The notes below the pieces were generated by a model. The model was not told the origin of the DNA. It made no database searches and saw nothing but the letters and a program-made list of their open reading frames with translations. From IMG/VR virus record IMGVR_UViG_3300025030_000215, positions 1 to 41,885 of that record: DNA of 41,885 bases. One strand, 5' to 3'. This document shows, piece after piece, positions 1 through 41,885 of this stretch (its first letter is position 1; every line of letters starts with the position of its first letter). The position numbers and the translations under genes were made by a program. The stretch comes from a virus.

Positions 1-101
1 AAAGCTTCCAAGATTCTTTCGTATTCTTTTGTGATAAAAACTTCTCCGTCAAAGCAGCCTCGCGCAATCTGCTCGTTTGACTTCTCAGGCCGTTCCATCA
101 T
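1..101 (-). CDS. 5' fragment of coiled-coil gene (duplicate of 39653-40222)
   Basis: This is a partial gene cut by the window edge. Tandem ATG ATG codons end at 101, preceded by a GAGGGG ribosome-binding site, and the frame runs off base 1. The residues (MMERPEKSNEQIARG...) are identical to the N-terminus of the 189-aa protein at 39653-40222, because both lie in the 127-bp repeat. It is probably the same gene reached from the other side of an assembly junction, not a second copy. The function of the full-length protein is not recognised. Confidence 0.7.
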   Translation of the reverse strand, partial: MMERPEKSNEQIARGCFDGEVFITKEYERILEA

Positions 102-127
102 CCCCTCATTTCGTTTGCGGGTCAGGC
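1..127. repeat. Exact 127-bp direct repeat, copy 1
   Basis: The first 127 bases are identical to 40122-40248, and the match stops sharply at base 128 (left continues gtaaaaa, right continues ttcacta). A repeat of exactly 127 bases at a contig start is what a de Bruijn assembly with k=127 produces at a graph branch. It may therefore mark a junction shared by two alternative paths, not a biological terminal repeat. It spans the start of the coiled-coil gene and the last codons of the gene before it. Confidence 0.95.
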
Positions 128-216
128 GTAAAAATAACAGAGGTACACTTACACCAGCCCTCGATCGGACAATAAATATAAGGTTTTCCGCATTGAACGC
201 AGAATCTCTCGCTCAT
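106..216 (-). CDS. 36-aa cysteine-rich mini-protein
   Basis: The protein begins MSERFCVQCGKPYIYC and has five cysteines at residues 6, 9, 16, 22 and 24, so it probably binds zinc. The start follows AGAGGC in a short linker that resembles the 33-bp repeat at 586-618. Its last residues PDPQTK are encoded inside the 127-bp repeat and are the same as the end of the RNA ligase at 40227. Two unrelated genes thus share their final codons at the same junction. No function can be assigned. The small size, good ribosome-binding site and tight packing support a real gene. Confidence 0.6.
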   Translation of the reverse strand: MSERFCVQCGKPYIYCPIEGWCKCTSVIFTPDPQTK

Positions 217-239
217 CTTCGCCTCTCGTAGGGGTTAAA

Positions 240-590
240 TTAACCAACAAGCTCTTTTATTTTTTCTTCTCGTTCAAGAATTTCCGTTTTTAATTGCTCA
301 ATTTGTTTCTTCTTATTTTCTTCGGCTTCCTTGGCTTCACGTTCTTTTCTTAAATTCTCTGGCTCACTCGGAATCGCTGTGAAGAAAAGATTCCCTTTGC
401 TGGAAGGTTGAACCGTCATTCCATCAAATCCCATTCTTTTTCCAAGCTCAGCCCAAGCGTCATTGGCATTTTCCTGCTGACTTCTCGGCGTCCCAATGTG
501 AAGCATAATCATTGGAACCGGACTACACGCCTCAATTATCTTGTCGTAATCTTCCTGTGTCATTTCGTATTCAGTCCTTGGATAGTTCAT
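240..590 (-). CDS. Conserved phage protein, unknown function (116 aa)
   Basis: Residues 1-70 form a compact mixed segment (MTQEDYDKIIEA, MIMLHIGTPRS, DAWAELGKRMGFDGMTV) that I recall as a widespread but uncharacterised phage/prophage family. Residues 75-116 are a charged Lys/Glu-rich helix, likely a coiled coil. The start at 590 follows AGAGGC in the 33-bp linker repeat (586-618), so its ribosome-binding site is shared with the gene at 40831-41016. No catalytic motif is visible. Confidence 0.8.
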   Translation of the reverse strand: MNYPRTEYEMTQEDYDKIIEACSPVPMIMLHIGTPRSQQENANDAWAELGKRMGFDGMTVQPSSKGNLFFTAIPSEPENLRKEREAKEAEENKKKQIEQLKTEILEREEKIKELVG

Positions 591-618
591 TTCAGCCTCT
601 CGTCGTGGGGGTTAAAGT
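586..618 (-). repeat. 33-bp linker repeat, copy 1 (last codons plus ribosome-binding site)
   Basis: The 33 bases are identical to 41012-41044. On the minus strand the unit encodes the final residues LTPTTRG and stop of one gene, then supplies AGAGGC and the ATG of the next. In both places it joins a small gene to another small gene. A shorter variant with a similar CCCC-ACG-AGAGGC core lies at 214-240. It appears to be a reusable gene junction. Confidence 0.9.
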
Positions 619-747
619 TACATTATTAAAATTGCCGTATTGATACAGCTCGCGCCAAACCAGTAAAGTGCCTTCTTTGGATTTCCTTCGCAAAGACAGG
701 TTATCGAAACGGCGATATTCTGAGCGAGTAAAAATCCGATCATCCAT
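592..747 (-). CDS. Small basic protein ending in TLTPTTRG (51 aa)
   Basis: From ATG at 747 the product starts MDDRIFTRSEYRRFDN and is rich in Arg and Lys. I chose this start because it lies just after the PAPS-reductase stop at 755; a GTG at 783 would overlap that gene. Neither start has a strong ribosome-binding site. The last eight residues are identical to the end of the zinc-finger protein at 41018-41128 because both lie on the 33-bp repeat. I do not recognise a family. Confidence 0.55.
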   Translation of the reverse strand: MDDRIFTRSEYRRFDNLSLRRKSKEGTLLVWRELYQYGNFNNVTLTPTTRG

Positions 748-754
748 TTTGAAG

Positions 755-1453
755 TCACAGCACACTCTGGCAAACAAAATCACAGCTTATTTTAGGCTCT
801 TTCGCTTCATGCCCACGGTCAGGGCCAAGTTCATCCAAAAAGGTTCCCTTGATGCAGGAATGGCCAACTTCACGCTCGATTAAAGCCATTCGGTTAAAGC
901 TTTCAGGAAAATGCTTCCTAACGTTATTCCAGTAGCCCATACCGCCCTTCACGCACCCAATACAGTTATTGTTATGAAAGCCAAGCAAATACATTTCAGG
1001 GACAGCAACCCCAACTTCCTTGATTAGGCCGATGCAGTTTTCTTTCGTCAGTCCTTTTTCGATCAGTGGAAACTTTGCGTTTACTTCTGGAAATGAGAGG
1101 CAAAACTTTTTCGCCCTATCTCTTTCTTCCACGGTATACCCGAAAATCTGAATATCATCTGGCTCTTGAAACTTAAACCTTTGAACCTTTTTTAATTCAA
1201 CAGTGCATCTTGCGCCGGAAGGCCCGTTTATATATTTTGTCTTTTGGCAAACGTCCATATGATCGGAATACTTTTCGCTCTTTAAAACCGTGACCTCTTT
1301 TCCAAGCCACCTTTCAACGTCTTTAAGAAACCGCTTGTTGTCTGGATGTTCGCCCCCTGTATCACAGTAAACGAGTAAAGCGTCTGGGGAAAGATAAGAG
1401 GCCACCGCAGAAGCGGCTCCGCAACTAAACCATGAAATAGTCCTCCTCTTCAT
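755..1453 (-). CDS. PAPS-reductase-like PP-loop protein
   Basis: The protein is 232 aa. The N-terminus has a PP-loop (SWFSCGAASA, residues 7-16) followed by a typical second strand (LLVYCDTGGEHPDN), as in the adenine nucleotide alpha-hydrolase / PAPS reductase superfamily, which activates a substrate by adenylation. A later Cys pair (NNNCIGCVKGG, about residues 160-170) could bind a metal or cluster. In phages such proteins are common; sulfur metabolism, tRNA thiolation and DNA phosphorothioation have all been suggested, and the sequence does not decide. GGAGG lies upstream of the ATG, at the end of the structured leader 1451-1591. There are no dnd-type neighbours. Confidence 0.85.
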   Translation of the reverse strand: MKRRTISWFSCGAASAVASYLSPDALLVYCDTGGEHPDNKRFLKDVERWLGKEVTVLKSEKYSDHMDVCQKTKYINGPSGARCTVELKKVQRFKFQEPDDIQIFGYTVEERDRAKKFCLSFPEVNAKFPLIEKGLTKENCIGLIKEVGVAVPEMYLLGFHNNNCIGCVKGGMGYWNNVRKHFPESFNRMALIEREVGHSCIKGTFLDELGPDRGHEAKEPKISCDFVCQSVL

Positions 1454-1591
1454 TCCCTTTTCTCCTCCCCGTTAAGGATTGTCTCGGTGGCAGGATTCTC
1501 TGCACGCTTTGAACCGTCATGGTAGCGACCCTCTATAGTGCCTTAGTAATTCAGCCACACCGAGACAACCGAACTAATTGCTAGGGCCGGG
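1451..1591 (-). promoter_or_regulatory. Paired-block leader element, copy 1
   Basis: Two blocks are nearly identical to the second copy at 41637-41803: an upstream block at 1554-1591 (37 of 38 bases) and a downstream block at 1451-1491 that ends in GGAGG and the gene start. The blocks contain perfect 11-bp complements (1558-1568 with 1479..1489), so the transcript could form a long stem presenting the ribosome-binding site. The 62 bases between the blocks differ from copy 2. In copy 2 one pair becomes G-U, which keeps the stem. It could be a structured leader or a recombination linker. Confidence 0.6.
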
Positions 1592-1668
1592 AGGTCGCTT
1601 CTCCTGTAATTCTCCGTCCATCCATAAAGAACTTTCGGAGCTTTGATTCCACTAAAGGCACGACCCAT
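1543..1668 (-). CDS. Possible 41-aa peptide overlapping the leader element
   Basis: An ORF starts MGRAFSGIKAPKV and ends VVSVWLNY at TAA. AGGAGA sits 11 bases upstream of the ATG. Its last third lies in the conserved upstream block of the leader element. In the copy at the right end the equivalent frame is broken by a stop codon and an apparent 1-base deletion, which argues against conservation of the peptide. I list it as a weak candidate; the conservation may reflect RNA or DNA structure. Confidence 0.25.
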   Translation of the reverse strand: MGRAFSGIKAPKVLYGWTENYRRSDLPALAISSVVSVWLNY

Positions 1669-1688
1669 ATCAACCAAACTCTCCTGAA

Positions 1689-1997
1689 TCAACCCTTGAA
1701 AATAGAAGCCCTAACAGCGCAATCTTTTGACTCAAGCAATTTCCTCAACGCTACGGTTCTTTCAGGATTTCTTGGAAGATCGTTCATAAGTCTGTTCGCC
1801 AATTCCCCGAAAGGTCTTGAAATATTTTGAAGATGCTCAGGCAAGTGCGAGTATGTAAAAAACTGCATCAAAGGTTCGCCTTGTTGAATACCTCCAAGCG
1901 CTCCTTTCATTTTTTCGATAGCTTCTTGAAGTTCTTTCGGAGCTTCGGGTATTTTTTGTTCAGGCGAATCAGATTGAGCATCATTTACTTCTGGCAT
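1689..1997 (-). CDS. Candidate Acb2/Tad1-hairpin-like anti-defence protein (102 aa)
   Basis: A polar N-terminus (residues 1-40) is followed by a helical segment with the pattern FTYSHLPEHLQNISRPF, then LPRNPERTVALRKLLESKD and CAVRA. This ER-x-AL-x-KLxxxKxxAxRA pattern is widespread in phage proteins, and I recall it being placed with the Acb2/Tad1 hairpin domain. Known Acb2 and Tad1 proteins sequester cyclic nucleotide signals of CBASS or Thoeris. Assignment is from memory of the pattern. AAGGAG precedes the ATG. It is a separate gene in the replication-side operon. Confidence 0.75.
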   Translation of the reverse strand: MPEVNDAQSDSPEQKIPEAPKELQEAIEKMKGALGGIQQGEPLMQFFTYSHLPEHLQNISRPFGELANRLMNDLPRNPERTVALRKLLESKDCAVRASIFKG

Positions 1998-2041
1998 TTT
2001 AATTTCTCCTTTTCATTGTTGGTTACTTACTCTCTCCTGAA

Positions 2042-2200
2042 TCAATCCTCTTCGTTAAACGCATCATTCATCAGATTATATTTCAGCACTTCAATCGCCC
2101 CTAGCATTTCTGTCAGCGTCACGTCATATTCTTTTGTGAGCCAGCCAATTCGCTCGTTCAAACTGTTGACTACCGCTTCAATTCGTTCTTGCCTGTCCAT
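2042..2200 (-). CDS. Small helical protein, unknown (52 aa)
   Basis: The product MDRQERIEAVVNSLNERIG... appears all-helical and acidic at its end. The start at 2200 is chosen for the strong AGGAGAGAAA ribosome-binding site. An upstream ATG at 2245 overlaps the NinG stop (TAATG) and would add 15 residues that look unlike protein. The GATTCAGGAGAG leader recurs at 2033-2045 and 1680-1692, another reused ribosome-binding module. Function unknown. Confidence 0.65.
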   Translation of the reverse strand: MDRQERIEAVVNSLNERIGWLTKEYDVTLTEMLGAIEVLKYNLMNDAFNEED

Positions 2201-2244
2201 TTTCTCTCCTGAATCAGAATGACCGGGGTAGGGAATTTCGCCCA

Positions 2245-2655
2245 TTAGCGGCCCCCTCTTGACTCAGCTATTACCTTCTCGTAAAGACTTCGCGCAAAAA
2301 TCACCGTTTCATATTTCTTTTTTTCGAGGCGTTCAACTTCCGCAGCACCCACAATCTTTATCAGCTCGTCACGGTAGATGGAGTGATTCCCGCTTTGAAA
2401 CCGATTGCATTGCCGACATTGTGGCCAGCAATTATTCTTCTCGTACCTCACGGCCAAGAAAGCACCGTTCAAGCCCTTGCCGATAAAATGCCCGCCGTCC
2501 AGATTTAAAGCGTGCAGCCTTTTCGGGGTTTTTACGCACGTGATGCAAAAGGCGTACCCGTTCTCATCAACCTCTTCAAGCACCCGGCGGCGCTGAAAAA
2601 GTCGATCCGCTTTCTTCTGGAGCTTTTTCAGGTCAAGGGGGAGTTTGATTTTCAC
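2245..2655 (-). CDS. ninG: NinG-like recombination protein
   Basis: The 136-aa protein has the NinG layout: a basic coiled N-terminus (LQKKADRLFQRRR), then a zinc/HNH-like core with CITC (residues 37-40), HFIGKGLNGA and CWPQCRQCNRFQSGNHSIYR. In lambda, NinG/Rap-family proteins act in recombination. The GTG start overlaps the stop of the 46-aa zinc protein upstream (GTGA). It lies next to a DUF559 nuclease and a replication protein, consistent with a replication/recombination role. The length is somewhat below the lambda protein. Family call is fairly sure; biochemical role is inferred. Confidence 0.8.
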   Translation of the reverse strand: MKIKLPLDLKKLQKKADRLFQRRRVLEEVDENGYAFCITCVKTPKRLHALNLDGGHFIGKGLNGAFLAVRYEKNNCWPQCRQCNRFQSGNHSIYRDELIKIVGAAEVERLEKKKYETVIFARSLYEKVIAESRGGR

Positions 2656-2792
2656 TTCCCAAACCTCCTCTTCGCTTCCCGCTCAAATTTCGTGAATACG
2701 TCGTTTAAATCCAAATCCAGCATCCCGCAATGCCGACAGCGGCCCTCTCTGTCAAACTTTGACCGGCCACATTCGGCGCAGAGGGGCTTCAT
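2652..2792 (-). CDS. 46-aa zinc-ribbon protein
   Basis: The product MKPLCAECGRSKFDREGRC followed by RHCGMLDLDLN has two CxxC knuckles (residues 5-8 and 19-22), a minimal zinc ribbon, then a charged tail ending KRRFGK. Its start overlaps the stop of the DUF559 gene (ATGA) and its stop overlaps the GTG start of ninG (GTGA), so it is locked between two real genes by translational coupling. It may assist nucleic-acid binding by its neighbours; that is only inference. Confidence 0.75.
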   Translation of the reverse strand: MKPLCAECGRSKFDREGRCRHCGMLDLDLNDVFTKFEREAKRRFGK

Positions 2793-3322
2793 GCAGCCTC
2801 TAAAGCTTCACGAACCCGCTGAATGCAAAAATCTATATTTCGCCGAATGGCAATTCCCTCGATATGCAAAACTCGCCATCCTTTTCGCGCTAAATACTTG
2901 TCTCGTTTTTGGTCGTTTTCGATCTGGCTTTTTTCCGTAAAATGGTATTCGTGCCCATCACATTCCACGGCAAGCATCTTTTTAGGACAAGCAAAATCAA
3001 CCCGGTATTTCCCGATTTTAAATTGCGGCTCAAAATGGGCTGACAATCCACCGCGCCGAAGTCCTAAGATTAAAAATTCCTCAATGGGTGATTCATAAAT
3101 CTGTTTAGAGGGCACAGCCTCCGCAATATCAGCAGCGCTTATTCGCATCTTGTCACGCACCTCGTTTTCCCTTGTTTTTTGGGACATGATTTTAAGCTGC
3201 TCATTTACAAAATCCTTAATCTCACCAACCCGCTCTTTAGGAATCATTCCGTTTGTAATATCAACCCCCCTAAGTCGGCAGTATTCACGCGCCATCCTAT
3301 TTGCAAATTCAACCTGAATCAT
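2789..3322 (-). CDS. DUF559 / Vsr-like endonuclease
   Basis: The protein is 177 aa. The C-terminal half carries the DUF559 signature of the PD-(D/E)XK fold: PIEEFLILGLRRGG, then YRVDFACPKKMLAVECDGHEYH (Asp and ExD catalytic residues about 109-121), then RDKYLARKGWRVLHIEG. Such domains resemble very-short-patch repair nucleases. Residues 1-75 are a separate polar helical domain. The ATG overlaps the upstream stop (ATGA) and its own stop overlaps the zinc-ribbon start. A role in phage DNA processing or repair is likely; the exact substrate is unknown. Confidence 0.8.
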   Translation of the reverse strand: MIQVEFANRMAREYCRLRGVDITNGMIPKERVGEIKDFVNEQLKIMSQKTRENEVRDKMRISAADIAEAVPSKQIYESPIEEFLILGLRRGGLSAHFEPQFKIGKYRVDFACPKKMLAVECDGHEYHFTEKSQIENDQKRDKYLARKGWRVLHIEGIAIRRNIDFCIQRVREALEAA

Positions 3323-3963
3323 TTCTCGATTACCTGCGTTTTTTTGTTTTTAATAATCGCGTTGATGTAGCCGATATTGGCAATACCTCGGCCCACAGTC
3401 TGCTCAACCGCGAATTTAAAAAGAGTTTCGTCCGCGCAGCGGTCCCGGCTATTGACCAATTCAAGCAGCAAAGTCTGCTGCCGCTTCGAGGATAAAAGCT
3501 TGGTTTTGTTCTTAGAGGCGTTGATTTCGAGGTAGGCTTTTATTTTGTCTTGAAGGCCGTTAAAAGAAATCAGCAAATTGGAAATTTGCGATATTCTTTT
3601 ATCTTCTTCTTTATCTTTGTCTAATCTAATCTTATCTATATCTAGGCCGACATTTGTCGGACATTTGTCGGACAAAAACCCCTTATTTATCAAGGCTTTA
3701 AGTAGTAAATTTACATTTTTTGTGGAAACCTTGTAGCCATAGTCTCGATATAAATTAATTTCAAAAAAGTTTTCTTCGGGTATCTCGTTGCCATATTTTC
3801 GGGATAAATCCAAAATAATGAGCGGAAAAAACTTATCATCGTTCGGAAGGTCTTTCATCCAAGACTTATCAAACAATGCACCCCAAAGCTTGCACCATGG
3901 CAAATCCTTATCTTTCCGAGCCTGATACTTCTCCCAATTTTGAACACTAATTACTTTTTCCAC
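3319..3963 (-). CDS. Replisome-organiser-like protein, possible initiator
   Basis: Starting at GTG 3963, the 214-aa product begins MEKVISVQNWEKYQARKDKD, the kind of N-terminus found in phage replisome organiser / winged-helix replication proteins (residues 1-100), followed by a charged linker and a helical C-terminus. The longer frame to 4062 overlaps the upstream gene and its extra residues look non-coding, so I use the GTG, though its ribosome-binding site is weak. Bases 3647-3673 inside the gene contain tandem 11-bp repeats beside an AT-rich run, as in lambda gene O. No helicase loader or primase was recognised nearby. Confidence 0.65.
   Translation of the reverse strand: MEKVISVQNWEKYQARKDKDLPWCKLWGALFDKSWMKDLPNDDKFFPLIILDLSRKYGNEIPEENFFEINLYRDYGYKVSTKNVNLLLKALINKGFLSDKCPTNVGLDIDKIRLDKDKEEDKRISQISNLLISFNGLQDKIKAYLEINASKNKTKLLSSKRQQTLLLELVNSRDRCADETLFKFAVEQTVGRGIANIGYINAIIKNKKTQVIEK
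3590..3673. other. Candidate replication origin (iterons plus AT-rich run)
   Basis: Two perfect tandem copies of ATTTGTCGGAC lie at 3652-3662 and 3663-3673, preceded by a half site CCGAC that makes CCGAC-N4-GTCGG a palindrome. Next to them, 3590-3646 is an AT-rich run with strong purine/pyrimidine bias, containing TAATCTAATCTTATCTATAT. The 11-bp unit is not a multiple of three, so the copies encode different residues; selection on DNA rather than protein is implied. The layout resembles lambda ori inside gene O. Confidence 0.45.
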
Positions 3964-3977
3964 AAACCGCCATTTCT

Positions 3978-4262
3978 TTATTTTTTGAGCTTCCAGCGCC
4001 TGATAAGATGCCCGTGGCTTCGCGCATGGGTGGCGGCAGCGAAGCCGATGAATTCCCAACATTCGCCGGCAAAAATCGACCCGGTCCAGCCGCTTTTAAA
4101 CTCAATCTCCGGTAATGCCTGGCGCACTTCATCGACCGTGATCGACTCCATGTCTTTTGCGATCAATTTCGCCACGTTTTGGGCCAGTCTTAAATTCCCA
4201 AGGTTGGCGTGAGCCGCCAGAGACTTGCCTGATTGAGCGAAGTCAAGCTCGGTTTGGATCAT
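3978..4262 (-). CDS. Conserved phage protein, unknown (94 aa)
   Basis: The N-terminal half is helical (LRLAQNVAKLIAKDMESITVD) and the C-terminal half has a compact pattern (GWTGSIFAGECWEFIG, ATHARSHGHLIRRWKLK) that I recall from uncharacterised replication-region proteins of phages. The ATG overlaps the upstream stop (ATGA). The basic C-terminus could bind DNA. Its position directly before the replisome-organiser-like gene suggests a role in replication, not proven. Confidence 0.75.
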   Translation of the reverse strand: MIQTELDFAQSGKSLAAHANLGNLRLAQNVAKLIAKDMESITVDEVRQALPEIEFKSGWTGSIFAGECWEFIGFAAATHARSHGHLIRRWKLKK

Positions 4263-4486
4263 TCCTCGTAATCCTCGAAAGCGTTTTCGTTGTCGTTGCA
4301 GTAAAATTCGTAGAGAACATTAAGCCATTTTTCTTGCTTTTCGCTTTGCTGTTCCAAAAACGGAAGGAATGGATCAAGGTTGTTGTAAAGGTCTTCGATG
4401 AAAGTAACTTGCTCGTCTGTTTCGAGTTCGTTTATCATCCCGGCCAATTCTTCAACCATGTCCCATTCCTCCGTTGGCTTTGGCAC
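4259..4486 (-). CDS. Small acidic protein, unknown (75 aa)
   Basis: A strongly acidic, helical protein (MPKPTEEWDMVEELAGMINE...) ending ENAFEDYEE. It starts right at the stop of the upstream gene and its own stop overlaps the next start (ATGA). Charge and size would suit a DNA mimic or a partner of a DNA-binding neighbour, but nothing specific is visible. Confidence 0.7.
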   Translation of the reverse strand: MPKPTEEWDMVEELAGMINELETDEQVTFIEDLYNNLDPFLPFLEQQSEKQEKWLNVLYEFYCNDNENAFEDYEE

Positions 4487-4791
4487 TAATCGCCTATCGT
4501 TCCGGCTTCTATTTGATACGTCGTTTGTTTCTGAACGCCGTGGCGAGTAATGCAGACATGATCATTTTTCTTAAATCTTCCGTCGTTTTCGTCAAAGGCT
4601 TCGATGAAAGATTGGTTACGTGTTTGCATGATCTGCGTCTTACCTTCGGGGGTCTTGAACTTGAACGAAGGAACTTCCTCCTGATTCTGGTTCAAGCTCA
4701 TAACGTAGCCGAGGTATTGCACGTTTATTGTTTCTCCATCCTCGATTTTCAAAAACTTACTGTTTTCTTTGGCCCATTGTTTAAGCGACAT
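4486..4791 (-). CDS. Possible OB-fold / DNA-annealing partner of the nuclease (101 aa)
   Basis: From ATG 4791 the protein starts MSLKQWAKENSKFLKIEDGE and continues with alternating beta-type segments (VQYLGYVMSL, SFKFKTPEGKT, DHVCITRHG). The spacing and its place right after a PD-(D/E)XK nuclease suggest a single-strand-binding or annealing role, but no diagnostic motif is visible. AAGGAG precedes the ATG; the TTG at 4797 is disfavoured. It overlaps the nuclease stop by 11 bases. Confidence 0.7.
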   Translation of the reverse strand: MSLKQWAKENSKFLKIEDGETINVQYLGYVMSLNQNQEEVPSFKFKTPEGKTQIMQTRNQSFIEAFDENDGRFKKNDHVCITRHGVQKQTTYQIEAGTIGD

Positions 4792-5653
4792 TTTCAATCT
4801 CCTTTTTTAAGGAAAGAATGCTCGGGAAAACGAATGTTTTGGGCTTAGCGTCTTTGTTTTTGCGTTCCCAAAGCGAAGCCGCCAGCCTATAATTTTCGTA
4901 GTCCTCTTGCATTTCTTCCTTGGTTCGGTACAACGTTGCTAATCCCTCGATTCCTTTTTTGGTGCTGGCCCCGGTGTGAAGGATTAGACTTCCGGTTATT
5001 TCACCACGGCCCATTTCTTCGATGCACTTGGCGTATGCCGCCGTTTGCATGAAAGCGTTATCATCGACTTGCTTGCCCGATTTGAGGTCTATCACGTAAC
5101 GGCCAGCGGGAAGCTCCAAGGCGGTCGCGCCGTTTACTTGGTACTTCCCCGCCTCAATATCCATAATGTTGTCAGCGGTCCCGGCATCCATGTGAGCGAG
5201 AGAGTAAACCGGAAGCTCGGAAGCGACCATTTTGGGTTTTACAATTTCCACCCATTTTTGGAGCTTCCAAACGTCCATCATTTCGTCTTGATAGCGCACG
5301 ATTTCGATATTCCCGGCGTACTCGGTCGCAATTTCGTCGATTTGATCAAGAGAATAATTTATTCTTTTGACGGGGTTATAAAGAACAGCTCCGCCAGTCG
5401 AAAGGGTATTCCAAGCACTGTGGATTCGCACGCCCCGCTCACAGGCTTCAAAAACCCGCATATCCGCTTCCCGGTTGCCAACGTCACCCCTCCACCGAGC
5501 CAAGAAAGGCTTGGCGATTATGTTTAATTTTGTGGTAACAGATGGAATGTAAATATCTACAGTTTTGTCAGGATCTTCCGGCGTGGTAAGAGAAATCTTG
5601 TACCAGTGGTCATCAAAAAACTCGATCATTTCGATAGCTTTGGTAGATTCCAT
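4781..5653 (-). CDS. PD-(D/E)XK nuclease, RecB/Cas4-like
   Basis: The protein is 290 aa. The signature is RGVRIHSAW (about residue 90), then GRYVIDLKSGK (Asp and DxK catalytic pair near residue 190), then QTAAYAKC (the QxxxY motif), the arrangement of the RecB/YqaJ-like PD-(D/E)XK superfamily. Phages use such enzymes as recombination exonucleases, usually next to an annealing protein. AAGGAG lies upstream of the ATG. N-terminal residues 1-80 look like the usual substrate-entry region. Exonuclease activity is inferred from family. Confidence 0.8.
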   Translation of the reverse strand: MESTKAIEMIEFFDDHWYKISLTTPEDPDKTVDIYIPSVTTKLNIIAKPFLARWRGDVGNREADMRVFEACERGVRIHSAWNTLSTGGAVLYNPVKRINYSLDQIDEIATEYAGNIEIVRYQDEMMDVWKLQKWVEIVKPKMVASELPVYSLAHMDAGTADNIMDIEAGKYQVNGATALELPAGRYVIDLKSGKQVDDNAFMQTAAYAKCIEEMGRGEITGSLILHTGASTKKGIEGLATLYRTKEEMQEDYENYRLAASLWERKNKDAKPKTFVFPSILSLKKEIENVA

Positions 5654-5654
5654 T

Positions 5655-5732
5655 TCATTTCTCCTTTTCTAAACAGTTGTTTACTTCTTCAAAAGTTTCA
5701 TGTGTTCCACCGCAGTGGCAGCATAAAAACAT
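5655..5732 (-). CDS. 25-aa zinc-knuckle mini-protein
   Basis: The product MFLCCHCGGTHETFEEVNN plus CLEKEK has CCHCG and a later H and C that could hold one zinc. Its ATG overlaps the stop of the upstream gene (TAATG), and its final codons contain the AAAAGGAG ribosome-binding site of the nuclease gene. It fills an otherwise empty gap and is coupled on both sides. It could also be only a leader peptide that helps translation of the nuclease. Confidence 0.5.
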   Translation of the reverse strand: MFLCCHCGGTHETFEEVNNCLEKEK

Positions 5733-5926
5733 TAGTTTTCACTCCGAATTGCCTCGACCATCCGTCCAAATTCACCGTTTTTAGCGCACTTTTCCAGAAC
5801 TTCATCAACGATTTTGACCGATCTTTGAGAGCGAGAACATCTCATTTCAAGCCTATCCACCAATCTTTGAAGCTTTGAAAATCTTCGGGATTCTTTATGG
5901 GCTTGGCGTTCTTCACGAGTTGTCAT
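5732..5926 (-). CDS. Small basic helical protein, unknown (64 aa)
   Basis: [20 protein letters not shown]... is rich in Arg, Lys and Glu with helical periodicity. Its ATG overlaps the upstream stop (ATGA) and its stop overlaps the next start (TAATG). Nothing indicates a function beyond a possible nucleic-acid or protein contact. Confidence 0.65.
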   Translation of the reverse strand: MTTREERQAHKESRRFSKLQRLVDRLEMRCSRSQRSVKIVDEVLEKCAKNGEFGRMVEAIRSEN

Positions 5927-6126
5927 CGGTCACCATTTCTTTCTTCGACGGTATCAAATTCAGATTCTTTTTCGCGTTCTTCCAATGGCTCAATATCTTT
6001 GATTTCTGAATTCAAATAAGTTTCAGCTTGCATGTTGACTTCCGCGAGATCGCAAGCCTCGTCTTGATCGTTGGCGTAGACTTCTTGTTCATGCGTTTCA
6101 GTCCAGCGAATCAGGTATTTTTTCAT
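5923..6126 (-). CDS. Small acidic protein, unknown (67 aa)
   Basis: The N-terminus [20 protein letters not shown] resembles the short beta-hairpin start of many small phage proteins; the rest is highly acidic ([13 protein letters not shown]). Coupled by ATGA overlaps on both sides. No known domain is recognised. Confidence 0.7.
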
Positions 6127-6773
6127 TTTTCTACCCCCGCATAAATTTCAGGAAGAAGCGCCACGAATTCATCAATCCAAAAAACCACGGTTTTGGCAAC
6201 TTGATTATTTTTAGGGGTGTTACCCTCTTTAATTGCAAGGAAAAATCTTTCGGCGGGACGATCAGCATCTGGCGCAAGCCCTTTGATTGCTTTAAAATCG
6301 CATTTTTTAGCGTTTGCAATCGTTCCAACGAGACACGCACATTTCCCTTGATAGCTTGAGCCATCCACCTTTCCTTCAATGAGGGCTTGGCGCAAAGCCG
6401 GGACTTCTTTTGTGGCGTGAAGCAAGACATTCCAGAAATCGTTTTTAATAATCGAGAGATTGGCCCCCAAGAGATCGGCCCCCAAGAGATTGGCCCCCGA
6501 GAGATTGGCCCACGAGAGATTGGCCCACGAGAGATCGGCCCCCGAGAGATTGGCCCCCGAGAGATTGGCCCACGAGAGATTGGCCCCCGAGAGATTGGCC
6601 CCCGAGAGATCGGCCCCCGAGAGATCGGCCCACGAGAGATTGGCCCCCGAGAGATTGGCCCCCGAGAGATTGGCCTCCGACTTAATCGCCGCCTCTACCG
6701 CAAATCTCCAATTTTCAGCCTCAACCGAAAAAATAAGTTTACCAGACCATCGATTTTTAATTTCGAATTTCAT
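6123..6773 (-). CDS. Pentapeptide-repeat protein
   Basis: Residues 34-105 are about 14 tandem pentapeptides of the form A(N/D)LSG or A(N/D)LSW, which fold as a right-handed quadrilateral beta-helix. Residues 106-216 form a different domain ([34 protein letters not shown]) often seen behind such repeats in phages. Some pentapeptide proteins mimic DNA and protect gyrase, but nothing here fixes the function. The DNA of the repeat is an almost perfect 15-bp satellite, which could change length by slippage. The start overlaps the upstream stop (ATGA). Confidence 0.8.
6455..6680. repeat. 15-bp minisatellite in the pentapeptide gene
   Basis: The plus strand shows tandem 15-base units GAGAGATTGGCCCCC with few substitutions (ATT/ATC, CCC/CAC). 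Near-identity at the DNA level suggests recent expansion and makes copy number prone to change between phage relatives. It also creates false open frames on both strands, which I have not annotated. Confidence 0.85.
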
Positions 6774-7363
6774 TTTTTAACCCTCCGAACATTAACTTTC
6801 CCAAGCCCTTTAAGCCCCAAAAGCTCAAAGCCTTTAGGGGTGAGATCGATTCCGTGTCGAGTCCAAGCGGCTGGGCCCCTATCGTTGACTTTGGCATAAA
6901 TCCATTTCCCGTTTTTCGGGTTAGTGATTTTCAAGATTGTCCCGAAAGGGTAAGTCGGATGAGCGCAGGTTTGCCGGGATTCCCGGTATTTCTCGCCGGA
7001 GGCCGTAATCCCGGAATTACCTTCTTTTAAAACGCTCTCAAGCGTGTAGTAGCTGGCGGTCACGACTTCGGCAAAGGCGGGTTTCGCGTGGAACGCGGCA
7101 GGAAACAAGAGGAAGGCCAAAAGCAGATACTTCACATAACTTGAATTTAATAATTTATAACTTGATGCAACTCCTTTGCTTACAAATACTTCCGATCGTT
7201 TTACATTTTCTACATTATAGGACTCTTGGCTTTTACAATCCAAAAGCAAAGGTGTACCCCGCCAGATGGCCCGCGAAGGCTCCCGTGGAGGGAAAATGTC
7301 GGTCATAACGACACCTCTGGACGGGGTACATGAATCAGATAATGGTCTTATAGTTGGTTTCAT
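6770..7363 (-). CDS. RlpA-like double-psi beta-barrel protein, candidate lysis enzyme
   Basis: The C-terminal 100 residues match the RlpA barrel: [40 protein letters not shown] and [13 protein letters not shown]. RlpA proteins bind or cleave denuded peptidoglycan. An ideal signal peptide ([22 protein letters not shown]) sits at residues 77-98, so the working start may be the GTG at 7135 (122 aa). The outer start at 7363 has AAGGTGA upstream and an open frame, but would bury the signal peptide behind 76 odd residues that overlap a structured region (7254-7329). With no classical endolysin seen, this is the best lysis candidate. Confidence 0.75.
7214..7243 (-). promoter_or_regulatory. Possible sigma70 promoter P2 for the leftward operon
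   Basis: On the minus strand TTGGAT (7238-7243), an 18-base spacer and a perfect TATAAT (7214-7219). Transcription would begin near 7207, upstream of the GTG that starts the signal-peptide form of the RlpA-like gene. It lies inside the longer reading frame, so it supports the shorter form if active. Confidence 0.45.
7254..7329 (-). ncRNA. Possible structured RNA: cloverleaf-like fold upstream of the RlpA gene
   Basis: The ends pair as a 13-bp stem with one bulged base (7254-7266 with 7316-7329). Three smaller hairpins lie inside: 7269-7280 (3 bp), 7281-7293 (4 bp) and 7297-7313 (5 bp, 7-base loop). It lies between the two promoters. It lacks the TTCRA loop and other tRNA features. It could be a riboswitch-like leader, a small RNA or an operator structure; covariation is needed to decide. 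Confidence 0.35.
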
Positions 7364-7416
7364 TTTTCACCTTCGCGGTTACTGGGTTAAATTTAGTTTT
7401 CATATGACTAAATTGG

Positions 7417-7445
7417 AATCTACACCAAATATCGGACCATGTCAA
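7417..7445 (-). promoter_or_regulatory. Sigma70 promoter P1 for the leftward operon
   Basis: A consensus -35 TTGACA (7440-7445), a 17-base spacer and TAGATT (7417-7422) on the minus strand, in the short gap after the membrane-protein stop. Transcription would start near 7410 and run into the RlpA, pentapeptide and replication genes. Confidence 0.6.
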
Positions 7446-7465
7446 ATAAATCTTTAATTATTTTT

Positions 7466-7948
7466 TTAAACAATAAAAGGCACCACCCCAACGGCACAAA
7501 GGGCAATGCAGGCATCCTCAAGCATGACTCCCTTATCGCCGTATTTAGCAAAAGGATTGAGAACTCCAAAGAAAATACTCCCGGAAGCAGCTAAAATGAC
7601 CTGAAACACGCCTAACCCTATGTTCCCGGTCGAAATCCCGGCGAAAAGGCCTCCAAGACCAAGGGAGGCCCCATAAACACCCCGCAGAAGCACCTTTTTC
7701 CAGACTTTCCCGTCATTTACACCGTATTTGAACAGAATCAGGCTCGGGATGTACCAGCCTCCGGCCATGAGCGCGAAGATCCCAAAATGCCCGGAAAGGA
7801 TCGAAAGCAGGATCACGCCAGCGCCAAAGACGCCGGCTCCAAGGAAGCGTCTTACCCATTTACCTATTGACGATTGACCTCCTAGAGCATAACATATACA
7901 GAAGAACGAAACTAAAAATACTTTAAAAACTAAGAGCAAAATACTCAT
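7466..7948 (-). CDS. Multi-pass membrane protein, unknown (160 aa)
   Basis: Most of the sequence is hydrophobic, with about five likely membrane segments ([73 protein letters not shown]). It might be a holin, a superinfection-exclusion or an envelope protein; no family is clear. GGGAGG lies 8 bases before the ATG. The start codon overlaps the ATG of the divergent HNH gene (7946-7949), so their 5' control regions lie inside each other. Confidence 0.75.
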
Positions 7949-8528
7949 GAGAAAAACCCTCCCTGTTTGTGAAATTTGTAAAAAAAGTTACGGACCAAAA
8001 AAAGGCGGCGGTTACAATAAAAGATTTTGTTCCAAAGAATGTCTCTATGAAGCATTTAAAGGCCATGGTCATCCTCATTTTAAAAATGCGAGGACTTACT
8101 CTCATGGTTATGTCCTCATCTCAAGAAAAGGAAGAGTTTGGCCAGAGCATCGATGGATAATGACCGAATACCTTGGCCGTATTTTGAAAAATAGCGAGCA
8201 CGTTCATCATATAAACGGAATGAAAGATGATAATCGAATCGAAAATCTTGAAATTCTTGATATAAAAGATCACGGACGACTTCATAGAAAAAAACCCAAA
8301 AAACCAACAACGCGGCCGTCGCCAATCTCCCAAGGCATGACATGGATAGATGTAAAAAACGATTATCGATCATACCTGGTTTACAGATGTCAAAATTGTT
8401 CACGGTTATGGTGGTCAAGAAAAGATCATTCTTCAAAATTCTGTTCTTCCAAATGCCTCGAAATCGCAACAGGTTATTGCAAAACTCTGGTTAAATCGCA
8501 CCGATGGAATAAAATTAGAAAATATTGA
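7947..8528 (+). CDS. HNH homing-type endonuclease with zinc fingers
   Basis: The 193-aa protein has an N-terminal zinc finger (CEICKKSYG...FCSKEC, residues 8-32), an HNH_3-type core ([32 protein letters not shown], residues 71-110) and a C-terminal zinc finger (CQNCSRLWW...FCSSKC). This is the plan of free-standing phage homing endonucleases. It is on the plus strand against its neighbours, uses a weak ribosome-binding site (AAGAG), and its last 14 bases overlap the end of the convergent gene. A possible promoter TTGACG-N17-TAACAT lies at 7867-7895. Confidence 0.9.
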
Positions 8529-8808
8529 TCAGCCCAAACTTCCTTTTGTTATCATCCGTGGAGCTATGAATCTTCCCGCTGTTCGTAGTGACACAAATAG
8601 GCGTCGGTTTAGGTTTCGGTTTAGTGAAATGTTTAAATAAAAGGATCCCACACCAAATAACGCTTGCCACGACCACGATAATTAGAATCTGATGAAATGT
8701 CGTCATCAGCGCCTTCGCGGTATTCAGCCCATTAAATATCCCGCTGAAAAATTTCTTCCAGCTCCATGCTTCTTTCGGCGGATCTGGTGAAACTAAAATA
8801 TCTGCCAT
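8515..8808 (-). CDS. Single-pass membrane protein, possible lysis accessory (97 aa)
   Basis: One clear transmembrane segment ([18 protein letters not shown], about residues 42-59) follows a 40-residue N-terminus and precedes a Lys/Pro-rich stretch ([10 protein letters not shown]). Size and position next to a holin-like protein suggest a lysis helper such as a spanin-like or holin-like component, but no lipobox is seen. It ends within the convergent HNH gene. Confidence 0.7.
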
Positions 8809-8819
8809 GTTAGTTCTCC

Positions 8820-9116
8820 TTATTTGTGAAACCAGTTTAAAAGAAACATAATCACCGCTGATCCGCCCATTACCGGAAGAATTATCCCTTTGACCCAGTT
8901 GCTGTTGGTTTGAATGGACTTTTCAAGATTTGAAAGTTCAACCCCGATGGCCTTAAAATTGATGTTATCATCTGCAATGTGCATTTTCGTTTCTTTTCTG
9001 TGATGGTTTACCAGTTCAATCAAATTGCTCATATTCGTGTCAAGCCTTATTAAAATGTCGCGGTCTTCACCGCTAATATGGCTGTACTTTCTTCGTTCTC
9101 CTCCGTTTGGGCCCAT
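8820..9116 (-). CDS. Holin-like / XhlA-type protein
   Basis: The 98-aa protein has a soluble helical N-terminus with regular polar/non-polar spacing (LIRLDTNMSNLIELVNHHRK) and a C-terminal membrane helix (GIILPVMGGSAVIMFLLNWF), ending HK. This is the layout of XhlA-like haemolysin/holin accessory proteins. It is upstream of the second small membrane gene, so a lysis pair is plausible. Function is inferred from topology. Confidence 0.7.
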   Translation of the reverse strand: MGPNGGERRKYSHISGEDRDILIRLDTNMSNLIELVNHHRKETKMHIADDNINFKAIGVELSNLEKSIQTNSNWVKGIILPVMGGSAVIMFLLNWFHK

Positions 9117-9145
9117 TATTTATTCCACACAGATTTAAAAAGCGT

Positions 9146-9154
9146 TGGTATAAT
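9146..9154 (+). promoter_or_regulatory. Extended -10 promoter for the plus-strand membrane gene
   Basis: TGGTATAAT is a perfect TGn plus TATAAT. There is no good -35, which extended -10 promoters do not need. An ATG at 9162 falls about where transcription should start. The same arrangement is at 21800-21817. Confidence 0.65.
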
Positions 9155-9193
9155 GCGCCTCATGTCTATGCTAAACGACGAAAAGGAGAAAAC

Positions 9194-9328
9194 ATGCTTG
9201 AAATAATTTTGGCAACCGTCACACCTGGAGGAAAGCTTGCGGGAGCTGTGCTAACATTTTTAGCCATCATGTTTTTATTCGCTTTCGTTTGTAAAAAAAT
9301 AGATGAACGTAACGGAAAATACTGGTAA
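9194..9328 (+). CDS. 44-aa single-pass membrane protein
   Basis: MLEIILATVTPGGKLAG is followed by a membrane helix (AVLTFLAIMFLFAFVC) and a charged tail (KKIDERNGKYW). A strong AAAGGAG precedes the ATG, and an extended -10 promoter lies 40 bases upstream. It is transcribed against all neighbours and ends five bases before the convergent gene's stop, so it looks like an independently expressed moron. Function unknown. An ATG at 9162 would give a 14-codon upstream frame overlapping this start. Confidence 0.7.
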   Translation: MLEIILATVTPGGKLAGAVLTFLAIMFLFAFVCKKIDERNGKYW

Positions 9329-9333
9329 AAAAC

Positions 9334-10608
9334 TCACCCTGCGATTTTCCTTAATCTCTCTATCTCTGCTGTTACTTTGCTCAAATGCTTTTCGTTTCCA
9401 GCAACCCGTCGTGCTATGGCCATCGGAACGTCTTTTGCCCCCTTACCAAAGAAGCTGAGTATTTTTTCCATGGTTCTCATTGGTACTTCTTTTTCAGCTA
9501 AAGCACGTTGTCCCGCCACAAGCGATTTAGCTTCAGACAAAGCCCCGTAAAGCGCATTGTTTTTCTTGATCTGCGGATGACTCATTTCGATCTTTTCTTT
9601 TAATCCGCGCCTAAGAACGTCCAAAGCTCTTGATCTGGCCGGATCACGGCTGACATTGGTTCCGTCCGCTCGCCTATCAAGAAGACTTTCGGTCATCTGC
9701 TGAAGCTCCTCTTTTCGAGTCTCAGCTTTTACGGTATTAAGCTTTCTTTGCCTTGAGGCCCATTTCGCCTCTTTTTCAAGAACTTCGCGCATAACTTTCA
9801 ATTCTGAATCTGGAATTTGGCCGGATCTTCGTTGTTCAGTTATGTATTTTTGGAGGTCTTGAAGATAGGTTTTTCCTATTGGACGGTTAAACCTTTTGAT
9901 TAAAAAGTTTCGTTCTTCAAGTTTTCCATTAATAACGCTCTGAAGGCGCTCTTGAAGCTCTCCGTAGTTTTTAGATTCTTTTATGTACTTTGCAGCAACT
10001 TCAGTGGGAGGAAATTTCTTGCCGCGCTCCATGTAAGATTGAAGATCGCCCTTCGATGGTTGTAAAATCTCGGTAGTCAGCTTTTCAGCTTTTTGTAAAG
10101 CCTGATAGGGTGCAATGGGTTTTTTAATGCTTGCCGCCTTTGAAAAGGCTTCTGGCCCCATAGCGTACCCCCCAGCTTCAAGCATTTGTCCTGCAATCTT
10201 GCCCCCGGGCGTAACGGGTTGAGGCAGTATCTTTTCTGCGCCACTTGGTTTAATTACTTGAGGCGCTACGGGCGTTTTTCCTCCCGTAAAATCAGAAACA
10301 ATCTGAGAAATATCATGCGGCATATTCGCGCCTTCGGCTAAAGCGCCGCCACCTGCGGGGAATTTAAGGTTTCGTTCGACCGTTCCTTGAGACATTCCGT
10401 TTACGAGCTTAACCATCATTCCAACAATGTCCTCCGGCGCTGGCATTGTTCCCACTAGTCCAGCGGCGGCCGTTCGCATAGGAGCGTTTTCGTCACGGCT
10501 TTGATACGGGGTTTTTGGAGGCGGCTCATCCAAATATGTTATTTTTCTGTTTGGCGCTCCGTTTATAACTTTCGGTGCTGGCTTTTCATCCAAATAAGTG
10601 ATAGGCAT
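9334..10608 (-). CDS. Probable ejection (internal virion) protein
   Basis: The 425-aa protein begins with two copies of an ITYLDE motif (residues 3-8 and 23-28), then an Ala/Gly-rich region and a long charged helical part (residues 170-425: KYITEQRRSGQIPDSELKVM). This resembles internal proteins ejected with DNA by P22-like phages. The ATG overlaps the upstream stop (TAATG). A longer frame to 10734 lies wholly over the upstream gene and is rejected. It is the last of a block of three such genes. Confidence 0.65.
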   Translation of the reverse strand: MPITYLDEKPAPKVINGAPNRKITYLDEPPPKTPYQSRDENAPMRTAAAGLVGTMPAPEDIVGMMVKLVNGMSQGTVERNLKFPAGGGALAEGANMPHDISQIVSDFTGGKTPVAPQVIKPSGAEKILPQPVTPGGKIAGQMLEAGGYAMGPEAFSKAASIKKPIAPYQALQKAEKLTTEILQPSKGDLQSYMERGKKFPPTEVAAKYIKESKNYGELQERLQSVINGKLEERNFLIKRFNRPIGKTYLQDLQKYITEQRRSGQIPDSELKVMREVLEKEAKWASRQRKLNTVKAETRKEELQQMTESLLDRRADGTNVSRDPARSRALDVLRRGLKEKIEMSHPQIKKNNALYGALSEAKSLVAGQRALAEKEVPMRTMEKILSFFGKGAKDVPMAIARRVAGNEKHLSKVTAEIERLRKIAG

Positions 10609-11627
10609 TAGTCTATCCTTGCCGGTCTGCCGGCGATTTTGACCGTGGTTCCGGCCGGTAAATTTGCAGCCATAACTTCTTCTTCGGAAGCAAATTCTTG
10701 AACACTTCCTTCCCCGCCTTCCTCTTGAAACCAAGTATTGGGATCTTCGCCGTAGTTCCTTTGGTAAGCCCCTGAAAGACCGGCTTCTTCAGCATCCATA
10801 GAGCTTTTCAATCTTTTTAAAATCGGCTTCATCCTTGCAACGCTGGCAAGATCATCATTTGCAACTGCTTGACTAAATAACCGCATTTCAGCATCAGATA
10901 TTGCGCCCTTCGTTCTGGCAACTTTTTGAAGCTGAGCGTCTAATAGAACCTCTTTAATGTTTTGCCAATCCGTGAGGAGCGGATTTGAAGGGTCAAAGCG
11001 TTTCAAATATTCAATGTTTACTTGCCCGTATTGCCCTTGCGGGATTCGCTTAAAACCTTCTTCAGCTGCCCGCAAAGCCTCCCTTTTTGGTTTGTTGCCT
11101 TCAATCGCGCTGTATATTTTTTCAGTGAGTCTGTCCTTTTGGAGCCTTTGGCCAGGCGTAAGAAAATCCCCTCGCCCTGCTTTCGCTTGATTAAGATCAA
11201 TCTTTGATTGCGTCAAAGGATCGACGTATCCCTCGGCTTGTTTTTGAAGTTTTTGAGTCTCAGCTTGAGTTTTCAAAATCCCTGCCTGTGACTCTTGAAG
11301 TTTCGCCTGATCCAATGCGGCTTTCCCGCCCTCTTCTCCTGGGCCGCCAGGAAATTGGTTTTTCTGGACAGCTTCATGTGCGGACTTCGGGTCATATCCT
11401 GAATCCCGAAGGACGTTGTACATGTCCGATTGTTTTTTTAATTTTTCCTGCCTAGATTCCTCCGCTTTTGCTTTAGCCTGGAGAACAATTTGAAGAGCTT
11501 TCAAAGACCTCCCAATTCCGGTCTGCGGCTCCGTGGGAGTCCAATTCACAGCAACGCTCCCGCCTCCAAGCCCCTGGACATCAGGAGTCATTCCACGTCT
11601 TTTTTCTGAATAAAGTGTCTCACCCAT
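10608..11627 (-). CDS. Probable ejection / internal virion protein (339 aa)
   Basis: Long coiled regions rich in Lys, Gln and Ala (residues 45-150), with a globular C-terminal half, fit an internal virion protein. The pattern resembles phage proteins annotated as DNA-injection proteins; no enzymatic motif is present. A GGGGGG stretch lies before the ATG. It is coupled to the next gene by TAATG. Confidence 0.6.
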   Translation of the reverse strand: MGETLYSEKRRGMTPDVQGLGGGSVAVNWTPTEPQTGIGRSLKALQIVLQAKAKAEESRQEKLKKQSDMYNVLRDSGYDPKSAHEAVQKNQFPGGPGEEGGKAALDQAKLQESQAGILKTQAETQKLQKQAEGYVDPLTQSKIDLNQAKAGRGDFLTPGQRLQKDRLTEKIYSAIEGNKPKREALRAAEEGFKRIPQGQYGQVNIEYLKRFDPSNPLLTDWQNIKEVLLDAQLQKVARTKGAISDAEMRLFSQAVANDDLASVARMKPILKRLKSSMDAEEAGLSGAYQRNYGEDPNTWFQEEGGEGSVQEFASEEEVMAANLPAGTTVKIAGRPARID

Positions 11628-11638
11628 ACATCCCCCCT

Positions 11639-12607
11639 TTAAGCCGCTGCAAGAATTACTGGTAAAAGTTTAATAATCATGTCCATAAATTGAGAGGATC
11701 CTCCGCCACCTAACGCCGTAGTATTGGATGGGATTGTGCTAGATCCTTTTGATCCTCCACCTAAAATGCTCCCAAAATCAATGCCACTCAAAATTTCAGC
11801 AAGCATATTGGGCGTGGAAGAACCCGGTGCTGTGCTGTTAATTAGTTGAGGCACGTTTTTTGCGAAGAGAGTATTCCCGACTCCAGGAACTTGAGAAAGC
11901 TCGGTCCTCTGCCTTTGATAATCTTTGTATTGGGCTTCAAGATCGGCCTGCTCCAATATTCTTGGGAGACTGCCTGCCGTCATGGCTGCGTTTATTTTCT
12001 GGATAGGTGCCGTCATTTCCCCGTACTGTTCCAATGCCTGCGCCTGCGGGACCGCGTTCTGTTGCCGGCCTCTTTCCTGATTGATAAAATCGCCAATGAC
12101 TGCATTGAGAGCGTTTTGTGTGCGCTCCGAGAGCCTACTTTCCTCCTGAATCCCGGACCTTGTGAAATACGTCCCGCGGGCGCCACGCTGACCCCGGGCC
12201 GTATTGATTGAATCCTGAAGGTTCTGCCCGGCAAGCTTTGTGGCGGCTTGTATAAATGGACTTGTCGCAGGATCAGCGAACCGCCCGCCAAGCGTATCCA
12301 TGACTTGCCCTTTTGCGGCACCAAAAAGATCACCAGTTGCTGGTTTCCCGAGGAAAGTACCAAGCTGATCAAGGCCGGTCTTTTCGTAGCTTGACGGATC
12401 CGTGACGGAAAGTTTCCCGCTATACTTTTCTCCTGGGTTGTACATTTGTAAAAATTTTCTCACCCACGCAGAAAGATCCTGTCCAAGTCCCATTTGCCAT
12501 GAAGGCATAAGGGATTGAATGTCAACACTCCCGGAACCAGAATCGCCGCCCTTCTTATCGCCACCACCAAAATCATCAAACGGATTGAAAAAATCAGCCC
12601 ATCCCAT
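11639..12607 (-). CDS. Probable ejection / internal virion protein (322 aa)
   Basis: The start MGWADFFNPFDDFGGGDKK is typical of small P22 gp7-like virion proteins. The middle is Ala/Gln-rich with helices (AKLAGQNLQDSINTARGQRG, NAVIGDFINQERGRQQNA) and the end is Gly/Ser-rich with a hydrophobic tail (IIKLLPVILAAA) that could enter a membrane. Together with the two following genes it likely forms the channel that carries DNA into the cell. Assignment is by position and composition. Confidence 0.6.
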   Translation of the reverse strand: MGWADFFNPFDDFGGGDKKGGDSGSGSVDIQSLMPSWQMGLGQDLSAWVRKFLQMYNPGEKYSGKLSVTDPSSYEKTGLDQLGTFLGKPATGDLFGAAKGQVMDTLGGRFADPATSPFIQAATKLAGQNLQDSINTARGQRGARGTYFTRSGIQEESRLSERTQNALNAVIGDFINQERGRQQNAVPQAQALEQYGEMTAPIQKINAAMTAGSLPRILEQADLEAQYKDYQRQRTELSQVPGVGNTLFAKNVPQLINSTAPGSSTPNMLAEILSGIDFGSILGGGSKGSSTIPSNTTALGGGGSSQFMDMIIKLLPVILAAA

Positions 12608-12619
12608 TTTATTGCCTCC

Positions 12620-12976
12620 TTAAAAAACCATCGCTTTAAAAGTTACTGATGAGACGCTGCATTTCAAATACAGCGTGCTTACCGTCCAAGCTGTTCCAGT
12701 CACCGGGCCTTGGTACAAACTCCCGGCCTTGTCCTGATGAAATATAATTATTCCAGTCGGCACCCTTTTTATCGTATGTGCTACCGAAAATTCAGTATTC
12801 GCCGTGCCGTCAGAAGTAAAGGAAACGATTTGAGCGTTAAAATTATCTGCAAATTTCAAACCTGAATTGAGAAGTCTTGAAAGATCAAAGGTGTAACTCG
12901 CGAGCTCTTCTTCAAGATGCTTTTCAAATTCTGTTTCCGATGTTCCGGAAAGCCTTATTCTTTCTCGAATCTGCAC
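12620..12976 (-). CDS. Tail-associated structural protein, unknown (118 aa)
   Basis: Residues 25-118 contain a run of beta-type segments (FNAQIVSFTSDG, FSVAHTIKRVPTGIIIFHQD) similar to small structural proteins of other podoviruses. The GTG start lies just after the stop of the nozzle gene. It may be a head-tail or fibre-anchor component. Confidence 0.6.
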   Translation of the reverse strand: MQIRERIRLSGTSETEFEKHLEEELASYTFDLSRLLNSGLKFADNFNAQIVSFTSDGTANTEFSVAHTIKRVPTGIIIFHQDKAGSLYQGPVTGTAWTVSTLYLKCSVSSVTFKAMVF

Positions 12977-12977
12977 A

Positions 12978-14525
12978 TTAACTCCGATACGTTTTAATTT
13001 CTTCGCGCACCAAATGGTAAGGATAAAATTGTTTAATATAAAAAGTCTCGGAGCTTTCGGAGTTTCTCATTCTGAACCGGACATGCTCTGTCCAAATATC
13101 AAAATACCATTCAAATTTAGTCATCATTTCATCAAGATCGGCATAGGTTTGAGAGGATTGGTAAGGGATATTAGTCCAGTTAGAGCCTTCGTCGGTCGAA
13201 TAGTCGACGTAAAGTTTCCCAGGCCCTTTTGCCCAAATGTCAAGCTGTAACCATCTTGCGCCAAGCTCATACTGCGGCCCATCGGCGCAGAAATCCTTAC
13301 TTTCAAATTTTCCTTCAACCGCCGATCCCTGGTCGTTCGTGGTCGAATAGTCGACAATCGCGCTTAATCCGGCAGAATTACCAAGCATGATCTCTTCCCA
13401 AGCCGAAGATGAAGAAGCTTCATCCCAAACGATTTGTTGTTGATCCCAAGTCCCTTGAGCCGAGTCCCAATCAAGGACGGTCACATTTTCCCATTTAATT
13501 CCAGCCGTAATTCCAGAGCAGGTGTCGTAATACCAAAACCCAAGTTTATAATTATATTTCCAAACCTCTGTCGGCCAGGTATCGCTTGAGGTAAGTATAA
13601 AAAACCAAACTTCATGTTCATTTTGGACATGGATAGAAAAACAACGATTTATTTTTGACCTGTTAATTCTTGAAAAAATATGTTCTCTAACTGCATCTCC
13701 GATTGATTCGACTCGAATCCCGTTCCAAACATGAAAATCATTCTGCCCCATAAAATAATGTTGTCCGTTTGCTTCTGAAAAAGCTCTAGGGCTGGCAAGC
13801 CCGATTCCGGTTTTAACTGTTTGAAATCTAAAAATATCAGGCGGATCGACTCTTATCCCAATCGCCAGAGAGTCCTTTTTGTAAACCGCGGCAAACTCAT
13901 TTAATTTTGAAACGTTTTGAATAATGGAAGGCTCGTCAGTAATCAAAGCTTCTCCAGAATTTCCACCGCTCCATGTCTCGGGTGCGTCCGTGTCCGACCA
14001 CGCAACGCGCCAAGGCTCAACCGTTGATCCGTCATCGGTATAGGCAAGCAGCAAGTAAGGCGTGACGTAAGCCGCGTATTTCGCCTTTGGAGGACTCCCG
14101 CCCAAAAGAACCTGATTTCCAGATCCACCCCATTTATAAGGGGCATTGATATAATTTGTAGAAATCAAAAGATTTGATTCTGTGACATTAGCGAACGAAA
14201 AGAAATCTTCATCCCCGCCAGCGTAAGAAATGATCGAGATAGTTTCCCACGTCGAGGTCCCGGTGTTCCACTTCTGAATCTTGCGTTTTGATGCTCTGAC
14301 AAGAAACTTAGATCCGCTCGAATGCTGAAGGTATCCGTACCCCATAATTTGATCAGAGTCCGGAGTTTGAGAACCTTTTGTGGTCTTTCCAGCACGCTTC
14401 CTCAAAAGCCCTCTGTCATAACGCATATTGACCGCGAATGCGTTACGGTCTTTTATGAATGTTGAGGGAATGGCGAAATTCACCCCTTCAATCGGAAGCA
14501 AAACTCCTTTTCGTAAAAGTGGCAT
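12978..14525 (-). CDS. Tail nozzle / stabilisation protein (P22 gp10-like)
   Basis: The 515-aa protein begins MPLLRKGVLLPIEGVNFAIP and continues with repeated beta-propeller-like blades (YGYLQHSSGSKFLVRASKRK, TPYLLLAYTDDG, GIGLASPRAFSEANGQHYFM, EVWFFILTSSD). Length and blade pattern agree with phage stabilisation proteins that form the tail nozzle below the adaptor ring. AAGGAG precedes the ATG. The C-terminal third may form a separate beta-sandwich domain. Confidence 0.65.
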   Translation of the reverse strand: MPLLRKGVLLPIEGVNFAIPSTFIKDRNAFAVNMRYDRGLLRKRAGKTTKGSQTPDSDQIMGYGYLQHSSGSKFLVRASKRKIQKWNTGTSTWETISIISYAGGDEDFFSFANVTESNLLISTNYINAPYKWGGSGNQVLLGGSPPKAKYAAYVTPYLLLAYTDDGSTVEPWRVAWSDTDAPETWSGGNSGEALITDEPSIIQNVSKLNEFAAVYKKDSLAIGIRVDPPDIFRFQTVKTGIGLASPRAFSEANGQHYFMGQNDFHVWNGIRVESIGDAVREHIFSRINRSKINRCFSIHVQNEHEVWFFILTSSDTWPTEVWKYNYKLGFWYYDTCSGITAGIKWENVTVLDWDSAQGTWDQQQIVWDEASSSSAWEEIMLGNSAGLSAIVDYSTTNDQGSAVEGKFESKDFCADGPQYELGARWLQLDIWAKGPGKLYVDYSTDEGSNWTNIPYQSSQTYADLDEMMTKFEWYFDIWTEHVRFRMRNSESSETFYIKQFYPYHLVREEIKTYRS

Positions 14526-14533
14526 GCTTCTCC

Positions 14534-15400
14534 TTACGTTGGATGACTAACGTTTAATCTTGCCGTTGAAGTTGCACCCTTAATATGAGTAGCCCCTCCA
14601 CCGCCGTCATTTTTGATTTGAATTTTGATCGTATGGGCAGCGGCTGATAAAACTCCATGCCAGCACATTGAAAGAGGGTGAACGCTGTCTCCTGAACCTG
14701 CGATATGCGCTATTTCCTTTTCCGTGACCCCATCTACAATAATTGCCCATTTTCCAGTTCCGGAATCAGAATGACCGCCACCATCAAACGAAACATACGT
14801 AAGTCCTTGTTTTCCGACTGTGAACGTTATGCTTAATGCGGTATCTTGATAAGCTGCATTTGTCGTGCTTTCATCTGAAGTTGTCGTGTCTTCAACATCC
14901 GTATATTCTTTAGGGGTTAAAATAACTGCCGTAAGATCAGCCGCTTCAAGAGTATTCCAGCTCGGGTCCGTTCCGTCTGATCGCAAATAATTTCCGCTCG
15001 AACCAATCGCTGTTCTTCCCCACGCGCTCGCCCCACGAACGATCACGTCGCCTCTTGCTTCAGATCCTATTGCAAGAGAACTGATAAGGATTTTCCCTCC
15101 AGTTGTGAGCTGGATAACATTTCCTCCAGAATCCATCCAGTAAAGCTCTGTTACGCCAGAAACGTCTTTTGTGAAAAGAAAAGCTCGATTCGCTTCAGAG
15201 GTTGGATTTCCAGATTGCTCTTTGAATTTTACGTAATTAAAAATTCCAGCATCGTCATCATCGGTTGACGGGAAATACATTCCTCCGCCCTGAAGGCGTT
15301 CGCGGATCGCAGCCTTAAATTCCCGAATGTCATCATCACCAAGATTTAAGGCTCGAGTTCCAGCCGGCTTATTTTCGTCCCAATCGTGTGTATAAACCAA
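14534..15400 (-). CDS. Tail fibre or fibre-anchor protein (288 aa)
   Basis: The N-terminus (MVYTHDWDENKPAGTRALN, DDIREFKAAIRERL) is of the type used by phage tail fibres to attach to the virion. The middle contains short repeated strands and the C-terminal 120 residues look like a jelly-roll (LSITFTVGKQGLTYVSFDG, TGKWAIIVDGVTEKEIAH). It probably contacts the host. TTG start with GAGAGGTG upstream. Confidence 0.6.
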   Translation of the reverse strand: MVYTHDWDENKPAGTRALNLGDDDIREFKAAIRERLQGGGMYFPSTDDDDAGIFNYVKFKEQSGNPTSEANRAFLFTKDVSGVTELYWMDSGGNVIQLTTGGKILISSLAIGSEARGDVIVRGASAWGRTAIGSSGNYLRSDGTDPSWNTLEAADLTAVILTPKEYTDVEDTTTSDESTTNAAYQDTALSITFTVGKQGLTYVSFDGGGHSDSGTGKWAIIVDGVTEKEIAHIAGSGDSVHPLSMCWHGVLSAAAHTIKIQIKNDGGGGATHIKGATSTARLNVSHPT

Positions 15401-15412
15401 GGTACACCTCTC

Positions 15413-16081
15413 TTAAAGTTGATTAAATTTTACTTGCCCGATAGCAGGAATTTCCCGGTCCTTCTCAGCGTCAAAAAGACGTTTACAAAAACCAATAGGA
15501 TTGTGTTCGGCGTCTCGGTATAGACCAGCCCAATAATTCGCTTCCTCGAACATCCCCATCCCGGCATAAACTCGCTCAAGTGTTCCTTGTTTAAAAACCT
15601 CATCCCATTCAGAGCCAAGATCGCTCGTATCAGAGTCCGCAGAAAGAGCCGTTGCCCGTTTCGACCAGTTTATTTCAAGAAGATCACTTGAATTATCCGG
15701 CAGAGGGCCAAGCAAAATTGATCTTGAAAAAATCGTGTAAACACTTGGTTTTCCTTTGTCAGTAGGACTTGTTCGGTTTGGATTTGGAAATCTAATATCG
15801 TATTCTTCCTTCGTGATATGCTCTAAAGGATAACCTGAATCGCCGGTAGCACTTCCTTCAAGGTACTTGACAGGATGAATTAAATGAATAAGGGTGCTCG
15901 GCAGCGGATAATCTTCTTGAGCGTTCACGGTTGAAATGTAAGATTGAAATTTATAATTTCCATGTGGGATTATCTGTGCCACCCAAATGATCATGTCGTT
16001 ATAAGCCTGGACTATTTCCGTATCCTTATCCGTTCGTTTGAAGTCCCGTTTTACATACGTTTTAAAAGTAGAAAGCTGCAT
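15413..16081 (-). CDS. Head-tail adaptor, P22 gp4-like
   Basis: From ATG 16081 (GGGGGATTT upstream) the 222-aa product starts MQLSTFKTYVKRDFKRTDKD and has the helical/strand pattern of phage tail accessory factor gp4 (YNDMIIWVAQIIPHGNYKFQ, EDYPLPSTLIHLIHPVKY, LLGPLPDNSSDLLEINW). Such adaptors sit between portal and nozzle. The longer frame to 16126 overlaps the upstream gene and is rejected. Confidence 0.65.
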   Translation of the reverse strand: MQLSTFKTYVKRDFKRTDKDTEIVQAYNDMIIWVAQIIPHGNYKFQSYISTVNAQEDYPLPSTLIHLIHPVKYLEGSATGDSGYPLEHITKEEYDIRFPNPNRTSPTDKGKPSVYTIFSRSILLGPLPDNSSDLLEINWSKRATALSADSDTSDLGSEWDEVFKQGTLERVYAGMGMFEEANYWAGLYRDAEHNPIGFCKRLFDAEKDREIPAIGQVKFNQL

Positions 16082-16089
16082 AAATCCCC

Positions 16090-17718
16090 CTATGGTAATC
16101 CAATCTGTTCTGAACGATCCGCCCACAAAGCAGCTTGCTCATCTCTGTCAGTCCATTTAAATGCAAACGAACTTGAAGAGCTAGACGATGAGCTGCTCGA
16201 ACTGCTCTTTGAACTCGAAGATGACGAGCTTGAGGAACTAGAACTGCTTGACCGCGAAGAACTAGAGGACGACGAAGACGATCTTGAAGAACTGCTAGAC
16301 CGCGACGATGAAGAGCTTGAGCTCGACGAAGAGCTCGATGAACTGCTCGATGATGAACTTCGCGAGCTGCTGGAAGAGCTGGAACTTGGAGCAGTCCAAT
16401 TCACAGTATTTGAATTCACGCCGCCGGAATTAGTTACCGAATTTCCTCCGCTAGAATCTATGTCTGTAGCAGTTACGCTCGAAACTGATTGGGTGCCAGA
16501 AATATTAAGAATTGCCCGGCTTCCCCCGGTAGTTGCGTCAAGAGTGCATGATGTAGCGGTAAATAATCCATTAACAATAAATGTTTGAGTAGATGTGAGA
16601 TGAATCGTCTTTCCTGAATTCATGGTTAAATTATTAAAAGTTGTCGCCCCAGATACGGTCGACGTTCCATTAAAAGCAACGGTAGAAGTGGATTCAACCC
16701 ACGTCCCTGTTTTTGTCCAGTTTCCATTTACCGTTATTGTTTTATTCCCGCCTCGTAATGTTCCCCCAGTATCAATTAAAAGATTATTATTGACCTGCAA
16801 ATTCCCGGTCAAAGTACAATCACCAGTAACTGTGAAATTATACCAAGGCATTACCCCAGAATTTACACTCATAGTAGTGATTATTTTAATAGTTGAAGTT
16901 CCAGGAACTATAGTTCCGGCTGTGTAGGTAAACGGGCCACCATTGCCTAAATGAATAGTGCCGGATAATGTTATAGTACCAGCGGTGTTTATAATAATAG
17001 GATGTCTATTTTCTCCCGTTCCCGCGTCACTCCATACTCCAGTACCATTTAATTGAATAACAGTTGTACCAGTTGCAGCTGCGGCTGTTGTAGCTGATTT
17101 CTTTAAATTAACATCAACAAGTAAAGTAGCTCCATTCATATCAACATTGTTAGCAGCTTTAATTAAATCTAAATCCGCTAACTCATAAGTTCCAGCTGCC
17201 CAAGTTATGCTAGTACCACCTGAATTTGTGGCATCCCCCTCAAAATTATAAATAGATTGACTACCTAATGTAATTGTTGCTGCAACGGCATCAACCCGTA
17301 ATGTAAAAGTTCCAGCGTTAAAGGTAGTATTAGCCCCGGATATATTGAAATGCCCTCCACACTGCATAAGACTTGTTCCCATATTTATAGTTTTAGTTCC
17401 ACTTCCAGAAGCATCGAGCTCATCAACATTTACAGCATGGTTTCCAGTTGTCCATGTTCCTCCATTCATTGTAAATTTAGCGGTCCCGCTTGTAATATTA
17501 AGCGTTGCCGATTGCGTAATGGTCCCTGTATAGCCTGTAGTGTCCAAACTATTGATGTTTGTGGTAATGTCCCAAGTACAATTTTTATTGGGGGTAGCGC
17601 CTGTTACTCCATCAAAAATAATAATATCACCGGCAGAAGGCGCGGAACCTCCGTCCCAATTAAGGCCAGTAGAAGCCAAATTATCTGCTCCGGAACCAAC
17701 CCATTTAAGAGTAGCCAT
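16090..17718 (-). CDS. Beta-helix adhesin with poly-Ser/Arg segment
   Basis: The 542-aa protein has residues 1-445 made of short Gly/Thr/Asn-rich strands (GTITQSATLNITSGTAKF, INMGTSLMQCGG, FTYTAGTIVPGTSTIKI), the texture of beta-solenoid adhesins. A tract of about 75 residues follows, almost all Ser with scattered Arg and one Lys. The last 23 residues carry WTDRDEQ and WADRSEQ, related to the C-terminal repeats of the next-upstream protein. TAATG overlap with that gene. Likely a surface fibre whose Ser tract is a flexible, possibly glycosylated stalk. Confidence 0.7.
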   Translation of the reverse strand: MATLKWVGSGADNLASTGLNWDGGSAPSAGDIIIFDGVTGATPNKNCTWDITTNINSLDTTGYTGTITQSATLNITSGTAKFTMNGGTWTTGNHAVNVDELDASGSGTKTINMGTSLMQCGGHFNISGANTTFNAGTFTLRVDAVAATITLGSQSIYNFEGDATNSGGTSITWAAGTYELADLDLIKAANNVDMNGATLLVDVNLKKSATTAAAATGTTVIQLNGTGVWSDAGTGENRHPIIINTAGTITLSGTIHLGNGGPFTYTAGTIVPGTSTIKIITTMSVNSGVMPWYNFTVTGDCTLTGNLQVNNNLLIDTGGTLRGGNKTITVNGNWTKTGTWVESTSTVAFNGTSTVSGATTFNNLTMNSGKTIHLTSTQTFIVNGLFTATSCTLDATTGGSRAILNISGTQSVSSVTATDIDSSGGNSVTNSGGVNSNTVNWTAPSSSSSSSSRSSSSSSSSSSSSSSSSSSSRSSSSSRSSSSSSSSSRSSSSSSSSSSSSSSKSSSSSSSSSSSSSFAFKWTDRDEQAALWADRSEQIGLP

Positions 17719-19199
17719 TAGGGCAACACGCTTTCGGCTCTATCACTCCATGATCCACTTTGTTCGGCGCGGTCACTCCAAGACCCGGATTCGTCTGTCC
17801 TGTCGCTCCACGATCCGCTTTGCTCAGTCCGATCTCGCCACACGAATGCACTCGAACTTGATGAAGACGAAGAGCTTGATCGTGAAGAACTTGAACTCGA
17901 AGAGGACCGGCTACTGGAACTCGATGAAGACACACTGCGGGACGACGAGCTAGAAGACGATGATCGGCTCGAGCTTGACGAAGAACTTGAACTACTGCTC
18001 GAAGAGCTGGATCGGCTACTCGATGAAGATGACGATGACCGGCTACTTGACGACGACGAACTGCTAGATTTTGAGCTAGATGACGATGAGGATGACGAAC
18101 TACTCGATCGAGAGGAACTCGAACTGGAAGATAACGAAGAACTACTACTCGAAGACGAACTAGATCGACTACTGGATGAAGATGAACTTGAAGAACTCCT
18201 GCTGCTTGAGCTTGAACTGCTGGAACTAGAGCTGGAAGATCTCGAGCTACTTGAAGATGAACTGCTTGAAGAACTGCTCGACGAGGATCGGCTACTTGAG
18301 GATGAACTGCTCGATCGCGAAGAACTGCTTGAGCTAGATCGAGATGATGAACTTGAAGAACTTCTACTAGACGAAGATGACGATGAGCTGCTCGAACTCG
18401 AGGACCGGCTACTACTGGACGAACTACTGCTCGAGCTACTTGACGAACTGCTGGAACTGCTTCGCGAGCTTGAGCTCGATGAGGACGAACTTCGCGAACT
18501 GCTGGATGAACTTGAGCTTGACTTTGAGCTACTTGAGGATGACCGAGAACTCGAGGACGAAGACGAAGATGATGAACTGCTGGAAGAAGAACGAGAACTG
18601 GAGCTAGAAGAAGATGACGATACTCCAACACTTTCTGAAAGAAAGTTGTCTCCACGCGTTTGTCCTCTTTGTCCAGTAATTCCGGCGAAATTATTCCCGG
18701 TTAAAACATCATCAGCGCTTGAAATTCTTTCAACGCCTGCTAAATAAACCTTTTTTGCCGCTGTACGAATCTCAAGTTTTATAGTTACTGGCAAACCAAC
18801 AGCCTCAATATTTGCGTCATAACTTCCAAGATTTGTACGGCTTGCGGCGACAACTTTATCAAGCGCAATATCCATCGTTCCGCCAGCATCACCAACGCCG
18901 TATGCCTGATAAGAATTACTAACCCCAGTCTCACCGCTTGGAACCCTCGCAGTGACACCAAATCGTTCGCCCGTATTGTCAGCATGCGTAACAATATCAA
19001 TAGAAACGTCCATATCGTCGTCGCCAATATCATCCGTCTTCGCGACAGCAACAACGGTCGTGCCTTCAGCCTTTGCTGAATTGTCATCTGCTTCTACTAT
19101 AAAAGTTGTTCCATTCCAAGCGGCCCCAACATTTGGTGTGTGGGATTCAAGAGCCGTATCTGAGGCTTCCGTAAAAGCGTCTTGTCCGACTGTAGCCAT
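17718..19199 (-). CDS. Poly-Ser/Arg stalk protein with N-terminal beta domain
   Basis: Residues 1-190 look like a beta-sandwich of the LamG/concanavalin type (FIVEADDNSAKAEGTTVVAV, LPVTIKLEIRTAAKKVYL). About 260 residues follow that are Ser with an Arg every 7-18 residues and a few Lys, Leu or Val. The last 40 residues contain four copies of a W-x-D-R-x-E/D-Q/E-S-G unit. Ser is encoded by mixed AGY and TCN codons, so the tract is not a simple DNA repeat. The stop overlaps the next start (TAATG), placing both stalk proteins in one unit directly after the glycosyltransferase genes. Confidence 0.75.
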   Translation of the reverse strand: MATVGQDAFTEASDTALESHTPNVGAAWNGTTFIVEADDNSAKAEGTTVVAVAKTDDIGDDDMDVSIDIVTHADNTGERFGVTARVPSGETGVSNSYQAYGVGDAGGTMDIALDKVVAASRTNLGSYDANIEAVGLPVTIKLEIRTAAKKVYLAGVERISSADDVLTGNNFAGITGQRGQTRGDNFLSESVGVSSSSSSSSSRSSSSSSSSSSSSSSSRSSSSSSKSSSSSSSSSRSSSSSSSSSRSSSSSSSSSSSSSSSSSSRSSSSSSSSSSSSSRSSSSSSSRSSSSSSSRSSSSSSSSRSSSSSSSSSSSSSSSRSSSSSSSSSSSSSRSSSSSSSSSSRSSSSSSSSSSLSSSSSSSRSSSSSSSSSSSSKSSSSSSSSSRSSSSSSSSRSSSSSSSSSSSSSSSRSSSSSSSSRSVSSSSSSSRSSSSSSSSRSSSSSSSSSSAFVWRDRTEQSGSWSDRTDESGSWSDRAEQSGSWSDRAESVLP

Positions 19200-19600
19200 T
19201 AGACTTTTTCCTTATCAAAATCGTAATTGGGAGAAAGTTTCTTTCCAATTTTATTGCACATGCTTTTTACAGATTCTGTCACACCTAGATTTATGCCTTT
19301 TAAAATAGCCTTTGACTTAAAATCGGCAGGTACAATCTTTTGCGCTTCATGATCATCGTTATGCGGAATTTGAATAAATTCCACGTCTTGTTCAAGCTTT
19401 GAGTGGTCTGGCGCTTCAACGCAAACAATAGCCCAATTATTGATAGGTTTGCCAGTTGTTGAATTTGTCGGAATATGCGCGACATAATTAAACCCCGGAA
19501 GATATTCTCTAATCTTGGCGGCATGCAACTTGTGGTCAAGAGTCCCGTCATCATTCAATATTTCATATTCCTTGACTGGGCAAATGTAGTATCGCCTCAC
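19199..19600 (-). CDS. Conserved phage protein, unknown (133 aa)
   Basis: From GTG 19600 the product starts MRRYYICPVKEYEILNDDGT. A mixed alpha/beta core (NNWAIVCVEAPDHSKL, GINLGVTESVKSMCNKIG) resembles small phage virion-associated proteins. The GTG overlaps the stop of the preceding glycosyltransferase-like gene (GTGA) and its own stop overlaps the Ser-rich gene, so it is expressed with both. No catalytic motif is visible. Confidence 0.65.
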   Translation of the reverse strand: MRRYYICPVKEYEILNDDGTLDHKLHAAKIREYLPGFNYVAHIPTNSTTGKPINNWAIVCVEAPDHSKLEQDVEFIQIPHNDDHEAQKIVPADFKSKAILKGINLGVTESVKSMCNKIGKKLSPNYDFDKEKV

Positions 19601-20526
19601 TGCTTCTCCCACCAATCTTCGAGAACTTTTGAATCTCCTGTTTCTTCGTATTTTTTTATAAAATTGAGGTCATGACTACCGAGATAGCGCTCATCCAGAT
19701 ACTTCAAAGGCGGCGGTATTTTCCTGTTCCGGTACGCATAATTAAGTTCTGCGTGAATATGCCTGAAACCCAAAAGGTCGTACCATGTCCCGTTTCCTGG
19801 GGTCCTGAACATGTCTTCGAGTGGGGGTGTCACCTTTTTCTGTTTAAGACCCAAGTCTTTGATAGCCCACCCAAGCCGGCCTTCCATATTCCCTACACGC
19901 TGAGTATGTTTTTCGTAGTTTTCCCACGGGACAAGATGACCCTGAAGATGCTTCACAATTTTAAGAAGCGCGTCCGTCCTGGCTATGAATCCAGCCGTGT
20001 TTGCAGCCGGAGGATCTTCCCTGTCTGGGCCGGAAGTCATAATGTCCGCGTCACCCAAAATATTGAACAATTCCTGAAAGCCTTCAGGCTTTTCAAGGAC
20101 AAAATCAGCGTTCGCGCAGTAAATATATTCAAAATTTGACATCGCTTGGATGCCCCATTTAAGTAGCCAAAAATAAGGAAAAAGCGGGCCGCCCCAAGTT
20201 TGGTAATGCGGCATAAGAAAAGCGTCAACCTTGTCCAGAACGTCCTTGGGGGGCATAAACTGGTTATGGTCGAGAGTCTCCCAAGTGGGATCGACGTAGC
20301 TGTCATAAGCAAGGGTGATCCAATACCCGAGCTTGGCGTGGGACTCGATAGACGCCTTTAAAAACGGGCGGTTTGCCTGGTGGGAGGTAAGAAGAACGCC
20401 AATGGGTTTGAGGGCTTTAAGCGCCCACTGGTCATTTGCGCGAGTTCTGTCAATCCAAAACTGCCTTGACGCCCGCTCTTCTTCTGAAATTCCAGGTTCT
20501 TCTAAATCTTTAAGAGTCAATCCCAC
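19597..20526 (-). CDS. GT-A-like glycosyltransferase, paralogue of 20710-21756
   Basis: The 309-aa protein has an N-terminal strand-helix start (IGVLLTSHQANRPFLKASI), then FEYIYCANADFVLEKPEGFQ, where NAD corresponds to the DxD-like metal/nucleotide-sugar site of GT-A enzymes. The sister protein has NVYLTNGDCVFEKPEGFP at the same place, showing shared ancestry. The acceptor part (residues 150-309) is Trp/Tyr-rich. GTG start with GGAGG upstream. Transferase activity is inferred from the fold pattern and context with other sugar genes. Confidence 0.65.
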   Translation of the reverse strand: MGLTLKDLEEPGISEEERASRQFWIDRTRANDQWALKALKPIGVLLTSHQANRPFLKASIESHAKLGYWITLAYDSYVDPTWETLDHNQFMPPKDVLDKVDAFLMPHYQTWGGPLFPYFWLLKWGIQAMSNFEYIYCANADFVLEKPEGFQELFNILGDADIMTSGPDREDPPAANTAGFIARTDALLKIVKHLQGHLVPWENYEKHTQRVGNMEGRLGWAIKDLGLKQKKVTPPLEDMFRTPGNGTWYDLLGFRHIHAELNYAYRNRKIPPPLKYLDERYLGSHDLNFIKKYEETGDSKVLEDWWEKQ

Positions 20527-20713
20527 GAAATTTCCTCCGAATGATCAGCCATGCAATATAAACACGGTCTTTAAATTTCAGGCTGTTGATCCATTGCTTG
20601 AATTCATCAGCAATAGCCTGCATTTGGATCTTCGGAGAATTTTTCCGGATTTCTGCTTCTAGTCTTTTTGCTTTTTCTTGTAAAATTTTATTATGGATGC
20701 TTGAAAGTTTCAT
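20510..20713 (-). CDS. Small basic helical protein, unknown (67 aa)
   Basis: MKLSSIHNKILQEKAKRLE... is a helical, Lys-rich protein ending with a hydrophobic stretch (RVYIAWLIIRRKFRG). Its ATG overlaps the stop of the upstream glycosyltransferase-like gene (ATGA), and it overlaps the start of the next by 17 bases. It is sandwiched between the two paralogous transferases, so it may be their partner. Confidence 0.6.
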   Translation of the reverse strand: MKLSSIHNKILQEKAKRLEAEIRKNSPKIQMQAIADEFKQWINSLKFKDRVYIAWLIIRRKFRGIDS

Positions 20714-21756
20714 GCGTAAATGGGGCCCTTGCCGTAAAATTCAATCGGGTAAAAAATTCGGTTGTAATCGCTGTCCTCCCATTGGTCCAGCCACTTCATC
20801 AAATACCGTTTGTCCCCTGTTTTCCAGTAATGACAAACTGTTTCACGTTCTTCCCCCGACCAGTAAAGGAAGTCTTTGAAATCGTCCACATAAGGTTTCA
20901 TCCAAAAAACATCACGGCCTTCGTTCCCGCATGTTTCATATTCAGCAAACAAATTTCTAAACCCGACAAGCTCTTTCCAGGTCGATTCCTGACCGTAGCG
21001 GGCGTAAGAGTCAATCGTGCCGTCTTTGTCAAGTGGCTGCTTGTCCGGAATCCCTAATTTCATTCTGAGTTGCGCTACGGCCTCTTTCAGATTTCCCTCT
21101 GGACTTCTTGACGCAATGACCGGGACACGCATGAGATTCGCGATATAATCAAAAATCTTGTCAAATGCCTCGCGTCTAAAAAGGACATTAGCTGTATGGA
21201 TATTTCCATTTCCGGTGGTCTGCCCGGAGATAAGGTCGCACCAGTCAAGCAACTTCAAAAGCTCAGGAAACCCTTCTGGCTTCTCAAAAACGCAGTCACC
21301 GTTTGTGAGATAGACATTTTTTATGTTCGGGAAGCTCTTTAAAATCCCTTGGGCGTACCGGACCGACCAAAACCAGCCATTTCTCTTAGAAGCATCTGCG
21401 GTCATGTGCTTAAAAACAACCGCGCTGGCTAGCTGGTAATGTCTCGGACGGGGCATAGTTTTTATTAAAGCCTCTTCTGAATCCTCGACCCACGGAAAGA
21501 AGTGTTGATCATAGGCAACGATGACATATGCTCCAGTTTCCCGGTAACTCGCAAGCGTGTGTTTGAGCCATTTAAGCTGCCCGGACCAGGCTGTTAAAAT
21601 AATTGCTGTATCCTTCTCGCAAGGCAGGGCATTCAACAAAGAAAGGTCGTACCAGCTCGCGCCGTCTTTTCCGCGCCGCTCCATCCCTTGCCCAAAGTTT
21701 TCATGCCAAGGTTCAAGGCTCGCCCATTTTCTTTCAAGCTTTTCCTGATCGTTCAT
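20710..21756 (-). CDS. GT-A-like glycosyltransferase, paralogue of 19597-20526
   Basis: From ATG 21756 the 348-aa product has a nucleotide-binding-like start (TAIILTAWSGQLKWLKHTLA), VIVAYDQHFFPW, and NVYLTNGDCVFEKPEGFPEL, with GD in place of a DxD motif. The last 100 residues are acidic and aromatic. The shared KPEGF motif with the downstream protein indicates a duplication with divergence, perhaps adding successive sugars. It is the first minus-strand gene after the inserted HNH gene. The start at TTG 21759 is also possible. Confidence 0.65.
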   Translation of the reverse strand: MNDQEKLERKWASLEPWHENFGQGMERRGKDGASWYDLSLLNALPCEKDTAIILTAWSGQLKWLKHTLASYRETGAYVIVAYDQHFFPWVEDSEEALIKTMPRPRHYQLASAVVFKHMTADASKRNGWFWSVRYAQGILKSFPNIKNVYLTNGDCVFEKPEGFPELLKLLDWCDLISGQTTGNGNIHTANVLFRREAFDKIFDYIANLMRVPVIASRSPEGNLKEAVAQLRMKLGIPDKQPLDKDGTIDSYARYGQESTWKELVGFRNLFAEYETCGNEGRDVFWMKPYVDDFKDFLYWSGEERETVCHYWKTGDKRYLMKWLDQWEDSDYNRIFYPIEFYGKGPIYA

Positions 21757-21799
21757 CAATAACCCATTTTCTTTTTGCGTTTTTTCTTTTTCTTAGGCA

Positions 21800-21808
21800 T
21801 GGTATAAT
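21800..21808 (+). promoter_or_regulatory. Extended -10 promoter for the second HNH gene
   Basis: TGGTATAAT identical to the site at 9146-9154. The predicted RNA start (about 21815) is beside an ATG at 21817 that opens an 8-codon frame (MTNIGFNI) whose TGA overlaps the HNH ATG at 21840 (ATGA). Translation of a leaderless upstream peptide could therefore feed the HNH gene, which lacks its own ribosome-binding site. Confidence 0.6.
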
Positions 21809-21839
21809 CCTACTACATGACTAACATTGGTTTTAATAT

Positions 21840-22394
21840 ATGATTAGAAATTGTCTGATTTGCTCTAAGGAACTTTATGTAAGACCTTCTCATTTTAAAA
21901 AGGGTGCTGGAAAAACTTGTTCCAAAGAGTGCCGTGATAAATACCTGAGCCTGCTTTATAAAGGTCGAAAAATGCCTCCAGAGTTTATAGAAAAAATCAG
22001 GCTTGCAAACACTGGAAAGATTTTTACCAATGAACATAGAAGAAAAATAGGTCTTGCTAGTAAAGGGAGAATAAATCGAGAAAAAAATCCTAAATGGAAT
22101 GGCGGCATTTCTTATAATGGCGATTACATTCTCATTTTTAGTCCAGATCATCCGTACAGAACGCATAACAATTATGTTTTGGAACACAGGCTTGTGGTAG
22201 AAAAAATGATCGGGCGTTTTCTTAAAAAATCTGAACGAGTCCATCATCTTAATGGAATAAAAAAAGATAATCGCCCGCAAAACCTGATGGCATTTAAAGA
22301 TGAGGCCACGCATCAATTTTTTCACAAAGACCAAAGCCAAATCAAATCTAGTAAAATTGTTTTTGATGGGCGTCAAATTAAGCCTGATAAATAG
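21840..22394 (+). CDS. HNH homing-type endonuclease
   Basis: The 184-aa protein has an N-terminal zinc finger (CLICSKELYV...TCSKEC, residues 5-31), a NUMOD-like stretch (PPEFIEKIRLANTGKIFTNE, residues 44-65) and an HNH_3 core (EHRLVVEKMIGRF, VHHLNGIKKDNRPQNLMAF). It is inserted between glycosyltransferase and methyltransferase genes on the opposite strand. Its last 17 bases overlap the convergent methyltransferase gene. The zinc-finger plus HNH plan is the same as at 7947-8528, but the middle differs, so these are distant relatives, not a recent duplication. Confidence 0.9.
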   Translation: MIRNCLICSKELYVRPSHFKKGAGKTCSKECRDKYLSLLYKGRKMPPEFIEKIRLANTGKIFTNEHRRKIGLASKGRINREKNPKWNGGISYNGDYILIFSPDHPYRTHNNYVLEHRLVVEKMIGRFLKKSERVHHLNGIKKDNRPQNLMAFKDEATHQFFHKDQSQIKSSKIVFDGRQIKPDK

Positions 22395-23043
22395 CACGGT
22401 CTTTTCTCCTTTTTCTGCAAAAAGTGATCCCGACTCCAATAGCACAGCCTTTCGGAATCGTTAAAACATCCATCCTGCTATCTTTTTCAAGTTCCAATCT
22501 CAACTTATAAACCTCGCCACATTGATTTTCGTTTGTCCAAGTAATATCAGGACAGCTCGTATCATGAAGGCAAATCACCCCATCCTCTACAATATGCGGC
22601 CAGATATGCCAAAAGTCTTTTTTGGCCTGTTCGTACGTATGGTCCCCGTCGATAAACGCGAGGGCAAGCGGCGTAATCAAGAGCCTCTTAAAAAGATCGT
22701 CTGAAGCGCCGGCGAAGCAAACAACCCGTTTAAATTGCTCTGGAGTGGGTTCTCTATCCTCAAAATAGGTGATTTCATCCCGATCCGACAAATACCCTGG
22801 AATGGTCATAGGATTGACGATCTTAGAGGGGGAAATATCACAATGATACAGTCTCCGATTAAATTTCTTTGCAATCTTTGAAAGGAAATGAGAGCTTTCC
22901 CCTACCCCAATTTCAAGGATATCGCCTCCAACACCGTTTAAAACGTACTGCCCAAAGTCCTCCATGATCCTGTACCGCTCAAGACCGTCGCGGCCCTCAG
23001 AAAGACTTTTGAACGTATCAAGAGATCCGGGATGTTGTTCCAA
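22378..23043 (-). CDS. Class I SAM-dependent methyltransferase
   Basis: The 221-aa protein has motif I GGDILEIGVGESSHFL (about residue 37), then LYHCDISPSKI and LALAFIDGDHTYEQAKKDF, a Methyltransf_24-like pattern seen in sugar O-methyltransferases. The start is TTG 23043, preceded by AAGGA; it overlaps the upstream gene by 26 bases. The metal-binding-like DGDH motif suggests a cation-dependent O-methyltransferase. The neighbours point to a sugar or glycan substrate. Confidence 0.75.
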   Translation of the reverse strand: MEQHPGSLDTFKSLSEGRDGLERYRIMEDFGQYVLNGVGGDILEIGVGESSHFLSKIAKKFNRRLYHCDISPSKIVNPMTIPGYLSDRDEITYFEDREPTPEQFKRVVCFAGASDDLFKRLLITPLALAFIDGDHTYEQAKKDFWHIWPHIVEDGVICLHDTSCPDITWTNENQCGEVYKLRLELEKDSRMDVLTIPKGCAIGVGITFCRKRRKDRAIYQA

Positions 23044-23353
23044 TTCTCATATTCCTTAAAATTTCGATGATGTGATCAGCGCTATTATAAAATTCCATAA
23101 AGCTGTCCGCCTTTTTAATAATCTCTTCCTTTGACCAAAGAGGATTATTTTTAAGACGATTCGGGGGAGCCTCCGTCAAATAAACATCCCTCCCAAGAAA
23201 AAAGAATTTAAGAATTTCAATCATTTCCCAATCCTCGCACCAAAGGTAAGCGCCCTCTCTTTTTGATGTCTGAGCATCCATCGGCCTTGGATTATTTATT
23301 ATTTCCTGACAAAACCGCCTGAATTTAATTGAATCGTCCTGAGTGAATGTCAT
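23018..23353 (-). CDS. Unknown protein in the glycan cassette (111 aa)
   Basis: From ATG 23353 (overlapping the upstream stop, ATGA) the product MTFTQDDSIKFRRFCQEIIN... is mostly helical with Trp-containing segments (YLWCEDWEMIEILKFFFLGR, NNPLWSKEEI). I do not recognise a family. Tight coupling to methyltransferases on both sides places it in the same pathway. Confidence 0.6.
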   Translation of the reverse strand: MTFTQDDSIKFRRFCQEIINNPRPMDAQTSKREGAYLWCEDWEMIEILKFFFLGRDVYLTEAPPNRLKNNPLWSKEEIIKKADSFMEFYNSADHIIEILRNMRIGTTSRIS

Positions 23354-24006
23354 GCCGGCCTCATCGTTGGGCCGCCCCATGTCCAAGGGCCTCTTTTTTC
23401 AATAACCGCAAGACTTGGATAAAAATGAACAGCGAAAATTTCATTAAAAATTACGGGAATAACTCCCGGAAATTCAGAGGAATGGATGCCGTCAATCATT
23501 GTTTTTAAATATTCAACGAACGACCGATAATTTTTGTATCCCCCTCCATATTCTTCACGATAAGAAGTATGGATGTCTTCGATTATGTAAATACCTCCGT
23601 TTTCAAGAACAGGGAAAATACATTCAAATGAAAGGCGCTGATCATTCACTTTGTGAGAGCCGTCATCTATGACGATATGAACAGGCTTTATCTTTTGGGC
23701 TAAATCTTGCATAAAAATAGTATTGCTTTGATCGCCAACAAAAATTGCGGAATCTGTTTTTTCTGTCAATGCTGCCTTATCTTGAATATCAAGTCCGTAA
23801 ATCCTGGCCTCCGGCCCGAAGTATTTTCTCCAAAGCTGCAAAGAACCGCCCTCGCGTATTCCGATCTCAAAAATACCAATATTTTTCCCCCTGAACTTAT
23901 CAAAAAACCACTCATAGATTTCAAGATGATGTGGAAATTTTTCCGTTACAAGTCCTTTATGGCTCTGAAAAATATCAATAAGCCTTATCTTTTTTTCAGT
24001 AAGCAC
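23350..24006 (-). CDS. Class I methyltransferase, CmcI/macrocin-O-methyltransferase-like
   Basis: The 218-aa protein has GIFEIGIREGGSLQLWRKYF (motif I, about residue 37), IYGLDIQDK, VHIVIDDGSHKVNDQRLSFE and IYIIEDIHTSY, the arrangement of cephalosporin-hydroxylase/macrocin-type sugar O-methyltransferases. The DDGSH and EDIH motifs probably bind the metal and the acceptor sugar. GTG start; it overlaps the upstream gene by 22 bases. Confidence 0.75.
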   Translation of the reverse strand: MLTEKKIRLIDIFQSHKGLVTEKFPHHLEIYEWFFDKFRGKNIGIFEIGIREGGSLQLWRKYFGPEARIYGLDIQDKAALTEKTDSAIFVGDQSNTIFMQDLAQKIKPVHIVIDDGSHKVNDQRLSFECIFPVLENGGIYIIEDIHTSYREEYGGGYKNYRSFVEYLKTMIDGIHSSEFPGVIPVIFNEIFAVHFYPSLAVIEKRGPWTWGGPTMRPA

Positions 24007-24569
24007 GTCAGCCCAGGAAATTTAAAGTATGTCGCAAAAACATACCGTGTTTCAATGACAGGATTCGTTTCAAACTCATATTTAAGCGGTAAAGCGTCAT
24101 ATTTTTTCATCCATTTGATCCTGTCGCGCTCATCTGACCCGCCCTCAAAGCAAATGATACCGCCGAATACCATCCGGTTATCCCAAAGTTCCATGATTTT
24201 ACGGATAGTCTCTCCAGTGTTTGAAATGTCGACATGAAGAAAGCTTACGGAATGTTCTGGATAACGCTCATGGACTTCAAACGCATCTGCCTTTTTAAGG
24301 TTTACCCATTCTGAAAGGCCGACATTGGCGATATTTCCAAGAGTCATTTCCATCGAAACGTGTCGATATGGGTATTCCTCAAAAAGATCGTAGGCGTCTA
24401 GATGTCCTTTTGTTCCATGTTTATCAAAGTTTTCTTTGAGTCCTTTGGCGATAGCGATAGCTGAATAACCTTCCAGCACCCCAAGCTCAACGCAAACAGT
24501 TGGCTGGAATGCGCTGACGATGGCCTTAAAAACATCAGCGTAATTGTTTACGGTGTAGGAGCTGTGCAT
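23985..24569 (-). CDS. Class I methyltransferase-like protein (194 aa)
   Basis: TVCVELGVLEGYSAIAIAKG (motif I, about residue 28), LDAYDLFEEYPYRH and SVSFLHVDISNTGETIRKI mark a SAM-dependent methyltransferase fold; GGIICFEGG follows, with WM and YVFATYFKF strands at the end. It is a third member of the methyltransferase group in the cassette. ATG start; overlaps the long fusion gene by 22 bases. Confidence 0.65.
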   Translation of the reverse strand: MHSSYTVNNYADVFKAIVSAFQPTVCVELGVLEGYSAIAIAKGLKENFDKHGTKGHLDAYDLFEEYPYRHVSMEMTLGNIANVGLSEWVNLKKADAFEVHERYPEHSVSFLHVDISNTGETIRKIMELWDNRMVFGGIICFEGGSDERDRIKWMKKYDALPLKYEFETNPVIETRYVFATYFKFPGLTCLLKKR

Positions 24570-27277
24570 AATTCACCGGTGAGTTCCTCGATCCAACGTT
24601 CCGCCCGAAATTCTTTCAAGGCGCGAGCGCGAGCGGCCTCGCCTTTAGTTTTGAGTTCGGCGGCCGTTACGTTCTTGATAATCTCGATCTGCTCTTCCTT
24701 CGAAGCCAGCCAGCCGGTTTCAGGCGTTACCCGATCAGCGGCGCCACCCCACGGATCAGCAATCACGGCTAGACCGGCGGCCATAGCCTCAAGAATGACC
24801 CTCGGGCCCATGTCCATGTACCCTTTAGGGAGCGAATACCAAAATAGGTTTCCGCTCTCAAGAAATTTAGGAACAGGAGGCGTATTCTTTGGGTATTTGA
24901 TGAATCGTTCGGGTACTGCCGGGACGAAACTTGGACCTGGCATCATGTGAATCTGCAAGTCTGGCCGAGAATTAAGCGCCGCCTCAATTTCAGAAGTTGC
25001 CTTTTCTTTGTCAAATTTCACGTCACCCTGCGAATTATGCCTGACAATTCTGACCGGAAGCTCGTACATCGGTTGCATTTCAAAGAACCGATCAAGGTCT
25101 GTGCATGGCGGGAGGACACCTGTTTCAACCCCAGGATGCACCCTCAAAAGGTCTTTTTCCTGACCGCTGTTCAAAAACAGGTACTTGTCCCATCCGCGAG
25201 TCCAGGGTATTTCACCGATCCCGCCGCGCCGGTAGTTGATCATCATTATTCGGCGGTTGGCGCTGACGCCTTCAAAGACATCCCGAATTTCAGGCTTGCT
25301 AAATTCCCAAACAAAGTCATCCGCATACACCATGAGAACGTCGCAAGACTCTCTGATGCTGTCATAAGATTCGCTCACTTTCACATCCGCAAGACCGTTT
25401 TTAAGCGCGTCTTTAAACTCCCGGCTTCCGATCGAGTTCCTGAAAGGGACAAACTCGACAGAATGCCCTTCATTCAGGAGTTTTTTCATAATCGTTGTGA
25501 TTGATCGAGCACAGCCTCCCCATCCCCGGGCCGTGGAAACGATCTTTATTTTTTTAGCGTCTGAGCGCATCGTCTTTGGCGGCGGGGATGGGTGCTGTAC
25601 AAAAGAAGGTGTTTTAATCCATAAGTGACACCAGCGACCGCCTTTGATCGGGCCTTGAAATCCAGGTTTCAAATACTTCGCTTCCCACTTTGCTTCCCAT
25701 TCACGGGTAGCATCGTGCATAATGACAATTTTCGCGTGGTTTGCGGCAAGGCGAGTCGCTTCTTCCCGGTTTTGACCGTTGGCCGGACCATCAACAAAAG
25801 CTAAATCGAAATCCGCTAAAGCGCAAGGCGGGGGAACAGGTAGATTGCGCCCGTCCCATTTAAAAATGTCAACGCATTCAAGGGAAATCCGGGACCTGAC
25901 TTTTTCGATCCATTCATCTTCGGTTTCAAAACTAGTTACTTTCGCAATCCGTCCCATCAAGAGAGTCGAAAGTCCAGCCCCAAACTCAAGGACGGTTTTC
26001 ACCTGATGTTTTTTGATGACTTCCTCAATGAAAGGCCCGTCAAGCGGATCAATGGCGCCCTTACCCCAATCAAGAGTCGATTCGGGTTTAGGCGGCTCTG
26101 GCTGGATTTGAACAGGGGTCGGGACAATATTGCAAAATTTTCTTATAGTAGGCCCCGATGGCTGGCCTTTAATGAGTCGCCCGCCAGTGTAGTATCTCCT
26201 GATGGCTGCCGTGATCTCAGCAGGATCAATCATGTCCACACAACGCGGGACACGCTGTCCATTCAGCATGACCTGATTTGTACACCTGCTTTTTTTTGGT
26301 GCCGGCGGATTCAAATCACACGCCCAACACGCCTGAACAGCGCAAGGCAGCGTGCCATCGGTGGCAAGATATTGATGCCCTTCGTATTTCGTAAAAGAAG
26401 AAGGCTCTCTTGCTCCAGCTACCACAACGCAAGGTTTCCACAATGCCCCGGAAAGGTGCATGTGGAATGAGACAAGGCCAATAGATCCTTCCGCGTTCAA
26501 AAAAAGCTTGTAAAGATCCCTTACCCCGGTGTTTTTATCTTCCGTCTTTCCAACATGATCAATTACGTTTTGGCCCTGAAGTCTTGGAGGGTTATCTCCC
26601 TTGGTCCCAAGCTGCACAAAACAAAGATCTGGATTTTGATTGACCACTTCTTGCCAACGCTCGAACGGGTACATCTTTGCGTTCCATCCCTTTTCACCGC
26701 TGACCACAATCAGCCAATACGGGTCTTTAAAAAATCTTGGAGCTGTGTACTCTTCTTCGGTTAGCCAAATATCAGGGCGTGAAAGTCCTTGCGGGATTTG
26801 AATCTTTAAAGCATCTTCAATCGACATTCTGTACGCATTTGCAAAATGCCAGTCAACCCTATTGCTTTGGTTAGTCCCTTTCCCTGGACCAATCTTTACT
26901 GTGTTTTGGTCGGTAGGTGTGAGAGTCCTGTCAATATGAGGATTATGATCGAAAATATGGGCGGCTATGCTTACGACATTGACCCTTGTTTTTGGAAACG
27001 CTTTTTTGAAATCTCTAACCCCACAGGTAAACATGAGCATATCGCCAATTCTCTGGCGGTTATGAAATACGACTTCTTTTGGGGCTTCCCCTCCAATCTT
27101 TGAAGAAAGTCCAACGCTTACGGCGGCTGTTTCAAGAAGCTCCTGAACAACTTCTTTGTTTTCAAGATCGCCATGCGTGTGAATTCTGTCATCTTCCATC
27201 TTTGCTATCGTTAAATGGGCTTTCCTTGGACCGCTTTGAGCTGGCACCGGGTCCTTACAAAATCCACAAGTGTGCAT
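24548..27277 (-). CDS. Three-domain GT9 - methyltransferase - GT4-like fusion (909 aa)
   Basis: Residues 1-50 form a Cys/His-rich segment (HTCGFCKDP...HTHGDLEN). Residues 65-360 resemble heptosyltransferase-type GT9 enzymes: FHNRQRIGDMLMFTCGVRDF, WLIVVSGEKGWNAKMYPFER, GLVSFHMHLSGALWKPCVVV. Residues about 415-575 carry a methyltransferase pattern (TVLEFGAGLSTLLMGRIAKV, FDLAFVDGPANG, IVIMHDATREWE). Residues about 590-900 are GT-B/GT4-like, with PRVILEAMAAGLAVIADPWG and the usual end. It is unusually long for a phage transferase. Its ATG overlaps the aminotransferase stop (TAATG). It may build most of a short methylated glycan alone; substrates are unknown. Confidence 0.8.
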   Translation of the reverse strand: MHTCGFCKDPVPAQSGPRKAHLTIAKMEDDRIHTHGDLENKEVVQELLETAAVSVGLSSKIGGEAPKEVVFHNRQRIGDMLMFTCGVRDFKKAFPKTRVNVVSIAAHIFDHNPHIDRTLTPTDQNTVKIGPGKGTNQSNRVDWHFANAYRMSIEDALKIQIPQGLSRPDIWLTEEEYTAPRFFKDPYWLIVVSGEKGWNAKMYPFERWQEVVNQNPDLCFVQLGTKGDNPPRLQGQNVIDHVGKTEDKNTGVRDLYKLFLNAEGSIGLVSFHMHLSGALWKPCVVVAGAREPSSFTKYEGHQYLATDGTLPCAVQACWACDLNPPAPKKSRCTNQVMLNGQRVPRCVDMIDPAEITAAIRRYYTGGRLIKGQPSGPTIRKFCNIVPTPVQIQPEPPKPESTLDWGKGAIDPLDGPFIEEVIKKHQVKTVLEFGAGLSTLLMGRIAKVTSFETEDEWIEKVRSRISLECVDIFKWDGRNLPVPPPCALADFDLAFVDGPANGQNREEATRLAANHAKIVIMHDATREWEAKWEAKYLKPGFQGPIKGGRWCHLWIKTPSFVQHPSPPPKTMRSDAKKIKIVSTARGWGGCARSITTIMKKLLNEGHSVEFVPFRNSIGSREFKDALKNGLADVKVSESYDSIRESCDVLMVYADDFVWEFSKPEIRDVFEGVSANRRIMMINYRRGGIGEIPWTRGWDKYLFLNSGQEKDLLRVHPGVETGVLPPCTDLDRFFEMQPMYELPVRIVRHNSQGDVKFDKEKATSEIEAALNSRPDLQIHMMPGPSFVPAVPERFIKYPKNTPPVPKFLESGNLFWYSLPKGYMDMGPRVILEAMAAGLAVIADPWGGAADRVTPETGWLASKEEQIEIIKNVTAAELKTKGEAARARALKEFRAERWIEELTGELCTAPTP

Positions 27278-28341
27278 TACCAGCCTTTCTCGATCTGATC
27301 ACAAATATAATGAACGTGATCTTCATGGACGTGCATCCCTATCGGGAGTGAAAGGTATCTGTGCTCTACCTTATTCATCACAGGAAGATCAGCGCGCTCT
27401 CCACCGAAAATTTTATAAATATCGTTTCTCACTTGAACAACATTGGTGTCGACATCAGCCTCAAAAAGCATCTTGGCAAAATCATCCCGGTCATCAACGA
27501 GGACGGTAAAGAGCCAGCACAAATTTGTTTCCCCATCCACAATCTTTATCCCGTCAAGACCATCCAATCTTTCCTTATAAATATAAAAAAGTTTTTTATT
27601 ATGAGAAATTATTTTGTCGTAATGGTTAAGCCCAACAATCCCCATCGAGGCAGAAACATCGTGCATGTGTCTTTTTGTTCCTGGAAGTTCAATATCAAAA
27701 GTCATTTTCCGTTCTTTATATGCCTGCCAATTATTTGCGATCTTCACATCGCGGTCGATTCCAAACCAACGAAGAAGTTTTGCGTTATGAGCATCTTCTT
27801 TGTTTTTTGTTATAAACATTCCGCCGTCAATCGTTGTGACTTGTTTGATTGCCTGAAAAGAGCAGCAGGTATAATCGCCATTAAAAATTCCCAGAGCTTG
27901 AGCCGCGTCCGAGATAACCGGAATATTATGAATAAATCCAACGTCGGCTTTTATTCCTCCGAGATGAACTTGAACAACCGCTTTTGTTTTTTCATTGATT
28001 TTTGAATAAACGTCGACAGGACTAATGCAGAGACTTTTTTCGAGAATATCAGCCCAAACAATTTTTACACCTCGCCTCAAAAGAAGAAGATTCGTTGCGG
28101 TGCAAGTAAGCGGGGTTGTGATCACTTCATCCCCAGGCCCGAGATTTAAAAGTTCATACGCAGTTTCGAGGGCGGCTGTTCCTGAATTTAAAGCGATAGC
28201 ATGAGGAACTGAAAATTTATTCTCAAAGGTTTTTTCAAACTCATCAACCTTCGGCCCCTGCCCAATGAAACGGGAACGGAGGACTTCATCCACCGCTTCA
28301 CGCGCTTCTTTTGGGACATAGGGCCTAAAAAGATCAATCAT
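27277..28341 (-). CDS. DegT/DnrJ/EryC1/StrS aminotransferase
   Basis: From ATG 28341 the 354-aa protein begins MIDLFRPYVPKEAREAV, with the family motifs RFIGQGPKVDEFEKTFE, AIALNSGTAALETAYELL, DEVITTPLTCTATNLLLL, PVISDAAQALG and the lysine loop CSFQAIKQVTTIDGGMF (PLP lysine). These enzymes transaminate keto-sugar nucleotides to amino sugars. The GTG at 28383 would place a GC-rich hairpin (28357-28380) inside the gene, so the ATG is preferred. It supplies the amino-sugar step of the cassette. Confidence 0.85.
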   Translation of the reverse strand: MIDLFRPYVPKEAREAVDEVLRSRFIGQGPKVDEFEKTFENKFSVPHAIALNSGTAALETAYELLNLGPGDEVITTPLTCTATNLLLLRRGVKIVWADILEKSLCISPVDVYSKINEKTKAVVQVHLGGIKADVGFIHNIPVISDAAQALGIFNGDYTCCSFQAIKQVTTIDGGMFITKNKEDAHNAKLLRWFGIDRDVKIANNWQAYKERKMTFDIELPGTKRHMHDVSASMGIVGLNHYDKIISHNKKLFYIYKERLDGLDGIKIVDGETNLCWLFTVLVDDRDDFAKMLFEADVDTNVVQVRNDIYKIFGGERADLPVMNKVEHRYLSLPIGMHVHEDHVHYICDQIEKGW

Positions 28342-28356
28342 TTTGTTTCGAGGTAA

Positions 28357-28380
28357 CCCGGCCCCCTTACGAGAGCCGGG
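28357..28380 (-). other. GC-rich hairpin before the glycan cassette
   Basis: CCCGGC and GCCGGG pair across a 12-base loop in the gap between the small structural gene and the aminotransferase. There is no U-run in either direction, so it is not a clear terminator; it may be a processing or regulatory stem. Confidence 0.4.
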
Positions 28381-28392
28381 CACTCGGTTCCT

Positions 28393-28704
28393 TTATTTAA
28401 ACGTCACTTCCGTAAAGACGTTATTTGCGGCGCCTTCTTTGTAGAAGATGCCGGTATCAAACCTTTTTCCTTGCGGATATTCTTTCGCGAAAGTTCCGTT
28501 CGCTGTCGCGGCTATAATCACAACTTCATGTGTTCCTGGATTTGCGCTCGTGTCAGTAATGGCATCAAGTAAATATGCAATGACATCCCCAACGTTGGCG
28601 CCTCTCCAGGCAATCACGAATGAATGGACTTCTCCGGGCGCTTCCTTTACCAGTTGATCGCCAGTAAGGACGCCTGTTTCTGCTAAACCTTGAATTCTTG
28701 GCAT
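28393..28704 (-). CDS. Small structural protein, possible capsid decoration (103 aa)
   Basis: The sequence MPRIQGLAETGVLTGDQLVK then beta-rich segments (VHSFVIAWRGANVGDVIAYL, HEVVIIAATANGTFAKEYPQ, GKRFDTGIFYKEGA) resemble a short virion surface protein. Position two genes after the major capsid gene fits a decoration or head-fibre role. I know of similar uncharacterised proteins next to phage fibre genes. Confidence 0.6.
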   Translation of the reverse strand: MPRIQGLAETGVLTGDQLVKEAPGEVHSFVIAWRGANVGDVIAYLLDAITDTSANPGTHEVVIIAATANGTFAKEYPQGKRFDTGIFYKEGAANNVFTEVTFK

Positions 28705-28718
28705 AGCGGCATCCCTCC

Positions 28719-29765
28719 TTAAGCCGTAGCCGAGCTTGAACTACTGCTCGAGCTGGAGCTGGATCTTGAACTGCTGGAAGAACTCGAACTGGACGAAGAG
28801 CTGCTGCTTGAGCTGGACGACCGGCTCGATGAAGACGAGCTGGACGAACTGCTGGAAGAGCTGCTGCTGGACGACCGGCTAGAGCTGGACGACGAAGAAC
28901 TCGATCTACTCGACGAACTCGAGGAACTGCTGGAAGAACTCGACGAACGGCTACTACTCGAAGAACTCGAACTTGATCGGCTCGATGAACTCGAAGAGCT
29001 TGAACTGCTTGACTGACTCGAAGAAGACGACGAACTACTCGAAGACGAGCGTGAAGAACTGCTCGAAGATTGGCTTGAAGAGCTGGACGAAGAGCTAGAC
29101 GAAGACTGGCTAGACGACGAACTCGAGGATGAACTCGAAGACGATCTGCTCGACGAACTCGAGGAAGACGACGAGCTGGAAGACGAACTCGAAGACGAGC
29201 TGGACGACGAGCGCGACGACGAACTAGAACTCGAAGAGGAAGAACTTGAAGCCTCTACAACGTCCGTGATCCCGTAAAGCGAAAAATAATCGGTATCAGT
29301 CAGAGTTCCGTCAGCGTCGCAAGCATCGAGGACATTATTGAATTTGTCCACGAATTGATCCAGAAAATCCACGATGGCATCCAGATAATACCCATGCGTT
29401 TTCGCACGGGCATTGGCGACATCCATAAGATTCGCCGTCGCCGCAAACTTCTCTGTCGTAAAGATCGTTGTTCCTGCTACACCATCATCATCATTGATCG
29501 CATCCAACGCATCGTTGAAATTCGTCCTGAGATTTTTGCAGATTGTTACAAGATCGCCGGTCGGCAGGGCGCGTCCAGATAAAGCCCGGCGGGATTCGTT
29601 CCCGATAGAAGGCGTTGGAACGTCATAATCGTTATGCCAAGTGGTGTCTGCTGTATCAACGTCAAGTTTCAAGAGAAATGCGTTCCAATTCTCAATGCAT
29701 TCCTCAAGGAGCTTGAAAATACCGCCAAACCAGGCACCTCTTTTTTTTAAATCATCGTAACCCAT
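28719..29765 (-). CDS. Poly-Ser/Arg protein with helical N-terminal domain
   Basis: Residues 1-170 are a compact mainly helical domain (MGYDDLKKRGAWFGGIFKLL, HGYYLDAIVDFLDQFVDKF, DGTLTDTDYFSLYG). Residues 172-345 are almost all Ser with isolated Arg and a few Gln, ending ATA. The protein follows the major capsid gene, so the N-terminus may dock on the head while the Ser tract extends outward. It differs from the other two Ser proteins in its N-terminal domain and lacks their C-terminal W-x-D-R repeats. Mixed Ser codons keep it from being a simple satellite. Confidence 0.7.
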   Translation of the reverse strand: MGYDDLKKRGAWFGGIFKLLEECIENWNAFLLKLDVDTADTTWHNDYDVPTPSIGNESRRALSGRALPTGDLVTICKNLRTNFNDALDAINDDDGVAGTTIFTTEKFAATANLMDVANARAKTHGYYLDAIVDFLDQFVDKFNNVLDACDADGTLTDTDYFSLYGITDVVEASSSSSSSSSSSSRSSSSSSSSSSSSSSSSSSSSSRSSSSSSSSSSSSQSSSSSSSSSSSQSSSSSSRSSSSSSSSSSSQSSSSSSSSSSSRSSSSSSSSSRSSSSSSSSSSSSSRSSSSSSSSSRSSSSSSSSSSSSSSSSSRSSSSSSSSSSSSSSSSSSRSSSSSSSSSSSATA

Positions 29766-29791
29766 TTGATCCCCCTAATAATTAAGAGGAA

Positions 29792-29813
29792 GGCGGGGGT
29801 TGGTTCCCCCGCC
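29792..29813 (-). terminator. Intrinsic-terminator-like hairpin after the capsid gene
   Basis: A perfect 8-bp GC stem (GGCGGGGG / CCCCCGCC) with a 6-base loop, followed on the minus strand by TTCCTCTTAATTATT. The U-run is imperfect, so partial termination is likely; it would make capsid mRNA more abundant than the genes behind it. Confidence 0.5.
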
Positions 29814-29837
29814 CCCTCCTCATTGGTTATCAGGCGA

Positions 29838-30848
29838 TTAAGAAGTGGTGGCTACGTCTGACGCGCAATTCATTGTGATCACGCCGTAGTCAACAGCATT
29901 GAACATGGGTTTAATGCAGCCGAAGATAGCTCCGACTGAGATACCCCATTGATTGCCGTAGTCGAAAGACTTCTCGACCCACGCAACCGTAGCACCCCAG
30001 GCAATGACTCCAGCTTGCTGGCCGCAAAGCACATTTCTTGCGACCTGAGCGGAACCAGATCCGTCATTGGTCCGGTAAACATATTCGTGTTCATGGACAA
30101 CGATTCCATTCCAAATACCAAGGGCTCCAGTAAAAATCGGGTTATCTTCCCCACGGACATTGGCGTCCCTCTGAGCTTGCGCCCAAACAGGGTCTTGACG
30201 CAGATTCGTCGCGTCATACGGGTGGAGAATAGCCACGTAATACGGTTTCCCGTTCACACGGACAGGCTTGACCTTCGGGCTTGCGAGAATCGCAGTCTGC
30301 TTGGCAAGATCAAGGACCTTGGTATCCATTTTCATGGCCGTGGTGATTGCACCAATGGATGCCGCACCGCCGGCGTAAATGGCACGCGAAGTCGCGGCCG
30401 CCGTAGGCGTGTTGGCGAACGTGGCGGTTGTTTTCCCGCAAAGCTTATCCAAGAGCTCCTGGTCGATACGTTCAGCCCACCAGTCTGTGAGCCTGTTTTT
30501 TGCCGACATACGCATGTCATAAACATTGCGCTTTTCGTCAAACTTCCCGGTCAAAAGAACGCCGTGACGTAGCTGATTGATCGCGACATCTTCATCGTAA
30601 TCAGTCATTGTTTCTTCTGAACCTTCCAAAGCCGAATCTCCGGTAGTTCCGGCCGCAGTAAGCTTCATTCCGAGCCCGAACGAAATACTCGTCCCCTTTT
30701 CTTTCTTCAGGTCTTCAAGTTCCTGAATCATGCTTTGTTCCGGACTACCGATGAAACGGGTCATATAAAGATTGTCCCGGACATCCGCAAAAAGCGCCTT
30801 GCGCCAGAGTTCTGGCCGAAGGGCTGAATTACTCGCTGAAGCTGCCAT
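29838..30848 (-). CDS. Major capsid protein, N4-gp56 family
   Basis: From ATG 30848 (AGGAG upstream) the 336-aa protein starts MAASASNSALRPELWRKALF and has the N4-gp56 family pattern: GTSISFGLGMKLTAAGTTGD, WWAERIDQELLDKLCGK, VNGKPYYVAILHPYDATNLR, WAQAQRDANVRGEDNPIFTG, GIWNGIVVHEHEYVYR. The longer frame to 30899 reads through a terminator hairpin and is rejected. This family is found in capsids of several podovirus-like groups. It is framed by terminator-like hairpins on both sides. Confidence 0.85.
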   Translation of the reverse strand: MAASASNSALRPELWRKALFADVRDNLYMTRFIGSPEQSMIQELEDLKKEKGTSISFGLGMKLTAAGTTGDSALEGSEETMTDYDEDVAINQLRHGVLLTGKFDEKRNVYDMRMSAKNRLTDWWAERIDQELLDKLCGKTTATFANTPTAAATSRAIYAGGAASIGAITTAMKMDTKVLDLAKQTAILASPKVKPVRVNGKPYYVAILHPYDATNLRQDPVWAQAQRDANVRGEDNPIFTGALGIWNGIVVHEHEYVYRTNDGSGSAQVARNVLCGQQAGVIAWGATVAWVEKSFDYGNQWGISVGAIFGCIKPMFNAVDYGVITMNCASDVATTS

Positions 30849-30884
30849 TGTGTTTCTCCTGTTTGATCTTTTTTTCCAACAAAA

Positions 30885-30923
30885 AAGGCGAGGTCCCACG
30901 TTTTCACGTGAAACACTCGCCTT
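30885..30923 (-). terminator. Intrinsic terminator upstream of the major capsid gene
   Basis: An 8-bp stem AAGGCGAG / CTCGCCTT encloses an inner CACG/CGTG stem and is followed on the minus strand by TTTTTTG. It lies between the scaffold and capsid genes, so either it tunes the scaffold:capsid ratio or the capsid mRNA has its own promoter nearby. Confidence 0.7.
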
Positions 30924-30949
30924 AGCTAAGGACTTCTTCTGCTGGTTAT

Positions 30950-30970
30950 CCCCGAATGATCAGTTCGGGG
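30950..30970 (+). terminator. Hairpin CCCCGAA/TTCGGGG, plus-strand oriented
   Basis: A 7-bp stem with 7-base loop is followed by TTTTAAATTT on the plus strand only. It may stop antisense transcripts or serve as an RNA-processing stem just after the scaffold gene. Confidence 0.4.
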
Positions 30971-30982
30971 TTTTAAATTTGT

Positions 30983-32065
30983 TTATGCGCCGTAAAGTTT
31001 TAAGTATTTATTCCGGACATTCCGGGGGAGTTTCGAGAACTCAATATCTGACATGGAAGTTATCTCCTCCATCGAGAGTTCTTCTGCCGGCTTACCTTCC
31101 CGGCTTGAGACATGAGCTGTCGTTTTTGAGAGGTTTGCGTTTTCTTCAAGGGCCTTTTCGGCTTGCTTGGCTTGGTCTTCCTTCGCCTTTTGTTCAGGCG
31201 TTTTCTCAACTTCAACGGGGGCTTTTGCCTCCGGTTTATCTTTTCCGGTGCGCGCTTTCACTCTTACTTCAGCGGCCGGTAGAAGGATTTCGAAATCTCT
31301 GTGTTTCTTGATCATTTCGTACATCACGATTGCAGGATTTTCTCCCAACTTTACACGCTCCCCAATTTCTGAAAGAGCACGGCTGTCATCCGTTATAAGT
31401 TCGTCAGCAAGTTCAATCACCGTGTCAAAATCAGCATGAGTCTCGCGGGCTTCCTTTTCGCAAAGCTGGAGATATTTGACATTCGTTCCCTGGCTCCTAA
31501 GCGTCGAAGTGTCATCAGCGTTTTTGATGGCCTCTTTTTTCTTTAAGATTTCGCGTGCTTCTTTAACCGTCAGGAAATCATCGTCTTCTCTGCCGTCAAG
31601 AGGGTCTTTAACAGGCTCTGCGGCCTTCTCTTGCTTAGCTTTTGTTTCTCGGAAAATAACCTGATCACGCTCAGACTCAGCCTGCTGTCTAAGTTTCCGG
31701 TCCCGGCGCATCCGGTGAAAGTAAGCCTTTTCCCGAGGAGTGAAGTCGGTAAGATTCTCTTTACCTTCCGGCTTCTCCATTTCACGTTCAAGCTTTTCAA
31801 AGAAATCTTCTTTCGCCGCTGGCTCAGCCGTCTTTTCTTCCTTCTTTTCTTCAGGCTTCTCGATCTTCACCGGCTCATCTGTTTTTTCGTCTTCAACCAA
31901 AACAGGACCGCCTTTATAACCGTCAGGAGCAGGCATATCCTTCATCATTTCTTCCTGTTCAACCTTGCTCATGTCGCGGACAGAAGGCTTTTCGGCCTTT
32001 TCTTTTTGTTCCGGTTTTTCCTTCGGTTCTTTCTTTTCAGCTTTTTCTTTCGCGGCTGTTGTCAT
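30983..32065 (-). CDS. Capsid scaffolding protein
   Basis: The 360-aa protein is extremely charged and helical (long Glu/Lys runs in residues 1-140, EELSMEEITSMSDIEFSKLP at the end) and lies between portal and major capsid genes, the usual place and composition for an internal scaffold. GAGAGG precedes the ATG. No protease domain is visible, so the scaffold is probably released intact, as in P22. Confidence 0.75.
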   Translation of the reverse strand: MTTAAKEKAEKKEPKEKPEQKEKAEKPSVRDMSKVEQEEMMKDMPAPDGYKGGPVLVEDEKTDEPVKIEKPEEKKEEKTAEPAAKEDFFEKLEREMEKPEGKENLTDFTPREKAYFHRMRRDRKLRQQAESERDQVIFRETKAKQEKAAEPVKDPLDGREDDDFLTVKEAREILKKKEAIKNADDTSTLRSQGTNVKYLQLCEKEARETHADFDTVIELADELITDDSRALSEIGERVKLGENPAIVMYEMIKKHRDFEILLPAAEVRVKARTGKDKPEAKAPVEVEKTPEQKAKEDQAKQAEKALEENANLSKTTAHVSSREGKPAEELSMEEITSMSDIEFSKLPRNVRNKYLKLYGA

Positions 32066-32075
32066 ATAAATCCTC

Positions 32076-33941
32076 TCAGGCTTTGCCTGTGGCTTGCGCA
32101 GCGGCCATCATCTGCGCTTGGTTTTGTGCTATTTTCTGTTTTACTTCCTCAGAATTCGGAAGGTCCATGTAGTCAATAATCAAATCAAGCGGGATGGCAG
32201 GTCCAAACACCTTCCCAAGCTCGGTCAAATCCTGGAATATTTCATACCGAATCGTTTTGTTCTGGTCGGCCTCACTCACGAACACGTCGTACTTATTGTC
32301 TTCGACCATCTGGAGAAATGCTGCGATATGCCCAGACGTAAGCCCTTGCGGATACCGCTCCGGGTCAACCGCTTTTTGCATGTATTGAGGACCCAAAACC
32401 TTCAAGACCTTCTTCTCGTCAAATAGCTTGGGCGTCATTTCGAGGATAAACTGTCCGACAATCTCTTTTGAGTAACGGTAATTGTGGAAAATCCGGACAA
32501 GCGACATGATTGCCTGCTTGATTCGCAGGGAGATGGCCCGACCGGAAGAGGTGTTTTCCTGAAAACCCATAAGGTCAGGGTTGACGCCCGAAATCTGCTT
32601 AAATTCATCATCAGCTTCCTTTTCGCGCTGAAGATGCCCGATGTTCGGGCCTTTCGGAAGGATTTCACGAAGATCCGAACCTCGCTTCTTTTTAATCGTA
32701 ATCCCGGGTTTTGCCCCCATATTCTCAAGATTTTTCCAACCTTCAGGTGTGAGCGCGTCTTCATCACCCACCCATCCTGAGTTTGCCTGTGTGTTCAAAA
32801 TGTGAAGTGTTTGCGACTTGGATTTGTTCTTCTCTCGCTGTGCGTCTTTCAGGCTCCGGACCACACCCTGAACCTTCAGTTCTTCAGTCTCAGCTGATGG
32901 CACCCAATCAGCCAGAAACCGGAAGAACGGAAGCCCGGAATAGAACGGCTCAAAAGGGCTTTTCTCATCCTGTACTACAAACCCGCCGACATACGCTGCC
33001 ACCCATATTTCCGGGACCTTCCGAGGCACAACCTTTGCCCCGCCTTGGGTCCCACTGAAAGCTTCAGCCTCGTCTTTTTTGTCAAACCGCTTCGGCTCCC
33101 CGGATTCGGTATCAATCACAAAATACCGCTCCACCATCTTCGGGCGCCAGTATTCCTTGACCGTAAATTTCTCGTCTTTCTTGAGGCCACTTTCATCGTC
33201 AGCTTGCGTCTTTTTTACAATCGTTGTCACATTCGGACGATTCCCGTAGTCATCATCCGAGCCTTCGTACAACAGCCCGCCGCCATTCTCAACCTGGTCA
33301 TCGGAGTCAGCCATAAATCCGTCGATCAATTTTGAAAACTTAGGGTAAATCTCTTTTAAAACTTCCTTCGTGAACCGGACGCACTTAAACAGGTATTGCG
33401 CCCGCGGCCATTCGTTCAGGTCGTACTCGTTGAAATCGGGGTCCACGAGGATCTGATAGGGTGAGCGCTGCAAGAACCGAAGCTCCCCGCGGATAGGGTC
33501 GCTTTCATGGGTCAGCACAGCTTCCAGCCAGCCCTTGCCGGTATAAAGGCCATCATCGAACCAATACGCCATTTTGTAGGCCATGTGGGAGGTTTTATCG
33601 ATGTGCTTCAAGAGCCGGTCCATCACCTCAGAAAAAATCTTGTCTTCCCCTCCTTCAGGGTTGACCTTAATCCTGGACGAGTTCTCACGCTGATACCCTG
33701 AAATGAGATTGATGAGGGGCTTGATCCGGTTGAAAGTCATTGCCGGACGGCTCTCATTCTTGAGCGTTTGAAGGTCTTCTGAAGTCCATTGGTCACCCAA
33801 TGCAAAAGCAAGATCCTCTTTTGCAATATCCTCCCAATCCTTCATATTCTTTTTGGCATAGTCAAAGCGGGTCTTGATTTCATGGCGAAGATCGTCATGC
33901 TCCATCAGAGGGTCGGAAGAGGCGGATTTCATTTCAGGCAT
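32076..33941 (-). CDS. Portal protein, P22-like
   Basis: The 621-aa protein has the phage P22-type portal pattern: KTRFDYAKKNMKDWEDIAKE, LALGDQ-type start (FALGDQWTSEDLQTLKNESR), PAMTFNRIKPLINLISGYQR, KGWLEAVLTHES and a central WVPSAETEELKVQGVVRSLK. It forms the dodecameric ring through which DNA is packaged. ATG overlaps the upstream stop (TAATG). The length is close to other portals of this family. Confidence 0.85.
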   Translation of the reverse strand: MPEMKSASSDPLMEHDDLRHEIKTRFDYAKKNMKDWEDIAKEDLAFALGDQWTSEDLQTLKNESRPAMTFNRIKPLINLISGYQRENSSRIKVNPEGGEDKIFSEVMDRLLKHIDKTSHMAYKMAYWFDDGLYTGKGWLEAVLTHESDPIRGELRFLQRSPYQILVDPDFNEYDLNEWPRAQYLFKCVRFTKEVLKEIYPKFSKLIDGFMADSDDQVENGGGLLYEGSDDDYGNRPNVTTIVKKTQADDESGLKKDEKFTVKEYWRPKMVERYFVIDTESGEPKRFDKKDEAEAFSGTQGGAKVVPRKVPEIWVAAYVGGFVVQDEKSPFEPFYSGLPFFRFLADWVPSAETEELKVQGVVRSLKDAQREKNKSKSQTLHILNTQANSGWVGDEDALTPEGWKNLENMGAKPGITIKKKRGSDLREILPKGPNIGHLQREKEADDEFKQISGVNPDLMGFQENTSSGRAISLRIKQAIMSLVRIFHNYRYSKEIVGQFILEMTPKLFDEKKVLKVLGPQYMQKAVDPERYPQGLTSGHIAAFLQMVEDNKYDVFVSEADQNKTIRYEIFQDLTELGKVFGPAIPLDLIIDYMDLPNSEEVKQKIAQNQAQMMAAAQATGKA

Positions 33942-34183
33942 TAGTTCATCCCAACGGCTTGCTCTTTTAAAGTCCTGAGCGGCACGCCGTTTATTGACAT
34001 TAAGCTTTCATCGAGTGACGTATTTTTATCAATTCGCGGAATTCCCATTCGGCACCTGCACATCATCAACTGTTTTGCAACCTCTGGAAGCGCGGCAAGT
34101 GGTAACGTGATCTCGGCCAAAAACCGGCCATCTGTTTGACACTCAGGGCAACGCATACGAATCAGCATCATCGGGACCTGCAT
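33941..34183 (-). CDS. Small protein with CxxC motif between terminase and portal (80 aa)
   Basis: MQVPMMLIRMRCPECQTDGR carries CPEC, with another Cys pair (CRCRMG, residues 42-44) downstream, so a small zinc ribbon is likely. It starts immediately after the terminase stop (TAAATG). The location suggests a packaging or head-assembly helper; similar small genes occur here in related phages. An internal ATG at residue 5 or 6 is possible. Confidence 0.65.
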   Translation of the reverse strand: MQVPMMLIRMRCPECQTDGRFLAEITLPLAALPEVAKQLMMCRCRMGIPRIDKNTSLDESLMSINGVPLRTLKEQAVGMN

Positions 34184-35569
34184 TTAAGCCGCCATTGCGC
34201 TTTTAGCGCCGAGTGACACCTCTAGAGGTCTAGAATCATCCGCCCAGGCGTCTTTGTGCTTCACCGGCTCAGTGTCTTTTAGAGCGTATTGCCCCATAAC
34301 GAAGGTGTCAGCTTGGTCAGGACTCCTGCCAAGGCGCTTCTTTGTCTCTTCTTTGGGCTCGAGCTGGATCCTACCGTTGGAATTGACAACCTTGAAGCGA
34401 ACAGCGGTAAGTTGACGGCGCAATTCTTCGTCTTCAGGGAAGGGAATTTTCTTATCCTGAATCTGCTGCATCGTGTACCACCACATTTCGGCCCGAGTGT
34501 TGAAGAAAGCCTCTTCATCCCTTGCAGTCTCTGAAGAATTGATGACGTTTACCCTTGAATTTGGTTTCACTTCCCGGATCCTAGCGGCGATTGCCGCCCC
34601 GAGCCCGCCGGAATAATCAATGTCAAAATAAGGTGTCTTGAATTGATTGGCCGACACGATCATTTCCCCGGCGATTGTCATCGGGTTCCGCTCATGCAAA
34701 ACCTTTTCGTTCATCACCCGCCCGTTTTCGATGTCCTGAATCGGGCAATCATCCCCGCCAAGAGAAGGATCACAAGAAACAATCCGGCGTATTTCTTTAG
34801 CGTAATGGTTTACCCCTTTCAAAGCGTTCAACATCAAGTCTGTAATGAGTGTGTTCGTCGCCTGAAGCGAGAACCAGTCACCGTCCCGGTAAGCTTTGAG
34901 AAGGGCTTCGTTGTACTTAAAAACAGTTTCAAGGCGCTCCTGGTAATTCGAGGGCAAATGCGGGTTGTCCGTGTAAAGCGCCGGCACGAACTTATGATTC
35001 AAGAGCTGATTGTCGATGAAGTCTGTTTTAAGCCAACAATCCGCGGGGTTAGCCGTGTAAAGCTCCTTATAAGGCGGCTGCTTGCCGTTTATCTTGAGCC
35101 GGAGCGCAGCGCGGAGCACGCTCACTTCCTGCCTCTCCGTTTCCTCTGCCTGATTAACCGCAAGAAACGCCAAATTCGCAGAATTAAACTTCTCAACCCT
35201 CTTCGGATCATCTAATCCTCCGCAAAAAACCTTCGCTGTCTCATGAAAAATGATCTCATGCTCATCGTTATGCAGCCGGTAATGATCAGCCGGTATCACC
35301 TTCTTGAACTCCCCGAGCGTCGTATCCCGGAAGTCAACGGACCGCTTACGACCGACAAACCCGAGCGCGATCGGGTCCTTTGAAGGCTTTAAATCGAAGA
35401 ACTGAATCAAATGCTCAACCCAACACTTCACCCAAACGCAAAAGAGAAAGTCCTTTCCTCCGCCTTTCGCGCCACCATAAAGCAATGAAAGGTCGTTAGG
35501 ATCAGTCAGAAGCCGAAACGCTGTCGACTGCTTCGAGGTCAGCTGAACTTTGACTTCTTTGGTTTCCAT
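34184..35569 (-). CDS. terL: Terminase large subunit
   Basis: From ATG 35569 the 461-aa product has the ATPase P-loop LLYGGAKGGGKDFL, a Walker B region (LAFLAVNQAEETE), and nuclease-domain acids in CDPSLGGDD, YFDIDYSGGLGA and SPDQADTFVMGQYAL. It pumps DNA through the portal and cuts at headful or cos sites. The Walker B acid region (NQAEE) is slightly unusual. The TTG at 35581 is less likely. It overlaps the upstream gene by 68 bases. Confidence 0.9.
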   Translation of the reverse strand: METKEVKVQLTSKQSTAFRLLTDPNDLSLLYGGAKGGGKDFLFCVWVKCWVEHLIQFFDLKPSKDPIALGFVGRKRSVDFRDTTLGEFKKVIPADHYRLHNDEHEIIFHETAKVFCGGLDDPKRVEKFNSANLAFLAVNQAEETERQEVSVLRAALRLKINGKQPPYKELYTANPADCWLKTDFIDNQLLNHKFVPALYTDNPHLPSNYQERLETVFKYNEALLKAYRDGDWFSLQATNTLITDLMLNALKGVNHYAKEIRRIVSCDPSLGGDDCPIQDIENGRVMNEKVLHERNPMTIAGEMIVSANQFKTPYFDIDYSGGLGAAIAARIREVKPNSRVNVINSSETARDEEAFFNTRAEMWWYTMQQIQDKKIPFPEDEELRRQLTAVRFKVVNSNGRIQLEPKEETKKRLGRSPDQADTFVMGQYALKDTEPVKHKDAWADDSRPLEVSLGAKSAMAA

Positions 35570-35774
35570 CGTTGCTATCAAGAATCACCGTGAAATGGGT
35601 GTGAAATTCTGGGCGTGTTTTTGAGTCATCTCGATTGAAAATTTGAAGCATTGAAATTGCTACGCGTATCTTTGTGCCGTCTTTGAACTTAGAAAAATTA
35701 GTTCTCAGATATTCATAGCTCAATTCGTAAAGGCTTTGCCGCTCGATCGTTTCCTTTTTAGACAGCCTTGCCAC
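35502..35774 (-). CDS. Possible terminase small subunit (90 aa)
   Basis: From GTG 35774 (GAAAGG upstream) the product MARLSKKETIERQSLYELSY... is helical and polar with a Ser/Asp-rich tail. Its position immediately before the large subunit is where a DNA-recognising small subunit is expected, but it is short and no helix-turn-helix is clear. The 68-base overlap with terL is unusual; I rate the gene as likely and the function as open. Confidence 0.5.
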   Translation of the reverse strand: MARLSKKETIERQSLYELSYEYLRTNFSKFKDGTKIRVAISMLQIFNRDDSKTRPEFHTHFTVILDSNDGNQRSQSSADLEAVDSVSASD

Positions 35775-35868
35775 AAAGAACCTTTCCGCAGCGGGCGCAG
35801 ACTTCCTCGCCTTCAAGCGTCATTAAAACGTGATTCCCCTCGTTCTTGCCGTCAGGGGCAATACACAT
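35758..35868 (-). CDS. 36-aa zinc-binding mini-protein
   Basis: MCIAPDGKNEGNHVLMTLEG plus EEVCARCGKVLCGKAV has a CxxC and a later Cys, so one zinc site. Its ATG overlaps the upstream stop (TGATG) and its end overlaps the next gene by 17 bases, in the same tightly coupled style as the rest of the operon. Confidence 0.55.
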   Translation of the reverse strand: MCIAPDGKNEGNHVLMTLEGEEVCARCGKVLCGKAV

Positions 35869-36050
35869 CAGCCGTTCATGCCTTTTCCAACGTTGTAGGA
35901 CCCACCTTTGGGGGTTGGGTACTTCTCGCCGGCGCTTTCAACCCCGACGTGAATAGCTTTATTTCCGCCGTTTTTTGTTACGGGCGCGCTCTTGGCGTCA
36001 TACTTCGAGGAACTTTCAAGTGTTGCCATGTCATTGGTTTCTTTAGGCAT
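35868..36050 (-). CDS. First gene of the late operon, unknown (60 aa)
   Basis: MPKETNDMATLESSSKYDAK... is a polar, Gly/Lys-rich and probably disordered protein. AAAGGAG lies 7 bases upstream. It follows promoter 36187-36215 and terminator 36081-36114. Function unknown. Confidence 0.7.
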   Translation of the reverse strand: MPKETNDMATLESSSKYDAKSAPVTKNGGNKAIHVGVESAGEKYPTPKGGSYNVGKGMNG

Positions 36051-36080
36051 TGTGGATCTCCTTTTGGGTGTAAAAATAAA

Positions 36081-36114
36081 AGCCCGCTTAAAGTTATTAG
36101 ACTTTAAACGGGCT
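36081..36114 (-). terminator. Intrinsic terminator between late promoter and late genes
   Basis: AGCCCG-c-TTAAAGT pairs with ACTTTAA-a-CGGGCT (one mismatch, 6-base loop) and is followed on the minus strand by TTTTATTTTTA. Placed 70 bases after the promoter at 36187-36215, it would stop most late transcripts unless antiterminated; it also ends the right-arm operon. Confidence 0.8.
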
Positions 36115-36124
36115 GCATAGACTC

Positions 36125-36164
36125 CTGGACGGAGAACTTTTCAAGATTCCTTTTATCCGTCCAG
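36125..36164 (-). promoter_or_regulatory. Stem-loop in the late leader
   Basis: CTGGACGGA and TCCGTCCAG form a perfect 9-bp stem around a 22-base loop, about 15 bases downstream of the predicted RNA start and just before the terminator. It could be a loading site for an antiterminator or an RNA antiterminator such as put in phage HK022. Confidence 0.5.
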
Positions 36165-36186
36165 AGATTTAAGGGTTTCTGCTTAG

Positions 36187-36215
36187 ATTATCGTCGGGGA
36201 AACGCTTATTGTAAA
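36187..36215 (-). promoter_or_regulatory. Sigma70-type late promoter
   Basis: On the minus strand TTTACA (36210-36215), 17-base spacer, GATAAT (36187-36192). It is in the only gene-free gap between right arm and packaging genes, after the stop of the 60-aa gene at 36235. Confidence 0.65.
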
Positions 36216-36234
36216 AATAATAAATAAAATTTTC

Positions 36235-36417
36235 TTACTTATAGGGCAGCCTGTGGAACCTGGCGAGATTCAGCGCATTCTGGTAATTCTCCCCAAGATC
36301 GATCGCGTTTTCTTTTAAAGTCTTTTCAGAATCCCATCGCTTTATCCGCTCAATAACTTGCCGAGCCTTTTGATGCGCTTCCAAATAAATCTGAATCGCT
36401 TCCCGATCACTAAACAT
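36235..36417 (-). CDS. Small helical protein, unknown (60 aa)
   Basis: MFSDREAIQIYLEAHQKARQ... is a single amphipathic helical protein, last gene of the right-arm operon and next to the late promoter. A regulator of late transcription (Q-like) would be expected near here, but no motif supports it. Confidence 0.65.
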   Translation of the reverse strand: MFSDREAIQIYLEAHQKARQVIERIKRWDSEKTLKENAIDLGENYQNALNLARFHRLPYK

Positions 36418-36420
36418 TTT

Positions 36421-36678
36421 TCAATCCACCATCTCGCTTTCAGTTTGAATCAACCTCTCGATTTCGTCGTCGATGAACTTTTTTAAGACTGCCACGGATT
36501 GCTTTGCATCCTCAAGACTCAGGTGATGCCGACGGTATTCAAAGTCGATTACGGCGTTTCCGTCTTTGTCCCGCTTCGGTGTGAGCTTGGCAACAAAGAC
36601 GAGATACCCAGCGCTGTCAAGGCATCCAGACAATATTTGATCAAGTTCATTTTGCGCATTCGGCGTTCCGTTGTTCAT
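36421..36678 (-). CDS. Conserved small protein, unknown (85 aa)
   Basis: A pattern of strand-rich N-terminus (GYLVFVAKLTPKRDKDGNAV, IDFEYRRHHLSLEDA) and a helical end (QSVAVLKKFIDDEIERLI). Start overlaps the upstream stop (ATGA) with AGGAG in front. Not recognised. Confidence 0.65.
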   Translation of the reverse strand: MNNGTPNAQNELDQILSGCLDSAGYLVFVAKLTPKRDKDGNAVIDFEYRRHHLSLEDAKQSVAVLKKFIDDEIERLIQTESEMVD

Positions 36679-36821
36679 GGCTTCTCCTGTAAAATTTTAA
36701 AAATATCGGCGGCAATTTCTTCAGTTTTTTTTCCAATCCCACTATTCGGACACTGATAACCATCGCATCCAAAACAACAATGCCCATCAATTATCTCTAC
36801 CAATTCTTCAAGCGTTATCAC
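36675..36821 (-). CDS. 48-aa Cys-rich protein
   Basis: From GTG 36821, which overlaps the upstream stop (GTGA), the product contains GHCCFGCDGYQCPNSG, a likely zinc site, then a helix (KKTEEIAADIFKILQE). The longer frame to 36887 only overlaps its neighbour. Function unknown. Confidence 0.6.
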   Translation of the reverse strand: MITLEELVEIIDGHCCFGCDGYQCPNSGIGKKTEEIAADIFKILQEKP

Positions 36822-37159
36822 AGCGTCGCCCAAACCTGGTAAATTCTCGCCGTGAGTTCTGCCTGCGGGATCGCTCCTTTTTTCCATACCGTAATACCGG
36901 CAAAGAAATCTGCCACAGTAGATTCGATTCTCCGCTTCAGTAGCGCCTCAGCTTCTTTTTCTTTCTCTGCATCACCACGCGGGACCAAATTCAAATTCAG
37001 CTTATCAACCTGTTCCAAAACGCTTTCCGCGAGAGCAAAAAATGGAGCCGACTGTTCAGATTTCAACTTCTCGAATAATGTTTTCTTTGCTTCGCCCTCT
37101 TTTGGGGATTGATAATACATGAGCGCTGCTAGTTTCGGTATGATTTCTTCAAAGTTCAT
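36818..37159 (-). CDS. Helical protein, unknown (113 aa)
   Basis: MNFEEIIPKLAALMYYQSPK... has several long helices, Lys/Glu-rich. AAGGAG lies 8 bases before the ATG. It could pair with the Cys-rich protein encoded next. No family recognised. Confidence 0.7.
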   Translation of the reverse strand: MNFEEIIPKLAALMYYQSPKEGEAKKTLFEKLKSEQSAPFFALAESVLEQVDKLNLNLVPRGDAEKEKEAEALLKRRIESTVADFFAGITVWKKGAIPQAELTARIYQVWATL

Positions 37160-37177
37160 TCCAATTCTCCTTTTTAG

Positions 37178-37282
37178 TTAATTCCATTTATTTTCAAAAA
37201 ACCATTTATCGAAGTTGTAGCCGAGGAAAAAGCTAAGGATTGCAACAAGAATAACTAGACCTATCAGGGCATAGGGGCTCAT
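37178..37282 (-). CDS. 34-aa single-pass membrane peptide
   Basis: MSPYALIGLVILVAILSFFL is a membrane helix, then GYNFDKWFFENKWN. GGGTGAGG precedes the ATG. Such peptides are common in phage early regions and may act on the host envelope; no specific role is visible. Confidence 0.6.
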   Translation of the reverse strand: MSPYALIGLVILVAILSFFLGYNFDKWFFENKWN

Positions 37283-37286
37283 AGCC

Positions 37287-37439
37287 TCACCCTTCCTTTC
37301 GCTTCCCACAACGACAGCAAACAGTTACAATTTCTCCGCCAGTAAAACATTCGTACAATCCTTGTGATTGTTCGATTTCCCGGCAAAAACAATGATTGCC
37401 TTTATTACATTCAGCATAGCAAGCTAATGGAAATTTCAT
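37287..37439 (-). CDS. 50-aa Cys-rich zinc protein
   Basis: MKFPLACYAECNKGNHCFCR... to CCRCGKRKEG has nine Cys and one His, enough for two zinc sites. The ATG overlaps the upstream stop (ATGA). It is one of about ten such mini-proteins in the window. Confidence 0.65.
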   Translation of the reverse strand: MKFPLACYAECNKGNHCFCREIEQSQGLYECFTGGEIVTVCCRCGKRKEG

Positions 37440-37699
37440 TCCTTTACCCGCTCTAGGGCCTCGTACTCTTGAACTGTTTTCTTAATTAAATCCATTATCG
37501 ACGGCGCGATTTCCCACTTAATTGACATCTCCAAACCTTTTAGAATCTCCATACCTCTTCGCATTATGTCGATTTCCTCCTGCTTCACCGCCGCTCTCTC
37601 AGCTCTGATATATTCCACAAGTTCGCTTAAATCAGAACCGGGAACAAAGATATTTTCAAATCGTTTCAGATCGTGGATTATTTCATTTGGCTCCTTCAC
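37436..37699 (-). CDS. Helical protein, unknown (87 aa)
   Basis: GTG start overlapping the upstream stop (GTGA). MKEPNEIIHDLKRFENIFVP... is mostly helical and charged (IRAERAAVKQEEIDIMRRGM). No known domain. Confidence 0.65.
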   Translation of the reverse strand: MKEPNEIIHDLKRFENIFVPGSDLSELVEYIRAERAAVKQEEIDIMRRGMEILKGLEMSIKWEIAPSIMDLIKKTVQEYEALERVKE

Positions 37700-37878
37700 T
37701 GCCTTGCCCTCTTTTTGCGTGGGAATTCATAAGTAATCGTGCAGGGAAGCATCATCATGCAGTTTGCTGATCTAAGAACTTCTTGTTTAGCAATTAATTC
37801 CGAGAACTGAACTGTAGCAAACCATGGATATTTTGGTTCAAACTTTTTATTAACAAGCATGTACCCGCTAATCTTCAT
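37696..37878 (-). CDS. Small protein, unknown (60 aa)
   Basis: MKISGYMLVNKKFEPKYPWF... is a strand-rich N-terminus with a basic tail (PRKKRARQ). It follows the Phd-like gene with an ATGA overlap, so it is in the place of a toxin, but it lacks the RelE, Doc or PIN motifs. Confidence 0.6.
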   Translation of the reverse strand: MKISGYMLVNKKFEPKYPWFATVQFSELIAKQEVLRSANCMMMLPCTITYEFPRKKRARQ

Positions 37879-38093
37879 TGCCTTGGCTCCAAGAGGGAGG
37901 TGTTCCTAAATGTTACGGGCTTTTCTCCAATGATTTCGCCGTCTGAATTTATGACGTTCATATCATCCATCGGGCATAATCGCGCTACCGCCTTGCCTTG
38001 CTTGGTAATGATGAATGTCTTTCCATGCCTCGAAACTTCATGGATAAATTCACCGGGACTTTTTCTGAAAGTCATAATCGTAATCTCCCTCAT
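37875..38093 (-). CDS. Phd/YefM-like antitoxin without a recognised toxin
   Basis: From ATG 38093 (ATGA overlap) the 72-aa product MREITIMTFRKSPGEFIHEV... TFIITKQGKAVARLCPMDD matches the Phd/YefM N-terminal DNA-binding/antitoxin fold (residues 1-45). In phages a lone antitoxin can neutralise a host toxin that would abort infection. The next gene is not a known toxin. Confidence 0.75.
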   Translation of the reverse strand: MREITIMTFRKSPGEFIHEVSRHGKTFIITKQGKAVARLCPMDDMNVINSDGEIIGEKPVTFRNTSLLEPRQ

Positions 38094-38476
38094 AACTTCA
38101 CCATTCCTTTCTCGATCAGGTGAATGAGCATAAGAGCGCGGCAATCCGCTTCGGTGCTTGCTCGTTCAGTATGCTCAATATTCAAAACGCCTTCGGCATC
38201 AGCCCTTGCAAATGAACAGTTCCAAATCTCAAGAAGCCTTTGGCTGAAACAAGCGCAATCATAAATGCAACCGATTATTTCCCCAAGCTCCGCGACGGTG
38301 AAGGCGGCAGAAATTATTTGATATTCTTCAAGCTCGTTATGATCGAGTATAATTAAATAAGGATTTACGGTTAATCCTTTTGGCTCGTACCAATACCAAA
38401 CGCTCTCCTGCTTCACGCCCAATTCCTTCAGCTTCTTCGACAGCTCCAATGAACAAACCTGGTCTTCGAGTTTCAT
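38090..38476 (-). CDS. Conserved phage protein, unknown (128 aa)
   Basis: The segments SVWYWYEPKGLTVNPYLIIL and FTVAELGEIIG are typical of an uncharacterised family in phage accessory regions. Start and stop overlap the neighbours (ATGA both times). It carries several Cys in the middle (IGCIYDCACF). Confidence 0.7.
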   Translation of the reverse strand: MKLEDQVCSLELSKKLKELGVKQESVWYWYEPKGLTVNPYLIILDHNELEEYQIISAAFTVAELGEIIGCIYDCACFSQRLLEIWNCSFARADAEGVLNIEHTERASTEADCRALMLIHLIEKGMVKL

Positions 38477-39144
38477 GCCTTCTCCTTCTCTTCCCCTTCG
38501 GACTCGGCGGGGAGGGCTTCAAATATCTGTCTCGCTTTCAAAAAGTCTTTCCGCTGAGAACAGATACACTCGTCGGTTTGTTCGCTAACTTTCCGGTTAA
38601 GATAATCAGCGCAATATGAGTGATGCTTAAACATGTAGACATCGTGCAAGTGCCACATTATTTTAAACCCTTCCATCAGTCTCCCAATCACCTGCGCTTG
38701 GGCTTTGATTTTAGCATTACAGTTTTCCAACATCACCCCATAAGGAACATCGGAGTTTAAAATAAATTGGTAATCTTTTATCTCAGCAGCTTGGGCCGAG
38801 AGTTGGGTTTTCAGCTCATCAACTCTATGCCAACCGCCTTGAATCCTTAGTCGTTCAATAAGCTCGTCCTTCTCCGCCAACTTTGTCTCTAAATTATTGA
38901 TCTTACAGCACTGAGGACAACAGATTGGCGCACCGCAACCGGGACACGCAGATTCTTTTCCCATATAAGAAAACGAAATAGATTTAGCCCCACAATGTTC
39001 GCAACGATTTTTCTCCTTCTCCGCCAAGACTGAGCGTTCGGCACGTAATACTTCGGTCAAATCTTTAATCATTGATTCTGAAGGAAGGTAAGGGCCAGCC
39101 CATTTTTTTACCAATTCCTTCGCGACTTCTTGCGGACTCTTCAT
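38473..39144 (-). CDS. Zinc-ribbon plus coiled-coil protein (223 aa)
   Basis: Residues 48-82 hold two zinc-binding groups (CEHCGAKSI, CPGCGAPICCPQCCKIN), followed by a long coiled coil (NLETKLAEKDELIERLRIQG). The C-terminal part has scattered His and Cys. It may be a DNA- or RNA-associated adaptor. ATGA overlaps at both ends. Confidence 0.65.
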   Translation of the reverse strand: MKSPQEVAKELVKKWAGPYLPSESMIKDLTEVLRAERSVLAEKEKNRCEHCGAKSISFSYMGKESACPGCGAPICCPQCCKINNLETKLAEKDELIERLRIQGGWHRVDELKTQLSAQAAEIKDYQFILNSDVPYGVMLENCNAKIKAQAQVIGRLMEGFKIMWHLHDVYMFKHHSYCADYLNRKVSEQTDECICSQRKDFLKARQIFEALPAESEGEEKEKA

Positions 39145-39356
39145 CTCTTATTCCTTTCTGTACTGATCTGCTCTAAATGCCATCTTGCCATTTCACGGTC
39201 ATAGTCCTTTGTTTCTTCATCAAGTTTTGAATAGTCGCCATTTGTCCAGTAGGGCTTCCCAAAGCGTTTCTCATAGACTCGGCAGTAGCATTTGTGAATC
39301 TCTGCCGAAACTGCTTCAATTTCCAATTTGCTCTCAATCTCGTTTAAAATTCTCAT
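39141..39356 (-). CDS. Small charged protein, unknown (71 aa)
   Basis: MRILNEIESKLEIEAVSAEI... CYCRVYEKRFGKPYW is helical and Glu/Lys-rich, with a YW-containing centre. Overlaps both neighbours by ATGA. Not recognised. Confidence 0.65.
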   Translation of the reverse strand: MRILNEIESKLEIEAVSAEIHKCYCRVYEKRFGKPYWTNGDYSKLDEETKDYDREMARWHLEQISTERNKR

Positions 39357-39541
39357 ACCCCCGGCTCCAGCGATTTCTCCGGGCTGGAGCGGCCATAGTT
39401 CTGAAACTTTTCAGTAACTTCAATCATTGTTTCGACTGGGCCTTTCTCCGGGGCCTCGGATGGCTTGGGCTTCTCTTTAAAATAAAGCCGTCCACACTCT
39501 TTGCAGTAAGTTCCCTTCATGTCATCAAGCGGGTCTTTCAT
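39353..39541 (-). CDS. Small zinc-binding protein, unknown (62 aa)
   Basis: From ATG 39541 (AAAGGAGAAAGA upstream) the product begins MKDPLDDMKGTYCKECGRLY with one CxxC, then a Pro/Glu-rich region. The longer frame to 39601 runs into the PP-loop remnant and is rejected. Confidence 0.6.
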   Translation of the reverse strand: MKDPLDDMKGTYCKECGRLYFKEKPKPSEAPEKGPVETMIEVTEKFQNYGRSSPEKSLEPGV

Positions 39542-39569
39542 TCTTTCTCCTTTGCGGAAGATTTCACTT

Positions 39570-39656
39570 CTAAGCGAAACATCCACACCCGCCAAATTCA
39601 AGTTTGGCCGTCATAAAACTCCCAAGACCGCCGGAATATGAAATTATGCGCTTCAT
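39570..39656 (-). pseudogene. Remnant of a PP-loop (PAPS-reductase-like) gene
   Basis: A 28-codon frame starts MKRIISYSGGLGSFMTAKL, which is the PP-loop start of a different branch of the superfamily from the gene at 755-1453, and then ends at once with EFGGCGCFA. Full-length relatives have about 200 further residues. I recall a GGCGCF end in such proteins, so an in-frame internal deletion joining the two ends is likely. The ATG overlaps the upstream stop (ATGA), so translation is still coupled. Confidence 0.6.
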
Positions 39657-40222
39657 CCTCCCACCCGATCCTGAGAGGGCGGCTCTTGGGCCAAAGCATC
39701 ATTTGCTAATTCCCACGCATAATCCAATTCCTTCCTCGCATGACTCAGGTGATTATTCTCGGCTTCTAGCTCCTCCACGCGCTTCTCCGCAATCCTGGCC
39801 CTCTTAACTTCAGTATCACGCTCTTGAGTAAGCTCCCTGAAATTCGGATGGCTTAAATCCATAACCTGCCGCTCCATGGCTTCAAGGACATCGATGCGCT
39901 TCTTCAGAGAAGTTTCAAGCGGAGTCTCTGCCTGGCAATTTGCTTTCCAGATTTCGACTTCTTGCTTGAGGGCCTTAATTTTAGACTCTGTCACCTCAAA
40001 CCGATCAACTCCTCCAGGCTTCGTGTCCCACGCTTCAACAAGCTCACGGATTCGCATATAGGCTTCATGAAGTTCTTTGGCTTCAGCCGCCTTCACCTCC
40101 AGAGCGGCGTCTTTCTGGTTCAAAGCTTCCAAGATTCTTTCGTATTCTTTTGTGATAAAAACTTCTCCGTCAAAGCAGCCTCGCGCAATCTGCTCGTTTG
40201 ACTTCTCAGGCCGTTCCATCAT
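39653..40222 (-). CDS. Coiled-coil protein, unknown (189 aa)
   Basis: MMERPEKSNEQIARGCFDGE, then long helices with heptad spacing (EYERILEALNQKDAALEVKA, LEAMERQVMDLSHPNFREL, RIAEKRVEELEAENNHLSHA). GAGGGG precedes the ATG ATG. Its 5' end lies in the 127-bp repeat, so its upstream neighbour is either the RNA ligase or the 36-aa Cys protein, depending on the path taken. Function unknown. Confidence 0.7.
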   Translation of the reverse strand: MMERPEKSNEQIARGCFDGEVFITKEYERILEALNQKDAALEVKAAEAKELHEAYMRIRELVEAWDTKPGGVDRFEVTESKIKALKQEVEIWKANCQAETPLETSLKKRIDVLEAMERQVMDLSHPNFRELTQERDTEVKRARIAEKRVEELEAENNHLSHARKELDYAWELANDALAQEPPSQDRVGG

Positions 40223-40248
40223 CCCCTCATTTCGTTTGCGGGTCAGGC
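40122..40248. repeat. Exact 127-bp direct repeat, copy 2
   Basis: Identical to bases 1-127; sequence diverges at 40249. See copy 1. If 40248 is joined to 128 the circle is 40121 bp, leaving 40249-41885 as an alternative arm. Confidence 0.95.
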
Positions 40249-40844
40249 TTCACTAAACTTTTAGGAAGCTCATCATTTTCAATCGTTTTCTTAAACCCGC
40301 AATTTGCACCCGTGTGAAAAACCACAATTCCTTCAGGTTTCATCCATCCCGGAACCGCTCGGCTTCCTTGCTCTTTCATTGTCGCGAGAAGGCCGTCAAT
40401 TAAAATCGTATCAAAGATGCCTCGATAAAGAACCGGGACAAGATGCAGACCTTCTGGAAGTTTTTCTTGAAACTTCACAATTCTTGGATCGCCGCATGGA
40501 ATTTGTTTCGGCTCTTCACCGGCCAAACACCACCGAGTCACATTAAATAAACTCCACCGCTTTTCAGTCATCCCATATTTGCGCTGAATCCCTTGGCCCC
40601 ACCATTCGCCAAAATGCAAGCCGGGGCCAAGTTTCAAAAGTTCCTCTTTGCGCTCATGCGCCCACCGTGAGAATCCATAATTATCCTTCTCCGGCGTAAT
40701 CCATTGCGTCCGGGAGCCCGTCAGAAACTCGCCATTATCACCGATAAAGATAGAGGCATTTGTTCCGTCAATCTTCTCTGTCACAATCACTTCCCGTGAA
40801 AGCCTTGCAATCTTCGGGAACTCTTTAAACTCAATCTCGCTCAT
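40227..40844 (-). CDS. RNA ligase family protein (nucleotidyltransferase)
   Basis: From ATG 40844 the 205-aa protein carries the ligase motifs: KIDGTNAS (motif I, adenylated Lys, about residue 24), FLTGSR, HFGEWWGQGIQRKYG (motif III), PEGIVVFH (motif IV) and GFKKT (motif V). Phage RNA ligases repair tRNA or RNA cut by host defence nucleases. The ATG overlaps the upstream zinc gene by 14 bases. There is no polynucleotide kinase in the window. The last residues PDPQTK are shared with the 36-aa protein at 106-216. Confidence 0.8.
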   Translation of the reverse strand: MSEIEFKEFPKIARLSREVIVTEKIDGTNASIFIGDNGEFLTGSRTQWITPEKDNYGFSRWAHERKEELLKLGPGLHFGEWWGQGIQRKYGMTEKRWSLFNVTRWCLAGEEPKQIPCGDPRIVKFQEKLPEGLHLVPVLYRGIFDTILIDGLLATMKEQGSRAVPGWMKPEGIVVFHTGANCGFKKTIENDELPKSLVKPDPQTK

Positions 40845-41016
40845 CTTCGCCAAAACACTTTTCACACATTTGACTAATTCTTGTTTCTCTCCAGCCAGCA
40901 TCCGTATAAACATTCTCATCCGTAAAAGGTTTCTTACAAAAAATACAGATTCCTTTAGGGGCTTCTCCGACCATTTTCTTTAGCTTATCCTGAAAAATTT
41001 TAAGATTCAGTTTCAT
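40831..41016 (-). CDS. 61-aa zinc-ribbon protein
   Basis: MKLNLKIFQDKLKKMVGEAP... has CIFCKKPF and CEKCFGED, a four-Cys zinc ribbon. It lies directly before the RNA ligase with overlap, so it may be an RNA-binding partner. Its ribosome-binding site is in the 33-bp linker repeat. Confidence 0.65.
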   Translation of the reverse strand: MKLNLKIFQDKLKKMVGEAPKGICIFCKKPFTDENVYTDAGWRETRISQMCEKCFGEDERD

Positions 41017-41044
41017 TTCAGCCTCTCGTCGTGGGGGTTAAAGT
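41012..41044 (-). repeat. 33-bp linker repeat, copy 2
   Basis: Identical to 586-618. Encodes LTPTTRG and stop of the zinc-finger gene and the ribosome-binding site of the 61-aa zinc-ribbon gene. Confidence 0.9.
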
Positions 41045-41128
41045 AAATTCTATGCCGCAAACAATAGCGTGTTTTTCTGCTTGTTCTTTTTGCTCAAACA
41101 TTTTTTGACACCACTTGCAACGAAACAT
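41018..41128 (-). CDS. 36-aa C2HC zinc-finger protein
   Basis: From ATG 41128 the product MFRCKWCQKMFEQKEQAEKH plus AIVCG has Cys-x2-Cys-x12-His-x4-Cys, one classical finger. The longer frame to 41233 overlaps the methyltransferase. It ends in TLTPTTRG on the 33-bp repeat, as does the gene at 592-747. Confidence 0.55.
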   Translation of the reverse strand: MFRCKWCQKMFEQKEQAEKHAIVCGIEFTLTPTTRG

Positions 41129-41639
41129 CACTTTCGACCTCGTTTCCCCAAACGTCCCAATCTGACTTAAATAGAGGGGTATGATCTCGTTTAAACATTT
41201 CCAACTTTTTGGCTTCTGGATACCATTTATCAATCCAAACTCTAATAATATCCGGCTTATCGCTATGACTTGCCCGTGAAACTCTAAGCACAGAAGACAC
41301 TCGCAAATTGCTTGCCGGGGGAGAAAACTTTCCTTTGACTCCCACTAAAAGGATTTCGTGCTGTCCTCTAAACCAATAACCAATTCCTATTTTTTGCTTA
41401 TCCCAAACAAGACATGAACGATAATCAAATCCCCAAGCAATCAAAGTTTCGATTCCTTCTTGAAGTTTTGGGGCAGTAGTCCAAAGATAAAGAACGCTAT
41501 TTTCATCCGCTGGAATTGAAAGGCTTTTAATATTTTGAAGAGTCATAGTCTGATAATGGTTCTCAATCTTTCTTGAATTTGAAGCGCAATGCCGATATTC
41601 CCAAGGCGGATCAGCGTAAATCACTTGATACTTCCTCAT
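41094..41639 (-). CDS. MT-A70 family adenine N6-methyltransferase
   Basis: The 181-aa protein begins MRKYQVIYADPPWEYR with the DPPW catalytic motif (residues 10-13), then SVLYLWTTAPKLQEGIETLI, CLVWDKQKIGIGYWFRGQHE and a final SAM-type segment. Phage MT-A70 proteins methylate adenine in DNA, probably to evade restriction. It is preceded by the second copy of the leader element. A restriction partner is absent. Confidence 0.85.
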   Translation of the reverse strand: MRKYQVIYADPPWEYRHCASNSRKIENHYQTMTLQNIKSLSIPADENSVLYLWTTAPKLQEGIETLIAWGFDYRSCLVWDKQKIGIGYWFRGQHEILLVGVKGKFSPPASNLRVSSVLRVSRASHSDKPDIIRVWIDKWYPEAKKLEMFKRDHTPLFKSDWDVWGNEVESDVSLQVVSKNV

Positions 41640-41803
41640 TCCCTTTTCTCCTCCCTGTTAAAGATTGTCTCGGCGGCAGTTGGTCTGCAAGTTCTCATCC
41701 TCTCGCTTGGATTCCCACCGTCTTCTTTTGGCCTCTATCGGCTTACGCGATACTCAGGCTTCCACGCCACACCGAGACAACCAAACTAATTGCTAGGGCC
41801 GGG
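41637..41803 (-). promoter_or_regulatory. Paired-block leader element, copy 2
   Basis: Blocks 41766-41803 and 41637-41677 match copy 1; the pairing stem is 41770-41780 with 41665..41675, with one G-U pair. The 88-base interior differs from copy 1 apart from a GCAG...CTGC hairpin beside the stem. A 20-codon frame ending NREEKRE overlaps the methyltransferase ATG. The last 82 bases of the window (41804-41885) hold no clear gene, only weak similarity to 1600-1660. Confidence 0.6.
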
Positions 41804-41885
41804 CGCTACTCCGGCTATGGGTTTTTTATACGAGGCTTCCCGTCCTCTCAGCTTGCCGGTAATTTGGGAGCTTGATCCCTTCCGA

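Follow-up and report, generated by a model that had tools for sequence, protein, structure and literature searches.

Organization of the window and its two arms

The window analysed here comprises all 41,885 nucleotides of the IMG/VR virus record IMGVR_UViG_3300025030_000215, and nearly all of its genes are carried by the minus strand. Exact sequence comparison bore out the original prediction that bases 1-127 equal bases 40122-40248 and that the two copies diverge in one step, since identity is lost immediately at 128 and 40249 (GTAAAAATAACAG versus TTCACTAAACTTTT). A search of the whole record revealed no site of the 127-mer beyond these two. Other long exact repeats are not found in the window, except for a 15-nt tandem array near 6453-6680. 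This array, which consists of about 15 copies, lies within the gene at 6123-6773, the protein product of which has pentapeptide-like repeats.

The stretches that follow the first and the second copy of the 127-nt repeat are referred to as arm 1 and arm 2, respectively, and the sequence outside the arms is referred to as the body. The features of the arms and of the adjoining body are as follows.

1-127, minus-strand coding: first copy of the repeat (fork node), carrying, besides PDPQTK-stop at 106-127, the 33 initial codons of the gene found in full at 39653-40222
106-216, minus strand: arm 1 gene 3, a 36-aa cysteine-rich ORF ending in PDPQTK
240-590, minus strand: arm 1 gene 2, 116 aa
755-1453, minus strand: arm 1 gene 1, a phosphoadenosine phosphosulfate (PAPS) reductase-like protein (phrog_424)
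1447-1591, minus strand: leader of arm 1, composed of a variable loop between two conserved halves, 1554-1591 and 1447-1493
2245-2655: NinG/Rap-like gene, adjoining the variable locus
4781-5653: phage exonuclease gene, adjoining the variable locus
39653-40222, minus strand: 189-aa gene, the first of the shared genes downstream of the fork, with its 5' end repeated at 1-101
40122-40248: second copy of the repeat (fork node), identical to the first
40227-40844, minus strand: arm 2 gene 3, an RNA ligase (PF09414, phrog_548), 205 aa from an MSE start and ending in PDPQTK
40831-41016, minus strand: arm 2 gene 2, a 61-aa cysteine-rich ORF
41094-41639, minus strand: arm 2 gene 1, an MT-A70 family DNA methyltransferase (PF05063, phrog_359)
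41633-41803, minus strand: arm 2 leader, with the same architecture as the arm 1 leader
41804-41885, minus strand: end of arm 2, with no counterpart elsewhere in the window

In both arms, the gene upstream of the junction terminates in PDPQTK-stop within the repeat, as had also been predicted; the genes concerned are the arm 1 ORF at 106-216 and the arm 2 RNA ligase at 40227-40844. The order of transcription is leader, PAPS reductase-like protein, 116-aa protein and 36-aa protein in arm 1, and leader, MT-A70 methylase, 61-aa protein and RNA ligase in arm 2. Comparison of the two arms revealed that their proteins are unrelated. The 116-aa protein of arm 1 has no match in Pfam or PHROG.

The 127-nt repeat as an assembly node

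Analysis of both ends of 20 other IMG/VR contigs revealed terminal direct repeats of exactly 127 nt in five of them and of 123 and 121 nt in two more; none occurs in the other 13. In the contig 3300037851_000840, the 127-mer found at the end (1-127) recurs at 3893-4019 over exactly 127 nt and then diverges, which is the same assembly signature as in the window. Simulations in the COBRA study revealed that metaSPAdes leaves end sequences of maximum-k length at graph breaks (PMC10914622). The overlap in the window is as long as k, with k (127) taken from the other contigs of the collection and not from the assembler of this record. Because the length is shared with the collection and agrees with the COBRA result, the repeat is a graph node with two continuations, and the notion of a k = 127 assembly node that had been put forward for this DNA is thereby supported. 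The 127-mer is also the single branching node in a local k = 127 graph of both joins, as follows by construction.

The window and the overlaps described for COBRA (PMC10914622) are alike in that a branch of the graph gives rise to an exact overlap with a length of k. In contrast, the second copy in the window lies inside the contig, because the path would have circled a loop before taking the other branch, and a test for end-to-end circularity consequently misses it. Contigs of this type evade end-overlap circularity tests and inflate gene content; they could be mined for gene swaps within populations.

Other origins of the repeat were discarded. Its length and its match to k rule out chance. 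A terminal repeat of a linear phage genome is ruled out by the position of the second copy, 1.6 kb inside the contig. Origin from a tRNA gene or att site was rejected, as no tRNA was found and the repeat covers coding sequence.

The contig IMGVR_UViG_3300002460_000588 (11,202 bp) corresponds to window positions 40447-29246 with 100% identity (11202/11202 positions). It crosses the 127-nt repeat and proceeds for 199 nt into arm 2. Because it reads through the repeat in this way, the join between the body and arm 2 is real, as judged from assembled sequence; the contig is a separate one, which does not necessarily derive from independent reads. The end of this contig at 29246 adjoins a serine-rich stretch. 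Very long serine-rich, low-complexity stretches, made of S runs with scattered R, K or Q residues, are found at 16090-19199 and 28719-29765 in the structural gene region.

Searches of public records with the terminase, the gene below the fork, the exonuclease and NinG retrieved no record running from the body into arm 1, so the evidence for closure of the loop comes from this contig only. The same searches revealed no near relative other than the 11,202-bp contig, and a scan of bacterial genomes with the terminase gave no match. If 40248 is joined to 128, a circle of 40,121 bp results, and such a circle is likely, albeit not proven. It is the simplest reading, since it restores the gene truncated at the left end, leaves gene direction unbroken and has a size that suits a phage whose portal, as encoded in the window, falls in PHROG 156. 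We take PHROG 156 to be the P22-like portal family, and such a portal would presumably go with headful packaging and a circularly permuted genome of around 40 kb.

Boundary sequences shared by the arms

Five boundary blocks are common to both arms and occur in the same order, namely the 127-mer, the starts of genes 3 and 2, and the two halves of the leader. The four blocks beyond the repeat are the following.

207-223 and 40835-40851, minus strand: gene 3 start, 17/17 nt exact
586-618 and 41012-41044, minus strand: gene 2 start, 33/33 nt exact
1447-1493 and 41633-41679, minus strand: 3' half of the leader, with the ribosome-binding site and the start of gene 1, 43/47 identical
1554-1591 and 41766-41803, minus strand: 5' half of the leader, 37/38 identical

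Exact matches within these blocks measure 17, 33, 20 and 17+20 nt and are collinear at gene boundaries (207/40835, 586/41012, 1450/41636 and 1554/41766). When the arms were shuffled (500 trials), the longest common block averaged 11 nt, with a maximum of 18 nt, and blocks of at least 14 nt occurred at 0.03 per pair. Between the arms, the homologous blocks thus agree in order and in orientation. On account of this collinearity, arms 1 and 2 are best read as alleles of one locus, in which the gene block appears to have been swapped at gene boundaries.

The original prediction, in which 40249-41885 was a second version of 128-1668, gains four further collinear blocks from this comparison, and its extent is refined, since the arms cease to be homologous at 1591/41803, short of 1668/41885. 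The last 82 nt of the window (41804-41885) match nothing else in it; arm 2 consequently does not rejoin the loop within the contig, the end of which may precede the point of rejoining. The stretch over which the arm 2 variant differs from the loop may therefore be longer than first assumed, or the variant may be another phage sharing only part of the body.

The two leader halves may pair as a 13-bp stem (GGUUGUCUCGGUG with CRCCGAGACAAUC), and the enclosed loop has 62 nt in arm 1, as against about 87 nt in arm 2. The stem immediately precedes the ribosome-binding sites of two unrelated genes, and a stem of equal length arose in 7 of 2000 shuffles of the leader halves. The leader folds are not more stable than shuffled sequence (z of -0.77 and -0.48), and a single pair changes on both sides between the two copies with pairing kept. 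No match to the leader was obtained in Rfam at the gathering score. Relatives were not found by the exact stem pattern in viral and genome contigs, by a fuzzy scan of the collected loci, or by a covariance model run on 0.89 Mb. An integron-like attC site was rejected, because its consensus ends did not fit on inspection. With only two alleles at hand, the hairpin remains a lead, and it is doubtful that the leader represents an undescribed family of hairpins that function as RNA or DNA, either controlling the swapped operon or serving as its exchange point.

Interpretation of the fork

The observations would be accounted for if the window were one path through a de Bruijn graph (k = 127) built from the population of a tailed phage. 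The phage genome, which is probably circularly permuted, would assemble as a 40,121-bp loop (1-40121, with 40248 closing to 128). The population would offer two continuations at the fork node, arm 1 or arm 2, and the assembler would have traversed the loop a single time before leaving it through arm 2, where the path stops at 41885. We regard this explanation, taken as a whole, as highly probable. The two arms likely originate from two strains, although what the 127-nt node itself demonstrates is a fork, not two strains.

The same node would be produced by a true repeat of at least 127 nt, and the length of the overlap consequently does not decide between one genome and two. Both arms may accordingly reside in one genome, as two operons in tandem that arose by a true duplication of at least 127 bp, with the contig a correct linear piece of that genome. 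A contig starting at such a repeat would feature the same 127-nt overlap, collinear blocks are also expected from a tandem duplication in which the gene bodies were later replaced, and the 11,202-bp contig is equally compatible with this arrangement. However, a tandem requires a further copy of the gene at 39653-40222, at least of its 5' end, together with a piece of genome absent from the contig. If 40248 joins 128, no additional sequence is called for by the genes at the left end. The window shows no sign that any body gene is duplicated, and we consider it unlikely that both arms lie in one genome.

That arm 2 never rejoins the loop, its last 82 nt being foreign to it, would also be explained if arm 2 came from a different phage that has only part of the body (29246-40248 or more) in common with the first and departs from it after the fork, the contig being a chimera of two relatives. 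The 11,202-bp contig, in which identity begins only at 29246, would fit such a relative, but its end is near the serine-rich repeat region and its extent therefore says little. Moreover, the common leader and the gene-start blocks persist for 1.5 kb past the fork, as in alleles of one locus, which makes a chimera of two relatives decidedly unlikely. Conserved boundaries flanking variable gene bodies are likewise a feature of programmed switches, in which invertible or recombinase-driven cassettes would swap the arms within one lineage. Yet the arms are in direct orientation, inverted repeats of at least 31 nt were not found in the window, and no integrase, invertase or reverse transcriptase was identified among the proteins scanned, which represent part of the ORFs. 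A switch of this kind is extremely improbable.

Under the preferred reading of a population fork, the record probably consists of a circular phage genome of about 40 kb, extended at its end by another version of one gene block. For curation, it is better treated as what is probably a circular phage genome of 40.1 kb together with an alternative branch of 1.6 kb; we advise against treating it as a 41.9-kb linear genome with both gene sets.

In the two arms, unrelated gene bodies are bordered by short conserved sequences at gene boundaries; at the level of sequence, this arrangement is the pattern of module exchange at such borders. Phage mosaicism of this type has been discussed (PMC3029335), and traces of recombination at mosaic edges have been described (PMC3945230). 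As in these systems, the exchanged bodies are unrelated, and the sequences between which they lie are short, conserved and located at the starts and ends of genes; in contrast, the window features the alternatives within one assembly, not between isolates, and recombination would be their presumed cause. Variable genomic islands in virus populations break short-read assemblies (PMC6487183), and they resemble the window in that the assembly graph forks where one locus has alternative gene contents. Unlike these islands, the window has only a short three-gene operon, the boundaries of which are resolved to the base. The phenomenon is an assembly artefact on top of real, ordinary phage mosaicism.

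The nin genes form an exchangeable chain in lambdoid phages. The variable operon of the window is similar to the nin region in that it adjoins a NinG/Rap-like gene, but no other nin gene was identified, and the phage sequence is far from lambda. The NinG/Rap-like gene and the exonuclease could conceivably be involved in the exchange.

Two further genes of the window were recorded. An HNH endonuclease gene (PF13392) maps at 7947-8528 on the plus strand, amid minus-strand genes, and is likely a mobile insertion. At 37875-38144, a Phd/YefM-like antitoxin scores slightly below the Pfam cut-off.
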